Origin: Megaleporinus macrocephalus
Lineage: Eukaryota > Chordata > Actinopteri > Characiformes > Anostomidae
NCBI GenBank assembly: GCA_021613375.1
Contig: CM038727.1
Location: forward strand, 1,196,832-1,260,831
Direction: 5' to 3'
Length of the DNA: 64,000 nt
The translations under genes were made by a program, and so were the position numbers. Under the pieces are notes generated by a model, which had not been told where the DNA came from, ran no database searches, and worked only from the letters and a program-made list of their open reading frames with translations. Positions 1-64,000 of the stretch are shown one piece after another; positions within the stretch are counted from its first letter, which is position 1, and the number at the start of each line of letters is the position of its first letter.

Positions 1-3011
<3,011 letters not shown>

Positions 3012-3099
3012 CTTGACTTTTTATTGAGGCAACGCTTTTATAGACACTTTTTCCAGAGCAGGAGTGAAGGTGTTATAGACTCCTGTGCCTCCTCGTCTC
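3012..3099 (-). other. stag1: stag1 5' UTR part of the start-codon exon
   Basis: Upstream of the ATG at 3011 the minus strand continues to a likely acceptor (TCATCCTGCAG) just before 3099, so the start codon lies in a second, mostly non-coding exon. No promoter-like GC enrichment is seen here, which agrees with the true first exon being far upstream. Confidence 0.55.
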
Positions 3100-6000
3100 C
3101 TGCAGGATGATTTAGACAGAATTGGCAGTGAGAACCTCCATAAGATCACATAACCTGAGGGAGCAAAAAACAAAAACAGAGCAATGGGTTAAGAAGCAGT
3201 TACAGACACAATCTGCTAACGATAAAAAAAAAAACAAAAAAACAAACAAAAAAAAACAAAAAAACACATGACATATTTTAGGAACACTTTAGGAGCACCA
3301 GCTGGCCATTTAATGAACTGCAACCAAGGATGTAACCCGTGCGAAAGAAATCATTAGGAGGTCATGCTCTTTATTTCATTAACCCAGTGGTTGTCGATCC
3401 TGTAGCACTGCTCGGTATGTTTAGGGCTTTCCCTGCTCAAACACACCTGGCTGACCTCTGAAGGGGTTTATTACTTAGCTCATTCGTTGCATCAGGTATT
3501 TTGGAAGAAAGGGCAACTCTAAAATGTGCAGAACAGTGGTAGTGATAGTGGTACTACATCACCGGGACTGAAAAACACTGCACTAATCAATAAATCTAAA
3601 TATAGAGATTTGTAATATTTACATCAACAAATAACTAGCTTGCTTTATGTGGTGCATAACTTTACTATAATTATTATAGACAGTCGAAACAATTAATTTA
3701 TATACATCAACAATCAAAACTGATATTTAAAGGTTTTTAATAATTGAGAGTAAATAATAAAAATAGGACAAACTATTTTTGAAAAGCAGTGAACAAATCT
3801 TATGAAATAGTTTTTCAAATATTTACAATTAGTAATAATATAACAGCCTCTATTTATTATTCCAACCATATCATAATAATGTTATTAGTTCACACTTTAT
3901 TACACAACAATATTAAATGTTAGTTTTACTTTAACAAAGCGGCTGGATGCCAGTCTCCTAACAGTTGAGGGTGCAACAACTGTAATTTTAAAAATTGTGA
4001 CTTGTTTTAGAGAATTATTCTCCAAGTAATAACATGTTTAAAAATGTTCTGGTTCAGGTTACCAAGTTTGCTGAACGATTCTTAACCAAGTTCAGTGCTT
4101 AAAAATGTATGCTGTATTTTAAAATCCTGTTTTTAAAAACTTCAAATCAATCTGTCTTGTACTTCTTGTCCTCAGTAACAGAACACAAATAATTGTGTCT
4201 CTCACATGAATTATTACAATAAAAAGGTCCCACTTTTCTTAATGAGACAGCAGAGACAGTCTGTCTCCTCAAATGCATATTTTTTTCCCCTCAAAACACT
4301 TTTTGTAAAGGAAACTGGCAAACAAAGTCAACACTAAAAGGACTGCACTAACATCTCACAGCCACTAGAGGCAGTGCAAGCCACAAGTTTTTGACCAAAA
4401 GCATTAAAAGGCCCAAAAATCACTAAAACAATCACAACATACAGCAAAACCAGGTTAAAGACTTGTTTACATATTTTTGGGGAAACATTACTTTGCTTGA
4501 TATTGTGATTTGTGGTATTCCCGGTCATTTCTCTTTGATAGAACCTGGGCTGACAGTAGGGGGCAGACTGAGCATGGTCTTTCACTGTTGCTGTGGAAAC
4601 CGATGAACCAAGAGGGTTCTGCACTGACTCAGTGTCTTTTTGTTTAAAGGTGGAATGAGAGTGAATTAACACTGAAACAAAAGTGGCTTTATTTTCATGT
4701 CATCTGAGGCTTTACATGGAGAACATTCATCTTTTACATCATCACAGACTCAGACTCAGATGTACCTCTGCCTGGGGTCAGCATTTAGCTGACACTAGAT
4801 GGCTCTCCACCTCCAGAGGAGCGAGTGGAGGAGAAACGTGTTTCTTTGGGTACTACTGAGAGCGTTTCCCTCTCTAGTGATCAGTCAGCAGTGCTTGTGC
4901 AACACGAACGTATCAGTGTGGGTAGCCACGGTGGGTAAAATCACAGCTTGCAGACAAAAACACACAAAAAATAACAAGCGGCATGGTTGGCAGAGAAAGG
5001 ACCCCACAATATACATATATATACACAGTGAATAGAACTCCTTATGCTCTGCTTTATCCTGCGCTCCCCTCCCCCCACCCCCTCTAGACTGGAATATATG
5101 GCCAACTAGGCAGGCTGGGCTTTTGCAAGCACGGTATGCAGAGTGCGCAGCTGACTGATAATGTGGTACTTGATCAATCGATTACTGTTACAACAAGTTA
5201 CAACAAAAAAGTGATCAAATAAAATATTAAATACGTAAATACCATGTAATTATTCCCATATTTATTCTCGTACTGTATTGATTTGGCATGCACAGTATAG
5301 ATCAACAGCTCAGTTCCAGCTCAGGAGGTGACTACGGCTCGTTTTCCTCCAAAGCTTTCCTCAAACACTTTCCTCCAAAGTGTTCACCTAATGAGGGCTT
5401 TTAGAAACGTTGTCTTTAATAACTTCTGCTGGTACCTGTATCAACACTGATTTTCCGTTTGAGCAGCATTATAATGAGCTCCATGTCTCTTCCATAAAAA
5501 TAGCAGTGCTCCTGTTACCAAGCAAGAGCAAACTCACTCACAATTTAAGCCATACCTCGTTTAATAACTTATTACGCTGACATCCTGAATGTCTGTACCC
5601 ACATGTACCATCTCACACGCGTACTGACAAGATACACAGATACAACATTATGAAGAAAGTTGTGCTGGTACTGGGATCAGCACTGATTTTCAATTTCATC
5701 ATTTATATTTAATTACAACATATATTCTGTATAGTATAATATAAGTATATATAAGTATAAAATATGTAACATAACCAGCACTATTTATTTTTAATATAAT
5801 ACAGATATGTCCATCTTTCCAATAAATCATATAGACAAGTCCAAAATTAAAAACAACAACAACAACAACAACAAAAACAACAAAAAGGAGACACAGGTTC
5901 TGTTCTGATTGCAGTGATATGGTGTTGGGGTGAGGTGGGGGATTTGCGATAGTTTGCTTCCCAATATGGTATAGATACCTCAGCGCCAAGTATAAATATT

Positions 6001-6540
6001 TTATTACATAAGTGTAAAGGGTTTTTATGACTATGTTAGTCAATCTGTCTGCTTAACAATCCCATTTTAATGCAAAATAAATGACAGAAGATTAAGAACT
6101 TTGTCTAATTAGATATTAGAAATGTTAAAGTTTTCCTTTGGGGTCAAAATGTGCTGGTGAATAAATAAATAAATAAATAAATAATTAAAGCGCAATATAG
6201 ATAAACCTCTGCATTAGAGGTGGGAATCACCACAAGCTCTAAGATACAATATTACTGCAATACTGAAGACACAATGATATAATTCTGATTTTGAGACACA
6301 CGAATATTGCAGTAACATGTAGTATGATATACCATTTCATTCAGCTGTAAATTACATCCTCAAAAGAAAATTTTCTTTCTAGGCCATTTTCTGGTTTAAC
6401 ACATTTGCTGACATCTTGAATCCCAAGCCACGGCAACTACAGATGTTTCTACAGGTTTAACTACTGACAAGGTAAACACATAAAATTATGAAAAATGGGA
6501 GGACCTCCCCTTGGACGATCTTAAAACAAATATTTAACTT
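3100..6540 (-). other. stag1: stag1 5' intron, left part
   Basis: AT-rich intron with no convincing exon. It contains A-rich tracts (3220-3265), a degenerate hairpin-type repeat at about 3396-3570 (CTGTAGCACTG.. and CTCAAACACACCTGGCTGACC, resembling the element at 6.55 kb), a CAA-rich run at 5850-5885 and an AAAT run at about 6160-6184. Short open frames here have no family signature. Confidence 0.6.
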
Positions 6541-6544
6541 TTAC

Positions 6545-6695
6545 CACAAGGTTGCGTAATCCTGGCCCTGGAGATCTACTAGACAGAAGTTTCTGAAGGT
6601 ATTATTTACCTGGATCAGGTGTGTTATATTAGGGTTGGAGCCACACTCTTCATGGTGGCAGGTCTCCAGGACCAAGAATTGGAACCACATAGGTT
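6545..6695. mobile_element. MITE-like hairpin element
   Basis: A short element with imperfect inverted ends: CCTGGCCCTGGAGATCTAC on the left pairs with GTCTCCAGGACCAAG on the right, and the interior carries ACCTGGATCAGGTGTGTTAT. This layout is typical of non-autonomous DNA transposons common in fish. A degenerate relative appears at about 3.40-3.57 kb. There is no coding capacity. Confidence 0.6.
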
Positions 6696-7194
6696 TCAAA
6701 ACCATTTAGCTTGTTAGTTCCTCAACCTTATATATGCACTGCTATGGAGCTCTACACACGCTTTCTTACATATATTATCAGTGCAGACAGTAAGAGTTGA
6801 TGGATCCAGCTTCAGGGTAGGGACACATCGTGGGATTGACCTGGCTAATCAGTAAAATGACTCATCCCATGACAGAGGTGCCAAGACAGAGTTTTGTCAA
6901 GAACATCAAAGTGGACTTCTTTCTCTTTCTTCAGTTGAGAAGTGCAAGAGGCACACCAGAACTATAAAGCACTAAAAATACGGTCTTTAATAGAAACGTT
7001 TTAGAGCATCTTTGACTGCTGGCTGAGACTGCTTTCACACTATGTGCCTTCACGTAGTTTGTGAGACATCCAATTATTCGAAAGCCTGACATTTTATTTT
7101 TAAAAATGAACACATGGCTCCTGGAGCTAAGCAGAATCAGACATAACTGCTCCATTCTGCTGCCGAGGTCAGAGTGAAAATAAGCACTTTGGCG

Positions 7195-7243
<49 letters not shown>
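7195..7243. repeat. (CA)n microsatellite
   Basis: A pure run of about 24 CA dinucleotides in the stag1 5' intron. Confidence 0.97.
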
Positions 7244-7245
<2 letters not shown>

Positions 7246-8373
7246 CAGTGTGTGAGAATATGCAAGGGAAAAGGTGGCAAGGGGGAAAAATACAAAGATT
7301 CCAGCCACTTCCAGTTTCATTTCATCCTGTGAGGTAATTTTCCTCCAGTGGCTTTCTGTTAGCATTTAATACTCAATGAGCTCGACTGTGTTCAAACAGT
7401 GACATCACAACAGTATCAGTCCTCTCTTTTCACAGACAGCACGCTGAGCACGCCTCATTTTAAAAACACTATTTCATTTTAGTGAAGCACAAAACTACAA
7501 CGCACGGACAGATGAGGGTACCGCCGTTAGCAGGGGTGGGCAACAGCATTTAAATATATCATGATATGTGAGATTTGGACGGGTGTCCCCCCTATTTCTT
7601 TGAGCTGGGATAGGCAAAATGCTTCAGTGGAAAGGAAGAACAATTTGGGCAAATATCTAAATGTGACTGCAGCTGACATTGTGATTATTTTCTTTAAATT
7701 AAAGTTCAGACGAGAATATCCACCTTTTCTGGCTTGAGGCTCAAACCCTGAACACAGTGTACCAGACCGTGAACAAGTTGTGGTGTCGCAATACATTGAG
7801 GTTTGGTTGCCTGGAGGTTTGGGCCAACTCATCTACAGGTAGGTCATAGGCAGCTTTGTGTCATGAGTTTTCCCAATTAAACTGTTACACAAAGATGTTG
7901 ATCATAAAGATTATTATTTACTCTTGAATTGTGACTTCTACAGAGAAGTGATTAATCTTACAGCTCTCATCAGTGGTGCCATATTTAGAAAATACCGTCA
8001 AACTCAAAAACCGTGATTTAATTCATAAACTATCCTGCACTAAAACCCGGGGCGAGTCATTGTACTCTTTATAAAACATGTAGTTGGTTGGTTAGTTGAT
8101 GATAAAAAAAATGTAAAAACCCCACAAATATCCAAAAAGCATATTGTAGCAATCGCAACAACAAAAAACTTCTGCTGTCAGAAAAAAAAATGAAATATTT
8201 TTCAGTTTAATCTGAAAATACCTGTAGTTCTTTACATTGTGTGAACAATTCAAGATGATGGGACTAAAAGAAAATAGTCCACTGACTGACATCTGAAGTA
8301 TGTGTTTGCCTATCTCCTGTAAATTATTTTGAAAGCACAAGGTTTTACTCCAACAGCAGTAATATGGTCATAA

Positions 8374-8375
<2 letters not shown>

Positions 8376-8414
<39 letters not shown>
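8376..8414. repeat. 39-nt homopolymer C run
   Basis: An uninterrupted run of 39 C, read as G in the stag1 transcript. Runs this long are rare, and its length may partly reflect sequencing or assembly error. Confidence 0.95.
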
Positions 8415-11400
8415 TAGTTGGTTGATTGTTTTCTGTACAAGCACAATAAACATGTGACAAGATTGCTGCCCATTATTTTCTCAAAACTGAAGCGCTGTAT
8501 AGGAACGCAACTAAGAAAGTAATATTGGAAATGGGACTAGGGTTTCAAATGAGAAGCACTGCGGTTAATTTTCAAGCATGCTGAAGCAATGATCACTGCA
8601 CAGAATTCAATTTGCTGAAGATTTCTCATGCAGGGAATTAACCACAGTTCAGCTGTTCAGAGAGCTTTGTTCATTGGGCAACACGTAGCCAAATAAATAA
8701 AGCCACAGGCTTACTGGTTAGTGCTTGCTACATCTGTACTACCCCTGCAATCTATTACTTACCTTGGATGAGGCAAGTTCTTGGCCTGTCTATTTGCAAC
8801 AAATGAGGTTTGAACAGATACACGCGGGCAATCAAAATCACATGAGCACAGAAAAAGATGAGACAGAGTCCGCGAAAGAAGCCAAAAATGATGTCACCCA
8901 GCCAGTCATTACAGCCCTTTCAATATTTACACTTCAAGATAAGTGCGGCTTTTGAATGAGGCGCAGGTTACCAGCGATTAATTCCAGGCACCACAATTTA
9001 AAATTGTCTATTTCTGACCACACGAAGCAGCGAGGCAGAGCTGCAAAGACAAATACAGAACAAGCTGTATACGGTTCAAAAGTTCAATATTCTGAAAGGC
9101 ACAGTTAATTAGAGCAAATGGGTATCCCTTTCACTTCATGCTACTCGTCTCCTGGTATTTCCCCCCCACAACCAAGCACACTCACATCAGGCGCATTCAA
9201 ACCTCTCTAATGATCAGTGCAACACTTAAATTTGCTTGATAACTGCCCTGAGACAGACAAAGAGACAGCAGTTTGCTGCCAAGCTCAATGCATTATAGAT
9301 CAAAATCAGTCTGTGAGCATCAGTGCAATCAGGAGCCTGCATGCCAGTGAGTTCCAACCACGAGGACCAAAAGATATCAGCATGGAGCAAACTACAAAAC
9401 TGACGTGAGGTCAAATCACACACAATTTTTAAAACATCCTTAATGAAGCTGGAATAAAAACTTGGCTGGATTAAATAAAAAAAACCAACAACTGCCCAAC
9501 AGAGACAGCAGAAAATGTTTTCTGTTTTTCCTTCAACCCAGGAAACAAAATCCATACATGATTCCTTAAACGTATCAATTTAATAGCCTAGCTAGTGGCG
9601 TGCCACAGAAAGATTCACTTCCATGGTTTGCTGGGAACTCACTTGGAAAGGCTACTGGAATTGTAAAATGTTGCGAAGGACAGTTAATGTAAATCCAAAG
9701 CTAAATGCACCTCAAAAGACCTTTACAACACCACTAAACATCTATTTCATAACAATGTATGTAATGTAGTGACTGCATTAGTGTAACAGTATGTTTTTAG
9801 ATAATTACAACAGGAGGGAAAATATAGATTTTTATATCGCAATAACATTTTTATAAAAGCTCAAACTGTGTCACGATAAAACAACATGCATGTAAAACAG
9901 TAAACAACTAAATAAAAACAATTAAAAGAAGTGTTTGCTTAATAAAAACAGCAATAGCAGAAATATTAACTAAACATTAACATATAAAGAAAACCAAATA
10001 ACAAAACCAAATAGAACCAACATAGACTCAGAATTTAAATAAGATCTGAAATGAAGACAGAAAGTGGAGAAACCAAACAAAATGCTAAAGTAAACTTAAA
10101 AAAGCTTTTGGCATAATTAAAATGTAGGGTTCTCATTTCCTATTAATGTCAAGGCAACAACTGAAGTAATATAAATGCACTTTTTAATTCTTCTTAAGTC
10201 TAAGGTACTAAAACTGTAACCTACTGTTATATTTGTTATATCAAATTGTCATCTGATAAAGTCCGAACAAATCTAAATAGAACTGTTTTTGTGTACTTTA
10301 TTAAGTTGTTCTTGCTTAGTAGCTCACTATACTTGTTGTCTTAAAAGGTTCAAACAGCCACAAAGACCACAGATCAGCTATTATTTTCTTGGTAAAAAGA
10401 GTCAGCCAATGTTTTTTTTAGAACAGAGAACCCAAGCATCACGGTTAAGCATCTTTTAATAGCAAGATGACACAAACGTTCACTTATCTACCTGCAGCAT
10501 TCATGTATACTAATATAACTGGGTGCATATTGTAAGTATACATTCCCTCATGTCTTCTTTTGCCAACTATTCAGACTCACTGCCACTGTAGTAGAAAAAT
10601 ATATCACAGTAGATCGACAGCTGCGAGAGAAATACTGTATTGTTCATACAAATTAACAGTCAAAATAAACATGGTTTAAGAATATTGTAGTATATAATGA
10701 ATACAGGTTAATAAAAACTAGGAAGTCAAATATCATATTACGTACTGAAAGAAGAAGAACATGACAACACAATTTATAACACAATAAAATACGTTTTTCA
10801 TCACGAGTACATAAACACTGACCAACTAAATGTTTCACTATAAAGAAAGAAAAATAGCCAGGTTAATTGCAATAGTGTATGTACAAATATTGAACACAAA
10901 GAATTGTTTTCACAGTGTTAAATAGCATTTATAAAATTGTGGTACTGCTGTTTTTATTTCTGACCATATAACTGAAAATATAAAAATTATGACAGTGTAT
11001 CATGAAAATTTGCTGCAGTATTGCAACATCACATTTACACCATACTGCCCACCTCGGACTTCAGACACCAATTGTAATTCTATTTAAGATTAAAACATCT
11101 GTACTACATCCAACATGCCATGTGACTCCAATAGACAAAAAAAATTAAAAATTATATTCAGCGCTTTCCAGCATATAGCAAATAAAGTCCTCTCATCATG
11201 AGCTTACTACCAAGTTATCAAGTAAGCCGAGAGCAGAGCTTTGCAAGCGCGGTTACATAGGCTGTCTTAAGCCAAAGCATTAAAAAACATCAGCTTAGCT
11301 GCTCAACATGGAACAAAAGAAAGGCAGATATGTTAGATACTAGAAGAAAAGCAATACAGCTGCAAAATATATCACAACTCAATCATTATCACAATGCTGG

Positions 11401-11600
11401 CCTGCAATATGATACAGCAAACAGCTGCAATACAATGCACTCCGTTTGAGAAAGACATACATATGTCTGGAAGACGACTCTATAGGCTTTTCAAAGCCAC
11501 GAGAGGTGAAACGCAAGCCTATTACTCGGAGCATCTATAATCCTCAGGCTGTGATATACAGCAGGTTAAACGAGTGCAACATGTTTAAAACATCAACGGC
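8415..11600 (-). other. stag1: stag1 5' intron, middle part
   Basis: AT-rich intron. I see no exon with a recognisable peptide, no RNA gene and no clear transposon. Open frames at 8.7, 9.2 and 10.7 kb lack splice context and family similarity. Confidence 0.55.
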
Positions 11601-11639
11601 GGAATGTGTTTCATTTAAAATATTCAGTCACCACAGAGG

Positions 11640-11770
11640 CGGAGCGTACAGTGCTCTCTATTCATGGGGCCGTCAACCCGCGTCCATTGATCCCGAGCGG
11701 CACGGCCAATGAAAATCGAGACAGGGAGCATCTGACCAACGGTGAAGGTGTTGCCATGGCAACACCAGCC
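11640..11770. promoter_or_regulatory. Candidate regulatory element with RFX X-box and CCAAT
   Basis: A GC-richer island in an AT-rich intron. It contains a perfect 20-bp palindrome at 11,747-11,766 (GGTGTTGCCATGGCAACACC) whose core GTTGCC-AT-GGCAAC fits the RFX-family X-box. A CCAAT motif (GGCCAATG) lies about 40 bp to its left. The palindrome is seen directly; that it binds RFX factors or acts as an enhancer is inference. Confidence 0.5.
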
Positions 11771-12884
11771 TTGTGGAATACATGTCATGCATCTGAATAG
11801 CTTACCAGAAAGAAAAAAAGCTACACATGTGAACAGGTCAATACTATGATAAATGGATAAATATATATTATAAAGATGTATATACGACTACGTAACAAGC
11901 ACAGAAAGATAACACAGGAAGGCCAGTGCGCTAATGGAAATGGTCAGCAGACAAAACTGCAGCCTCCTGTGGGAGCAGACTCTATAAAGGGCCATTTGCC
12001 ACTACTGTCTTGTCAGGAGTAACCAAGTGATGAAGCTTCTGCTCCTTTGCTTGTGTCCCATTGAATTTTACAGCAGACTTACTGCCGAGCTAAAGAAAGA
12101 AACAGTCGCCACGAAGCACAGAAGCAAACGTGTCTGCGATGAACGACAAAAGTAGGTGCGCCGCGTCTAGCCTCACATTGTGCTCTAATTAAAGTATTTA
12201 CTCTTCACTGTGCTCCCAGAGGGCCAGAGCCAAGGACAGAGATGCAGCTGCATTTGAAATTGGATTTCAGCCTTCAGGATGCAAGAAAGAGGGTAAAATT
12301 CTTACTGAACAACTGAACTGGAACACAATGGAAGCAAACAACACAAACGTGTCACATGCTTTGCTCAATTTAAGAACAAAACCTAATGCGGTGCATATGT
12401 TTATACCCCCATTCTTGTTACCGGTGTTAGAAAACCTACATACCTACAGGTAACTGTTGTGTGTGCACTGTAGCCTGACAAACCTCTGCAGGAGAAGGTT
12501 TAAAGAGCCTGAGCACTGAAACAAAAGCGAAAGCATTCAATTCATAAAAAGCAACCAACACAAAGTATGAAAATCTGATCTGCAGATATGCAGACACAAA
12601 AAAATGAAAGCAAAATTGCAGAAAGCTTAAACAGCCAGCATTTATAAAAGCACTAGGATAAGCAAAAATGCAGACGTAACATTATCTGCCTACCCAACCA
12701 GACAACTCAACCCCAGGCTGCTAGTAATAATATTCCAGCTCGCTTATCTGTTAGTTATGCAGAGTATTAGCACTAATGCACACTGATGCTTGTTACCAGC
12801 ATCTACCTTACATTTCTGGACTCAATATTCTATCCCCAGTCTCAATTGTCAAGAGATTATAAAGTAGAACTCTGCTAAATAACC

Positions 12885-13010
12885 CAAAGGGCTGCTTTCC
12901 CAGACACGGATTAGATCTAATCTTAGACTAAATCACTGTGCCAATAGAAATCGGAAACGTCCAAGTCTAGGTTTAGGCTTAATCTAGGTCTGGGATGCTG
13001 TCCCAAAGAA
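12885..13010. mobile_element. Dispersed hairpin repeat (GATTAG..CTAATC type)
   Basis: Inverted halves: CAGACACGGATTAGATCTAATC on the left and GGCTTAATCTAGGTCTGGGATG on the right. It resembles a short dispersed repeat I recognise from fish genomes, with no coding capacity. Confidence 0.5.
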
Positions 13011-15600
13011 AAGCCAATAGGAGAGTACGTAGCGGACCTTGCAATCAGACTGTCTTGATTACGATCAAGTGATGCAGCTAAGAAAATCCAGCTTTGCAGA
13101 GAATCCCTGTGGACTCCATTCACGAGCACACTGGAATCATTTCACCTGTTCCTACAAGAGAGGAGAGAGGGCTTGTGTATCACACAAAAAGGGGCTATTA
13201 TTTCTTTCTAATGAACCCTGTCAATCAGAAATACAAGAGTGGAGGCTCAACCTCACTGGACTGCATTTAACCAAAATATGGAACATATGGATTCTGCAAA
13301 CAAGACATGTTCAATAAATCCATGGTCAAAAAAACAAAAACAAAAAAGAAATCTGTTTAACTAATCAGCAACCATGTTCAAAGAGAGACAGCATTGTAGG
13401 TTTATTATTAATCTCATCCTTGAGAAAACAAACATAATTCATAAACTTGGCATTACCTCAGAAAGGTAGGTACGCATTTCCACATGGTTTCAGGATAACA
13501 TCTCTACAAAATCTCTTCTCAACAAACTAACACACCCATTTTAAGTGAGCAGAGAGACGCTCTCAACCGCAGCACAAAAAGATAACAGGGCAAAATATGC
13601 TCTTATTAGTGAGAGTTTATTTATACATACTGGTTCACACAATAAACCTGAGCCATTATGGCAATTCACAAGAGCCATAAATAAACTGTGAATCCTGCAG
13701 GGCAAGTACACATTTTATTTCGGGAATTTTTAGTTCCTACTTCCGTTTGTTCTCATTTAGGCAAAAGGTAAACATTACACACAGACAAGCTTTGGATAGG
13801 AGAAAACATCTGATAACTATCATGCCAGCAGAACTTCTGAGTGAGAGGAGTTGGTGTGCAACACTATACCGATGAGCAAGAAGTGTTCCGCAAGGTACTA
13901 AAAACAGGTTTCAACAGCAGATTTCTATTTCTATGCTATACAGAAACAATAAAAAAACCCAAAGGTCTTAGAAAAGAAGCATTATTAAGACAGTGATGCT
14001 TTGAGTTGCCATGGATCTGTCTAGATATGCAAAGACATACACACGTACATACTCTGTTCTGCAGGAGAGCCAACAAATCCAAGCTAGTATTCTTTTCAGT
14101 GTTAGACAAGAACACAACATAAAAGCCCCAACACTAAGCGCGCCAACACATATTTAATGTGTGCACAGCCCCAACACGCTGTCCCATCCTTCCAACACTG
14201 AAACCAAAGAGTGAGAGCTGTGTCCCCCTCATAACAATAGTATCTATTACAAACGTCACCAAAACACACAACAGGTTCTCCGTTGTGAACAAGAACCAGT
14301 TAACAGCACTCAAATGAACCAACTGCCAGTGCTAGAGAACCCCTGGACCATTGTTCAGACAGGCTGTGAAGAGCAGCTCTCACATAAAACATGCACATGT
14401 CCAGCTCTGCTCCTCAACACAACTTCCCATAGGATCGCTTTTAAGGTGGAATTGTGCCAATTCCAAAAAAACGTGCAAAATGAAATGGTTAAGATGTAAA
14501 CACAGTCGTTTAGAGTGGTCTGGTGTGAAATGCAATGCAAAGTTCTAAAAAAAAACTTGCCGAATCTAAACTGTTCACAGTGGAGGTGAATGGAACCAGA
14601 CATCCATCTCAGAAAGCTCCCTCACAGAAAGTGATTACATGGATAAAACACATGGTGTCCGATTCATCATCTTTTGACAGATTTGTGAGAAAGCTTTTGG
14701 TCTGAAACATAGTTTAACCTATTTATGGCAGAGGGACACAAGAAGGCTGTCTTAAGGCGAAACTGTTCACAGTGGTGGTGATGTGAACCAGATGTCTAAA
14801 GCATTTAATGTCTATGCTCAGACGCAAAGCAAATTTGTTCTGTAAATCAGATCTTTTGAAATGACTGTCTGCACTGCAACTATCTGCAAGTGACCAGATT
14901 GGATTTGTGCATCCAGAGATCAGCATGAGCCGCTGTAGTAACGCCGCAGGCATCAATAGCTATGAAGCAACTTCCGGCACTGTGGAGTTGACACGGTTAT
15001 CATTTGTCACATTGCGAGTGATGCGAAGGACAATCCGAAATCTGACTCAAGCTACCAGACTGAGATGCATCTGTAAAAATCAGAATGGAATCATGTTACA
15101 GACCACCTAAATGGCGCTACAGATCTGATCTGCAGAAAGAAAAAAAAATCCTATTTCATGGGGGGGGGTGAGAGGGATACAACCTGGATACGCTTAAAGT
15201 GGATTAGACAGGCAGCCTGAACAAGGTCTTATTAGCAAGTGACCAGACGTGTGCGTGTCTAGACATCACCAACTTGTCTGTATGGGCTGCTGTGGCAACA
15301 GACGTCAGTAGCTGACGTTATTAATCTGATCTGAGAATCAGATTAGAATTGCATATCAAACCTAAAGATGTCTCCTGAATGTTTTTTTTTGTTGACCAGA
15401 CTATCAAATCAATCTGCAAGTATTCTGAATAAGCCAAAATCTGATTTCAGATATCAGTATCCAAACTAAGACCCAGGAGAAGAGCAAGCCACCTCCAAAT
15501 GGATTCCAGGTTCCGATAGGAATGTTTGTGGCGTTGCTAACAAATCAACATGCATGTATGCTGAATCAGGCAAAACATCTGATTTCAGTGTCTTATAAGT
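13011..15600 (-). other. stag1: stag1 5' intron, right part
   Basis: No exon seen. Two diverged copies of the CACAGTGGTGG..GAACCAG repeat lie at about 14,575-14,640 and 14,760-14,810. Open frames around 14.3-15.1 kb overlap these and are not supported. Confidence 0.5.
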
Positions 15601-15605
15601 GGGAC

Positions 15606-15608
<3 letters not shown>

Positions 15609-15674
<66 letters not shown>
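15609..15674. repeat. (TA)n microsatellite
   Basis: A pure AT dinucleotide run of about 33 units. Confidence 0.97.
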
Positions 15675-15679
<5 letters not shown>

Positions 15680-16130
15680 CACACAAATCCGACTTTAAAT
15701 TATAGCAAGCCACCTCCAAACGATTAGCAATCGGATCTGACCACCATAAACCAATGTGGATTCGACCCAAACATATCAAAAATCAAATCTGGACTGGAAC
15801 AGAAAGTTAGGAGGTAGAAAAACTGGGATAAAGCCTTCAGTCGTTCCGAAGAACGTCATAAACAATATACAGTGTAAACAATATACACTTCAAGTTTCCA
15901 CCACCACTGCATGTAAAGAAAGGTCGACCCACTTCACACTGAACCACTCCGAGTACCTTTGCTTACACCTCAGTGACCATAACAAATTTAGGAAGGCAAA
16001 AAAGCCGGTGGACTCCCCCTTTTTTAAACCCTGTACTGCCAATGACGCAGGAAAGTTGACAAACGCGCTGAAAGTTTCACCAAACCGCGGACAGCTGTGT
16101 GAACACAAAAGCTGAACTCCCTCCTCCTTC

Positions 16131-16230
16131 CTCCGAGAGAGAAAGAGAGAGAGAGAAGTAGTGAAAGAGAGAGAAAGAGAGAGAGAGAAGTAGAGAGAGA
16201 GAGAGACAAGGAGAAAGAGAGAGAAGTAGT

Positions 16231-16273
<43 letters not shown>

Positions 16274-16313
16274 AGTGAAAGAGAGAGAGAGAAGGAGAAA
16301 GAGAGAAGTAGTG

Positions 16314-16352
<39 letters not shown>
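16131..16352. repeat. GA-rich compound microsatellite
   Basis: GAGA tracts interrupted several times by AAGTAGTGAAA, giving a tandem higher-level pattern (GA run + AAGTAGTGAAAGAGAG). The long Ser/Leu/Phe-rich frame on the minus strand is a by-product of this repeat. Confidence 0.93.
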
Positions 16353-16353
<1 letters not shown>

Positions 16354-16769
16354 GGAGGGGAAAAAAGTCCACCAAGTGTTTACCCGCTAAAATTTGGCGC
16401 CAGCGACGTTCGCTCAGGCCAAAAAGCAGCAAAGAACAATGGTGCCAAGTTAGCTGATGTGACCCCAACGCGGGCGAAGAGGAGACACCTCCAGCCAGAA
16501 GCTCTCCGAAAAAGTTTGGAACTGGAGAAACCGTGAGGAGATGCTACCTAGCTTAGCCACAGCGGCTCAGTCCCAAACACAAAGTTAGAGCGAAGAGGTC
16601 AACAAAGCTCAGGTCAGCGAACACAGGGTGAGCAACACGGCTGAGCCCGAGTGGACAAACGTATATAAATACATGAGCAAATAAACAAACAAATAAATAA
16701 ATAAGCAAACAGAAATGTGGTGTTTAAGGGAGTACAGCGAGAGAATCTGTAAGCGATAGCCAGGCTGGT

Positions 16770-17210
16770 TAGCTTAGCTTAGCATAGCATAGCATAGCTT
16801 AGTCCGCCCCCCTCCTTCTCCTGGCGCCAAGCTCACAATCACAATAGTGTCTGAGGGGAAGGAGCCTCACTCGCATCTCCGCGGTCCACCTTAAAAAGCA
16901 TAGCAGTTATATTATGCGAGGTTAGCTTAGCATCCTCCACACACAAGCTCACAATCATAATAGTGTCTGTGTGGAGGCTTGGAGGCTGGCGGCTCGCTCG
17001 CATCTCGCCGTTCCACCTTAAATGGTACAGCAGTTACATTCAGAATGTAACTGCTGTACCATTTAAGGTGGAACGGCGAGATGCGAGCGAGGCGCCAGGC
17101 TTACGTCCTGAGGCACTAGAATGTAAACCGCTGTCCCATTTAAGGTGGAACGGCGAGATGCTGTACCATTTAAGGTGGAACGGCGAGATGCGAGCGAGGC
17201 GCCCAGCGAA
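16770..17210. repeat. Tandem and inverted repeat cluster with 99-bp perfect palindrome
   Basis: A stretch of AGCTT/AGCAT 5-mer repeats (16,770-16,802) is followed by two related modules, each starting AAGCTCACAATCA(C/T)AATAGTG, at about 16,828 and 16,946. Positions 16,993-17,040 and 17,044-17,091 form a perfect 48-bp inverted repeat with a 3-nt spacer. Two more direct copies of the right arm core (CATTTAAGGTGGAACGGCG) follow at about 17,119-17,160 and 17,161-17,203. This looks like a small hairpin transposon amplified in place. It lies 0.3-0.5 kb inside the stag1 transcription unit. Confidence 0.85.
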
Positions 17211-17529
17211 TGTGAGAGAAGGAGGGGAAAAAAACGGCGGGAAGCGCGCGCGTACGCATCCTAAGGCGATGGAAAAAGCACCAATTTCGACCCCATTTAT
17301 CGCGTCTTGCCCCGTTTTAACACCCCGGCGGTGGAGCCGAGCCGCAAGCCTGCCACCGAGCACATAAGGGGGGCATGTTGGCTGGCCATAGAGCGGCGCT
17401 CCCATCCCCCACCATCCATCCATCCACTGGCGCTCTCTGCGCGTCCTCCATCTTTGATACGAGCTCGGCTAGCCGAGCGAGCGTGTCAGCGAAAGATTTG
17501 AGGATTGTTCAAAACTCACGCAAACTTAC

Positions 17530-17850
17530 CTTTGCCCGCCGAAAACAGTCTCCACGGCACGCCCGGCCGATAATTGGCCCAATTTAATGAGAGAATACTT
17601 TATGTTTTATATTGTAATTTAGACCTCAAGCGGAACCGCGCCTTTCGCCAGAGAAGCAATCCTAAACTGCCATCTGGCGGTATTTACCGCCGCGAAATGG
17701 CGCAACTCGAGACTAAGCTCAGCTCGCCCCCTGGTGGACAGAGCGAGAACTGCAGCGCTGCTACTGCCACTACTGCCGCCGCCGCCGCCGCCGCTGCCGC
17801 TTTGAGGGAACCCCATCGTGCACGAGGCCCTTCAGCCGAGAACCCTGCGT
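17530..17850 (-). promoter_or_regulatory. stag1: Candidate stag1 promoter and non-coding first exon
   Basis: GC- and CpG-rich DNA from about 17.0 to 17.85 kb, the only such island upstream of the stag1 coding exons. On the minus strand a clean donor (GGGCAAAG|GTAAGT, exon end 17,530) could close a non-coding first exon, and a CCAAT box on the same strand (GGCCAATTATC) lies at about 17,570-17,580. A GCC triplet run is at about 17,774-17,794. The start site cannot be placed from sequence alone. Confidence 0.45.
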
Positions 17851-20800
17851 CCAATCTCATGCGGGCTAATTTGAATTTATTTCAATTATAAAATATATAT
17901 ATATATATATATTTAAAAAAGGTTATTTGGGTGCTGGATATCACTGAGTAAGAGTATAAACCGAACACGCTAGACCAGTTATTTTAGATATTTTGTTATT
18001 AGTAAATATTATCTAGAACCCAATAGCTTTAATGCTGCCAATCAAACTGCATTGTTGGAATGTTCTGCTTTTATCTACACTATATTTTTGGTGCTGGATA
18101 TCACTGAATGAAAGTACAAACCCAGCATGCTGGAACATTTACATTATATTTATAATTAGTAAATAATATCTAGAACCCAAGAGATGTATTGCTGCCAATG
18201 AAAATGCCTTGTTGGAATATTCTTCTTTAGTAAAGGGAATGGTTATGTTTAACCAGTTTAATGTTTAAATGGTTCTTTTGACTGATGTGGAGCATGTTGT
18301 ATATGGTTCTTTGTGGAACCCTGGATGCAGTGACATGCAGGCTAATTTTGAATTGATTTCAATTATAAAATATATATATATTTAAAAAAGGTTATCGCCG
18401 AGTAAGAGTATAAACCCAGCACGCTAGACCATTTATTTTAGATTTGTTATTAGTAAATATTATCTAGAACCCTATGGCTTTACTGTTGCCAATTAAAATG
18501 CATTGGTGGAATGTTCTCTTATCTTCACTTCATTTTGGGTGCTGGATATCACCAAGTACAAAAATCCCACACACTAGAACATTAATTTTATATTTATTAT
18601 TAGTAAATAATATCTAGAACCTAAGAGTTTCATTGCTGCCACTCAAACTGCATTGTTAGAATGTTCTTCTTTTGTCTTAACTATATGTTTGGTGCTGGAT
18701 ATCACTGAGTGAAAGTACAAACCCAGCATGCTACAACATTTACATTATATTTATAATTAATAAATAATATCTAGAACCTAAGAGATGTATTGCTGCCAAT
18801 GAAAATGCCTTGATGGAATAATCTTTAGTAAAGCGAATGGTTCTGTTTAACCAGTTGAATGTTTAAATGGTTCTTTTGACTGACGTGGAGCATGTTGTAT
18901 ATGGTTCTTTGTGGAACCCTGGATGCAGTGACATGTGGGCTAATTTTGAATTTATTAAAATTATAAAATATATATATATTTAAAAAAGGTTATCGCTGAG
19001 TAAGAGTATAAACCCAGCACGCTAGACCATTTATTTTAGATGTGTTATTAGTAAATATTATCTAGAACCCTATGGCTTTACTGCTGCCAATCAAAATGCA
19101 TTGTTGGAATGTTCTTCTTTTATCTCTACTATATTTTGGGTGCTGGATATCACTGAGTGAAAGTACAAACCCGGCATGCTAGAACATTTACAATGTATTT
19201 ATAATTAGTAAATAATATCTAGATGATATCTAGAACCCAAGAGTTGTATTGCTGCCAATGAAAATGCCTTGTTGGAATATTCTTCTTTAGTAAAGGGAAT
19301 GGTTCTGTTTAACCAGTTGAATGATTAAATGGTTCTTTTGACTGATGTAGAACATGTTGTATATGGTTCTACATGTAACTCTGCATCCAATCATATGCGG
19401 GCTAGTTTGAGTTTATTGAAATTGTAGAATGTATATGTGTATTTTGGGTGCTGGATATCACTGAGTGAAAGTACAAACTCAGCATGCTATAACATTTACA
19501 TAATATTTATAATTAGTAAATAATATCTAGAACCCAAGAGTTGTATTACTGCCAATCAAACTGCATTGTTGAAATGTTCTTTTATCTTCACTATATTTTG
19601 GGTGCTGGATATCACTGAGTGAAAGTACAAACCCAGCATGCTAGAACATTTACATTATATTTATAATTAGTAAATAATATTTAGGTAATATCTAGAACCC
19701 AAGAGATGTATTACTGCCAATCAAACTGCATTGGTGGAATAATCTTTAGTAAAGGGAATGGTTCTGTTTAACCAGTTGAATGATTAAATGGTTCTTTTGA
19801 CTGATGTGGAGTGTGTTGTATATGGTTCTTTGTGGAACCCTGGATGCAGTGACATGCGGGCTAATTTTGAACCCTGCATCCAATCATATGCAGGCTAGTT
19901 TGATTTTATTTCAATTATAGAATGTATATGAAAAAATGTTATTTTGGGTGCTGGATATCACTGAGTAAGAGCATAAACCCAGTAAGCTAGAACATTTACT
20001 TTATTTTTATTATTAGTAAATAATATCTAGAACCTAAGAGTTTTATTGCTGCCACTCAAACTGCATTGTTGAAATGTTCTTTTATCATTTTATTTTGGGT
20101 GCTGGATATCACAGAGTAAGAGTATAAACCAAGCATGTTGGAACATTTACATTATATTTATCCTTGGTAAATAATATCTAGAACCCAAGATTTGTATTGC
20201 TGCCAGGCAAAATGCATTGTTTGAATATTCTTCTTTAGTCAAGAGAATGGTTCTGTTTAATTATTGAGTGCTTAAATAGTTCTTTGCACAGATAATTGGT
20301 TCTTCAGACTGATGGAGAACTGGTTGAATATGGTTCTATGTAGATCCCTGCATCCAATTACATGCAGGCTAATTTTAATGAATTTAAATTACAGAATATA
20401 TCTATAAGAAAAGTTATTTTTGGGTTCTGGATATCGCTGGGTAAGAGTAAATAATATCTAATAATAATAATAATAATATGCATCACACTATAATAGTAAC
20501 TATATTTATCAACAAATAATATCTAGAACTCAGAAGCTTTATTGCTACCAATCAAAATGCATTGTTGGAATGTTCTTTTTTCTCCAATTTATTTTGGGTG
20601 CCGAATATCCCAGAGTAAGAGTATAAACCATCAAGCTAGAACATTTAATTTATATTTATTATTAGTAAATAATATCTAGAACCCAAGACCTTTATTGCTG
20701 CCAGTCAAAACACATTATTTGAACGTTCTTCTTTAGTAAAGGGAATAGTTCTGTCAAACGAGTTGAATGCTTAAATGGTTCTTTGTATGGAGAATTGTTC

Positions 20801-23480
20801 TTCAGACTGATAAAGAACTTGTATATGGTTTTATGTAGATCCCTGCATCCAATCACATGTGGGCTAATTTAAATGTATTTACTTTATAGAATACATTCTT
20901 ATAAACTCAGAATGCTAGAATATTTATTTTATATTTATCACTGATAAATAATATCTAGAACCTAAGATTTTATCATTGCCAATCAAAATGCATTGTTGGA
21001 ATGTTCTTTTATCTTCACTTAAAAAATAAAAAAACATAAAAACCTTTTAATGTCTGAGTTATTATCTTCACTCAGGGTCTGATTTTAAAGCACAAAACAA
21101 AAAATGGTTCTTTAAGGGTTCTTTAGTAAAGGGAATGGTCCTATTTATCCGGTTGAATGCTTAAATGGTTACATGGCGATGTGGTTCTTCAGCTTGATAT
21201 AGAATGTGTTGTATCTGTTTCTGCGTAGAACCTGGCCTAAAATGGTTCTATGTAGCAGCAAAAGGGTAATGCTATTGTTATGTTGTCAAGCTTGTAACAA
21301 TAGCAGAACCTATTTTGGTGCTCTATTTTGAAAAAGGTTATACATAGAACCATATAAAACATGTTCTTCATCAACCTCACACACACAAAAAGATGTTTAG
21401 TGAAGAGAATGGTTCTATTTAGAACACTGCATTCCAAATGCTTATATGGTTCTTTATATGATGAAATGGTTCTCCACATAGATAGATAATTTGCTGTATA
21501 TTGTAGAAGCTATCTGAAAACAGTTCTATGTAGAACTAAAGGTGTTCTGTAGTAGAACCCTTCCCTGGACTAAATTTATATAAATGTTCTACATAGAACC
21601 ATATACAACACTTTTCAAATCAATATCAGTATATCAGTGTCATAAAAAAGATGGTTCTTCAAAGGTCCTTTAGTTTAAAAAATGGTTCTATTTAGAGCAA
21701 TGTGTTCTAAATGCTTAAATGTTTATACTGCGGTTATTAGCGATCTTGTAACTATAGAAGAACCCGTTTTGGTGTGTTACAGAACACATTCTACATCAGG
21801 CTCAGTCTCAAAAAATTGTTCCTCCAGTGCTCTGTAGTAAAGTGAATGATTTTATCTAGAACCTTAACTTCCATATAGAGCTATTCGCAGTCTATTTTTT
21901 TAATTGCATGTTTGTCTAATTTTATAGTATGATGTAATATTTATCTAGAACCCTGAGTTCCGTCTTTTTTATTGTAAGTAACACATAATTTAATGTTGCT
22001 CGTTCCAACAATACTGTTTAATTTTGGTGCCGAACAGTGTGAACTCATCACACTGGAATATTTATCACCAGTAAATTATATCTAGAACCCAGGAGTTTTA
22101 CTGCTGTTGATCAAAGAGCGTATTTTCACTGGAAAAATTTAAACCCTTTAAAAAACAATTAACATCTGAAACATAGTAGCTTCTCACTTCTTAGAACCTG
22201 AATTCAGAACCTGGGAAGATGATCTACAGGTACATTCTTAAGTGAAAGATGGTTCTTTAAGAGTTATTTAGTAAAGGGAATGGTTCTATTTAATCATTTA
22301 CATGTCCAAATAGTTCTTTGCATGAAAAATGGTTCTTCAAAACCAACTTGTTGTTTAAAAAGCTTCTATAAAACACCAAAATGGTTCCACTACTGTTACA
22401 ATGTCATGGTTGTAACAACAGCAGAACCCTTGTTGGTGCTATAACACATTCTCCACCAATCTCACTTTTAAAAATGTGGTTCTTCAGTAAAGAGAACAGT
22501 TCTATAGAGATTATTGAGAATTCTATGTAGAACCATGGTTAATAGTAAAATGGTTCTTCATATTGAGGGAGAATGTGCAGTATATGGTTCTATATAGAAC
22601 TAAAACAGGTTCTTCTGCTGTTAAGCTTGTGCTTGTTGGTGGTATATAGAACGGTATACAGCACATTCTACCTCAGTCTCACTCTGCAGGGCTCTGTAGT
22701 AAAGGAAATGGTTCTGTTTAGAACTGTAAGTTCTTTTTAGAACTATGATTACTGGTTCTAATATAATATTTTTAATGTAAATAATACGTTTCTAATATTG
22801 AGAATAAACCCGTTATATTCATTTTATATAAGAATCAGAACCAATTAATATTTTAGAGATGGCACATAATTAGTATCTAGAACCAATAAGTGTTTTAAGT
22901 TATTATCTTCATATGTCTCAGAACCTTCAGAGTTTAAGTGAAAAGTAGGGATTCTCTCAGGGTTCTTGAGTAAGGGGAATGGTTCTTCTTAATCATTTGC
23001 AGGCTGACATGGTTATTTGCATGTAGAAATGGTTCTTCACATTAACAGAGAGAGTATATGGTTCTATATAGCACCCAAACAGTTTAGCTACTTTTACGAT
23101 ATCAAGCACGTAATACTGGCAGAACCCTTTTTGGTTCTACATATACAGCACATGTTTAAACAGTCTCTTCCTTCTGTCCAAGATGTGTAGTAAAGGAAAT
23201 TATTTTATCTAGAACCAGGACTGCAGAACCGCTAATTTTATGTTTTCATGTATTTCATCTATTTTTTAATGTTGCTTCAACAAATAATGTTTAAATAATG
23301 TTTATATAATGTATATAATGTCACTGAGTATAAATATAAACCCATCACACTAGAACATTTATCATCCAAAAATAATATCTAGAACTCAGCTTAAACATTT
23401 CTCCCTTACTTTTACTGGAAGTTAAAACAACTTTAAAAACTATCAGAAATATATGAGTTCTTATCCTCGCTCTTCTTAGA
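17835..23480. repeat. Degenerate complex satellite (TATCTAGAACC / GGTTCT family)
   Basis: About 5.6 kb of AT-rich tandem modules. Recurrent blocks are GGTGCTGGATATCACTGAG, TAGTAAATAATATCTAGAACC, ATTGCTGCCAATCAAA, TTAGTAAAGGGAATGGTTCT and ATGCGGGCTAATTTGA. Closely spaced modules near 17.93, 18.39 and 18.99 kb suggest a compound unit of about 460-600 bp. From about 21 kb the blocks decay, and short GGTTCT..AGAACC inverted pairs dominate. No gene is seen in it. Confidence 0.88.
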
Positions 23481-23499
23481 ACCCACAGAGTGGAACTCA

Positions 23500-24048
23500 C
23501 GGAAAGATGATCTACGGGTTTAAGGTTTATTTATTTATAAACACCTTTTACAACAGATGTTCTCTCAAAGCAGATTTACAAAAAAATCCAGGTTCGACCC
23601 CCACAATGAGCGTCGCCAGGGGCAACAGTGGCAGGAAAAACTCCCTCAGACAAAGAGGAAGAACCTCAAGAGGACTCAAAAAGGGGAACCCGTCCTCCTC
23701 TGATCCACACCGGATAGTAAAACCAGTCCAGATACAATGAGAATGAGGTCCAGTACTGTGTGAATGAATGAATATAGAGGCAGGAAGGAGGTGAAGAACA
23801 GGAGAAGAGCAGGAGAAGACCAGGAGAAGAGAACCTCACTGAGTAAAGATGTCAGTGGATCAGACAGACCAGTTTCCCACAAAGCACTGGACAACACGGA
23901 GCTCCATGACGGGAAAACTGGTCCAGAATGCAGGTAAACAGGGCCAACTGGTCACATCAGACGAAGCAGCAGCATCAGATCACACAGGATGGACAAATGT
24001 TCAGTATTAGACTGCAGATGATAATAACAGTTATTTTTGTCAGATGAA
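23500..24048. mobile_element. Dispersed fish repeat, left part
   Basis: It contains GTTTATTTATTTATAAACACC, GGCAACAGTGGCAGGAAAAA, CTCCCTCAGACAAAGAGGAAG and AACCCGTCCTCCTCTGATCC, a block I recognise as a dispersed repeat in fish genomes. An inverted, diverged copy occurs at 51.66-51.89 kb. The open frames here are not genes. The element appears to continue beyond the 51-bp array (28.19-28.47 kb). Confidence 0.7.
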
Positions 24049-27000
24049 CTGAGATCAGTATATAGTGTTAATAAGGGTAGTTAGTGGTGTTCTGGGTATC
24101 TGAGATCAGTGTATAGTGTTTATAAGGGTAGTTAGTGGTGTTCTGGGTAACTGAGATCAGTGTATAGTGTTAATAAGGGTAGTTAGTGGTGTTCTGGGTA
24201 ACTGAGATCAGTGTATAGTGTTTATAAGGGTAGTTAGTGGTGTTCTGGGTAACTGAGATCAGTGTATAGTGTTAATAAGGGTAGTTAGTGGTGTTCTGGG
24301 TAACTGAGATCAGTGTATAGTGTTAATAAGGGTAGTTAGTGGTGTTCTGGGTAACTGAGATCAGTGTATAGTGTATATAAGGGTAGTTAGTGGTGTTCTG
24401 GGTATCTGAGATCAGTGTATAGTGTTAATAAGGGTAGTTAGTGGTGTTCTGGGTAACTGAGATCAGTGTATAGTGTTTATAAGGGTAGTTAGTGGTGTTC
24501 TGGGTAACTGAGATCAGTGTATAGTGTTAATAAGGGTAGTTAGTGGTGTTCTGGGTAACTGAGATCAGTGTATAGTGTATATAAGGGTAGTTAGTGGTGT
24601 TCTGGGTATCTGAGATCAGTGTATAGTGTTAATAAGGGTAGTTAGTGGTGTTCTGGGTAACTGAGATCAGTGTATAGTGTTTATAAGGGTAGTTAGTGGT
24701 GTTCTGGGTAACTGAGATCAGTATATAGTGTTAATAAGGATTGTTAGTGGTGTTCTGGGTAACTGAGATCAGTGTATAGTGTTTATAAGGGTAGTTAGTG
24801 GTGTTCTGGGTATCTGAGATCAGTATATAGTGTTAATAAGGGTAGTTAGTGGTGTTCTGGGTAACTGAGATCAGTGTATAGTGTTAATAAGGGTAGTTAG
24901 TGGTGTTCTGGGTAACTGAGATCAGTATATAGTGTTAATAAGGGTAGTTAGTGGTGTTCTGGGTATCTGAGATCAGTGTATAGTGTTAATAAGGGTAGTT
25001 AGTGGTGTTCTGGGTATCTGAGATCAGTATATAGTGTTTATATAGGTAGTTAGTGGTGTTCTGGGTAACTGAGATCAGTATATAGTGTTAATAAGGATTG
25101 TTAGTGGTGTTCTGGGTAACTGAGATCAGTATATAGTGTTAATAAGGGTAGTTAGTGGTGTTCTGGGTATCTGAGATCAGTGTATAGTGTTAATAAGGGT
25201 AGTTAGTGGTGTTCTTGGTATCTGAGATCAGTATATAGTGTTAATAAGGGTAGTTAGTGGTGTTCTGGGTATCTGAGATCAGTATATAGTGTTAATAAGG
25301 GTAGTTAGTGGTGTTCTGGGTATCTGAGATCAGTATATAGTGTTAATAAGGATAGTTAGTGGTGTTCTGGGTATCTGAGATCAGTATATAGTGTTAATAA
25401 GGGTAGTTAGTGGTGTTCTGGGTAACTGAGATCAGTGTATAGTGTTAATAAGGGTAGTTAGTGGTGTTCTGGGTATCTGAGATCAGTATATAGTGTTAAT
25501 AAGGATAGTTAGTGGTGTTCTGGGTATCTGAGATCAGTATATAGTGTTAATAAGGGTAGTTAGTGGTGTTCTGGGTATCTGAGATCAGTATATAGTGTTA
25601 ATAAGGGTAGTTAGTGGTGTTCTGGGTAACTGAGATCAGTGTATAGTGTTAATAAGGGTAGTTAGTGGTGTTCTGGGTAACTGAGATCAGTGTATAGTGT
25701 TTATAAGGGTAGTTAGTGGTGTTCTGGGTAACTGAGATCAGTGTATAGTGTTAATAAGGGTAGTTAGTGGTGTTCTGGGTAACTGAGATCAGTATATAGT
25801 GTTAATAAGGGTAGTTAGTGGTGTTCTGGGTAACTGAGATCAGTATATAGTGTTAATAAGGGTAGTTAGTGGTGTTCTGGGTAACTGAGATCAGTATATA
25901 GTGTTAATAAGGATAGTTAGTGGTGTTCTGGGTATCTGAGATCAGTGTATAGTGTTAATAAGGGTAGTTAGTGGTGTTCTGGGTATCTGAGATCAGTGTA
26001 TAGTGTTAATAAGGGTAGTTAGTGGTGTTCTGGGTAACTGAGATCAGTATATAGTGTTAATAAGGGTAGTTAGTGGTGTTCTGGGTATCTGAGATCAGTG
26101 TATAGTGTTAATAAGGGTAGTTAGTGGTGTTCTGGGTAACTGAGATCAGTATATAGTGTTAATAAGGGTAGTTAGTGGTGTTCTGGGTATCTGAGATCAG
26201 TATATAGTGTTAATAAGGGTAGTTAGTGGTGTTCTGGGTAACTGAGATCAGTATATAGTGTTAATAAGGGTAGTTCGTGGTGTTCTGGGTAACTGAGATC
26301 AGTATATAGTGTTAATAAGGGTAGTTAGTGGTGTTCTGGGTAACTGAGATCAGTGTATAGTGTTAATAAGGGTAGTTAGTGGTGTTCTGGGTAACTGAGA
26401 TCAGTATATAGTGTTAATAAGGATAGTTAGTGGTGTTCTGGGTATCTGAGATCAGTATATAGTGTTAATAAGGGTAGTTAGTGGTGTTCTGGGTAACTGA
26501 GATCAGTATATAGTGTTAATAAGGGTAGTTAGTGGTGTTCTGGGTAACTGAGATCAGTGTATAGTGTTAATAAGGGTAGTTAGTGGTGTTCTGGGTAACT
26601 GAGATCAGTGTATAGTGTTTATAAGGGTAGTTAGTGGTGTTCTGGGTAACTGAGATCAGTGTATAGTGTTAATAAGGGTAGTTAGTGGTGTTCTGGGTGT
26701 CTGAGATCAGTATATAGTGTTAATAAGGGTAGTTAGTGGTGTTCTGGGTATCTGAGATCAGTATATAGTGTTAATAAGGGTAGTTAGTGGTGTTCTGGGT
26801 AACTGAGATCAGTGTATAGTGTTAATAAGGGTAGTTAGTGGTGTTCTGGGTAACTGAGATCAGTATATAGTGTTAATAAGGATAGTTAGTGGTGTTCTGG
26901 GTGTCTGAGATCAGTATATGGTGTTAATAAGGGTAGTTAGTGGTGTTCTGGGTATCTGAGATCAGTATATAGTGTTAATAGATTCAAGATTCAAGATTCA

Positions 27001-28190
27001 GTAAGGGTATAATAAGGGTAGTTAGTGGTGTTCTGGGTATCTGAGATCAGTGTATAGTGTTAATAAGGATAGTTAGTGGTGATCTGGGTAACTGAGATGA
27101 GTATATAGTGTTAATAAGGATAGTTAGTTGTGTTCTGAGTAACTGAGATCAGTATATAGTGTCAATAAGGGTAGTTAGTTGTGATCTGGGTAACTGAGAT
27201 GAGTATATAGTGTTAATAAGGATAGTTAGTGGTGTTCTGAGTAACTGAGATCAGTATATAGTGTTAATAAGGGTAGTTAGTGGTGTTCTGGGTATCTGAG
27301 ATCAGTGTATAGTGTTAATAAGGATAGTTAGTGGTGTTCTGGGTAACTGAGATCAGTGTATAGTGTTAATAAGGGTAGTTAGTGGTGTTCTGGGTATCTG
27401 AGATCAGTGTATAGTGTTAATAAGGGTAGTTAGTGGTGTTCTGGGTATCTGAGATCAGTATATAGTGTTAATAAGGGTAGTTAGTGGTGTTCTGGGTATC
27501 TGAGATCAGTGTATAGTGTTAATAAGGGTAGTTAGTGGTGTTCTGGGTATCTGAGATCAGTGTATAGTGTTAATAAGGGTAGTTAGTGGTGTTCTGGGTA
27601 TCTGAGATCAGTGTATAGTGTTAATAAGGGTAGTTAGTGGTGTTCTGGGTATCTGAGATCAGTATATAGTGTTAATAAGGGTAGTTAGTGGTGTTCTGGG
27701 TATCTGAGATCAGTGTATAGTGTTAATAAGGGTAGTTAGTGGTGTTCTGGGTATCTGAGATCAGTGTATAGTGTTAATAAGGATAGTTAGTGGTGTTCTG
27801 GGTATCTGAGATCAGTGTATAGTGTTAATAAGGGTAGTTAGTGGTGTTCTGGGTAACTGAGATCAGTATATAGTGTTAATAAGGGTAGTTAGTGGTGTTC
27901 TGGGTATCTGAGATCAGTATATAGTGTTAATAAGGGTAGTTAGTGGTGTTCTGGGTATCTGAGATCAGTGTATAGTGTTAATAAGGGTAGTTAGTGGTGT
28001 TCTGGGTAACTGAGATCAGTGTATAGTGTTAATAAGGATAGTTAGTGGTGTTCTGGGTATCTGAGATCAGTATATAGTGTTAATAAGGGTAGTTAGTGGT
28101 GTTCTGGGTGTCTGAGATCAGTATATGGTGTTAATAAGGGTAGTTAGTGGTGTTCTGGGTATCTGAGATTAGTATATAGTGTTAATAAGG
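24049..28190. repeat. 51-bp minisatellite array (~81 copies)
   Basis: The unit begins CTGAGATCAGTGTATAGTGT and ends GGTGTTCTGGGTAA. The copies are highly alike and differ at a few fixed sites (GTA/ATA, TTAATA/TTTATA, GGG/GGA, AACTG/ATCTG). One interruption at about 26,980-27,005 contains three copies of ATTCAAG/ATTCAG. At both ends the array is embedded in dispersed fish repeat sequence. Confidence 0.97.
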
Positions 28191-28470
28191 TGAGGCAGTG
28201 ACTCTGGCAGGTCTGGTTATTACAGTATAACTAAACAGGAGAGTTAGAAGGCATGACGCTCCCTGAGATATCAGCGGATCTCAGCTCCACCATCAACAAA
28301 CCTGAGTGAGTGCGTGAGAGCAGCAGGACGACATCACCAACACTCTCAGTTCACCATAATACTCTCTGCCACTGACCCCAGATCTGCTCCTCTCATCTAA
28401 CAGACATACCAATTACCAAACGCTCCACTGAGCTGAGGCTCTGTCTGTGTCCTGAACACTGCCTGGAAGG
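28191..28470. mobile_element. Dispersed fish repeat, right part
   Basis: Directly abuts the array with GGTGAGGCAGTGACTCTGGCAGG and continues through CAGTATAACTAAACAGGAGAG and ATCTGCTCCTCTCATC. I recognise this as part of the same dispersed fish repeat found on the other side of the array, so the array looks like an internal expansion of one element. Confidence 0.6.
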
Positions 28471-28689
28471 TTGAAGGTACATTCAAAGGTTTTTAATTAA
28501 GGGTGGGATTTTATCTAGAACCATGAGTTACATATAGAACTGCTTTAATGCTAATTATAATTTTAATGTAAATTATTTTTACACATAACATATTGAATCT
28601 TTTTGACATCTGTAAATATTATCTAGAACTCTAGAAAAAATAAAAAACTCTTTTAAAACCAATACTAATCTAAAATATTGGTGTAAAAT

Positions 28690-28850
28690 ATATTCTGTTT
28701 ACATCTCAGTCACTGAGTTACTAGATTCCAGATTTTACCATCAACATTCATATAAGCTCTGAAGACACGTGTAGGTTCTCTGGTGGGTTTCACAGTAAAT
28801 ACAATGTGTATATTTGTGTTATAGACATGATGACTCCTGGTTCCCAAAAC
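28690..28850. mobile_element. Hairpin element fragment flanking the next array
   Basis: It contains ACCATCAACATTCATATAAG, GAAGACACGTGTAGG and GGTGGGTTTCACAGTAAATAC. The same blocks in the other orientation form the arm of the hairpin elements at 31.77-32.05 kb and 44.55-44.78 kb. The right end runs directly into the ACTGTAAACACC array. Confidence 0.75.
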
Positions 28851-29962
28851 CACCACTGTAAACACCATCACCACCACTGTAAACACCATCACCACCACTG
28901 TAAACATCATCACCACCACTGTAAACACCACCACCACTGTAAACACCACCACCACTGTAAACACCATCACCACCACTGTAAACACCACCACCACTGTAAA
29001 CACCATCACCACCACTGTAAACACCACCACCACTGTAAACATCATCACCACCACTGTAAACACCATCATCACCACTGTAAACACCATCACCACCACTGTA
29101 AACATCACCACCACTGTAAACACCACCACCACCACTGTAAACACCATCATCACCACCACTGTAAACATCACCACCACTGTAAACATCACCACCACTGTAA
29201 ACACCATCACCACCACTGTAAACATCATCACCACCACTGTAAACACCACCACCACTGTAAACACCACCACCACCACTGTAAACACCACCACCACTGTAAA
29301 CACCATCACCACCACTGTAAACATCATCACCACCACTGTAAACACCATCACCACCACTGTAAACACCACCACCACTGTAAACATCATCACCACCACTGTA
29401 AACATCACCACCACTGTAAACATCACCACCACTGTAAACATCACCACCATCACCACTGTAAGCACCATCACCACCACTGTAAACATCACCACCACTGTAA
29501 ACACCACCACCACCACTGTAAACACCATCATCACCACCACTGTAAACATCACCACCACTGTAAACATCACCACCACTGTAAACACCATCACCACCACTGT
29601 AAACACCATCACCACCACTGTAAACATCATCACCACCACTGTAAACATCATCACCAGCACTGTAAACACCATCACCAGCACTGTAAACACCACCACTGTA
29701 AACACCATCACCACCACTGTAAACACCACCACCACCACTGTAAACATCACCACCACTGTAAACACCATCACCACCACTGTAAACATCATCACCACCACTG
29801 TAAACACCATCACCACCACTGTAAACATCATCACCACCACTGTAAACATCAACACCACCACTGTAAACACCACCACCACTGTAAACATCATCACCACCAC
29901 TGTAAACATCACCACCACTGTAAACACCATCACCACCACTGTAAACACCATCACCACCATCT
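28850..29962. repeat. 15/18/21-bp minisatellite (ACTGTAAACACCATCACC)
   Basis: About 65 units built from ACTGTAAACA plus one to three CAC/CAT triplets. All unit lengths are multiples of three, so both strands stay open: a Cys-Lys-His repeat on plus and a Val-Phe-Thr repeat on minus. The unit is the complement of GGTGGTGATG..GTTTACAGT found once inside the hairpin elements nearby. A sequence like the left flank (TTCTGTTTACATCTCAGTCACT, near 28,694) recurs at the right end (near 29,995). Confidence 0.96.
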
Positions 29963-30449
29963 GAACCATTTTACACCAAAATCTCTATAATTCATTCTGT
30001 TTCATCTCAGTCACTAGTTTACTCTGAGATTTGTCTAAACTGAAGCGCAGATGATCAGACGCGTCTCTGATGATCAGATCTGTGTTTCCAGTGTGAATCA
30101 TGTCGTTCTGATCTCCTGCAGGCAGGTGTTCATGTTTGGCCTCCATTTTCGAAGGAGATTGTTTTCAGTGCTTGAGCTGTTTGGGCGCTGCTGCTTTCCG
30201 TACACACTCACATCCGACCAACCGAAGAAATCCTGCAGAGAAACGAGGCGGGATTTTAGCGATTCAACTCTGATCGAACACAAAGAACCGACTCGTTCGG
30301 ATCAGCGGGTTCAATGGATGGCACGTTCGATTCAACTGGTTCAAATAAATAGTTCATAAAAGTACACTGTCGTTTCAGATTAAATTGTGAAAACATGCTC
30401 GTGTCGTAAACTACATACAGCACTGATTGATCGACGCGACATAAACATA

Positions 30450-31046
30450 TCGATTTAACCGGACTTGGCGAATCGGTCCGAAAAGAATCGACTCTTTGTC
30501 GGATCTGACTCGGTCTGGGCCGCGGATGTAGCTGAACGTTGGTCAGCTAAACAGAAAATACAAATAGTGGGAGGCGTTGCGAGCCGAGGCTTCTCTCTCT
30601 CTCTCTCCTTCTTTCCTCCTTATATCTCAGTCCATTCTCCTCATTGCTGGGGTATCAGTACGCCGGGGCGCCGAATCGGCGGTTAAAGTGGATCAGAACC
30701 CGTCGCTTCTGCCTGGATTCGAAGAATAACAGCCGATGATGGCTAGTGAGCTAGCTGGCTAGCAGCTGGCTAGCTCGCCTCGGTACGTGTTTCACGGTGT
30801 AGAAAAAGTTCTCCAGCTTTATTTTTGAGGAAAAACTATATACACACGCGCGAATAAACCACCCAGCCGCGCCTCTCCCTCAGCAGAAGCGTGTCGGTGT
30901 GTAGGTTAGCCGTCCGTAGCGCTCGGTTCCGCTGGTGTCGGTAATCTGTCGAAGTGTCTGTCATGGATTGAGCCGCTAGCTGAAGCGCTACGGCCCGACT
31001 CGACCTGCTCCGGAGCGCGGACCTCCCTCAGCTTCAGCCCCTGTAC
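30450..31046 (+). promoter_or_regulatory. larp4b: Candidate larp4b promoter and non-coding first exon
   Basis: A GC- and CpG-rich block with no repeat structure apart from a local AGCTGGCTAGC cluster (30,740-30,780). A consensus-like donor GTAC|GTGAGTATG at 31,047 could end a non-coding first exon; a weaker donor, CTCG|GTACGT, lies near 30,786. The next larp4b exon is at 45,041, so intron 1 would be about 14 kb. The start site is not resolved. Confidence 0.5.
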
Positions 31047-31765
31047 GTGAGTATGTCTGTGTTTTTCGATCTCTGAAGCTCGAACATCGACTGTTCTGGG
31101 TAGTTCGGTCGTGTTGGGCGGTCCAGCTGCTTGTTATGTAACTTGGTTCGGTTAGTTTAAGGTGGAAACTGGCGCTAGCTCGCGCCGCGTTAGCCGTGTT
31201 GCTGTGCGGTTAAGCTAAAGCGAGTTAGCCGGCGAGCTAACTAGCTGAGCACAGCGCTCCGGGCTGCTGGGTTTAAAGAGGAGTTTCACTGTTTTTCCAA
31301 CGTTTCTGCTTAAATTCGGTGTTTTAAGATGTAAGCTGAGAGTTTCGGAGCGCTTTCACACGCGGTGAACACTTTTTATAGAGAACTTACAGACTCCAGT
31401 TACTTTACAGTGTTAGTGATGGTAACCAGGCTTCACCGTGTTTACAACACAAACCTTTAACGCCTCAGTCTTTTAATGCAAACATTTAACTAAATAGAGG
31501 GAATTTTCTCTTTAAGCAGTTACTACTTATTATTTAGGCTGCAGCTTTGTTTTATTTGCCAACAGTTGGTGCGTTCAAACAACAACAAACGCAATTAGAC
31601 GAATGTGTTTGATTATTATTATTAGTATTTGTATCAGTCCATTGTTTTATGGTAGTTTTACTATAAAATTCTGGCTTAAGTCAGTTTATTTTAATCTGTT
31701 CATGGTGGAAGGATAGAAGAAAGGTGTTGTGAGTCAAAATAGTTCCTGAAGAGAACTATTTGTAA

Positions 31766-32055
31766 TCAGATTTTCCAGATTTTGCCATCAACATTCATGT
31801 AAACTCAGAAGATACGTGTAGCTTCACTGGTGGGCTACTAGACGTGCATATGTACTTTACTGAGCCCAAAGGAAATGTAGGCATCAGTAAAGTATCTATC
31901 TTTTCTATCTGCGGTGATGGTGGTGATGGGACCCAGGGGTCACAATGTGTACGACACACACGTTTTATTTACTGTGAAACCCACCAGTGAACCTACACGA
32001 GTTTATATGTAATGTTGGTGATAAAAATCTTGGAAGGAAAAGAAAATCAGATTTA
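31766..32055. mobile_element. MITE-like hairpin element
   Basis: Inverted ends: AATCAGATTTTCCAGATTTTG and ATCAACATTCATGTAAACTC on the left pair with GAGTTTATATGTAATGTTGGTG and AAAATCAGAT on the right. The interior carries a single GGTGATGGTGGTGATGGGACC block, the likely source of the unit expanded at 28.85 kb. There is no coding capacity. Confidence 0.78.
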
Positions 32056-32868
32056 CTTTTGGGACTGTTTTGCCTTAAACACCCTTTTGTATCCTTCCAC
32101 CATTAAATGAATAAAACTGAACAGTCTTAATGAGTTTCTCTACAACGAAGCATTTCACACCAAACCACTCAGAATAAGTTGCTTACAATCTTAACCATTA
32201 TTTATGCTGAAAACTAAAGTCATTTAAACAACTAACAACACAAATATCTCTTCAATCCTCACTGCCTTCCAAAAAAAAGGCTAAACAATGAAAGATTTGT
32301 CTCCTGCAGAGCTGAAAGTTGTGTACTTATGCTGCTGCTAAATAACAAATATAGCGTTTTTGTGTTCTGAGGATTCCAATTAGTCTGAAACAAAAAAGTT
32401 TATTTCTTTTGCCAAGATAGAGTTTGTGAATTCCAACAATTCAAGAAACATTTCTGCATAATTAGTTAAAAATTTAAAGCCATTCAGAGTAAATCAGTGT
32501 GGCGTTTTAGAGAAAGTCACAATCGTTTATAGTGGTGATGATGGGAACCAGGCGTCTGAACCAGTTAATGCCTCTAAAAGCTCCCACATAGGAAGCTATT
32601 AGACGACGAGGTCAGTGCCTCAAATGTTGCTTTGACCGATTTGATTTTTTGGCCTAAAACAGTTCACAGCACACAGAGCGACGCGTTACAGAGAAAACAG
32701 ATCTAGTTTTTTATATTTACCACCGTATGACATTCATAGTGTTCTATTGACATCACACAATCAGGCCACCACCGGTTTGTTAGGCACCTTAGCAGCGCAT
32801 ATAGTAGGTGCAGTAGAAGTATAGAAGAGCGTTCATTAGTTTGCTAAATGAAGAATAGAAATGCACTC
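32056..32868 (+). other. larp4b: larp4b intron 1, unique part with one repeat fragment
   Basis: AT-rich intron. A fragment of the TAGTGGTGATGATGGGAACC repeat is at about 32,530-32,600. From about 32,800 the sequence grades into degenerate copies of the 34-bp unit. No exon is seen. Confidence 0.55.
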
Positions 32869-35800
32869 AGTGTAGCCAGTGAAGTATAGAAGTGTATTCA
32901 TTAGTGTAGTAGGTGAAGTATAGAAGTGTATTCATTAGTGTAGTAGGTGAAGTATAGAAGTGTATTCATTAGTGTAGTAGGTGAAGTATAGAAGTGTATT
33001 CATTAGTGTAGTAGGTGAAGTATAGAAGTGTATTTATTAGTGTAGTAGGTGAAGTATAGAAGTGTATTCATTAGTGTAGTAGGTGAAGTATAGAAGTGTA
33101 TTTATTAGTGTAGTAGGTGAAGTATAGAAGTGTGTTTATTAGTGTAGTAGGTGAAGTATAGTAGTGTATTCATTAGTGTAGTAGGTGAAGTATAGTAGTG
33201 TATTCATTAGTGTAGTAGGTGAAGTATAGAAGTGTATCATTAGTGTAGTAGGTGAAGTATAGAAGTGTATTCATTAGTGTAGTAGGTGAAGTATAGTAGT
33301 GTATTCATTAGTGTAGTAGGTGAAGTATAGAAGTGTAGTCATTAGTGTAGTAGTGAAGTATAGAAGTGTACTCATTAGTGTAGTAGGTGAAGTATAGAAG
33401 TGTATTCATTAGTGTGGTAGGTGAAGTATAGAAGTGTATTTATTAGTGTAGTAGGTGAAGTATAGAAGTGTATTCATTAGTGTAGTAGGTGAAGTATAGA
33501 AGTATTTATTAGTGTAGTAGGTGAAGTATAGAAGTGTGTTTATTAGTGTAGTAGGTGAAGTATAGTAGTGTATTATTAGTGTAGTAGGTGAAGTATAGAA
33601 GTGTATTCATTAGTGTAGTAGGTGAAGTATAGAAGTGTATCATTAGTGTAGTAGGTGAAGTATAGTAGTGTATTCATTAGTGTAGTAGGTGAAGTATAGA
33701 AGTGTATTCATTAGTGTAGTAGGTGAAGTATAGAAGTGTATTCATTAGTGTAGTAGGTGAAGTATAGAAGTGTATTTATTAGTGTAGTAGGTGAAGTATA
33801 GAAGTGTATTCATTAGTGTAGTAGGTGAAGTATAGAAGTGTATTTATTAGTGTAGTAGGTGAAGTATAGTAGTGTATTCATTAGTGTAGTAGGTGAAGTA
33901 TAGTAGTGTATTCATTAGTGTAGTAGGTGAAGTATAGAAGTGTATCATTAGTGTAGTAGGTGAAGTATAGAAGTGTATTCATTAGTGTAGTAGGTGAAGT
34001 ATAGGAGTGTATCATTAGTGTAGTAGGTGAAGTATAGAAGTGTATTCATTAGTGTGGTAGGTGAAGTATAGAAGTGTATTTATTAGTGTAGTAGGTGAAG
34101 TATAGAAGTGTATTCATTAGTGTAGTAGGTGAAGTATAGAAGTATTTATTAGTGTAGTAGGTGAAGTATAGAAGTGTGTTTATTAGTGTAGTAGGTGAAG
34201 TATAGTAGTGTATTCATTAGTGTAGTAGGTGAAGTATAGAAGTGTATTCATTAGTGTAGTAGGTGAAGTATAGAAGTGTATCATTAGTGTAGTAGGTGAA
34301 GTATAGTAGTGTATTCATTAGTGTAGTAGGTGAAGTATAGAAGTGTATTCATTAGTGTAGTAGGTGAAGTATAGTAGTGTATTCATTAGTGTAGTAGGTG
34401 AAGTATAGAAGTGTATCATTAGTGTAGTAGGTGAAGTATAGAAGTGTATTCATTAGTGTAGTAGGTGAAGTATAGAAGTGTATTCATTAGTGTAGTAGGT
34501 GAAGTATAGTAGTGTATTCATTAGTGTAGTAGGTGAAGTATAGAAGTGTATTCATTAGTGTAGTAGGTGAAGTATAGAAGTGTATTCATTAGTGTAGTAG
34601 GTGAAGTATAGAAGTGTATTCATTAGTGTAGTAGGTGAAGTATAGAAGTGTGTTCATTAGTGTAGTAGGTGAAGTATAGAAGTGTGTTCATTAGTGTAGT
34701 AGGTGAAGTATAGAAGTGTGTTCATTAGTGTAGTAGGTGAAGTATAGAAGTGTGTTTATTAGTGTAGTAGGTGAAGTATAGTAGTGTATTCATTAGTGTA
34801 GTAGGTGAAGTATAGAAGTGTATTCATTAGTGTAGTAGGTGAAGTATAGAAGTGTGTTTATTAGTGTAGCCAGTGAAGTATAGAAGTGTGTTCATTAGTG
34901 TAGTAGGTGAAGTATAGAAGTGTGTTTATTAGTGTAGCCAGTGAAGTATAGAAGTGTGTTCATTAGTGTAGTAGGTGAAGTATAGAAGTGTGTTTATTAG
35001 TGTAGTAGGTGAAGTATAGAAGTGTGTTTATTAGTGTAGCCAGTGAAGTATAGAAGTGTGTTCATTAGTGTAGTAGGTGAAGTATAGAAGTGTGTTTATT
35101 AGTGTAGTAGGTGAAGTATAGAAGTGTGTTTATTAGTGTAGTAGGTGAAGTATAGAAGTGTGTTTATTAGTGTAGTAGGTGAAGTATAGAAGTGTGTTTA
35201 TTAGTGTAGTAGGTGAAGTATAGAAGTGTGTTTATTAGTGTAGTAGGTGAAGTATAGAAGTGTGTTCATTAGTGTAGTAGGTGAAGTATAGAAGTGTGTT
35301 TATTAGTGTAGTAGGTGAAGTATAGAAGTGTGTTTATTCGTGTAGTAGGTGAAGTATAGAAGTGTGTTTATTAGTGTAGTAGGTGAAGTATAGAAGTGTA
35401 TTTATTAGTGTAGTAGGTGAAGTATAGTAGTGTATTCATTAGTGTAGTAGGTGAAGTATAGAAGTGTGTTTATTAGTGTAGTAGGTGAAGTATAGAAGTG
35501 TATTCATTAGTGTAGTAGGTGAAGTATAGAAGTGTATTCATTAGTGTAGTAGGTGAAGTATAGTAGTGTATTTATTAGTGTAGTAGGTGAAGTATAGTAG
35601 TGTATTCATTAGTGTAGTAGGTGAAGTATAGAAGTGTCTTTATTAGTGTAGTAGGTGAAGTATAGAAGTGTATTCATTAGTGTAGTAGGTGAAGTATAGT
35701 AGTGTATTCATTAGTGTAGTAGGTGAAGTATAGAAGTGTATTCATTAGTGTAGTAGGTGAAGTATAGAAGTGTGTTTATTAGTGTAGTAGGTGAAGTATA

Positions 35801-38800
35801 GTAGTGTATTAATTAGTGTAGTAGGTGAAGTATAGAAGTGTGTTTATTAGTGTAGTAGGTGAAGTATAGAAGTGTGTTTATTAGTGTAGTAGGTGAAGTA
35901 TAGAAGTGTATTCATTAGTGTAGTAGGTGAAGTATAGAAGTGTATTCATTAGTGTAGTAGGTGAAGTATAGTAGTGTATTCATTAGTGTAGTAGGTGAAG
36001 TATAGAAGTGTATTCATTAGTGTAGTAGGTGAAGTATAGTAGTGTATTCATTAGTGTAGTAGGTGAAGTATAGTAGTGTATTCATTAGTGTAGTAGGTGA
36101 AGTATAGAAGTGTGTTTATTAGTGTAGTAGGTGAAGTATAGAAGTGTATTCATTAGTGTAGTAGGTGAAGTATAGAAGTGTATCATTAGTGTAGTAGGTG
36201 AAGTATAGTAGTGTATTCATTAGTGTAGTAGGTGAAGTATAGAAGTGTATTCATTAGTGTAGTAGGTGAAGTATAGTAGTGTATTCATTAGTGTAGTAGG
36301 TGAAGTATAGAAGTGTATCATTAGTGTAGTAGGTGAAGTATAGAAGTGTATCATTAGTGTAGTAGGTGAAGTATAGAAGTGTATTCATTAGTGTAGTAGG
36401 TGAAGTATAGAAGTGTATTCATTAGTGTAGTAGGTGAAGTATAGTAGTGTATTCATTAGTGTAGTAGGTGAAGTATAGAAGTGTATTCATTAGTGTAGTA
36501 GGTGAAGTATAGAAGTGTATTCATTAGTGTAGTAGGTGAAGTATAGAAGTGTATCATTAGTGTAGTAGGTGAAGTATAGAAGTGTATCATTAGTGTAGTA
36601 GGTGAAGTATAGAAGTGTATTCATTAGTGTAGTAGGTGAAGTATAGAAGTGTATTCATTAGTGTAGTAGGTGAAGTATAGTAGTGTATTCATTAGTGTAG
36701 TAGGTGAAGTATAGAAGTGTATTCATTAGTGTAGTAGGTGAAGTATAGAAGTGTATTCATTAGTGTAGTAGGTGAAGTATAGAAGTGTGTTCATTAGTGT
36801 AGTAGGTGAAGTATAGAAGTGTGTTCATTAGTGTAGTAGGTGAAGTATAGAAGTGTGTTTATTAGTGTAGTAGGTGAAGTATAGTAGTGTATTCATTAGT
36901 GTAGTAGGTGAAGTATAGAAGTGTATTCATTAGTGTAGTAGGTGAAGTATAGAAGTGTGTTTATTAGTGTAGCCAGTGAAGTATAGAAGTGTGTTCATTA
37001 GTGTAGTAGGTGAAGTATAGAAGTGTGTTTATTAGTGTAGCCAGTGAAGTATAGAAGTGTGTTCATTAGTGTAGTAGGTGAAGTATAGAAGTGTGTTTAT
37101 TAGTGTAGTAGGTGAAGTATAGAAGTGTGTTTATTAGTGTAGCCAGTGAAGTATAGAAGTGTGTTCATTAGTGTAGTAGGTGAAGTATAGAAGTGTGTTT
37201 ATTAGTGTAGTAGGTGAAGTATAGAAGTGTGTTTATTAGTGTAGTAGGTGAAGTATAGAAGTGTGTTTATTAGTGTAGTAGGTGAAGTATAGAAGTGTGT
37301 TTATTAGTGTAGTAGGTGAAGTATAGAAGTGTGTTTATTAGTGTAGTAGGTGAAGTATAGAAGTGTGTTTATTAGTGTAGTAGGTGAAGTATAGAAGTGT
37401 GTTCATTAGTGTAGTAGGTGAAGTATAGAAGTGTGTTTATTAGTGTAGTAGGTGAAGTATAGAAGTGTGTTTATTCGTGTAGTAGGTGAAGTATAGAAGT
37501 GTGTTTATTAGTGTAGTAGGTGAAGTATAGAAGTGTATTTATTAGTGTAGTAGGTGAAGTATAGTAGTGTATTCATTAGTGTAGTAGGTGAAGTATAGAA
37601 GTGTGTTTATTAGTGTAGTAGGTGAAGTATAGAAGTGTATTCATTAGTGTAGTAGGTGAAGTATAGAAGTGTATTCATTAGTGTAGTAGGTGAAGTATAG
37701 TAGTGTATTTATTAGTGTAGTAGGTGAAGTATAGTAGTGTATTCATTAGTGTAGTAGGTGAAGTATAGAAGTGTCTTTATTAGTGTAGTAGGTGAAGTAT
37801 AGAAGTGTATTCATTAGTGTAGTAGGTGAAGTATAGTAGTGTATTCATTAGTGTAGTAGGTGAAGTATAGAAGTGTATTCATTAGTGTAGTAGGTGAAGT
37901 ATAGAAGTGTGTTTATTAGTGTAGTAGGTGAAGTATAGTAGTGTATTAATTAGTGTAGTAGGTGAAGTATAGAAGTGTGTTTATTAGTGTAGTAGGTGAA
38001 GTATAGAAGTGTGTTTATTAGTGTAGTAGGTGAAGTATAGTAGTGTATTAATTAGTGTAGTAGGTGAAGTATAGAAGTGTGTTTATTAGTGTAGTAGGTG
38101 AAGTATAGAAGTGTATTCATTAGTGTAGTAGGTGAAGTATAGAAGTGTATTCATTAGTGTAGTAGGTGAAGTATAGTAGTGTATTCATTAGTGTAGTAGG
38201 TGAAGTATAGAAGTGTATTCATTAGTGTAGTAGGTGAAGTATAGTAGTGTATTCATTAGTGTAGTAGGTGAAGTATAGAAGTGTGTTTATTAGTGTAGTA
38301 GGTGAAGTATAGAAGTGTATTCATTAGTGTAGTAGGTGAAGTATAGAAGTGTATTCATTAGTGTAGTAGGTGAAGTATAGTAGTGTATTTATTAGTGTAG
38401 TAGGTGAAGTATAGAAGTGTATTCATTAGTGTAGTAGGTGAAGTATAGTAGTGTATTTATTAGTGTAGTAGGTGAAGTATAGTAGTGTATTTATTAGTGT
38501 AGTAGGTGAAGTATAGTAGTGTATTCATTAGTGTAGTAGGTGAAGTATAGAAGTGTGTTTATTAGTGTAGTAGGTGAAGTATAGAAGTGTGTTTATTAGT
38601 GTAGTAGGTGAAGTATAGAAGTGTATTCATTAGTGTAGTAGGTGAAGTATAGGAGTGTATTCATTAGTGTAGTAGGTGAAGTATAGAAGTGTGTTTATTA
38701 GTGTAGTAGGTGAAGTATAGAAGTGTATTCATTAGTGTAGTAGGTGAAGTATAGAAGTGTATTCATTAGTGTAGTAGGTGAAGTATAGTAGTGTATTCAT

Positions 38801-41411
38801 TAGTGTAGTAGGTGAAGTATAGAAGTGTGTTCATTAGTGTAGTAGGTGAAGTATAGAAGTGTGTTCATTAGTGTAGTAGGTGAAGTATAGAAGTGTGTTT
38901 ATTAGTGTAGTAGGTGAAGTATAGAAGTGTATTCATTAGTGTAGTAGGTGAAGTATAGAAGTGTATTCATTAGTGTAGTAGGTGAAGTATAGGAGTGTAT
39001 TCATTAGTGTAGTAGGTGAAGTATAGAAGTGTGTTTATTAGTGTAGTAGGTGAAGTATAGGAGTGTATTCATTAGTGTAGTAGGTGAAGTATAGAAGTGT
39101 GTTTATTAGTGTAGTAGGTGAAGTATAGAAGTGTATTCATTAGTGTAGTAGGTGAAGTATAGGAGTGTATTCATTAGTGTAGTAGGTGAAGTATAGAAGT
39201 GTGTTTATTAGTGTAGTAGGTGAAGTATAGAAGTGTATTCATTAGTGTAGTAGGTGAAGTATAGGAGTGTATTCATTAGTGTAGTAGGTGAAGTATAGAA
39301 GTGTGTTTATTAGTGTAGTAGGTGAAGTATAGAAGTGTATTCATTAGTGTAGTAGGTGAAGTATAGAAGTGTATTCATTAGTGTAGTAGGTGAAGTATAG
39401 GAGTGTATTCATTAGTGTAGTAGGTGAAGTATAGAAGTGTGTTTATTAGTGTAGTAGGTGAAGTATAGAAGTGTATTCATTAGTGTAGTAGGTGAAGTAT
39501 AGAAGTGTATTCATTAGTGTAGTAGGTGAAGTATAGAAGTGTATTCATTAGTGTAGTAGGTGAAGTATAGAAGTGTGTTTATTAGTGTAGTAGGTGAAGT
39601 ATAGAAGTGTATTCATTAGTGTAGTAGGTGAAGTATAGGAGTGTATTCATTAGTGTAGTAGGTGAAGTATAGAAGTGTGTTTATTAGTGTAGTAGGTGAA
39701 GTATAGAAGTGTATTCATTAGTGTAGTAGGTGAAGTATAGAAGTGTGTTTATTAGTGTAGTAGGTGAAGTATAGAAGTGTATTCATTAGTGTAGTAGGTG
39801 AAGTATAGAAGTGTGTTTATTAGTGTAGTAGGTGAAGTATAGAAGTGTATTCATTAGTGTAGTAGGTGAAGTATAGAAGTGTATTCATTAGTGTAGTAGG
39901 TGAAGTATAGTAGTGTATTTATTAGTGTAGTAGGTGAAGTATAGAAGTGTATTCATTAGTGTAGTAGGTGAAGTATAGTAGTGTATTTATTAGTGTAGTA
40001 GGTGAAGTATAGTAGTGTATTTATTAGTGTAGTAGGTGAAGTATAGTAGTGTATTCATTAGTGTAGTAGGTGAAGTATAGAAGTGTGTTTATTAGTGTAG
40101 TAGGTGAAGTATAGAAGTGTGTTTATTAGTGTAGTAGGTGAAGTATAGAAGTGTATTCATTAGTGTAGTAGGTGAAGTATAGGAGTGTATTCATTAGTGT
40201 AGTAGGTGAAGTATAGAAGTGTGTTTATTAGTGTAGTAGGTGAAGTATAGAAGTGTATTCATTAGTGTAGTAGGTGAAGTATAGAAGTGTATTCATTAGT
40301 GTAGTAGGTGAAGTATAGTAGTGTATTCATTAGTGTAGTAGGTGAAGTATAGAAGTGTGTTCATTAGTGTAGTAGGTGAAGTATAGAAGTGTGTTCATTA
40401 GTGTAGTAGGTGAAGTATAGAAGTGTGTTTATTAGTGTAGTAGGTGAAGTATAGAAGTGTATTCATTAGTGTAGTAGGTGAAGTATAGAAGTGTATTCAT
40501 TAGTGTAGTAGGTGAAGTATAGGAGTGTATTCATTAGTGTAGTAGGTGAAGTATAGAAGTGTGTTTATTAGTGTAGTAGGTGAAGTATAGGAGTGTATTC
40601 ATTAGTGTAGTAGGTGAAGTATAGAAGTGTGTTTATTAGTGTAGTAGGTGAAGTATAGAAGTGTATTCATTAGTGTAGTAGGTGAAGTATAGGAGTGTAT
40701 TCATTAGTGTAGTAGGTGAAGTATAGAAGTGTGTTTATTAGTGTAGTAGGTGAAGTATAGAAGTGTATTCATTAGTGTAGTAGGTGAAGTATAGAAGTGT
40801 ATTCATTAGTGTAGTAGGTGAAGTATAGGAGTGTATTCATTAGTGTAGTAGGTGAAGTATAGAAGTGTATCATTAGTGTAGTAGGTGAAGTATAGAAGTG
40901 TGTTTATTAGTGTAGTAGGTGAAGTATAGAAGTGTATTCATTAGTGTAGTAGGTGAAGTATAGAAGTGTATTCATTAGTGTAGTAGGTGAAGTATAGAAG
41001 TGTATCATTAGTGTAGTAGGTGAAGTATAGAAGTGTATTCATTAGTGTAGTAGGTGAAGTATAGGAGTGTATTCATTAGTGTAGTAGGTGAAGTATAGAA
41101 GTGTGTTTATTAGTGTAGTAGGTGAAGTATAGAAGTGTATTCATTAGTGTAGTAGGTGAAGTATAGAAGTGTGTTTATTAGTGTAGTAGGTGAAGTATAG
41201 AAGTGTATTCATTAGTGTAGTAGGTGAAGTATAGTAGTGTATTCATTAGTGTAGTAGGTGAAGTATAGTAGTGTATTCATTAGTGTAGTAGGTGAAGTAT
41301 AGGAGTGTATTCATTAGTGTAGTAGGTGAAGTATAGTAGTGTATTCATTAGTGTAGTAGGTGAAGTATAGTAGTGTATTCATTAGTGTAGTAGGTGAAGT
41401 ATAGAAGTGTG
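32869..41411. repeat. 34-bp satellite array (~250 copies) with segmental duplications
   Basis: The unit is TAGTGTAGTAGGTGAAGTAT + AGAAGTGTATTCAT. Variants are AGTAG or AGGAG for AGAAG, TGTTTAT or TATCAT for TATTCAT, and GCCAG for GTAGG. Rare variants recur at fixed distances and mark large internal duplications: TATTCG at 35,335 and 37,472, GTGTCTT at 35,634 and 37,771 (both 2,137 bp apart), and paired TTTATTAG blocks at 38,451 and 39,981 (1,530 bp, exactly 45 units). It fills most of larp4b intron 1. Confidence 0.97.
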
Positions 41412-41450
41412 GATTAGTATTTTTAGTACTTTTTAGTGTAAGCTTCCTTC

Positions 41451-42447
41451 CAGAAGTGTACTATGTAGAGATATGGAGGTGTTTGGGACTCAGTCTGGGT
41501 TTGATGTATGTATGTATGTACTATGTAGGGATATGGAGGTGTTTGGGACTCAGTCTGGGTTTGATGTATGTATGTACTATGTAGGGATATGGAGGTGTTT
41601 GGGACTCAGTCTGGGTTTGATGTATGTATGTACTATGTAGGGATATGGGGGTGTTTGGGTCTCAGTCTGGGTTTGATGTATGGTATGTATGTACTATGTA
41701 GGGATATGGAGGTGTTTGGGACTCAGTCTGGGTTTGATGTATGTATGTACTATGTAGAGATATGGGGGTGTTTGGGACTCAGTCTGGGTTTGATGTATGT
41801 ATGTACTATGTAGGGATATGGAGGTGTTTGGGACTCAGTCTGGGTTTGATGTATGTATGTACTATGTAGGGATATGGAGGTGTTTGGGACTCAGTCTGGG
41901 TTTGATGTATGTATGTACTATGTAGGGATATGGGGGTGTTTGGGTCTCAGTCTGGGTTTGATGTATGGTATGTATGTACTATGTAGGGATATGGAGGTGT
42001 TTGGGACTCAGTCTGGGTTTGATGTATGTATGTATGTACTATGTAGGGATATGGAGGTGTTTGGGACTCAGTCTGGGTTTGATGTATGTATGTATGTACT
42101 ATGTAGGGATATGGAGGTGTTTGGGACTCAGTCTGGGTTTGATGTATGTATGTATGTACTATGTAGGGATATGGAGGTGTTTGGGACTCAGTCTGGGTTT
42201 GATGTATGTATGTATGTACTATGTAGGGATATGGAGGTGTTTGGGACTCAGTCTGGGTTTGATGTATGTAAGTACTATGTAGGGATATGGAGGTGTTTGG
42301 GACTCAGTCTGGGTTTGATGTATGTATGTATGTACTGTGTAGGGATATGGAGGTGTTTGGGACTCAGTCTGGGTTTTATGTATGTGTGTATGTAGTATGT
42401 AGGGATATGGAGGTGTTTGGGTCTCAGTCTGGGTTTGATGTATGTTA
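41451..42447. repeat. 56-60-bp minisatellite (~17 copies)
   Basis: The unit is ACTATGTAGGGATATGGAGG + TGTTTGGGACTCAGTCTGGG + TTTGATGTATG with one to three further TATG steps, which explains the 56, 57 and 60-bp lengths. Long open frames with the repeated GLSLGLMYV peptide are a by-product. A lone, inverted and diverged copy of the unit lies at about 43,768-43,825. Confidence 0.96.
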
Positions 42448-43729
42448 GCTCTCAGTTAGCCTGTTAGCTAGCTGACCTGCCGAGTTCTAGTTAAGCAGTC
42501 AGTCTGTTTAAAAAGAACCAGGTTCTTACTCGGTGCTCCATGCGAGAAGCATTAGAGTCTGAGATTATTCTATTAACAGCACAAGGTGTTTTGTGACATG
42601 GCTCATTGTTACGTCGTGCTTATATTTAGTTTTTTACAACTGTTATGCATGTGACTGAGCCAATCAGATTTAAAGACTGCAGTGGTCTGTTTCATAATTA
42701 CACTTTTACACTGTTTGCATAATACATCAAAATATAGATTGACATGTATTGGCATGTTTCAAAGCTAAACTCTTCCCAGCTTGGTTAGTTAACTCTGATT
42801 CAGTAGACTACTGTATCTTCATTTGGAAGCTCGTGTTGTCTGTAGTAAACATGGGGAATCCAGCTGACCGGCTTGTAATCAGCTGTCAGCCTGAGGCTGC
42901 AGATGAAATTAGCCTGTGTTTGCTGTGAGAAGCTCTTGTGAATCTAATGAAGTTCGTCTTTGCAGTATTACGCGTGTGTGAGTGTTTACAGGCTGTAAAG
43001 CTGAAATGTGGAGTTGTTATGAGTCACTCTCTGCCTCTTTGTTTTCCTGATTGTTTGTGTGTCGAGGACGTTAACAACAAAGCCGCAACATATCGTGATG
43101 AATATCATGGCAAACTTGGCCTTTTTCTCTTTGATCTGGCGATCTGCCCGTCATTTAAATAGAAAACCAGTTTGGGGTGTCTGACAGCAGCGCGTGGTAA
43201 TGGATGGGAAGTTCCTGCTTCAGCGTGCCAGTGGTGTTGGATTGGTTATTTGAGTTTTAAGAAGATGTCTGTTGTGATGGTCTAGTTGTGTTATGTTCTA
43301 CTGCACTGCGAGTGAGAGTTTGCAGTGAGTATCAGCAGAAATGTGTCTTTTTAAAATTTTTTTGCTTCAGGGACAGTTTGGATTGAAAGATGAACCGTTT
43401 TGATATCAGTATTTATTATAGAATACAACATCAACAATTTTGTTATAGCGAGTTTTAATGAAGTTTAAAATTGCACGTAATTTAAGTTATTAGTTTATTG
43501 TTATTAGTTTTTATTCATGCAGTAAAAACAGCAGCTGCTAAATTTGAATATTGTAATGAAGTAAAAATCAACCAAAAATGGAGCTTGTGGATTTCTTTGG
43601 ACAGTGACGATGTGACATCACAGCCGTCATGAAGAACTGGTAGTCTGATGTACTTAGTGTTCAAGTTTTGGCAGAAAAAGTGGATATTCTGTTCTTCTTG
43701 GCCAAAAAACATTAGAGTAGTGTTACTGT
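42448..43729 (+). other. larp4b: larp4b intron 1, unique part
   Basis: Mostly single-copy intron. No exon with recognisable peptide is seen; the open frame at 42.9-43.2 kb has no supporting splice sites or family similarity. Confidence 0.5.
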
Positions 43730-43857
43730 AGCACTGATGAAATCCAACAGCATTGACTGCATATGCATACATACATACATCAAACCCAGGCGGAGCCCTA
43801 AACGCCTCCGTATCCCTACATACACACACACAGTCAATGCAGGACATTATCAGTGCT
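43730..43857. mobile_element. Hairpin element carrying one inverted minisatellite unit
   Basis: The terminal arms are AGCACTGATGAAATCC..GCATTGACTG (43,730-43,759) and CAGTCAATGCAGG..TATCAGTGCT (43,831-43,857). Between them is one complementary copy of the 56-60-bp unit expanded at 41.45 kb, recognisable by CATACATCAAACCCAG and CTCCGTATCCCTACATAC. This looks like an unexpanded element of the family that seeded the array. Confidence 0.8.
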
Positions 43858-44550
43858 GTATTCTTCTGTTTCTGTTTCTGTTTTTTTTTTGTGTAGTCAT
43901 TCCAGGTCTTCAGAGACATGTAGCTAATTTCAAAACCGGTTCCAGAACAATAGGAGTGTGCAGTCTTTATATTTGTTTTTTTTTTTTTGGCTCTTAATGC
44001 CTATAGGGATGCAGAAGGTATTCATGCAATTGAGTATTGCAAGATTGTGGTTTGTGATGTATTTTTTTTTAAACGGTACTGATTTTTAATTAATAGTTTG
44101 AATAGTGTAATGAGTGGTGGCAGTCAGGGGTTCAGTTTGTGGTGTTTAAACCGCAGACCTCTAAATAATGTAATGTTTCTTCAGCTGTTAGACTCCAACA
44201 TACACACGTAGTGCAAGAGTGAATCGCTGGCGTTGGCATTAGCAGCCTTGTGCGTATGATATATTACGGTATATTGCTTTGTTTACAGTAACGCAGTATA
44301 TTAAACTCTCGTATCATGATGCGTACTGTGTCGCCAGGTTGTTACCAGCACACAGCCGTAACTACAGGTTTTATGTCTTGGAAAAAGTAAGCGTGACAAC
44401 TTATGCATGTTTTAGTGATTGTGGCTTTGGAGATTGTGTTTTTTCTTAAGTGTCATGTTTTCCTGAGACTGAAATGACATGGCAAAGCTAGAATTTTGAA
44501 AGGGGACTTACACCAATGTTTTTGTATTTAATTCTGGATAATGAAGTGCT

Positions 44551-44780
44551 TGAGATGTAAACAGTCATTCACAGTGGTTTTGACAGGAAACGGTTAATTG
44601 TAGAGAAACTTACAGACTGTAATGTTTTCATAGTGGTGGTGATGAGAACCAGGGGTCACCATGTCTACATCATAAATCCAGACGTTGTGTTTACTATCAA
44701 ACCCACCAGTGAGCCTACACGTGTCTTCTGAGTTTATGTCAATATTGATTGAGTATTGAGATTACTTTGTTTACATCTCA
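44551..44780. mobile_element. MITE-like element with TGAGATGTAAACA ends
   Basis: The left end TGAGATGTAAACAG is complementary to the right end TTTGTTTACATCTCA. The interior contains ATAGTGGTGGTGATGAGAACC and AAACCCACCAGTGAGCCTACACG, shared with the elements at 28.7 and 31.8 kb. About 230 bp, non-coding, in larp4b intron 1. Confidence 0.75.
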
Positions 44781-45040
44781 ACCATTTAAACATGTAGAAG
44801 GTCAGCGTTTCTCTTTGAGCACCTAATTCCTTCGCTCTCATGAGAATGGTCTATGGTTGTTACTAAAGTTATGTGATCTTTAATCTGATCTCTGTGAATT
44901 TTACTTTATCTGTAAACTGAATTGATGCAAAAATAAAACATTAGTTTGAGCCGGTGTAAATCTATTAACCTCCTATTACTCGTACTGCTTTTCTGCTGCG
45001 GTTTAATGGGTGTTTGTTCTGTTTGGTTTCATGTTTGCAG

Positions 45041-45153
45041 CCTCCCTGGTGATCTTAGGAGCTCTTTTTAAAGAGCCCAAACCTGGACGGCTCATGACTT
45101 CAGACCAGGAAGGGAAAGACATAGCTGAGCCGCAGGTGCAGCAGTCACAGGAA
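45041..45153 (+). CDS. larp4b: larp4b exon with canonical start codon
   Basis: The acceptor ATGTTTGCAG ends at 45,040 and the ATG is at 45,094. Twenty codons end in CAG GAA at the donor GTGAGG (45,154), phase 0. The start is chosen because MTSDQ is the family N-terminus. The frame also runs open upstream to another ATG at 45,031, but that one overlaps the acceptor, so it is not used. Confidence 0.85.
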
Positions 45154-48100
45154 GTGAGGAAAAAAGAAATCCCCCTTTTGGTAAAGTGTAAACTTTTCAC
45201 TGTCAGCTTTTTTTTTACAGTGTGTATTGTGGATTTTTGCCTTCTCTGTCACTCAAATGCAGCCAATTCCAGTAAATATCCAGATCGTTTAAATTACAAG
45301 CCAGTACAAGTTCACAAGTGTTTCCAAACCCACGTTGTTGAGGTATGTCTACACTGAGCTAATCCCATCCATACCACTGAAACGCCACTCGCAAGATTTG
45401 GGAGTTTGTGTTTGAGTGACAGGGCCATGTGAGTCAGTACAAATTTAAATGTGCTATTTTGGGTGTAGGGAGGGGGTAGGCAGCCATATTGCACCTCCCC
45501 CTCGCTCTCTCTCCCCCTCTTTCTCTCTCCCCCTCTCTCTCGGTGAGAGTGTAACTTCTCGAGGTTTGTTTGCTGGAGTACTGAAATAAGTTTTATGTCG
45601 TAGTTTAATATGGGGTGTTGCTTTAGTAAAGAGTTGAATCCTAATTTGGTGACCGAAAGAACGAGCCTTCTTCAGACGCCAGTCGCTGAAAGCTGCTCCG
45701 GTAAAGACGTGAAGCAGTGCGCTCGCTCCGTGGCCGAGCTGGCCCGAGAGAAGCTTCCTGACTATGGAGAGACGAACAGAGCCCTGGACACCAGAAGCAC
45801 TTCTTCCTCCGCAGACCTGTCCGCAAGCCTCGGTTCCATTGACAAGAGAAGCAGCAGCGTTCAGGACGGGACGGTGCTTTGGAACGAACCCGCCCCTCGT
45901 CTTTGTAAAGTTCTGGAACGGAACGGGAACGCTAAGGAAGTTTCTAAAGGAGGCGGCGACGGTCTCGCCGTTACACCGAGTGCCGAGAGAGCCGTGCTGC
46001 ACTCGGTAAAGAAGAAAATCGCAGAAAATGCAGAGAAACGTGCAAACTGGTTTCGTGAAGTTGGATCTCATTGTGGGGATTTGACTGGGAAAAGCTGGAA
46101 AAGCCGTAGCGAGGACACGGATATCGCAGCCACGCTTGTGCCGGGTAGTCATTACATCAGAGGAGCTCGCTCTTCAGGCAGCGTGGGCTCAGAGGAGCAC
46201 GCACAGGTGCAAAGCAGTGGTAGGGAGAAGGCTGACGACAGAAGGTTGGAGGCAACCACGCTTCATGGGAAGGTCTCTGATGTGCTGGAGAATGATTGCG
46301 ATTTCTCAGACCTCCACTTCAAAAAAAGGACCCAGAGCTTCTACAGCATTTGCTCAATCGATGCCGACGATCTGGAGGGTGAGTGCGAATCCGTGACGCA
46401 ACCTGCGCCAGTCGCTCAGGCTAACGTATTAGCTGCCGCTGAAGAGCCGCCGCCTAATAACTCCTCGCTCCTGAATAATGCATGCGGGACGGCTCCCTCA
46501 GAACCTTCAAATGGGACCAAAGCTTTTGAAAAGCAGATGATCAAAGTACTACAAGATGACGATGAAATGTGTTCTGGAAGTCCTCCAGCGAGAACTTGCT
46601 CTGTAAACATGGGTGGCGCTCTTCCAGACCTCCTTGGGACGTTTAACGCAGGGTCTGAAAAGCATGTTCCTGTTCCCTTTGAGGAGAAAATGATCAAACA
46701 GGCTGGCAGCACATGTGAACGACCTGCCTCAGTCGAGACTCGTGATGAAACCACCCCAGACTTGCTGGAAAGAAACGGAGAGTTATGCTCAGGTGGATGT
46801 ACGGAGGGGCAGCACGGTGAGCGCTTGGTTAATGCTGTCGTCTTGGCTTACGTGGCTGAGCTGCCTGTTGATGCAGCGGCACATGACGCATGTCCTTCTG
46901 AAGCAGAAGAGATCGTTCAATTAAAGGTCGAGTCCACAAGCAGACTAGATGCTGAGGAGAGGGATTTAAGATGCCTCATCTCTAGTGAAGCTGTGAAAGT
47001 AAACTTGGAATCACAGATGAAGGTTGGGCTTTCTGTTCTAGATGCAGCATATCATGATTCTGGGGTTTGTGCTTTGCTAACAGAACCCATTCCTTCACAT
47101 AGCAACGCAGGAGAAGCTCCTTCAGCTGGAAAAGCTACTAGCCAGTGTTTATCCAGTACTGAGAAAATCCGTAAAGAAGCCGAGCTTGATTCATTAAACC
47201 TTAAACCCTCTGATATACCTGAGACCTTCAGGGATGTGCCATCACCTTTCATCACTTCCGCAGTGGAAAATGAAAGTGAGCTTCAAAGCTTCATGACAGA
47301 AGACAACTCTCAGGAAGCTAACCGACTAAATCTGAACTCTGAAGCAGGCAGCCTGTCAAGCTCGTCTGATTTTGAGAAGAAAGAAACAGCCACAGAAGTG
47401 GAGCTCGTGTCTGATGAGCTTAACACATTCCAGAACTTGGGGTTAGTCCCACCTAATATCTGTAGGGGGAATACTGATATTCCACTGACAGGTGAGGTAG
47501 TGGACTGTTCTGAACAGAGTGTAATTTCCCTGCTGGGTTATGATGATGAAGAGAAAAGAGAAGCTGATCTCGGCGTGGAAGACTTCACCTCCACCGCTCC
47601 TCCCACTGACCTGTCAAAACCTGATTCCATAGAGGAAGAGCATGAAGAAACGCTGGAAAATTCAGATTCAGACATTCGTGAACCGTTTCTGCCACCAGCT
47701 GTCACACATATAAGCTCTTCTGATCGTTTGCTTGGTGATGGTGGTTCAGTGGACTCTCTGCAAAGCCCAGTAAACTGTGTGCAGGCAGAGCAGGACCTGC
47801 CCAGCTCTGCTCCTGGGTCTGCAGATGTTTCAGGTAACGCTTGTGCTGCATCTAATGCTGACTGCTCTGAAGGTAACGACCACCTGAGGCGCTCTCCTGT
47901 TCGAGAGTTTTGTAGTAACGAGAGTCTAAAACAGCTAGCAGGTGGTGTTGAACATCACATGGAGTCCACGTTACCTGTCTCCAACCAGGAATGTGTTACC
48001 TCCATAGAGAAAGTAGATTTTGGCTTGAAAGGGAATGAGAAGATCCCAGCTTTCTCAGAGTGCCTCCATGAGGATGAAGAGAAAGTAGGGGTTGATGATT

Positions 48101-51100
48101 CGTTGAGCATCAAAACAGGGCATCAAAGTGGACTACAGCAGGACCTGCCATGTTTTTTTAACTTTGCGGATAAGCAAGAGATCTTCTTCTGTTTGGGAGA
48201 CGGTCAGGAAACTACGGACTCTGACAGCCAGAGCAGTCCGTCAAGCTCGCCTTCTCGGGACACGGAGGCTTCCGACAGTGCCACATTGTCTAAAAACAGT
48301 ATGCTGAGTGAGAGTGCTCGCATTCCCGCCGCTCCTCTCTTGGGACAAGCTGCCAGTGATATGCAAAGCACTTCAGTTTGGGCCAATCAAACTGAGCCAG
48401 CAGAATCAAGGCCTGTCGGTCCACCAGGCATGAATGTGATTGACACTGGAGGGGAAGGGACAGTGGTTGACTACAGCATTCCTCTCGTGGGTACCATAGG
48501 GCCACTCTTTGAAATCGGAGAACCATCGTATGCCTTACAAGGCCATGGCTGCGCTGGTGTGTCTATGGAGAGCTTTGCAACAAGCAGGCTTCAAGGATAC
48601 CAGCTTGAATCGTGCAACCCTTCCACTTGTGGCTTTGGAGATTCTGAAGCTGCTGATGAACCCACATGCCCTAACAAAGCTATTCCGCTACCTGTCGAGC
48701 CCGGCCAGGTGGACGTTCACGCCAGCACTCCCTCGTATGAGATCCATTTCCGTAACGCTGTTGTCCCTGCGCAGGTCGCAAAATCTGAAACCAAGATGAG
48801 CGAGTCCGAAGGAGACCAAGGTGTGCTAAACATGGTTTCGGAGCTTCTCGGAAAGTCTGAGGTGAGTGAGGATGGAGAGTCTGATCATTACCTCTCGCTG
48901 TGGCCTGAAAAGCCGAATACTCAAATTCAAGGGTGTGTCTTGGAGTCAGCGTGGCCTCCTCGTCTCACTGGGGTGGACGTGATGGATGCACAGCAGGACA
49001 GTAAAGATGATCTAGGTGACGACTTGGAGGATGTCCAGGACTTCATGACCACCTACCCATACAACCTGTTAGAGTCTGACGATGGTTCCTGTATATGGGA
49101 CTGGCAAAACGCTTACTATGAACTTGTAAGTGTTCCATGACGGCGTCTGTCCTGCTGTACGTTACACATCTATTGGTCGGTTTGGTCTGTAGAACTATGT
49201 GTGGTCACCTTGTTGTCCTCCAGGCTGCTCATGCATTTAATGTTTGTTTTCTTCTTTTATCTTCTTCTGTCTTTTATTCTAACTTAGGAAACCACCAAGG
49301 TTTCTGATCTCAATCCCAATGCGAAGGCATGGGGCAGTTATATGACTGACCAGGAAGCCTCGGGACTGGCCTACACACACTCTCTCCAGTCATGGGTAAA
49401 AGATGCCAGTGACTCAACAAATACCGTCTCAGGAGGTAAATCTTCAGAAGTATTGTGTATAAAATGTTTGTGATGTTCACCAGTCTGTCATTCACTTCAC
49501 ATGTGATTCATCCACAAATCAGTGACCTCACCAAAACACCACACATAATTAATTATTATATATAATTAATAGGAAATAGTTACTGACATCTTTGTTTTTT
49601 TATTTTATTTAAGTGTTAAGGCATGCACTCGTTAAACATTATGCACATCTCCTTCCATCTCCACTCACTGTCCACTGTATCAGCTCCACTGACCATACAG
49701 GACCTCCACTCACTGTCCACTGTATCAGCTCCACTGACCATACAGGACCTCCACTCACTGTCCACTGTATCAGCTCCACTGACCATACAGGACCTCCACT
49801 CACTGACCACTGTATCAGCTCCACTGACCATACAGGACCTCCACTCACTGACCACTGTATCAGCTCCACTGACCATACAGGACCTCCACTCACTGTCCAC
49901 TGTATCAGCTCCACTGACCATACAGGACCTCCACTCACTGTCCACTGTATCAGCTCCACTGACCATACAGGAGCTCCACTTACAGACTGTAGTTCATCTG
50001 ATTCTCTGTATACTTTATTACTCTGTTCTTTAATGATCAGGACCCCCACAGGACCACCAGTTAGTGTGTGTTGTGCTGGTGTGAATGGATCAGACTGTAG
50101 GACATTGTGTCCACTCTCTGTCCACTCTATTAGACACTCCTACTACTTGCTGGTCCACCTTGTAGATGTAAAGTCAGAGACAGTAGCTCATCTGCTGCTG
50201 CACAGTTTGTGTTCCTCTAGTTCTTCATCAGTGGACACAGGACGCCGCCCACAGGACACTGCTGTCTGAATAGTTGTGCCTGATCTACTCACACCAGCAC
50301 AACACACACTAACACACTACAGTGCTGCAGCGCTGAGAATGATCCACCTCCCTAATAGTATCTGCTCTGTGGTGGTCCTGTGGGGGTCCTGATCATTAAA
50401 GAACAGAGTAATAAAGTATACAGAGAATCAGATGAACTACAGTCTAAGTGTAGAACTACAGGGTGATCAGTGGATCTGATAAAGTAGCCGGTACGTGTAG
50501 GTACATGTTGATGATATTGCTAACTCGTGAATGAGTGGTTGGTTATTCAGGCTCTCACTACATAGGTGCAATGTGGTGTAACAGCATTTCAGCTAAATTA
50601 CAATATTAGTTTGCTCGCAGCGTCTGCATGAATAACAAAGCAGATTTATGTTATTATATGTTGCGCTGCTTGTTTTATTGCTTGCTGTTTACTCGCTTCG
50701 GGGAAATCATTCACAGCTTCATTATACACTTTTCTTTTTAATCTTCTAAAAATATGATGTTGCTGAAAGTCTAAATAGTGATATTTGTTCCTCCAGGTTA
50801 TGTTACCAGCAATGACACAGGGAACTGGAATGAAGAACAGGTATCCGTCTCAGTAGACCTGCCTTCAGCAGAACCGGTGGACATGGGAAGCACAGTCAAT
50901 CAGTTGCCCTCTGGGTTGCAGCAGGAGACCAGCATGAAAGGTGCCGTGATTATTGGGATTATTTCAGTCTGTTTGATCTTGAGCTGGAGGGTTGTGAAGT
51001 GAAAGTCCTGTATTTTGTCTCTCCTGTGCAGAAGGTGGTAGTTCAGACTCCTCCAGGCAGCTTGAAGATCTTCGAGAACAGCTAAAGGCTACACTAGAGT

Positions 51101-54100
51101 TTTGCCTCTCCCGGTAACTTCTTTACACTTTCATACTCGGTGCTGCTTACGCTGGCTGTGGTGTCTGTGGTAGGCTTGCTAGTGGAGCTGACCTTGAATT
51201 CAATGTTTTTTTTATTTTACTCAGAATCTGGTTATGAAATGAAATGCGTCTCTTGGGAGTTATTTGTTATGCGTTCTAGTTTCTAGAACAGCTGTAGCCA
51301 CCTCTGAATTTTAGCAGCCTTTAAATCCAAAACTTTATAGAAAATCTTATGACTGGTCAGAATATGACTGTCCTCCCATCTGCTGAACGCTGTTGGAGGA
51401 CTGACCATCAGGGCCTCCTCCCCACCCATCACCAGCCAGCTCTCCTGTCCATCTGTGTTACTGCTACACCCTCAGTTACATCACTGTACACCATTCAGAT
51501 GTACCAGCACTGAGATAAGATGGGACTGTTTCAGCTCACGCCCACTTTACATAAAGACTCAGTCAGAGACCGCCTCAGTCAGAGACCGCCTCAGCCAGAG
51601 ACTGCCTCTACCTGTGCAGCTTCTAAAGCTTTGCTATCCAGATTTCAAACAGAGACTCTTTTCTTTGGTGTTTAGTTTATTAAACTGTAAATACTGTTTG
51701 ACCAGAGGAGGACGGGTCTCCCTGTGTGAGTCTGGTTCCTCCCAGGGTTTCTTCCTCCAGTCTGAGGGAGGTGTTCTCTTGCCTCTGTCTGGCTCACTGG
51801 AGGATGTATGTTGTAACTGTCTGTTTTCAGGACTGTTTACAACATTGTTGTAAAAAGTGCTACACAAATAAACTTGACTTGAATATCGGCAGCGTGTTCA
51901 TGGCGGAGTTGCGGGAGGAGAGCAGTAGGCATAAACGCAGATTACTGGATACGTGGGCGGCCTTTTCACAATCTGTAGCGTTGTTGTAAGCACAAAAGAA
52001 CATATTGAAGGGTGCTGGACTTCAGCCTCTGTAATGCCACGTATCGTGACCCCTCTCTTTCTTGTTGTGATGCCAGGGAGAATCTCGCCAACGATATGTA
52101 CCTCATCTCTCAAATGGACAGTGACCAGTACGTGCCAATCGTGACGGTGGCAAATCTCGATCAGATCAAGAAGCTGAGCACAGACGTGGATCTAATTGCA
52201 GATATATTGAAGAGTAAGTAATCAGTGGTCATTGTTAACCAAGGCCTCAGTTCATGCGCTCACGCTGCTCACGCTGCTCACGCTGGCGGTTGATGATGTT
52301 TTTGAAACGTTTCAGCGCTCCCTCTCGTACAAGTGGACAAATGTGGTGAGAAAGTACGACCCAACCAGAACCGATGCATCGTTATCCTCCGAGAGGTTCC
52401 CGAGGCCACTCCCGTTGAGGTGAATGTTCTACCTGTTGGATTTCTCTTGTGTAAAATAATGAGGACTCTCGTTGAACAGAATAAAACTCGATTGCTTTTC
52501 TTCTTTTCTTGTTTTAGGAAGTCGAGACTCTGTTCAAGAGTGAAAAATTGCCCAAATTTGTTAATTGTGAGTTTGCCTATAACGATAACTGGTTCATCAC
52601 CTTTCAATCGGAGGCGGATGCACAACTGGTACAGTTTTACTTCCTGTTATATGACAGCCTTGAGTCTTTTTGTCTGGTCTTATAAGGGCAGCTAATTATT
52701 TATTGTCTACGTTCTAGGCGTATCAGTATCTCCGGGAGGAGGTGAAGACGTTTCAAGGAAAGCCGATAAAGGTAATCATGGTTACATGTCATCATATTAG
52801 TGAGTGGTTTTGTTTTCTTCTCTAAAAGCTTTTACACACCCATTTATTTATTTATTTATTTATTTATTTTTGGATTCCAGGCGAGGATAAAAGCCAAGGC
52901 CATTGCTGTCAACACTTTCGTGCCAAAGAATGGGTACCGGCCCGTAGATATGTCCACAAACGTCCAGCAGCGATATACCTCTTACTATATCCCACCTGTG
53001 TATGGACCCCAGCAGCAGTTCCCCCCAATCTACAGACTGGTAACCCCTCAAGGCTGGTCAACAGCACAGAGCTACTTGGATCCCTTAGTGAGTACTGCAT
53101 GGTCTCTTAGGGTGGTTTCACACTTTTCATGAATACTTAAGTCCGCACACAGGACCAGCACTGAGCCTGTTTTGCGTCCGAGCTGTGGATTGATTGTGCT
53201 GTTCAGTACATCACTTTTCTTTGCCTTTGTTTGCAAAATTGTAGCTGCTAGCTTGGTTAGTTAATGAATTTGATTATTTTACTTGTATACAAGCACAACA
53301 GTCCTTTACCTGCTTGAAGCTAACTCAAAGAGCACACAATTACACAACTCCACATACATCAGCGTACAGAAGACCACTCCAGAGTTTGCTGGAAGTAAAT
53401 CCCAGACCACTGGTTTGAAAGATTGGTTCTTAGGATTACTTCTGTTCTTGCAGAGTGAGTGGTTCTGGGTCCAAGAAATAATAGATGTGAACCAATCAAA
53501 TAGTAGCCTTAAAATAACCCATAACCTCTGAAACTGTGTTTGTGTACTATGTGTTATTGAATTAGGCTAACAACAGAAGTAACACAAACCTTTTTCTTAT
53601 TTGTCAGGTTACTCCGTTCCCAAACCCTGGATTCATCAATGGCTTTGCTGGATCTCCAACTTTTAAATCAGCCACAGCACCTTTGACTGTCAGACATTAC
53701 CAACCAAGGAACAGGTATGCTGCTGTTTGTTGAGTGTGTGAGAGTGTACATCTCTCAGCTGTGCCTCCAGTGTTTCACAGTAAGGTTTTCATCCTGATAG
53801 GAATCACAGTAAAGGCCATGTTCGACCCACGGCACCGAGCGCCGAGCGTGGAACAGCTTTGTTGGAGAATCCTGGCACTTTCACAAACCTGCCCTCAGAG
53901 CGTATCCCCAACGGGACCCGTGCGCTACATACCCATCAGATGAGCAGCCGGCCTCGTCTGCCCAGCGCTCCGAGCTATCCTCGCAGGGACCAGGTCGGGA
54001 GTGGACGAATGGAGATGAATGGGGCAGATTACTCACCTGTCATTGGCAGAGGAAGGTAATGCATCAAAGTTGGCATTGTTGGAATTAATGAATAGGTTAT

Positions 54101-57100
54101 CTTAGGTTTTGTGATATTACATGCTGTAATGTTCAAATAAGTTTAGTTCCATATCAAATATGGCATGTTTAATTAGTTCTGTTGGTGCTGACTCCTCAGA
54201 TATGATTTCAGTTTTTGGTGGTTTGATTAATTTGGTTTAGAGTATTTGTCTCTAAACTGTATTTGAGGTATAGAAGAACACATTTCTGACATCTGAGGAA
54301 CTGGGCAACACACGTATTACCATATTAAAGAAAATATAAAAAACTATGTATACAGTGATTAGCATTTATCGTTTCACAAAATCCAATTAAAGAGGACTGA
54401 TGATGCTCTTGGCTTTGGGACGTGTTTTCTATCACTGACTACACCCACAACATGCTCAGACAAGCGTACTCTAATATAATTCATAGCTCTAATATGTAGA
54501 AGAACGAGAATGTTTAGTGTTTTATTACAGTCATAAGCTACATAACTCAAAATTTCCCATCAGTTAGAAACCCCACTCGAACGCACAGCGTAGCCAAAAG
54601 CAGACGTTGTTGGACCACCTTTAGCTTTGAGCACTGAGTCCATTCACTGTGGCATTGTTTCGATAAGCTTACACAAACCCAGTGTTTATTTCCGTACAGC
54701 GTAGAATTAATTTTTATGGATGGCTGGAGTCAAACCACTTCGTAAAGTCTTCTTCCCTCGTCCAGTCTTTATACTCTCTACAGACTGGAGCTATCGAGTG
54801 TCTGCTCAGCTGTTTAGTCTAGCGTATAAAAATAATTTCACTCATGTCGTTGTGAGTTTTACTGTCCAGTTTTTGCTTTCACCAAGTGCTCCGATCCGCT
54901 CAGTCAAGATCCCATTTCTTCAGTGAAGTTGAGGTTCTCTTTCCAGGTGCTTCTCAGTTCTGAACCCAGTTCCAGTAATTCCAGCTTCTCTTTTTCTTTG
55001 CTGGATGCAGGACAATAATCTGATCTTCTGAAACACAGTGAGATGTTTTTCCTGACCGGGATAGACAGGTCTTCCCATAGGGTAGTTTAAGGAATGCGGA
55101 GCTGCTCGCTGTATCAGGATTGTCGTGCCTTTTTATCCAGGCTGTGTTTGAGGTCTGCTCAGCTGTGGGCAGTGCAGTGGGGTTAAATTTCTGGGTTGAG
55201 GGGAACAATTGAGAACCGTTATCTAACAATGCCAAAACCTTTTCTTCTTTCTTTTTCTCTCTCTCTCTCTTTTTTTAAGGAGAAATGGCTATACCTACAA
55301 GAAAAGGAGAGATGACAAGTTTACAGTGAGTACTCCTTCAACAGACGAGTTTTAATGTCAGTTACCTGAATAAGTCCGGGTACAGTCTCTATTCTGTGTT
55401 TCACAGAGAGCCTCCACGCAGTCACCCCCTCCAGCCCAGGAGCGTGCCCCCTCTCCAAGCTTCGAGTTGGGTCTCTCTAGCTTCCCTCCTCTGCCTGGAG
55501 CCGCCGGCAATTTGAAAACTGAAGTGAAGATAGAAAACAGCTTGGAGAGCAGACTTTCTGACATAGTCACCGGCGTGGCTAAAGACAAGGTTACCTTTTA
55601 ACTTTCTTTCTTTCTGTAAACTGTTTATGAGCTGATAACCTGTATTACAGAAACTTCTTCAGTTTCAAATCTTATCCTGTCTGCTGAGTCGTCATGACTT
55701 TATAGACAGAAGCTGTTAGAGAACAACAGTTTATAACTTCTTCAGCATATATCAACATCATAACGAGACTAAACTTTTAGACCTAGGAACAGTGTCTGAA
55801 CTTCAGTTTCAGACTCTGTTTCTATGGTTTTATACTGTAACCAGCACACTGACCTCACATTGATCTCCACTGTAAAGCTGAGCTTCTTTATTTGTGAGGT
55901 TTTTATTCTAACAGTGTGTTTATAAATCCTGTGTTGATGTTGGTGAAGCTGCTCAGATACAGTGATAGTGATGCTGGTGAGTAACGAGGAGATGGAGCTG
56001 AACGTCCAGCTGGTTATTAGGAGGAGTAACGTTTGGGAAATGGAAACTGGGGAGCTTTGATCGTCATACCTATAAATATTCATAACTTCCAGTTTATCAC
56101 ACTTTAGTTTAGTTTTAAACTTCTACATTGCTAACAGGAGCCGTCTGAATAACTTACTTACAGTTTTAACCTTATTTTTTTAGGTTTTTTTTTTTTTACA
56201 TTTCAGCCGCACGCCGATTGTATTGTAACAGACATGAAGGTTTATTGGCTTCGATGTTTGTTTCTATAAAGAAGCAGCTCCTAAGACAAAAACTTGGGAA
56301 GTGTTTGTAATACAGGCCCTGATTGGTGCGTTGCAAGATTATCAATTGTATAATGCATGTTAAAATAAATCAAAGCAACAAACACCAGCAGTAGATGCTC
56401 TTATACCCATCATGTGACTTTATGTTTTGTTTTGGGTTTTTTTTTAAATTTATTTCCACTGTTCTGGATAGTCGGTTTGGCCGGTAGTGAAATTATGCAG
56501 TGTGTAAATTAAAATACAGATTAGTTGTGCTTAGTTTTAATCAGAAGTTGGGCACCAAGTTGGCTCGTGTTAAGAGTATCACTGTAGAGGGTATTTAGTA
56601 TTTCTGAAAGACAGCAGAAGCAACTCTAAACAGAACAAGGAGCCTGCTCTTGGCCAGAAGTGATTTCCTGCATTGCTCAGTGAGGTTATTCCATGCTGCT
56701 GAAATCACTGTCTGACAGTAAGGCTTAAAAAAGCATGCCTATATATCACTGTGCCAAACAGATCTCAGACGCTTCATTTCTTGCTGATATATGAGGGTTG
56801 TTTTGCATTTGTAAGCTCAAATGAGTGAATTTCAAGCCACGTCTTGTGTAATGCTGGGTTTTCACTCCTGGCATTATTGCTGACACTGAAGCTCCTGAAG
56901 ATTTACAGGTCACAGTTAGACTTGGTTTGAATTTTCACCATGGCCTTTTTACTATAACAAGCGTTTTGTGGCAGCCTTTGCTGTCAGTCTCCTCCTCGAC
57001 TGCTCCGTGTGGTGTCGAGGAGGCGTGTGTTTCTGCCTGACGTCTCGAACTCTCCAGCTGTTGTGTGTTCATGCACTCTCGCTGCCACAGGAATTTCACA

Positions 57101-60100
57101 GAGGTCCTTTTGTCTCCTGTCAGCCCCTAAATAAGGATGCAGTTACCAGCCGTGTGACTTCAGGAATCCCCAAAGAATCAGTGCCGACTGTTATTGCTCC
57201 CACTGCTCAGCCTCCGGTGGAGCAGCAAAACCCACCATCCCCAGTTCACAAGAGATGGTATGTTTATGTCGCTACTGAATGAATAAATAAATAAATAAAT
57301 GACTGCCATTACATTTTTCTTTCTTTCAGTATTTAAATTGTTCTCTAATGTTCTACATTGATGGTATGTGTGTCTTTGGTCACCCTGATGTGGTTCTACA
57401 CCCATTTACGCTCTATGATTTAAACACTATTTTCTCCTTTTGTTGAGCTCATGAATATTAAGATGAACTCTGCTCTGATTGGTTAGTTTACAGTGGAGAT
57501 AACACAGAAGAAACAGATGAAATAAAATTAAGCTCAGTGTAAATAAACTCTGCTCACATAATATTTAGTTAGCTATACTAGTTATTTGGAGCTGCTAGTA
57601 GTAACGTTACCTATACTAAGTACTCACTTTTATCTGGACATCAAACACAAAGTAGACCTTAAACGGTGCTGTGGTTCCATTCTGGCGTCTGTAGGAGCTG
57701 CAGTGTTTAAGGTGGAACATTAGATGAAGAATGTGGAGAAGAGGAACTTCAGGCTGGTTTAAAGATCAACATGGAGCTCTGACAGTTGGGTTGTTTGTTG
57801 GGAAGTAATGAAAAGTGGCGACGTTCCCTTCACAGCCTGGAACGCTGGATTTCTCCACCACCGTTCTGGTTGCTGGTTGGGGTTGTGGTGGTGTGTAAAT
57901 GTTCTGGTTACTGGTTGGGGTTGTGGTGGTTGTGTGTAAATGTTGGGGGTGTAAATATTAACCAGTCTGTTACGGAACAGTGTAGGATTTGGAGCTCGAC
58001 CCGTTTATCCTTTGTAAAAGCAGGATTTGTATCTGAAGAAAAGAGTTTGAGGTTCAGGGTATGTACAGTTCTGAGTACTGAACTCTCACTATTACGCTAT
58101 ATAACAGCGTTATTACAGGTTTACAGTTCTGAGTACTGAACTCTCACTATTACGCTATATAACAGCGTTATTACAGGTTTACAGTTCTGAGTACTGAACT
58201 CTCACTATTACGCTATATAACAGCGTTATTACAGGTTTACAGTTCTGAGTACTGAACTCTCACTATTACGCTATATAACAGCGTTATTACAGGTTTACAG
58301 TTCTGAGTACTGAACTCTCACTATTACACTATATAACAGTGTTATTACAGGTTTACAGTTCTGAGTACTGAACTCTCACTATTACGCTATATAACAGCGT
58401 TATTACAGGTTTACAGTTCTGAGTACTGAACTCTCACTATTACGCTATATAACAGCGTTATTACAGGTTTACAGTTCTGAGTACTGAACTCTCACTATTA
58501 CGCTATATAACAGCGTTATTACAGGTATACAGTTCTGAGTACTGAACTCTCACTATTACGCTATATAACAGCGTTATTACAGGTTTACAGTTCTGAGTAC
58601 TGAACTCTCACTATTACACTATATAACAGCGTTATTACAGGTTTACAGTTCTGAGTACTGAACTCTCACTATTACACTATATAACAGTGTTATTACAGGT
58701 TTACAGTTCTGAGTACTGAACTCTCACTATTACACTATATAACAGCGTTATTACAGGTGTACAGTTCTGAGTACTGAACTCTCACTATTACACTATATAA
58801 CAGCGTTATTACAGGTGTACAGTTCTGAGTACTGAACTCTCACTATTACACTATATAACAGCGTTATTACAGGTGTACAGTTCTGAGTACTGAACTCTCA
58901 CTATTACACTATATAACAGCGTTATTACAGGTGTACAGTTCTGAGTACTGAACTCTCACTATTACACTATATAACAGCGTTATTACAGGTGTACAATTCT
59001 GAGTACTGAACTCTCACTATTACACTATATAACAGCGTTATTACAGGTTTACAGTTCTGAGTACTGAACTCTCACTATTACACTATATAACAGCGTTATT
59101 ACAGGTGTACAGTTCTGAGTACTGAACTCTCAGTATCAAACAGAAATCAGAGTGAACTAGTGATCGTACTGTGTGAAAATCAGCAGTATAGATTACAGCC
59201 AATGAGTGCACCATTATATCTTCCCTCCTGTCCACCTACAGCACTGCTGAGCAGTCGGGCTTGTCTGTTAATTGTCTGTTAGAACGCGGTGGTCGGCCGG
59301 CCTGTGACGTGAACAGCAGTTTAAAAATGTGTATTTTTCTTGTATCTCCGAGGAAGCAGGCGTTTTAAAAATGGGTCGGTGTCTGAGATTCAGATTCAGT
59401 CAGCAGGTGGGAATTCCTCACCACTCAAATTGGGGGAGGTAATTGGGCCAAAATTGTCACAACAGTAATGATTTAGGTTTTATGTGCGTCAGAGGTTTTG
59501 ACTGTTTCTCTTATTTGTCAGCTGTGAGTCACTGATTGAAAACACTGCAAATACAAATCAGGTTCCAGTTTATGAAACTTTTGCTTAAATCATTATTCCG
59601 TATGTTTTAACCTGGCGGTGAGTGTATCCTCATAGTGGATGTGTTTTATGTTTTTATTGCTAAGTGATGTGTACGCTGTCTACAACTGTATCATTGGGTT
59701 CAGTACCGAATCAGCTTCTCAGTGAAATCAGTTACTGAATGCAAATAGTAAATGTTACAAACAAAAGCAGAGGTCACCCGAGCTCCATCCCAACTGGCTG
59801 ATCAGCTGTCCCTCCTGTCTGAGCTGTTTATGCTCATCAGCCTGAATGAGTGGAGTTATTCCAGTAGAGCACCAGCATCTCTCACTCTGACAGAGAACCT
59901 AAGAGATGGTTCAAACTGTACCTCACTACCTTCTAAACTAGAACTTCTATGAAACGTTCAACCTGAGCTTTTTTTATTGTATTCTGTCATAAAATCTCAT
60001 TAACTCTGTCCTTCTCTCTTTATCCAGGGTCGTTGCTTCCTTTGATCTAGGAAGTTTTTTCTGATTTGCTTTAGGGGGGCTTGTACCTGGATACCATTTC

Positions 60101-61342
60101 ATATTTTTTTTTCTCTACTATTTCATAAACTGCTTTTCTGTAAAGATGCTTTAAAACAACACTGGTTGTAAAACCTGCCATTGAAATAAATGTTAGTTAA
60201 TTGATCGATTGACTTTAGTGTGCAGTGCCATACATTTTTAATGTTTTTGTTGAAACACAAACAATTTTAACAAATTCTGAACCCATAAGTGGTAACCTGA
60301 TATCGCTACTGTGTACATATGAATTGTTTTTGGTTTTTTTTGTTCTCGGTTTCATACTGATGCATATTATTTTAGCAGTACAGAGCCACACCACACTGGC
60401 AGGTGTCTGCAGCCTCTACATTGTCAAACATTTTAAAATCTTATACAAGTTGGGCTGGACATGGGGCCATATTCCAGTTCAGGATGTCTCAGTTAGTCTA
60501 AAAATAGTAAGAAATAAGTAAAATGGTAGAATGCTTTGTGGGATGACCCATTGTTGTGCTAACAAACGCTGACACTGTCAGAAACCAGTTTTAAAACATG
60601 GTTTGGGAAGTTAAATATCTGCTTTAGTTGGCTCTACTGAATGTTGTACATTATCTTCTGATTGGCTTCCAAACAATAAGTAAAATAAAATAAAAGTGAG
60701 TGATTAATATGTAATATTTGCACAAGTTGGTTCATGTCTATGTTAATGCTTATGTTATGATTCTCTGTTTAAAACAGCAGTTCAGTGAAGATACAAGAGG
60801 AAAAATCCAAGGAGGTGACTGCACCTGCAGAGAGACCTTCAGTTCCGCATGCTGCTAAAAGCCCCCCGGTTCAGCTTAACAATCCAATTACGGTGAGTCT
60901 TTAATGCTGCCTCATACTGCCCCGTACTGCAGGGCCAAGGAGCGTGAAGCATCAGTTAAAAGTGATGTAGTCAGGAACTCATACGTCAGCCTCTGTGTTT
61001 TCTTGCCGCAGCTGATGGACTAGTTGGGTCATCAGTAAAGTCGGTTCCAATTGGAAAGCGTGCATTTTAAAAAAAATAAAATTTGTGATTTCCCAGGAGC
61101 CCCGAAAGCCAAGCTATGCAGAGATCTGCCAGAGGATAAGAGAGGCGCCGACGCAGCAACCTCCAGTTGAGCCCAAGCCGGCCAGTTCTCCTGCAGAAGA
61201 CGCCAACTCCCTTGACTCTGTAGAGCACAGATGCAGAGAAACGCGGCTTCCCTCGGCCAAAGCCGCGCCGCCTCGTGTCCGAGACGCCTGGAAGCCTCAT
61301 CAGGGTGCCGGGGACATGTCGGCTTCCTCGTCTCAGTCCTGA
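45094..61342 (+). CDS. larp4b: La-related protein 4B (LARP4B), canonical isoform, about 710 residues
   Basis: LARP4B is a cytoplasmic RNA-binding protein that binds poly(A)-binding protein and AU-rich mRNAs and supports mRNA stability and translation. Exons join in frame at 45,094-45,153, 49,288-49,435, 50,797-50,940, 51,032-51,113, 52,077-52,213, 52,316-52,419, 52,518-52,628, 52,718-52,771, 52,881-53,087, 53,608-53,714, 53,801-54,055, 55,280-55,325, 55,407-55,589, 57,124-57,257, 60,778-60,892 and 61,097-61,342. The start [14 protein letters not shown] matches LARP4B (MTSDQDAKVVAEPQ). The variant PAM2w motif LNPNAKAWG is at residues 28-36. The La motif ([19 protein letters not shown] onward) covers about 140-205 and the RRM about 208-285 ([22 protein letters not shown]). 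[10 protein letters not shown] lies near the C-terminus. Usual length is about 738 in human, so this one is slightly short, with a divergent tail. It is B rather than LARP4 because of MTSDQ and [20 protein letters not shown]. Confidence 0.95.
45440..45609 (+). promoter_or_regulatory. Upstream region of the giant exon: possible own promoter or 3' splice site
   Basis: A CT-rich tract (about 45,496-45,541) is followed by several AG dinucleotides (for example CTCGAG at about 45,561 and GTCGTAG at 45,603). Such a tract could serve as the polypyrimidine tract of an acceptor or as part of a promoter's initiator region. Sequence alone does not decide. Confidence 0.35.
45610..49125 (+). CDS. Giant alternative N-terminal exon of larp4b: MGCC-type, acidic, unknown function
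   Basis: One uninterrupted frame of 1172 codons ends at a consensus donor (TATGAACTT|GTAAGT) in phase 0, the phase needed by the PAM2 exon at 49,288. If unspliced it stops four codons later (TGA at 49,138). The ATG at 45,610 has A at -3 and G at +4 and an in-frame TAG nine bases upstream, so it is a real start. Residues 1-7, MGCCFSK, fit N-myristoylation at Gly2 (Ser6, Lys7) with palmitoylatable Cys3/Cys4. ERTSLL at 16-21 fits the dileucine sorting signal. The rest is Ser/Glu/Asp-rich and looks disordered, with islands [17 protein letters not shown] (about 240-256), FEKQMIK/FEEKMIK (about 305 and 357) and an aromatic end [10 protein letters not shown] (1163-1172). I recognise no domain. It could be a larp4b isoform of about 1862 residues or a separate protein sharing the locus. 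Confidence 0.75.
49288..49435 (+). CDS. larp4b: larp4b PAM2w exon
   Basis: The acceptor TCTAACTTAG ends at 49,287 and the donor is GGAG|GTAAAT. It encodes [19 protein letters not shown] and onward. The Trp in place of the usual Phe of PAM2 is characteristic of LARP4/4B (PAM2w), which binds the MLLE domain of poly(A)-binding protein. Phase 0 at its start lets it follow either the short or the giant first coding exon. Confidence 0.93.
49657..49980. repeat. 45-bp minisatellite (7 copies)
   Basis: The unit is CCACTCACTGTCCACTGTAT + CAGCTCCACTGACCATACAGGACCT. Because 45 is a multiple of three, several frames stay open on both strands; none is a gene. The unit corresponds to the outer left arm of the hairpin element that follows directly. 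Confidence 0.95.
49950..50495. mobile_element. Large hairpin (fold-back/MITE) element
   Basis: Long inverted arms: TACAGACTGTAGTTCATCTG..CTTTAATGATCAGGACCCCC at about 49,981-50,050 pairs with GGGGGTCCTGATCATTAAAG..CAGATGAACTACAGTCTA at about 50,384-50,446. GTTAGTGTGTGTTGTGCTGG (about 50,061-50,080) pairs with CCAGCACAACACACACTAAC (about 50,294-50,313). I recognise this as a common non-autonomous fish DNA element. It lies in the intron after the PAM2 exon. Confidence 0.85.
50797..50940 (+). CDS. larp4b: larp4b exon (linker, acidic)
   Basis: The acceptor TTCCTCCAG ends at 50,796 and the donor AAAG|GTGCCG follows. It completes a Gly codon and encodes a weakly conserved linker between PAM2 and the La motif ([16 protein letters not shown]). 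Frame and phase fit both neighbours. The donor is not strong. Confidence 0.82.
51032..51113 (+). CDS. larp4b: larp4b exon (start of La motif)
   Basis: The acceptor TCCTGTGCAG precedes 51,032 and the donor CCCG|GTAACT follows. It encodes [17 protein letters not shown], the first helix of the La motif, very close to LARP4[12 protein letters not shown]. Confidence 0.93.
51549..51608. repeat. 18-bp tandem repeat (3 copies)
   Basis: Three units of CAGTCAGAGACCGCCT in an intron, with minor changes. Confidence 0.85.
51660..51885. mobile_element. Dispersed fish repeat, inverted copy
   Basis: It contains GAGGAGGACGGGTCTCCCTG, TTCCTCCCAGGGTTTCTTCC and the end AAGTGCTACACAAATAAACTTGACTTG. It is the reverse complement relative of the element at 23.5-24.0 kb. 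Non-coding. Confidence 0.75.
52077..52213 (+). CDS. larp4b: larp4b exon (La motif core)
   Basis: The acceptor GTGATGCCAG ends at 52,076 and the donor AAGA|GTAAGTAA follows. It encodes [20 protein letters not shown] and [20 protein letters not shown], nearly identical to the La motif of vertebrate LARP4B. Confidence 0.96.
52316..52419 (+). CDS. larp4b: larp4b exon (La/RRM junction)
   Basis: The acceptor CGTTTCAG ends at 52,315. It encodes [20 protein letters not shown] and [14 protein letters not shown], the end of the La motif and the first strand of the RRM. The donor GAG|GTGAAT follows. Confidence 0.95.
52518..52628 (+). CDS. larp4b: larp4b exon (RRM middle)
   Basis: The acceptor TTGTTTTAG ends at 52,517 and the donor CTG|GTACAG follows. 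It encodes [20 protein letters not shown] and [16 protein letters not shown], the central strands of the RRM. The last codon gives Leu where mammals have Gln (CTG for CAG). Confidence 0.95.
52718..52771 (+). CDS. larp4b: larp4b exon (RRM end)
   Basis: Fifty-four bases in phase 0 encoding [18 protein letters not shown], identical in pattern to the family. The acceptor is GTTCTAG and the donor is AAG|GTAATC. Confidence 0.96.
52881..53087 (+). CDS. larp4b: larp4b exon (post-RRM conserved block)
   Basis: The acceptor TGGATTCCAG ends at 52,880 and the donor TTA|GTGAGT follows. It encodes [20 protein letters not shown] followed by a Tyr/Pro/Gln-rich stretch ([11 protein letters not shown]) and [12 protein letters not shown], typical of LARP4B. 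Confidence 0.95.
53608..53714 (+). CDS. larp4b: larp4b exon
   Basis: The acceptor TATTTGTCAG ends at 53,607 and the donor AACAG|GTATGC follows. It encodes [20 protein letters not shown], matching LARP4B VTPFPNTGFINGF. Confidence 0.94.
53801..54055 (+). CDS. larp4b: larp4b exon (basic, disordered)
   Basis: The acceptor ATCCTGATAG ends at 53,800 and the donor GGAAG|GTAATG follows. It encodes [15 protein letters not shown] and a basic Arg/Pro/Ser-rich region ending SPVIGRGR, in line with mammalian SAERGPGLLESPSIF and LGRGR. Confidence 0.92.
55280..55325 (+). CDS. larp4b: larp4b exon (KKR basic)
   Basis: The acceptor TTTTTTTAAG ends at 55,279 after a CT tract and the donor ACA|GTGAGT follows. 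It encodes [15 protein letters not shown], aligned with NSFGYRKKREEKFT of LARP4B. Confidence 0.92.
55407..55589 (+). CDS. larp4b: larp4b exon (FPPLPG block)
   Basis: The acceptor GTTTCACAG ends at 55,406 and the donor AAG|GTTACC follows. It encodes [20 protein letters not shown], a hallmark of LARP4/4B, then [19 protein letters not shown]. Confidence 0.95.
57124..57257 (+). CDS. larp4b: larp4b exon (weakly conserved)
   Basis: A CT-rich tract and CTCCTGTCAG precede 57,124; the donor AGATG|GTATGT follows. It encodes [20 protein letters not shown] and a Pro-rich tail. An alternative acceptor 33 bp upstream (TGCCACAG, ending at 57,090) is also in frame and would add 11 residues. The exon is supported mainly by phase and weak similarity. 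Confidence 0.75.
57866..57950. repeat. ~40-bp tandem duplication
   Basis: Two copies of TGGTTGGGGTTGTGGTGGT.. TGTGTAAATGTT in an intron. Confidence 0.8.
58063..59131. repeat. 58-bp minisatellite (~18 copies)
   Basis: The unit is TACAGTTCTGAGTACTGAAC + TCTCACTATTACGCTATATA + ACAGCGTTATTACAGGTT. Copies are nearly identical; the first half mostly has GCTATATAACAGCG and the second half ACTATATAACAGCG, so the array spread directionally. Each unit carries TTATTACAGGT, an acceptor-like string. It lies in a larp4b intron. Confidence 0.96.
59875..60195. mobile_element. Dispersed fish repeat fragment
   Basis: The right end reads TTTTCTGTAAAGATGCTTTA..TTGTAAAACCTGCCATTGAAATAAATG, a tail related to the repeats at 51.7 and 23.5 kb. 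Non-coding. Confidence 0.55.
60778..60892 (+). CDS. larp4b: larp4b exon with tandem NAGNAG acceptor
   Basis: The acceptor is AAAACAGCAG: cutting after the first CAG (60,777) gives C-S-S-V, after the second gives C-S-V, both in frame. It encodes [20 protein letters not shown] and then [10 protein letters not shown]. The donor is ACG|GTGAGT. Confidence 0.85.
61097..61342 (+). CDS. larp4b: larp4b last coding exon
   Basis: The acceptor GATTTCCCAG ends at 61,096. It encodes [19 protein letters not shown], matching the LARP4B C-terminal block [11 protein letters not shown], and ends SASSSQS at TGA 61,340-61,342. The mammalian tail (ending in a KSPQ-type basic stretch) is not recognisable, so the C-terminus is divergent or shortened. 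Confidence 0.95.
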   Translation, partial: EPRKPSYAEICQRIREAPTQQPPVEPKPASSPAEDANSLDSVEHRCRETRLPSAKAAPPRVRDAWKPHQGAGDMSASSSQS

Positions 61343-63500
61343 GGGCTCAGTAGAGACTTGGCTGCTGCTTGGACAGAGAAATAAAGGCTCAGTGGGTCGG
61401 GGCTGCTGGACGCGGCTCCCTTTCTCAGCCCTACTGTAAATGCACATATTGACAACTGTCACTGGAATCAGGGCCTGCAGATGAAAGCACTTGTGGGTGC
61501 GTAAGGGTTCTCTGATGTACGTTTCCTTATTTTTGTTCTTTTTGTTTTTTCTGTTCGTTTGCAATCATTTTTCTTTTTGAAGGACAACCGGCCCTGTTGT
61601 GGAGAGAATGTGTTTTTGTTCGTTTTTGATTTTGTTTTGCCAGAGCTCAATATTTTTGTTGTTAAAATAGTGCTGGTAGTAGAAAATACTGACTTTGAAG
61701 TAGTGCTGATCCTCGAACCGTTCCTTTTTTTTCCAAATTTTTTTTAATCAACATGTATATAATTTTCTAACCCCCAGTGTACTGGCACTGACTGCACTGG
61801 GTCTGATTCTGTTGGGCTTTTCTACAGAAGGCTGAGCAGTCGTAGCTGTTAGGCCTGCAGTTCTACGAGTCCATCTTCTTGCGTTCAGTTTTTATGTATT
61901 AACGCGTCGGCACTGGAGTATAGTTCTGAGCTCTGATTCTTTATTTTAAAGCCAGCACATGATGATAATCCCGTTTTTCTTTCTATTTTTTTTTTTAAAT
62001 CAATTGTACTGATATGGCAAAGTAGCTGGTGTAACTATTATCTCGTCTTGTGTGCATGCCTTTTTATGTATTTGATTTTTCATTTTTTCTTCATTTCCTT
62101 TCTTTTTTTAACCCCTTCCTTTTAATAGATTCCCCTCAGGCCCACATTGCTTGCTTGACAGAAATCTGAGCCCATGTGTATCAAACATCTGGATAGAAAA
62201 TCCACATTATCGTATTCATTAAGCTCCAAAAAGCAAAAAAACCCTAAAACCTGGTTTCAGTTCAGCGATGTTTGATTGATGTGACGCACACCATCAGATC
62301 AGTTTTTGGAAGAACTGCACACTGATTAAAGTCCTCAGGGTGGGGGTGTGATTATGTGCCTAGTTTGCGTTTGTCTAATTCAATAAAGCTTCGTAATCGG
62401 CTTCTCAGAGTTGTTTCATGCTAGCGTGGTGCTATGGTTTGTCACTTGGTTAATTTGGTGCTGTTCTACAATCTCAGTAGGAGGAGAGAACCGGAGAGAG
62501 AGCGTCCTATCCTGTCACCTGGATTTTTTTTTTTGCATATCATCCGATTTGCTGACGTGGATTTGAAGTGTATATAACTTGCTTTCGTTGAGATGAGCCT
62601 CCTGTACTCATGGACCAGTGGCGTGTTTGTGGTGTCTGTTTCTGAAGCCCACCCCGGTTAGTTGGTCACTTGTTCAGTTCACTATTGGATCTTTACTTTT
62701 GTTGTTTTGTTTTTTTTCTTCTTTTTTTTGGCAGAGCGAGTCCTATTTTTTCTTTTGTCTTCCGGCAGTATGTTAAAGAATGGTCGTTAAGTGTCAAACA
62801 GATGTCTGTCGTGTCCGGTATGTCCCCTACATGTTCCGTTTCTGTCCCCCCTCCCTACATTTTGACTCTCGGAATGCAAGTTAACATACTCGTCCATAAC
62901 AGAGTAACGAAGGTTTGCGGGAAAAAGTTTTAAGGTGTACAAAATCTCTTACAAATTAACAGCGTTCGAAAACTTGAATTTTATTTAAACTTGAAAAATG
63001 TCTCTGCCTTAACTTTTTAGAAGAGAGATCGAGTTTTTCTTTATCACTTCCCAAAAGGGTTGACAAAAGAATGGGTGATGTGGTGTTCTCACAGCCTTGG
63101 TCACTGCATTTGTGTAGCACAATACTGTTGGGGTTGAAATGGGATTTATTTTCTTTCCTTTTTCTGTCTCTCTCTTTTCTTTTTTCTTTTTTGTATATGC
63201 TTATGGTCAGAACTGTAATGTGTGCACTTGGAAAATGTGTGCTTTCACTGTACAGATGTAAATAATTGGAAAACGTTTAAAAAAAAAAGGTACCCTTAAA
63301 TTGGTTAAGAGCAAGGTGTATTAAAATAAATGTCGATGAGAAATTGGATGCCTGTTAAATATCGGTGTTTCTGTCAACTCGTTATGAAATAGTCATGGAG
63401 CATTTGGCATAACTTCTCTGGTTTGAGGTTATCACCACAAGGTGGCGTATCTTGAGCATTGGTTTCTTGTGGAGTGCTCACTGAGGCTGTGAAATAAAGG
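61343..63500 (+). other. larp4b: larp4b 3' UTR with candidate poly(A) signals
   Basis: T-rich, single-copy sequence after the stop, fitting a long 3' UTR. AATAAA hexamers are at 61,380, 62,382, 63,325 and 63,493. The one at 62,382 (TTCAATAAAGCTTCG) lies in a good context and the later pair could give a longer form. Which is used cannot be told from sequence. No further gene is visible to the window end. Confidence 0.6.
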
Positions 63501-64000
63501 TCTGTGACTCATTTAACAGCTTGAACAAGAGTTACCAAAACAATAATATTGGCTAATACACGTCTCTCTCTTTGTTTTATAGCTTTAGTAATATGAAGAG
63601 AGATAGAAGTGCTGGTATTTAAGTACACTGGATTAAAAAAATTATTCATTTTAATATTATAGATGTTGTAGCATCTAAATTCTGTGATTTACTGTTTATC
63701 CAATCAGTTTTGTTTACTTGGGTGCCGATGCTAAGCTTCAGTCATATGGCTAATGCGCTCAGATTGAAAATATAATCTTAATTTCACCCAGAAAATAACT
63801 GAAACTTGGCTGTGTGTGGATATTTGCCAAATATGTTGTCGTTTTTCTTTAGGCTGCGTATCACTGGACCAAAAACTTGATTAACTGCCCAATTTCAGTT
63901 TTTTGGTAATATGTCTTGTATTTATTTACTACTGTTGGATTAGTATGGAGCTCCAGATTACTGATATCTGTTCACAGTGGTGGCGAGATCCTCTATAAAC
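63501..64000. other. Intergenic end of window
   Basis: No gene is seen. The last 30 bases (TTCACAGTGGTGGCGAGATCC) look like the start of another copy of the dispersed CAGTGGTGG element, cut by the window edge. Confidence 0.45.

What the first reader, a model, noticed from the sequence alone, without database searches (positions are those of the whole stretch)
45610..49125. A 1172-codon open exon that can splice in frame into LARP4B, making a giant isoform
Seen: one frame of 3,516 bases without a stop, an in-frame TAG just upstream of a strong-context ATG, and a consensus donor GTAAGT exactly in phase 0 with the PAM2 exon at 49,288, which the short canonical exon (45,094-45,153) also joins in phase 0. 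Two alternative N-termini therefore feed the same LARP4B body, giving about 710 or 1862 residues. A random frame this long in DNA of this composition is very unlikely, and a matching donor at its end makes chance weaker still. Known: LARP4-family genes use alternative first exons before the PAM2 exon. Inference: the giant exon has its own start site or an acceptor in the CT-rich tract at 45.5 kb. I recognise no known family in it.
Basis: partly seen in the sequence, partly recalled or inferred. Interest (0 to 1): 0.88.

Follow-up and report, generated by a model that had tools for sequence, protein, structure and literature searches.

The report
Membrane-anchored giant LARP4B isoform
A fish gene for an RNA-binding protein (LARP4B) carries a second, giant starting exon, shared by gar and many other ray-finned fish, whose first residues look like a lipid-anchor signal, so it may tie messenger RNAs to cell membranes.

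Summary
In detail: 45,610-49,125 is one open frame of 1172 codons with a GTAAGT donor in phase 0 with the PAM2w exon of LARP4B. It is a real, conserved coding exon. Relatives occur in many ray-finned fish including zebrafish and gar, and automated gene models already join it to LARP4B. The paper searches I ran showed no description of it.

The exon begins MGCCFSK, the first seven residues of the MGCCFSKT tag used to put reporters on membranes, followed by an acidic dileucine, ExxxLL. MGCCF is present in 100 of 101 proteins collected and all 100 have an acidic dileucine, while most of the exon drifts and is predicted disordered.

Best explanation: an alternative, lipid-anchored LARP4B isoform in which a roughly 1,150-residue disordered tether holds a PABP/poly(A)-binding body at membranes, perhaps endolysosomes. 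The exon and its junction are well supported, lipidation is a strong inference, and the organelle and the mRNA-tethering role are hypotheses. Some records have residues before MGCC, which would spoil the anchor. No transcript data were available; tetrapods are unresolved.

The parts
45094..45153 (+). Canonical first coding exon of LARP4[21 protein letters not shown], phase 0 to the PAM2w exon
   Evidence: Direct reading; 94% identity to Prochilodus P0002 residues 13-60 over 45,037-45,180
45154..45180 (+). In-frame extension of that exon to a second donor (TTTTG|GTAAAG), used in the Prochilodus gene model to reach the giant exon
   Evidence: tblastn of P0002: 45,037-45,180, then 45,604 onward; sequence
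45438..45539 (+). Upstream DNA conserved with a catfish-like sequence; in the window the matching frame has a stop and is not the frame of the giant ATG. Candidate promoter or 5' UTR (inference); its second half is CT-rich and low in complexity
   Evidence: tblastn, filter off, of the upstream translation of P0007, E 1.3e-7; P0010 at 45,438-45,473, E 0.015; P0053 only E 2.1
45604..45609 (+). Six bases (TTTAAT) between the candidate acceptor ...GTCGTAG| and the giant ATG
   Evidence: junction used by model P0002
45610..49125 (+). Giant alternative first coding exon, 1172 codons
45610..45675 (+). Residues 1-22, [22 protein letters not shown]: likely N-myristoylation (G2), palmitoylation (C3, C4) and acidic dileucine (E16, L20, L21) signals
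   Evidence: MGCCF in 100 of 101 proteins; S6 in 74 of 74 distinct N-termini with MGCCF, [DE]xxxL[LIM] in 100 of 100; invariant in all 23 rows of A1
45982..46059 (+). Residues 125-150, basic helix [26 protein letters not shown]; motif not evident in the bonefish, eel and elephantfish rows, nor aligned in gar
   Evidence: AlphaFold2 helix, 10-residue block pLDDT 91 and 83 at 131-150; A1; gar comparison
46327..46374 (+). Residues 240-255, [16 protein letters not shown] short conserved motif, in gar RTQTFYNICPIDIADL
48706..48750 (+). Residues 1033-1047, [15 protein letters not shown] motif, in gar QIDLYASTPSYEMHP
48820..48852 (+). Residues 1071-1081, [11 protein letters not shown], short predicted helix
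49051..49125 (+). Residues 1148-1172, [25 protein letters not shown], conserved C-terminal block ending at the donor
49288..49437 (+). Shared exon with the PAM2w motif LNPNAKAW
   Evidence: 82% identity to Prochilodus; motif LNxxAxx[F/W] in PMC7356810
50796..51114 (+). Next LARP4B coding exons (about 50,796-50,939 and 51,022-51,114, edges approximate)
   Evidence: tblastn of P0002 and P0003
52054..61339 (+). Remaining LARP4B body, La motif to the last coding exon, in several exons (edges approximate)
   Evidence: tblastn of P0002 and P0003

Best explanation
LARP4B of ray-finned fish has two N-termini. The short one (MTSDQ) gives the usual protein. The giant exon gives a second isoform whose own start codon exposes MGCC: G2 is myristoylated, C3 and C4 are palmitoylated, and the nearby ERTSLL signal may steer the anchored protein into the endocytic/lysosomal route. 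The next roughly 1,150 residues are a mostly disordered tether with a few short conserved motifs. The tether ends directly before the PAM2w motif and La module, so the isoform would hold polyadenylated mRNPs at a membrane. Shown here: the exon, its conservation to gar, the conserved donor position and the joined gene models. Strong inference: lipid anchoring. Weaker inference: own promoter, endolysosomal address, mRNA tethering. The confidence given is for a lipid-anchored alternative isoform, not for the organelle or the tethering role.
For: 1) Coding and old: 86 relatives at E<=0.001 among 7999 scored candidates; zebrafish and gar added. 2) Joined to LARP4B: 52 of 101 proteins run from the W-x-W block into an LNP.. 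PAM2w motif. Of 41 not joined by my pattern, 38 read V-S or V-R within nine residues after W-x-W, where the window's exon ends, as a GTRAG-type donor would in phase 0; seven of these 38 are near-identical copies. One contig ORF, P0084, reads from MGCC through PAM2w without a stop, with about ten extra residues at the junction. 3) Lipid anchor: MGCCF in 100 of 101, and M1-K7, E16, L20, L21 invariant in the 23 rows of A1, which I picked from 87 proteins. Residues 1-20 average 0.85 conservation, while 47 of 59 twenty-residue blocks lie at 0.15-0.41. MGCCFSKT is a working membrane tag: modified MARCKS on GCaMP6s (PMC10709653), 'MyrPalm' on Tomato (PMC7704634). 4) Address: acidic dileucine in 100 of 100, 97 at position 16; LAMTOR1 needs C3/C4 to anchor Ragulator to lysosomes (PMC6454084) and is myristoylated at G2 (PMC10940682). 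5) Tether: AlphaFold2 pLDDT under 50 for 1096 of 1172 residues. 6) Body: La domain above cut-off in the zebrafish and elephantfish models; LARP4B PAM2w binds the PABPC1 MLLE domain (PMC7356810). 7) Upstream DNA conserved with a catfish-like sequence.
Against: No transcript, CAGE or protein data; the joined proteins are nearly all automated models. In 18 of 101 proteins residues precede MGCC in frame: five gene models (P0002, P0053, P0061, P0064, P0088) and 13 unnamed ORFs with an upstream in-frame start, among them a similar ...HSSLVFYSHSRPEKM stretch in several percomorph-like ORFs; translation from there would remove the lipid signal. P0019 skips the start altogether. Counting these made me lower the odds slightly. 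MGCCFSKT alone is used for the plasma membrane, so the endolysosomal address rests on a short motif. The sequences are related fish proteins, not independent events, and 10 of the 101 were found with the N-terminus itself. The gar record ends at the start of the La motif and has no La domain hit. Nothing outside ray-finned fish was found, though that search was limited.
Confidence: 0.68

Rival explanations
1. The giant exon is an internal cassette, or translation starts upstream of MGCC: transcripts start at the MTSDQ exon and splice into the acceptor at 45,603 (or use an upstream start), giving a giant protein in which MGCC is internal and not lipidated.
For: Five gene models have residues before MGCC and 13 unnamed ORFs have an upstream in-frame start; donor 2 at 45,180 and acceptor TAG at 45,603 are in phase and used by the Prochilodus model.
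Against: MGCCF kept in 100 of 101 proteins makes little sense if internal; the zebrafish, gar, Astyanax and Ictalurus records begin at MGCC; in the window the giant ATG is preceded by an in-frame TAG.
Confidence: 0.18
2. Same lipid-anchored isoform, but its address is the plasma membrane and its role is a cortical or signalling scaffold rather than an endolysosomal mRNA tether. (This overlaps with the best explanation, which leaves the organelle open.)
For: MGCCFSKT alone is used to localise a reporter to the plasma membrane (PMC10709653).
Against: Acidic dileucine in 100 of 100 sequences at nearly fixed distance; LAMTOR1 has the same G2-C3-C4 arrangement and is lysosomal.
Confidence: 0.35
3. 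The giant exon is a separate single-exon gene nested in a LARP4B intron, ending at the stop 49,138-49,140.
For: The frame ends in TGA four codons after 49,125, so 1176 residues from the ATG would be a complete protein.
Against: Residues after the donor differ between fish (VSVP, VSLR, VSTL, VSIVSKHW) while the V-S/V-R position is kept in 38 of 41 unjoined sequences, and 52 of 101 proteins are joined.
Confidence: 0.03
4. Chance open frame.
For: None beyond the absence of a Pfam hit.
Against: Conserved across ray-finned fish; far longer than any run in 100 simulations.
Confidence: 0.01

Closest known systems
LARP4 / LARP4B (La-related proteins with PAM2w)
   Same: Same gene, same body: PAM2w LNPNAKAW and La module follow the giant exon.
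   Different: The human form described has PAM2w at residues 56-63 (PMC7356810, passages); here about 1,180 residues and a likely lipid anchor precede it.
LAMTOR1 / p18, the lysosomal anchor of Ragulator
   Same: Works alike at the N-terminus: G2, C3, C4 lipid anchor (PMC6454084 and PMC10940682, passages). A dileucine shortly after is recalled, from no call.
   Different: No homology seen: the exon matches no Pfam or PDB sequence. LAMTOR1 being small and not RNA-binding is recalled.
MGCCFSKT MyrPalm tag (modified MARCKS)
   Same: First seven residues identical.
   Different: An engineered tag; here the sequence is natural and followed by ERTSLL.
Upa1 of Ustilago maydis, endosomal mRNA transport
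   Same: Works alike in the proposed model: one polypeptide with a membrane-binding part (FYVE) and a PAM2 motif for the poly(A)-binding protein (PMC9249222, passages).
   Different: No sequence relation tested; Upa1 uses FYVE/PI3P and links Rrm4, while here anchor, PAM2w and La module would be in one protein.
Annexin A11, tether of RNA granules to lysosomes
   Same: The proposed outcome is alike: RNA on lysosomes (PMC6890474, search listing and abstract start).
   Different: A different protein family, by name; not compared here.

Membership tests
LARP4B (La-related protein 4B) | La motif / La module in the body | tested here: met
   Window exons align to LARP4B models through the La motif; PF05383 at 57.5 bits, cut-off 37.1, in zebrafish P0100. 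Gar P0101, a record ending at the La motif, has no hit
LARP4B (La-related protein 4B) | PAM2w motif LNxxAxxW | tested here: met
   LNPNAKAW in 49,288-49,437; definition in PMC7356810
LARP4B (La-related protein 4B) | Giant exon spliced to the body in mRNA | tested here: inconclusive
   52 of 101 proteins joined, including one continuous contig ORF; no RNA data
Dual-acylated (myristoyl plus palmitoyl) N-terminus proteins | M-G at the start with adjacent cysteines and permissive residues | tested here: met
   MGCCFSK identical to the first 7 residues of a working tag; MGCCF in 100 of 101, of which 18 have residues before it in the record
Dual-acylated (myristoyl plus palmitoyl) N-terminus proteins | Lipids shown on the protein | not testable with these tools
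   Needs metabolic labelling or mass spectrometry
LAMTOR1-like lysosomal anchors (works-like claim only) | Acidic dileucine after the acylation site (feature of LAMTOR1 recalled) | tested here: met
   [DE]xxxL[LIM] in 100 of 100
LAMTOR1-like lysosomal anchors (works-like claim only) | Sequence homology to LAMTOR1 | tested here: not met
   No Pfam family at E<=1 and no PDB chain at E<=1 for the exon alone; LAMTOR1 itself was not compared directly
Endosomal or lysosomal mRNA tethers (works-like claim only) | Membrane location together with bound mRNA | not testable with these tools
   Needs imaging and RNA proximity assays

The most novel reading that the evidence does not exclude
Ray-finned fish make a lipid-anchored form of an RNA-binding protein that carries, in one polypeptide, an endolysosomal anchor, a 1,150-residue disordered tether and a PABP/poly(A)-binding body: a built-in vertebrate counterpart of the fungal Upa1 system for placing mRNAs on endolysosomes, kept for as long as gars and teleosts have been apart.
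Probability: 0.38. Interest if true: 0.85.

Novelty: new variant of a known kind. Interest (0 to 1): 0.62.

Why it matters
LARP4 and LARP4B are described mainly as proteins that bind poly(A) and PABP and stabilise mRNAs (abstracts). A conserved lipid-anchored isoform would mean that the same body can be placed on membranes by choice of first exon, and would give a genetic handle in zebrafish on how vertebrate cells put mRNAs on endolysosomes or the plasma membrane. It also suggests that some fish proteins deposited as 'uncharacterized' or 'mucin-like' are LARP4B-type proteins.

Tried and rejected
Chance ORF: rejected. Known domain in the exon: none in Pfam at E<=1, none in PDB by sequence at E<=1. 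The single PDB match of profile A1 (6i9b, LARP4) is explained by the four full-length LARP4B rows in that alignment, not by the exon. AlphaFold2 on A1 gave mean pLDDT 39.1, too low for a fold search, so none was run. A homologue outside ray-finned fish: none among the named hits; but searches scored only the roughly 8,000 candidates sharing most words, and one search had only 43 candidates and did not return the percomorph proteins found earlier, so absence in tetrapods is not shown. The paper search for MGCCFSK gave three papers, of which I opened two, both on an engineered tag. Searches for a described long or lipidated LARP4B showed nothing on it in the rows listed, which for searches are only part of the papers found; I judged them by titles and abstract starts, and by passages of three papers. 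dN/dS could not be done: no related DNA was available. The helix 125-150 is barely above the 95th percentile of hydrophobic moment in the same protein (0.42 against 0.41), so I claim nothing for it.
Full report
What was checked. In 100 simulated 64-kb sequences built from a second-order Markov model of the exon, the longest stop-free run was 377 codons; the window has 1178. The rest of LARP4B lies downstream, to 61,339, by tblastn with a Prochilodus and an Astyanax protein.

It is a real exon. A protein search found 86 relatives at E<=0.001 among 7999 scored candidates. The best, from Prochilodus magdalenae, matches 100% of the exon at 63% identity and continues into LARP4B. A profile search with 23 aligned sequences also gave 86 at E<=0.1 among 7995 candidates. 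A search with only the first 60 residues listed 31 of 43 candidates at E<=10 and added zebrafish 'la-related protein 4B isoform X1' (P0100, E 7e-9) and spotted gar 'la-related protein 4B isoform X2' (P0101, E 0.012). Every hit with an organism name in these three calls is a ray-finned fish, from elephantfish, bonefish and eel to percomorphs and gar; many hits are unnamed. Gar and window also align at E 1e-14 in the C-terminal block and 1e-10 at the N-terminus in a direct comparison. The exon is therefore probably at least as old as the split of gar and teleosts. Automated annotation already has it; several other fish records call it 'uncharacterized' or 'mucin-like'.

It is joined to LARP4B. 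Of the 101 proteins examined (the window's own included), 52 run from the exon's C-terminal W-x-W block into an LNP.. PAM2w motif. Of 41 that do not by my pattern, 38 continue with V-S or V-R within nine residues, where the window's exon ends, which is what a GTRAG-type donor reads as in phase 0. Seven of the 38 are near-identical copies of one sequence. The three others are my own query cut at the donor (P0001), a partial record ending at the exon end (P0092), and the Osmerus model, spliced differently (P0033). Eight lacked the block as searched; of these P0030 is visibly joined and P0098 ends ELVSTL. One unnamed contig ORF, P0084, reads from MGCC through PAM2w in one piece with about ten extra residues at the junction; it may be a cDNA or a genome that lost the intron, and I could not tell which. 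The gar record contains the exon, the junction and PAM2w but ends at the start of the La motif, so it has no La domain hit.

What is conserved. Most of the exon drifts: in A1, 47 of 59 twenty-residue blocks have a mean majority-residue fraction of 0.15-0.41, against 0.85 for residues 1-20, 0.80 for 241-260 and 0.54-0.66 for 1021-1100 and 1141-1172. Gar and window align significantly in three colinear blocks only: 1-96, 237-313 and 1027-1172. Between Prochilodus and Astyanax the LARP4B body is 88% identical, while the window's giant exon is about 45% identical to Astyanax. AlphaFold2 on A1 puts 1096 of 1172 residues below pLDDT 50, with one confident helix at 125-150 and others at 31-44 and 1071-1079. 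This is the anatomy of a disordered tether with short linear motifs.

The N-terminus. MGCCF occurs in 100 of the 101 proteins; the exception, P0019, is a gene model that splices past it. Ten of the 101 were found with the N-terminal query itself. Among the 100 (74 distinct 30-residue N-termini, selected by MGCCF), S6 is kept in 74 of 74 and K7 in 73 of 74. An acidic dileucine, taken as [DE]xxxL[LIM], follows in 100 of 100, at position 16 in 97. In the 23 rows of A1, M1 to K7, E16, L20 and L21 are invariant. These sequences are related, so the counts are not independent events. A text search for MGCCFSK found three papers. I read the passages in two: MGCCFSKT is the first eight residues of a modified MARCKS sequence used to localise GCaMP6s to the plasma membrane (PMC10709653), and a 'MyrPalm' tag directing myristoylation and palmitoylation of Tomato (PMC7704634). 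LAMTOR1 needs C3 and C4 to anchor Ragulator to lysosomes, is palmitoylated there and predicted to be myristoylated at G2 (PMC6454084, passages); a review reports that G2 myristoylation and its effect on lysosomal location (PMC10940682, passages). That LAMTOR1 has a dileucine close behind is recalled, not read here.

Own start or acceptor. The window has a candidate acceptor, GTCGTAG|TTTAATATG, and a second donor of the MTSDQ exon at 45,180; the Prochilodus model joins the two. In 18 of the 101 proteins residues precede MGCC: five gene models (P0002, P0053, P0061, P0064, P0088) and 13 unnamed ORFs that simply start at an upstream in-frame codon, several sharing an ...HSSLVFYSHSRPEKM stretch. 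If such starts are used, the lipid signal is lost; counting them made me lower the odds slightly. On the other side, the acylation signal needs a free N-terminus, the zebrafish, gar, Astyanax and Ictalurus records start at MGCC, and in the window a TAG stands in frame nine bases before the ATG. The upstream translation of P0007, a catfish-like sequence, matches the window at 45,438-45,539 (E 1.3e-7, filter off, the second half CT-rich); P0010 matches the same core (E 0.015) and P0053 only weakly (E 2.1). In the window that frame holds a stop and is not the frame of the ATG. This is conserved non-coding DNA directly upstream, as expected of a promoter or 5' UTR. That step is inference.

How it most likely works. 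The giant isoform would be lipidated at its start, sorted by ExxxLL, and would hold the PAM2w/La body, which binds PABPC1 through PAM2w (PMC7356810, passages), at the end of a long disordered arm. A fungal system built on a similar principle exists: Upa1 binds endosomes through FYVE and the poly(A)-binding protein through PAM2 (PMC9249222, passages). Vertebrate RNA on lysosomes is known through annexin A11 (PMC6890474, listing and abstract start). LARP4 has been linked to mRNA control at mitochondria (PMC12852828, a review passage). My estimates: exon real and joined to LARP4B, 0.97; lipid-anchored, 0.77 (0.8 before the upstream starts were counted); endolysosomal, 0.45; endolysosomal mRNA tether, 0.38.

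What is not known. No transcript or protein evidence could be examined. Tetrapods, sharks and basal ray-finned fish are unresolved, because candidate selection in the searches was narrow. The search of the window's own genome did not complete. The paper searches showed no paper on a giant or lipidated LARP4B in the rows listed; the library lacks most subscription journals, and several of those lists were cut.

Noticed in passing
32816-41410: An 8.6-kb minisatellite of a 34-base unit, about 253 copies at 95% match, ends about 3.7 kb before the canonical LARP4B exon.
   Followed up: no
24047-28190: A 4.1-kb minisatellite with 51-base and 153-base periods.
   Followed up: no
28849-29959: A 1.1-kb array with a 21-base unit, open in several frames on both strands, giving probably spurious ORFs of 376-424 codons.
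   Followed up: no
49659-49980: A 45-base tandem repeat, 7.2 copies at 98%, lies in the intron just after the PAM2w exon.
   Followed up: no
58064-59136: A 58-base tandem repeat, 18.5 copies at 98%, lies between the LARP4B coding matches at 57,121-57,255 and 60,782-60,892.
   Followed up: no
45610-45675: The N-terminus contains LNPN, and in the eel Synaphobranchus LNPNA, which resembles the start of a PAM2 motif but lacks the F/W; probably coincidence.
   Followed up: partly
proteins P0031, P0039, P0071 (percomorph models): Their La region is 61-64% identical to the Prochilodus protein, against 92% in zebrafish P0100; the percomorph giant-exon gene may be a separate, faster duplicate.
   Followed up: partly
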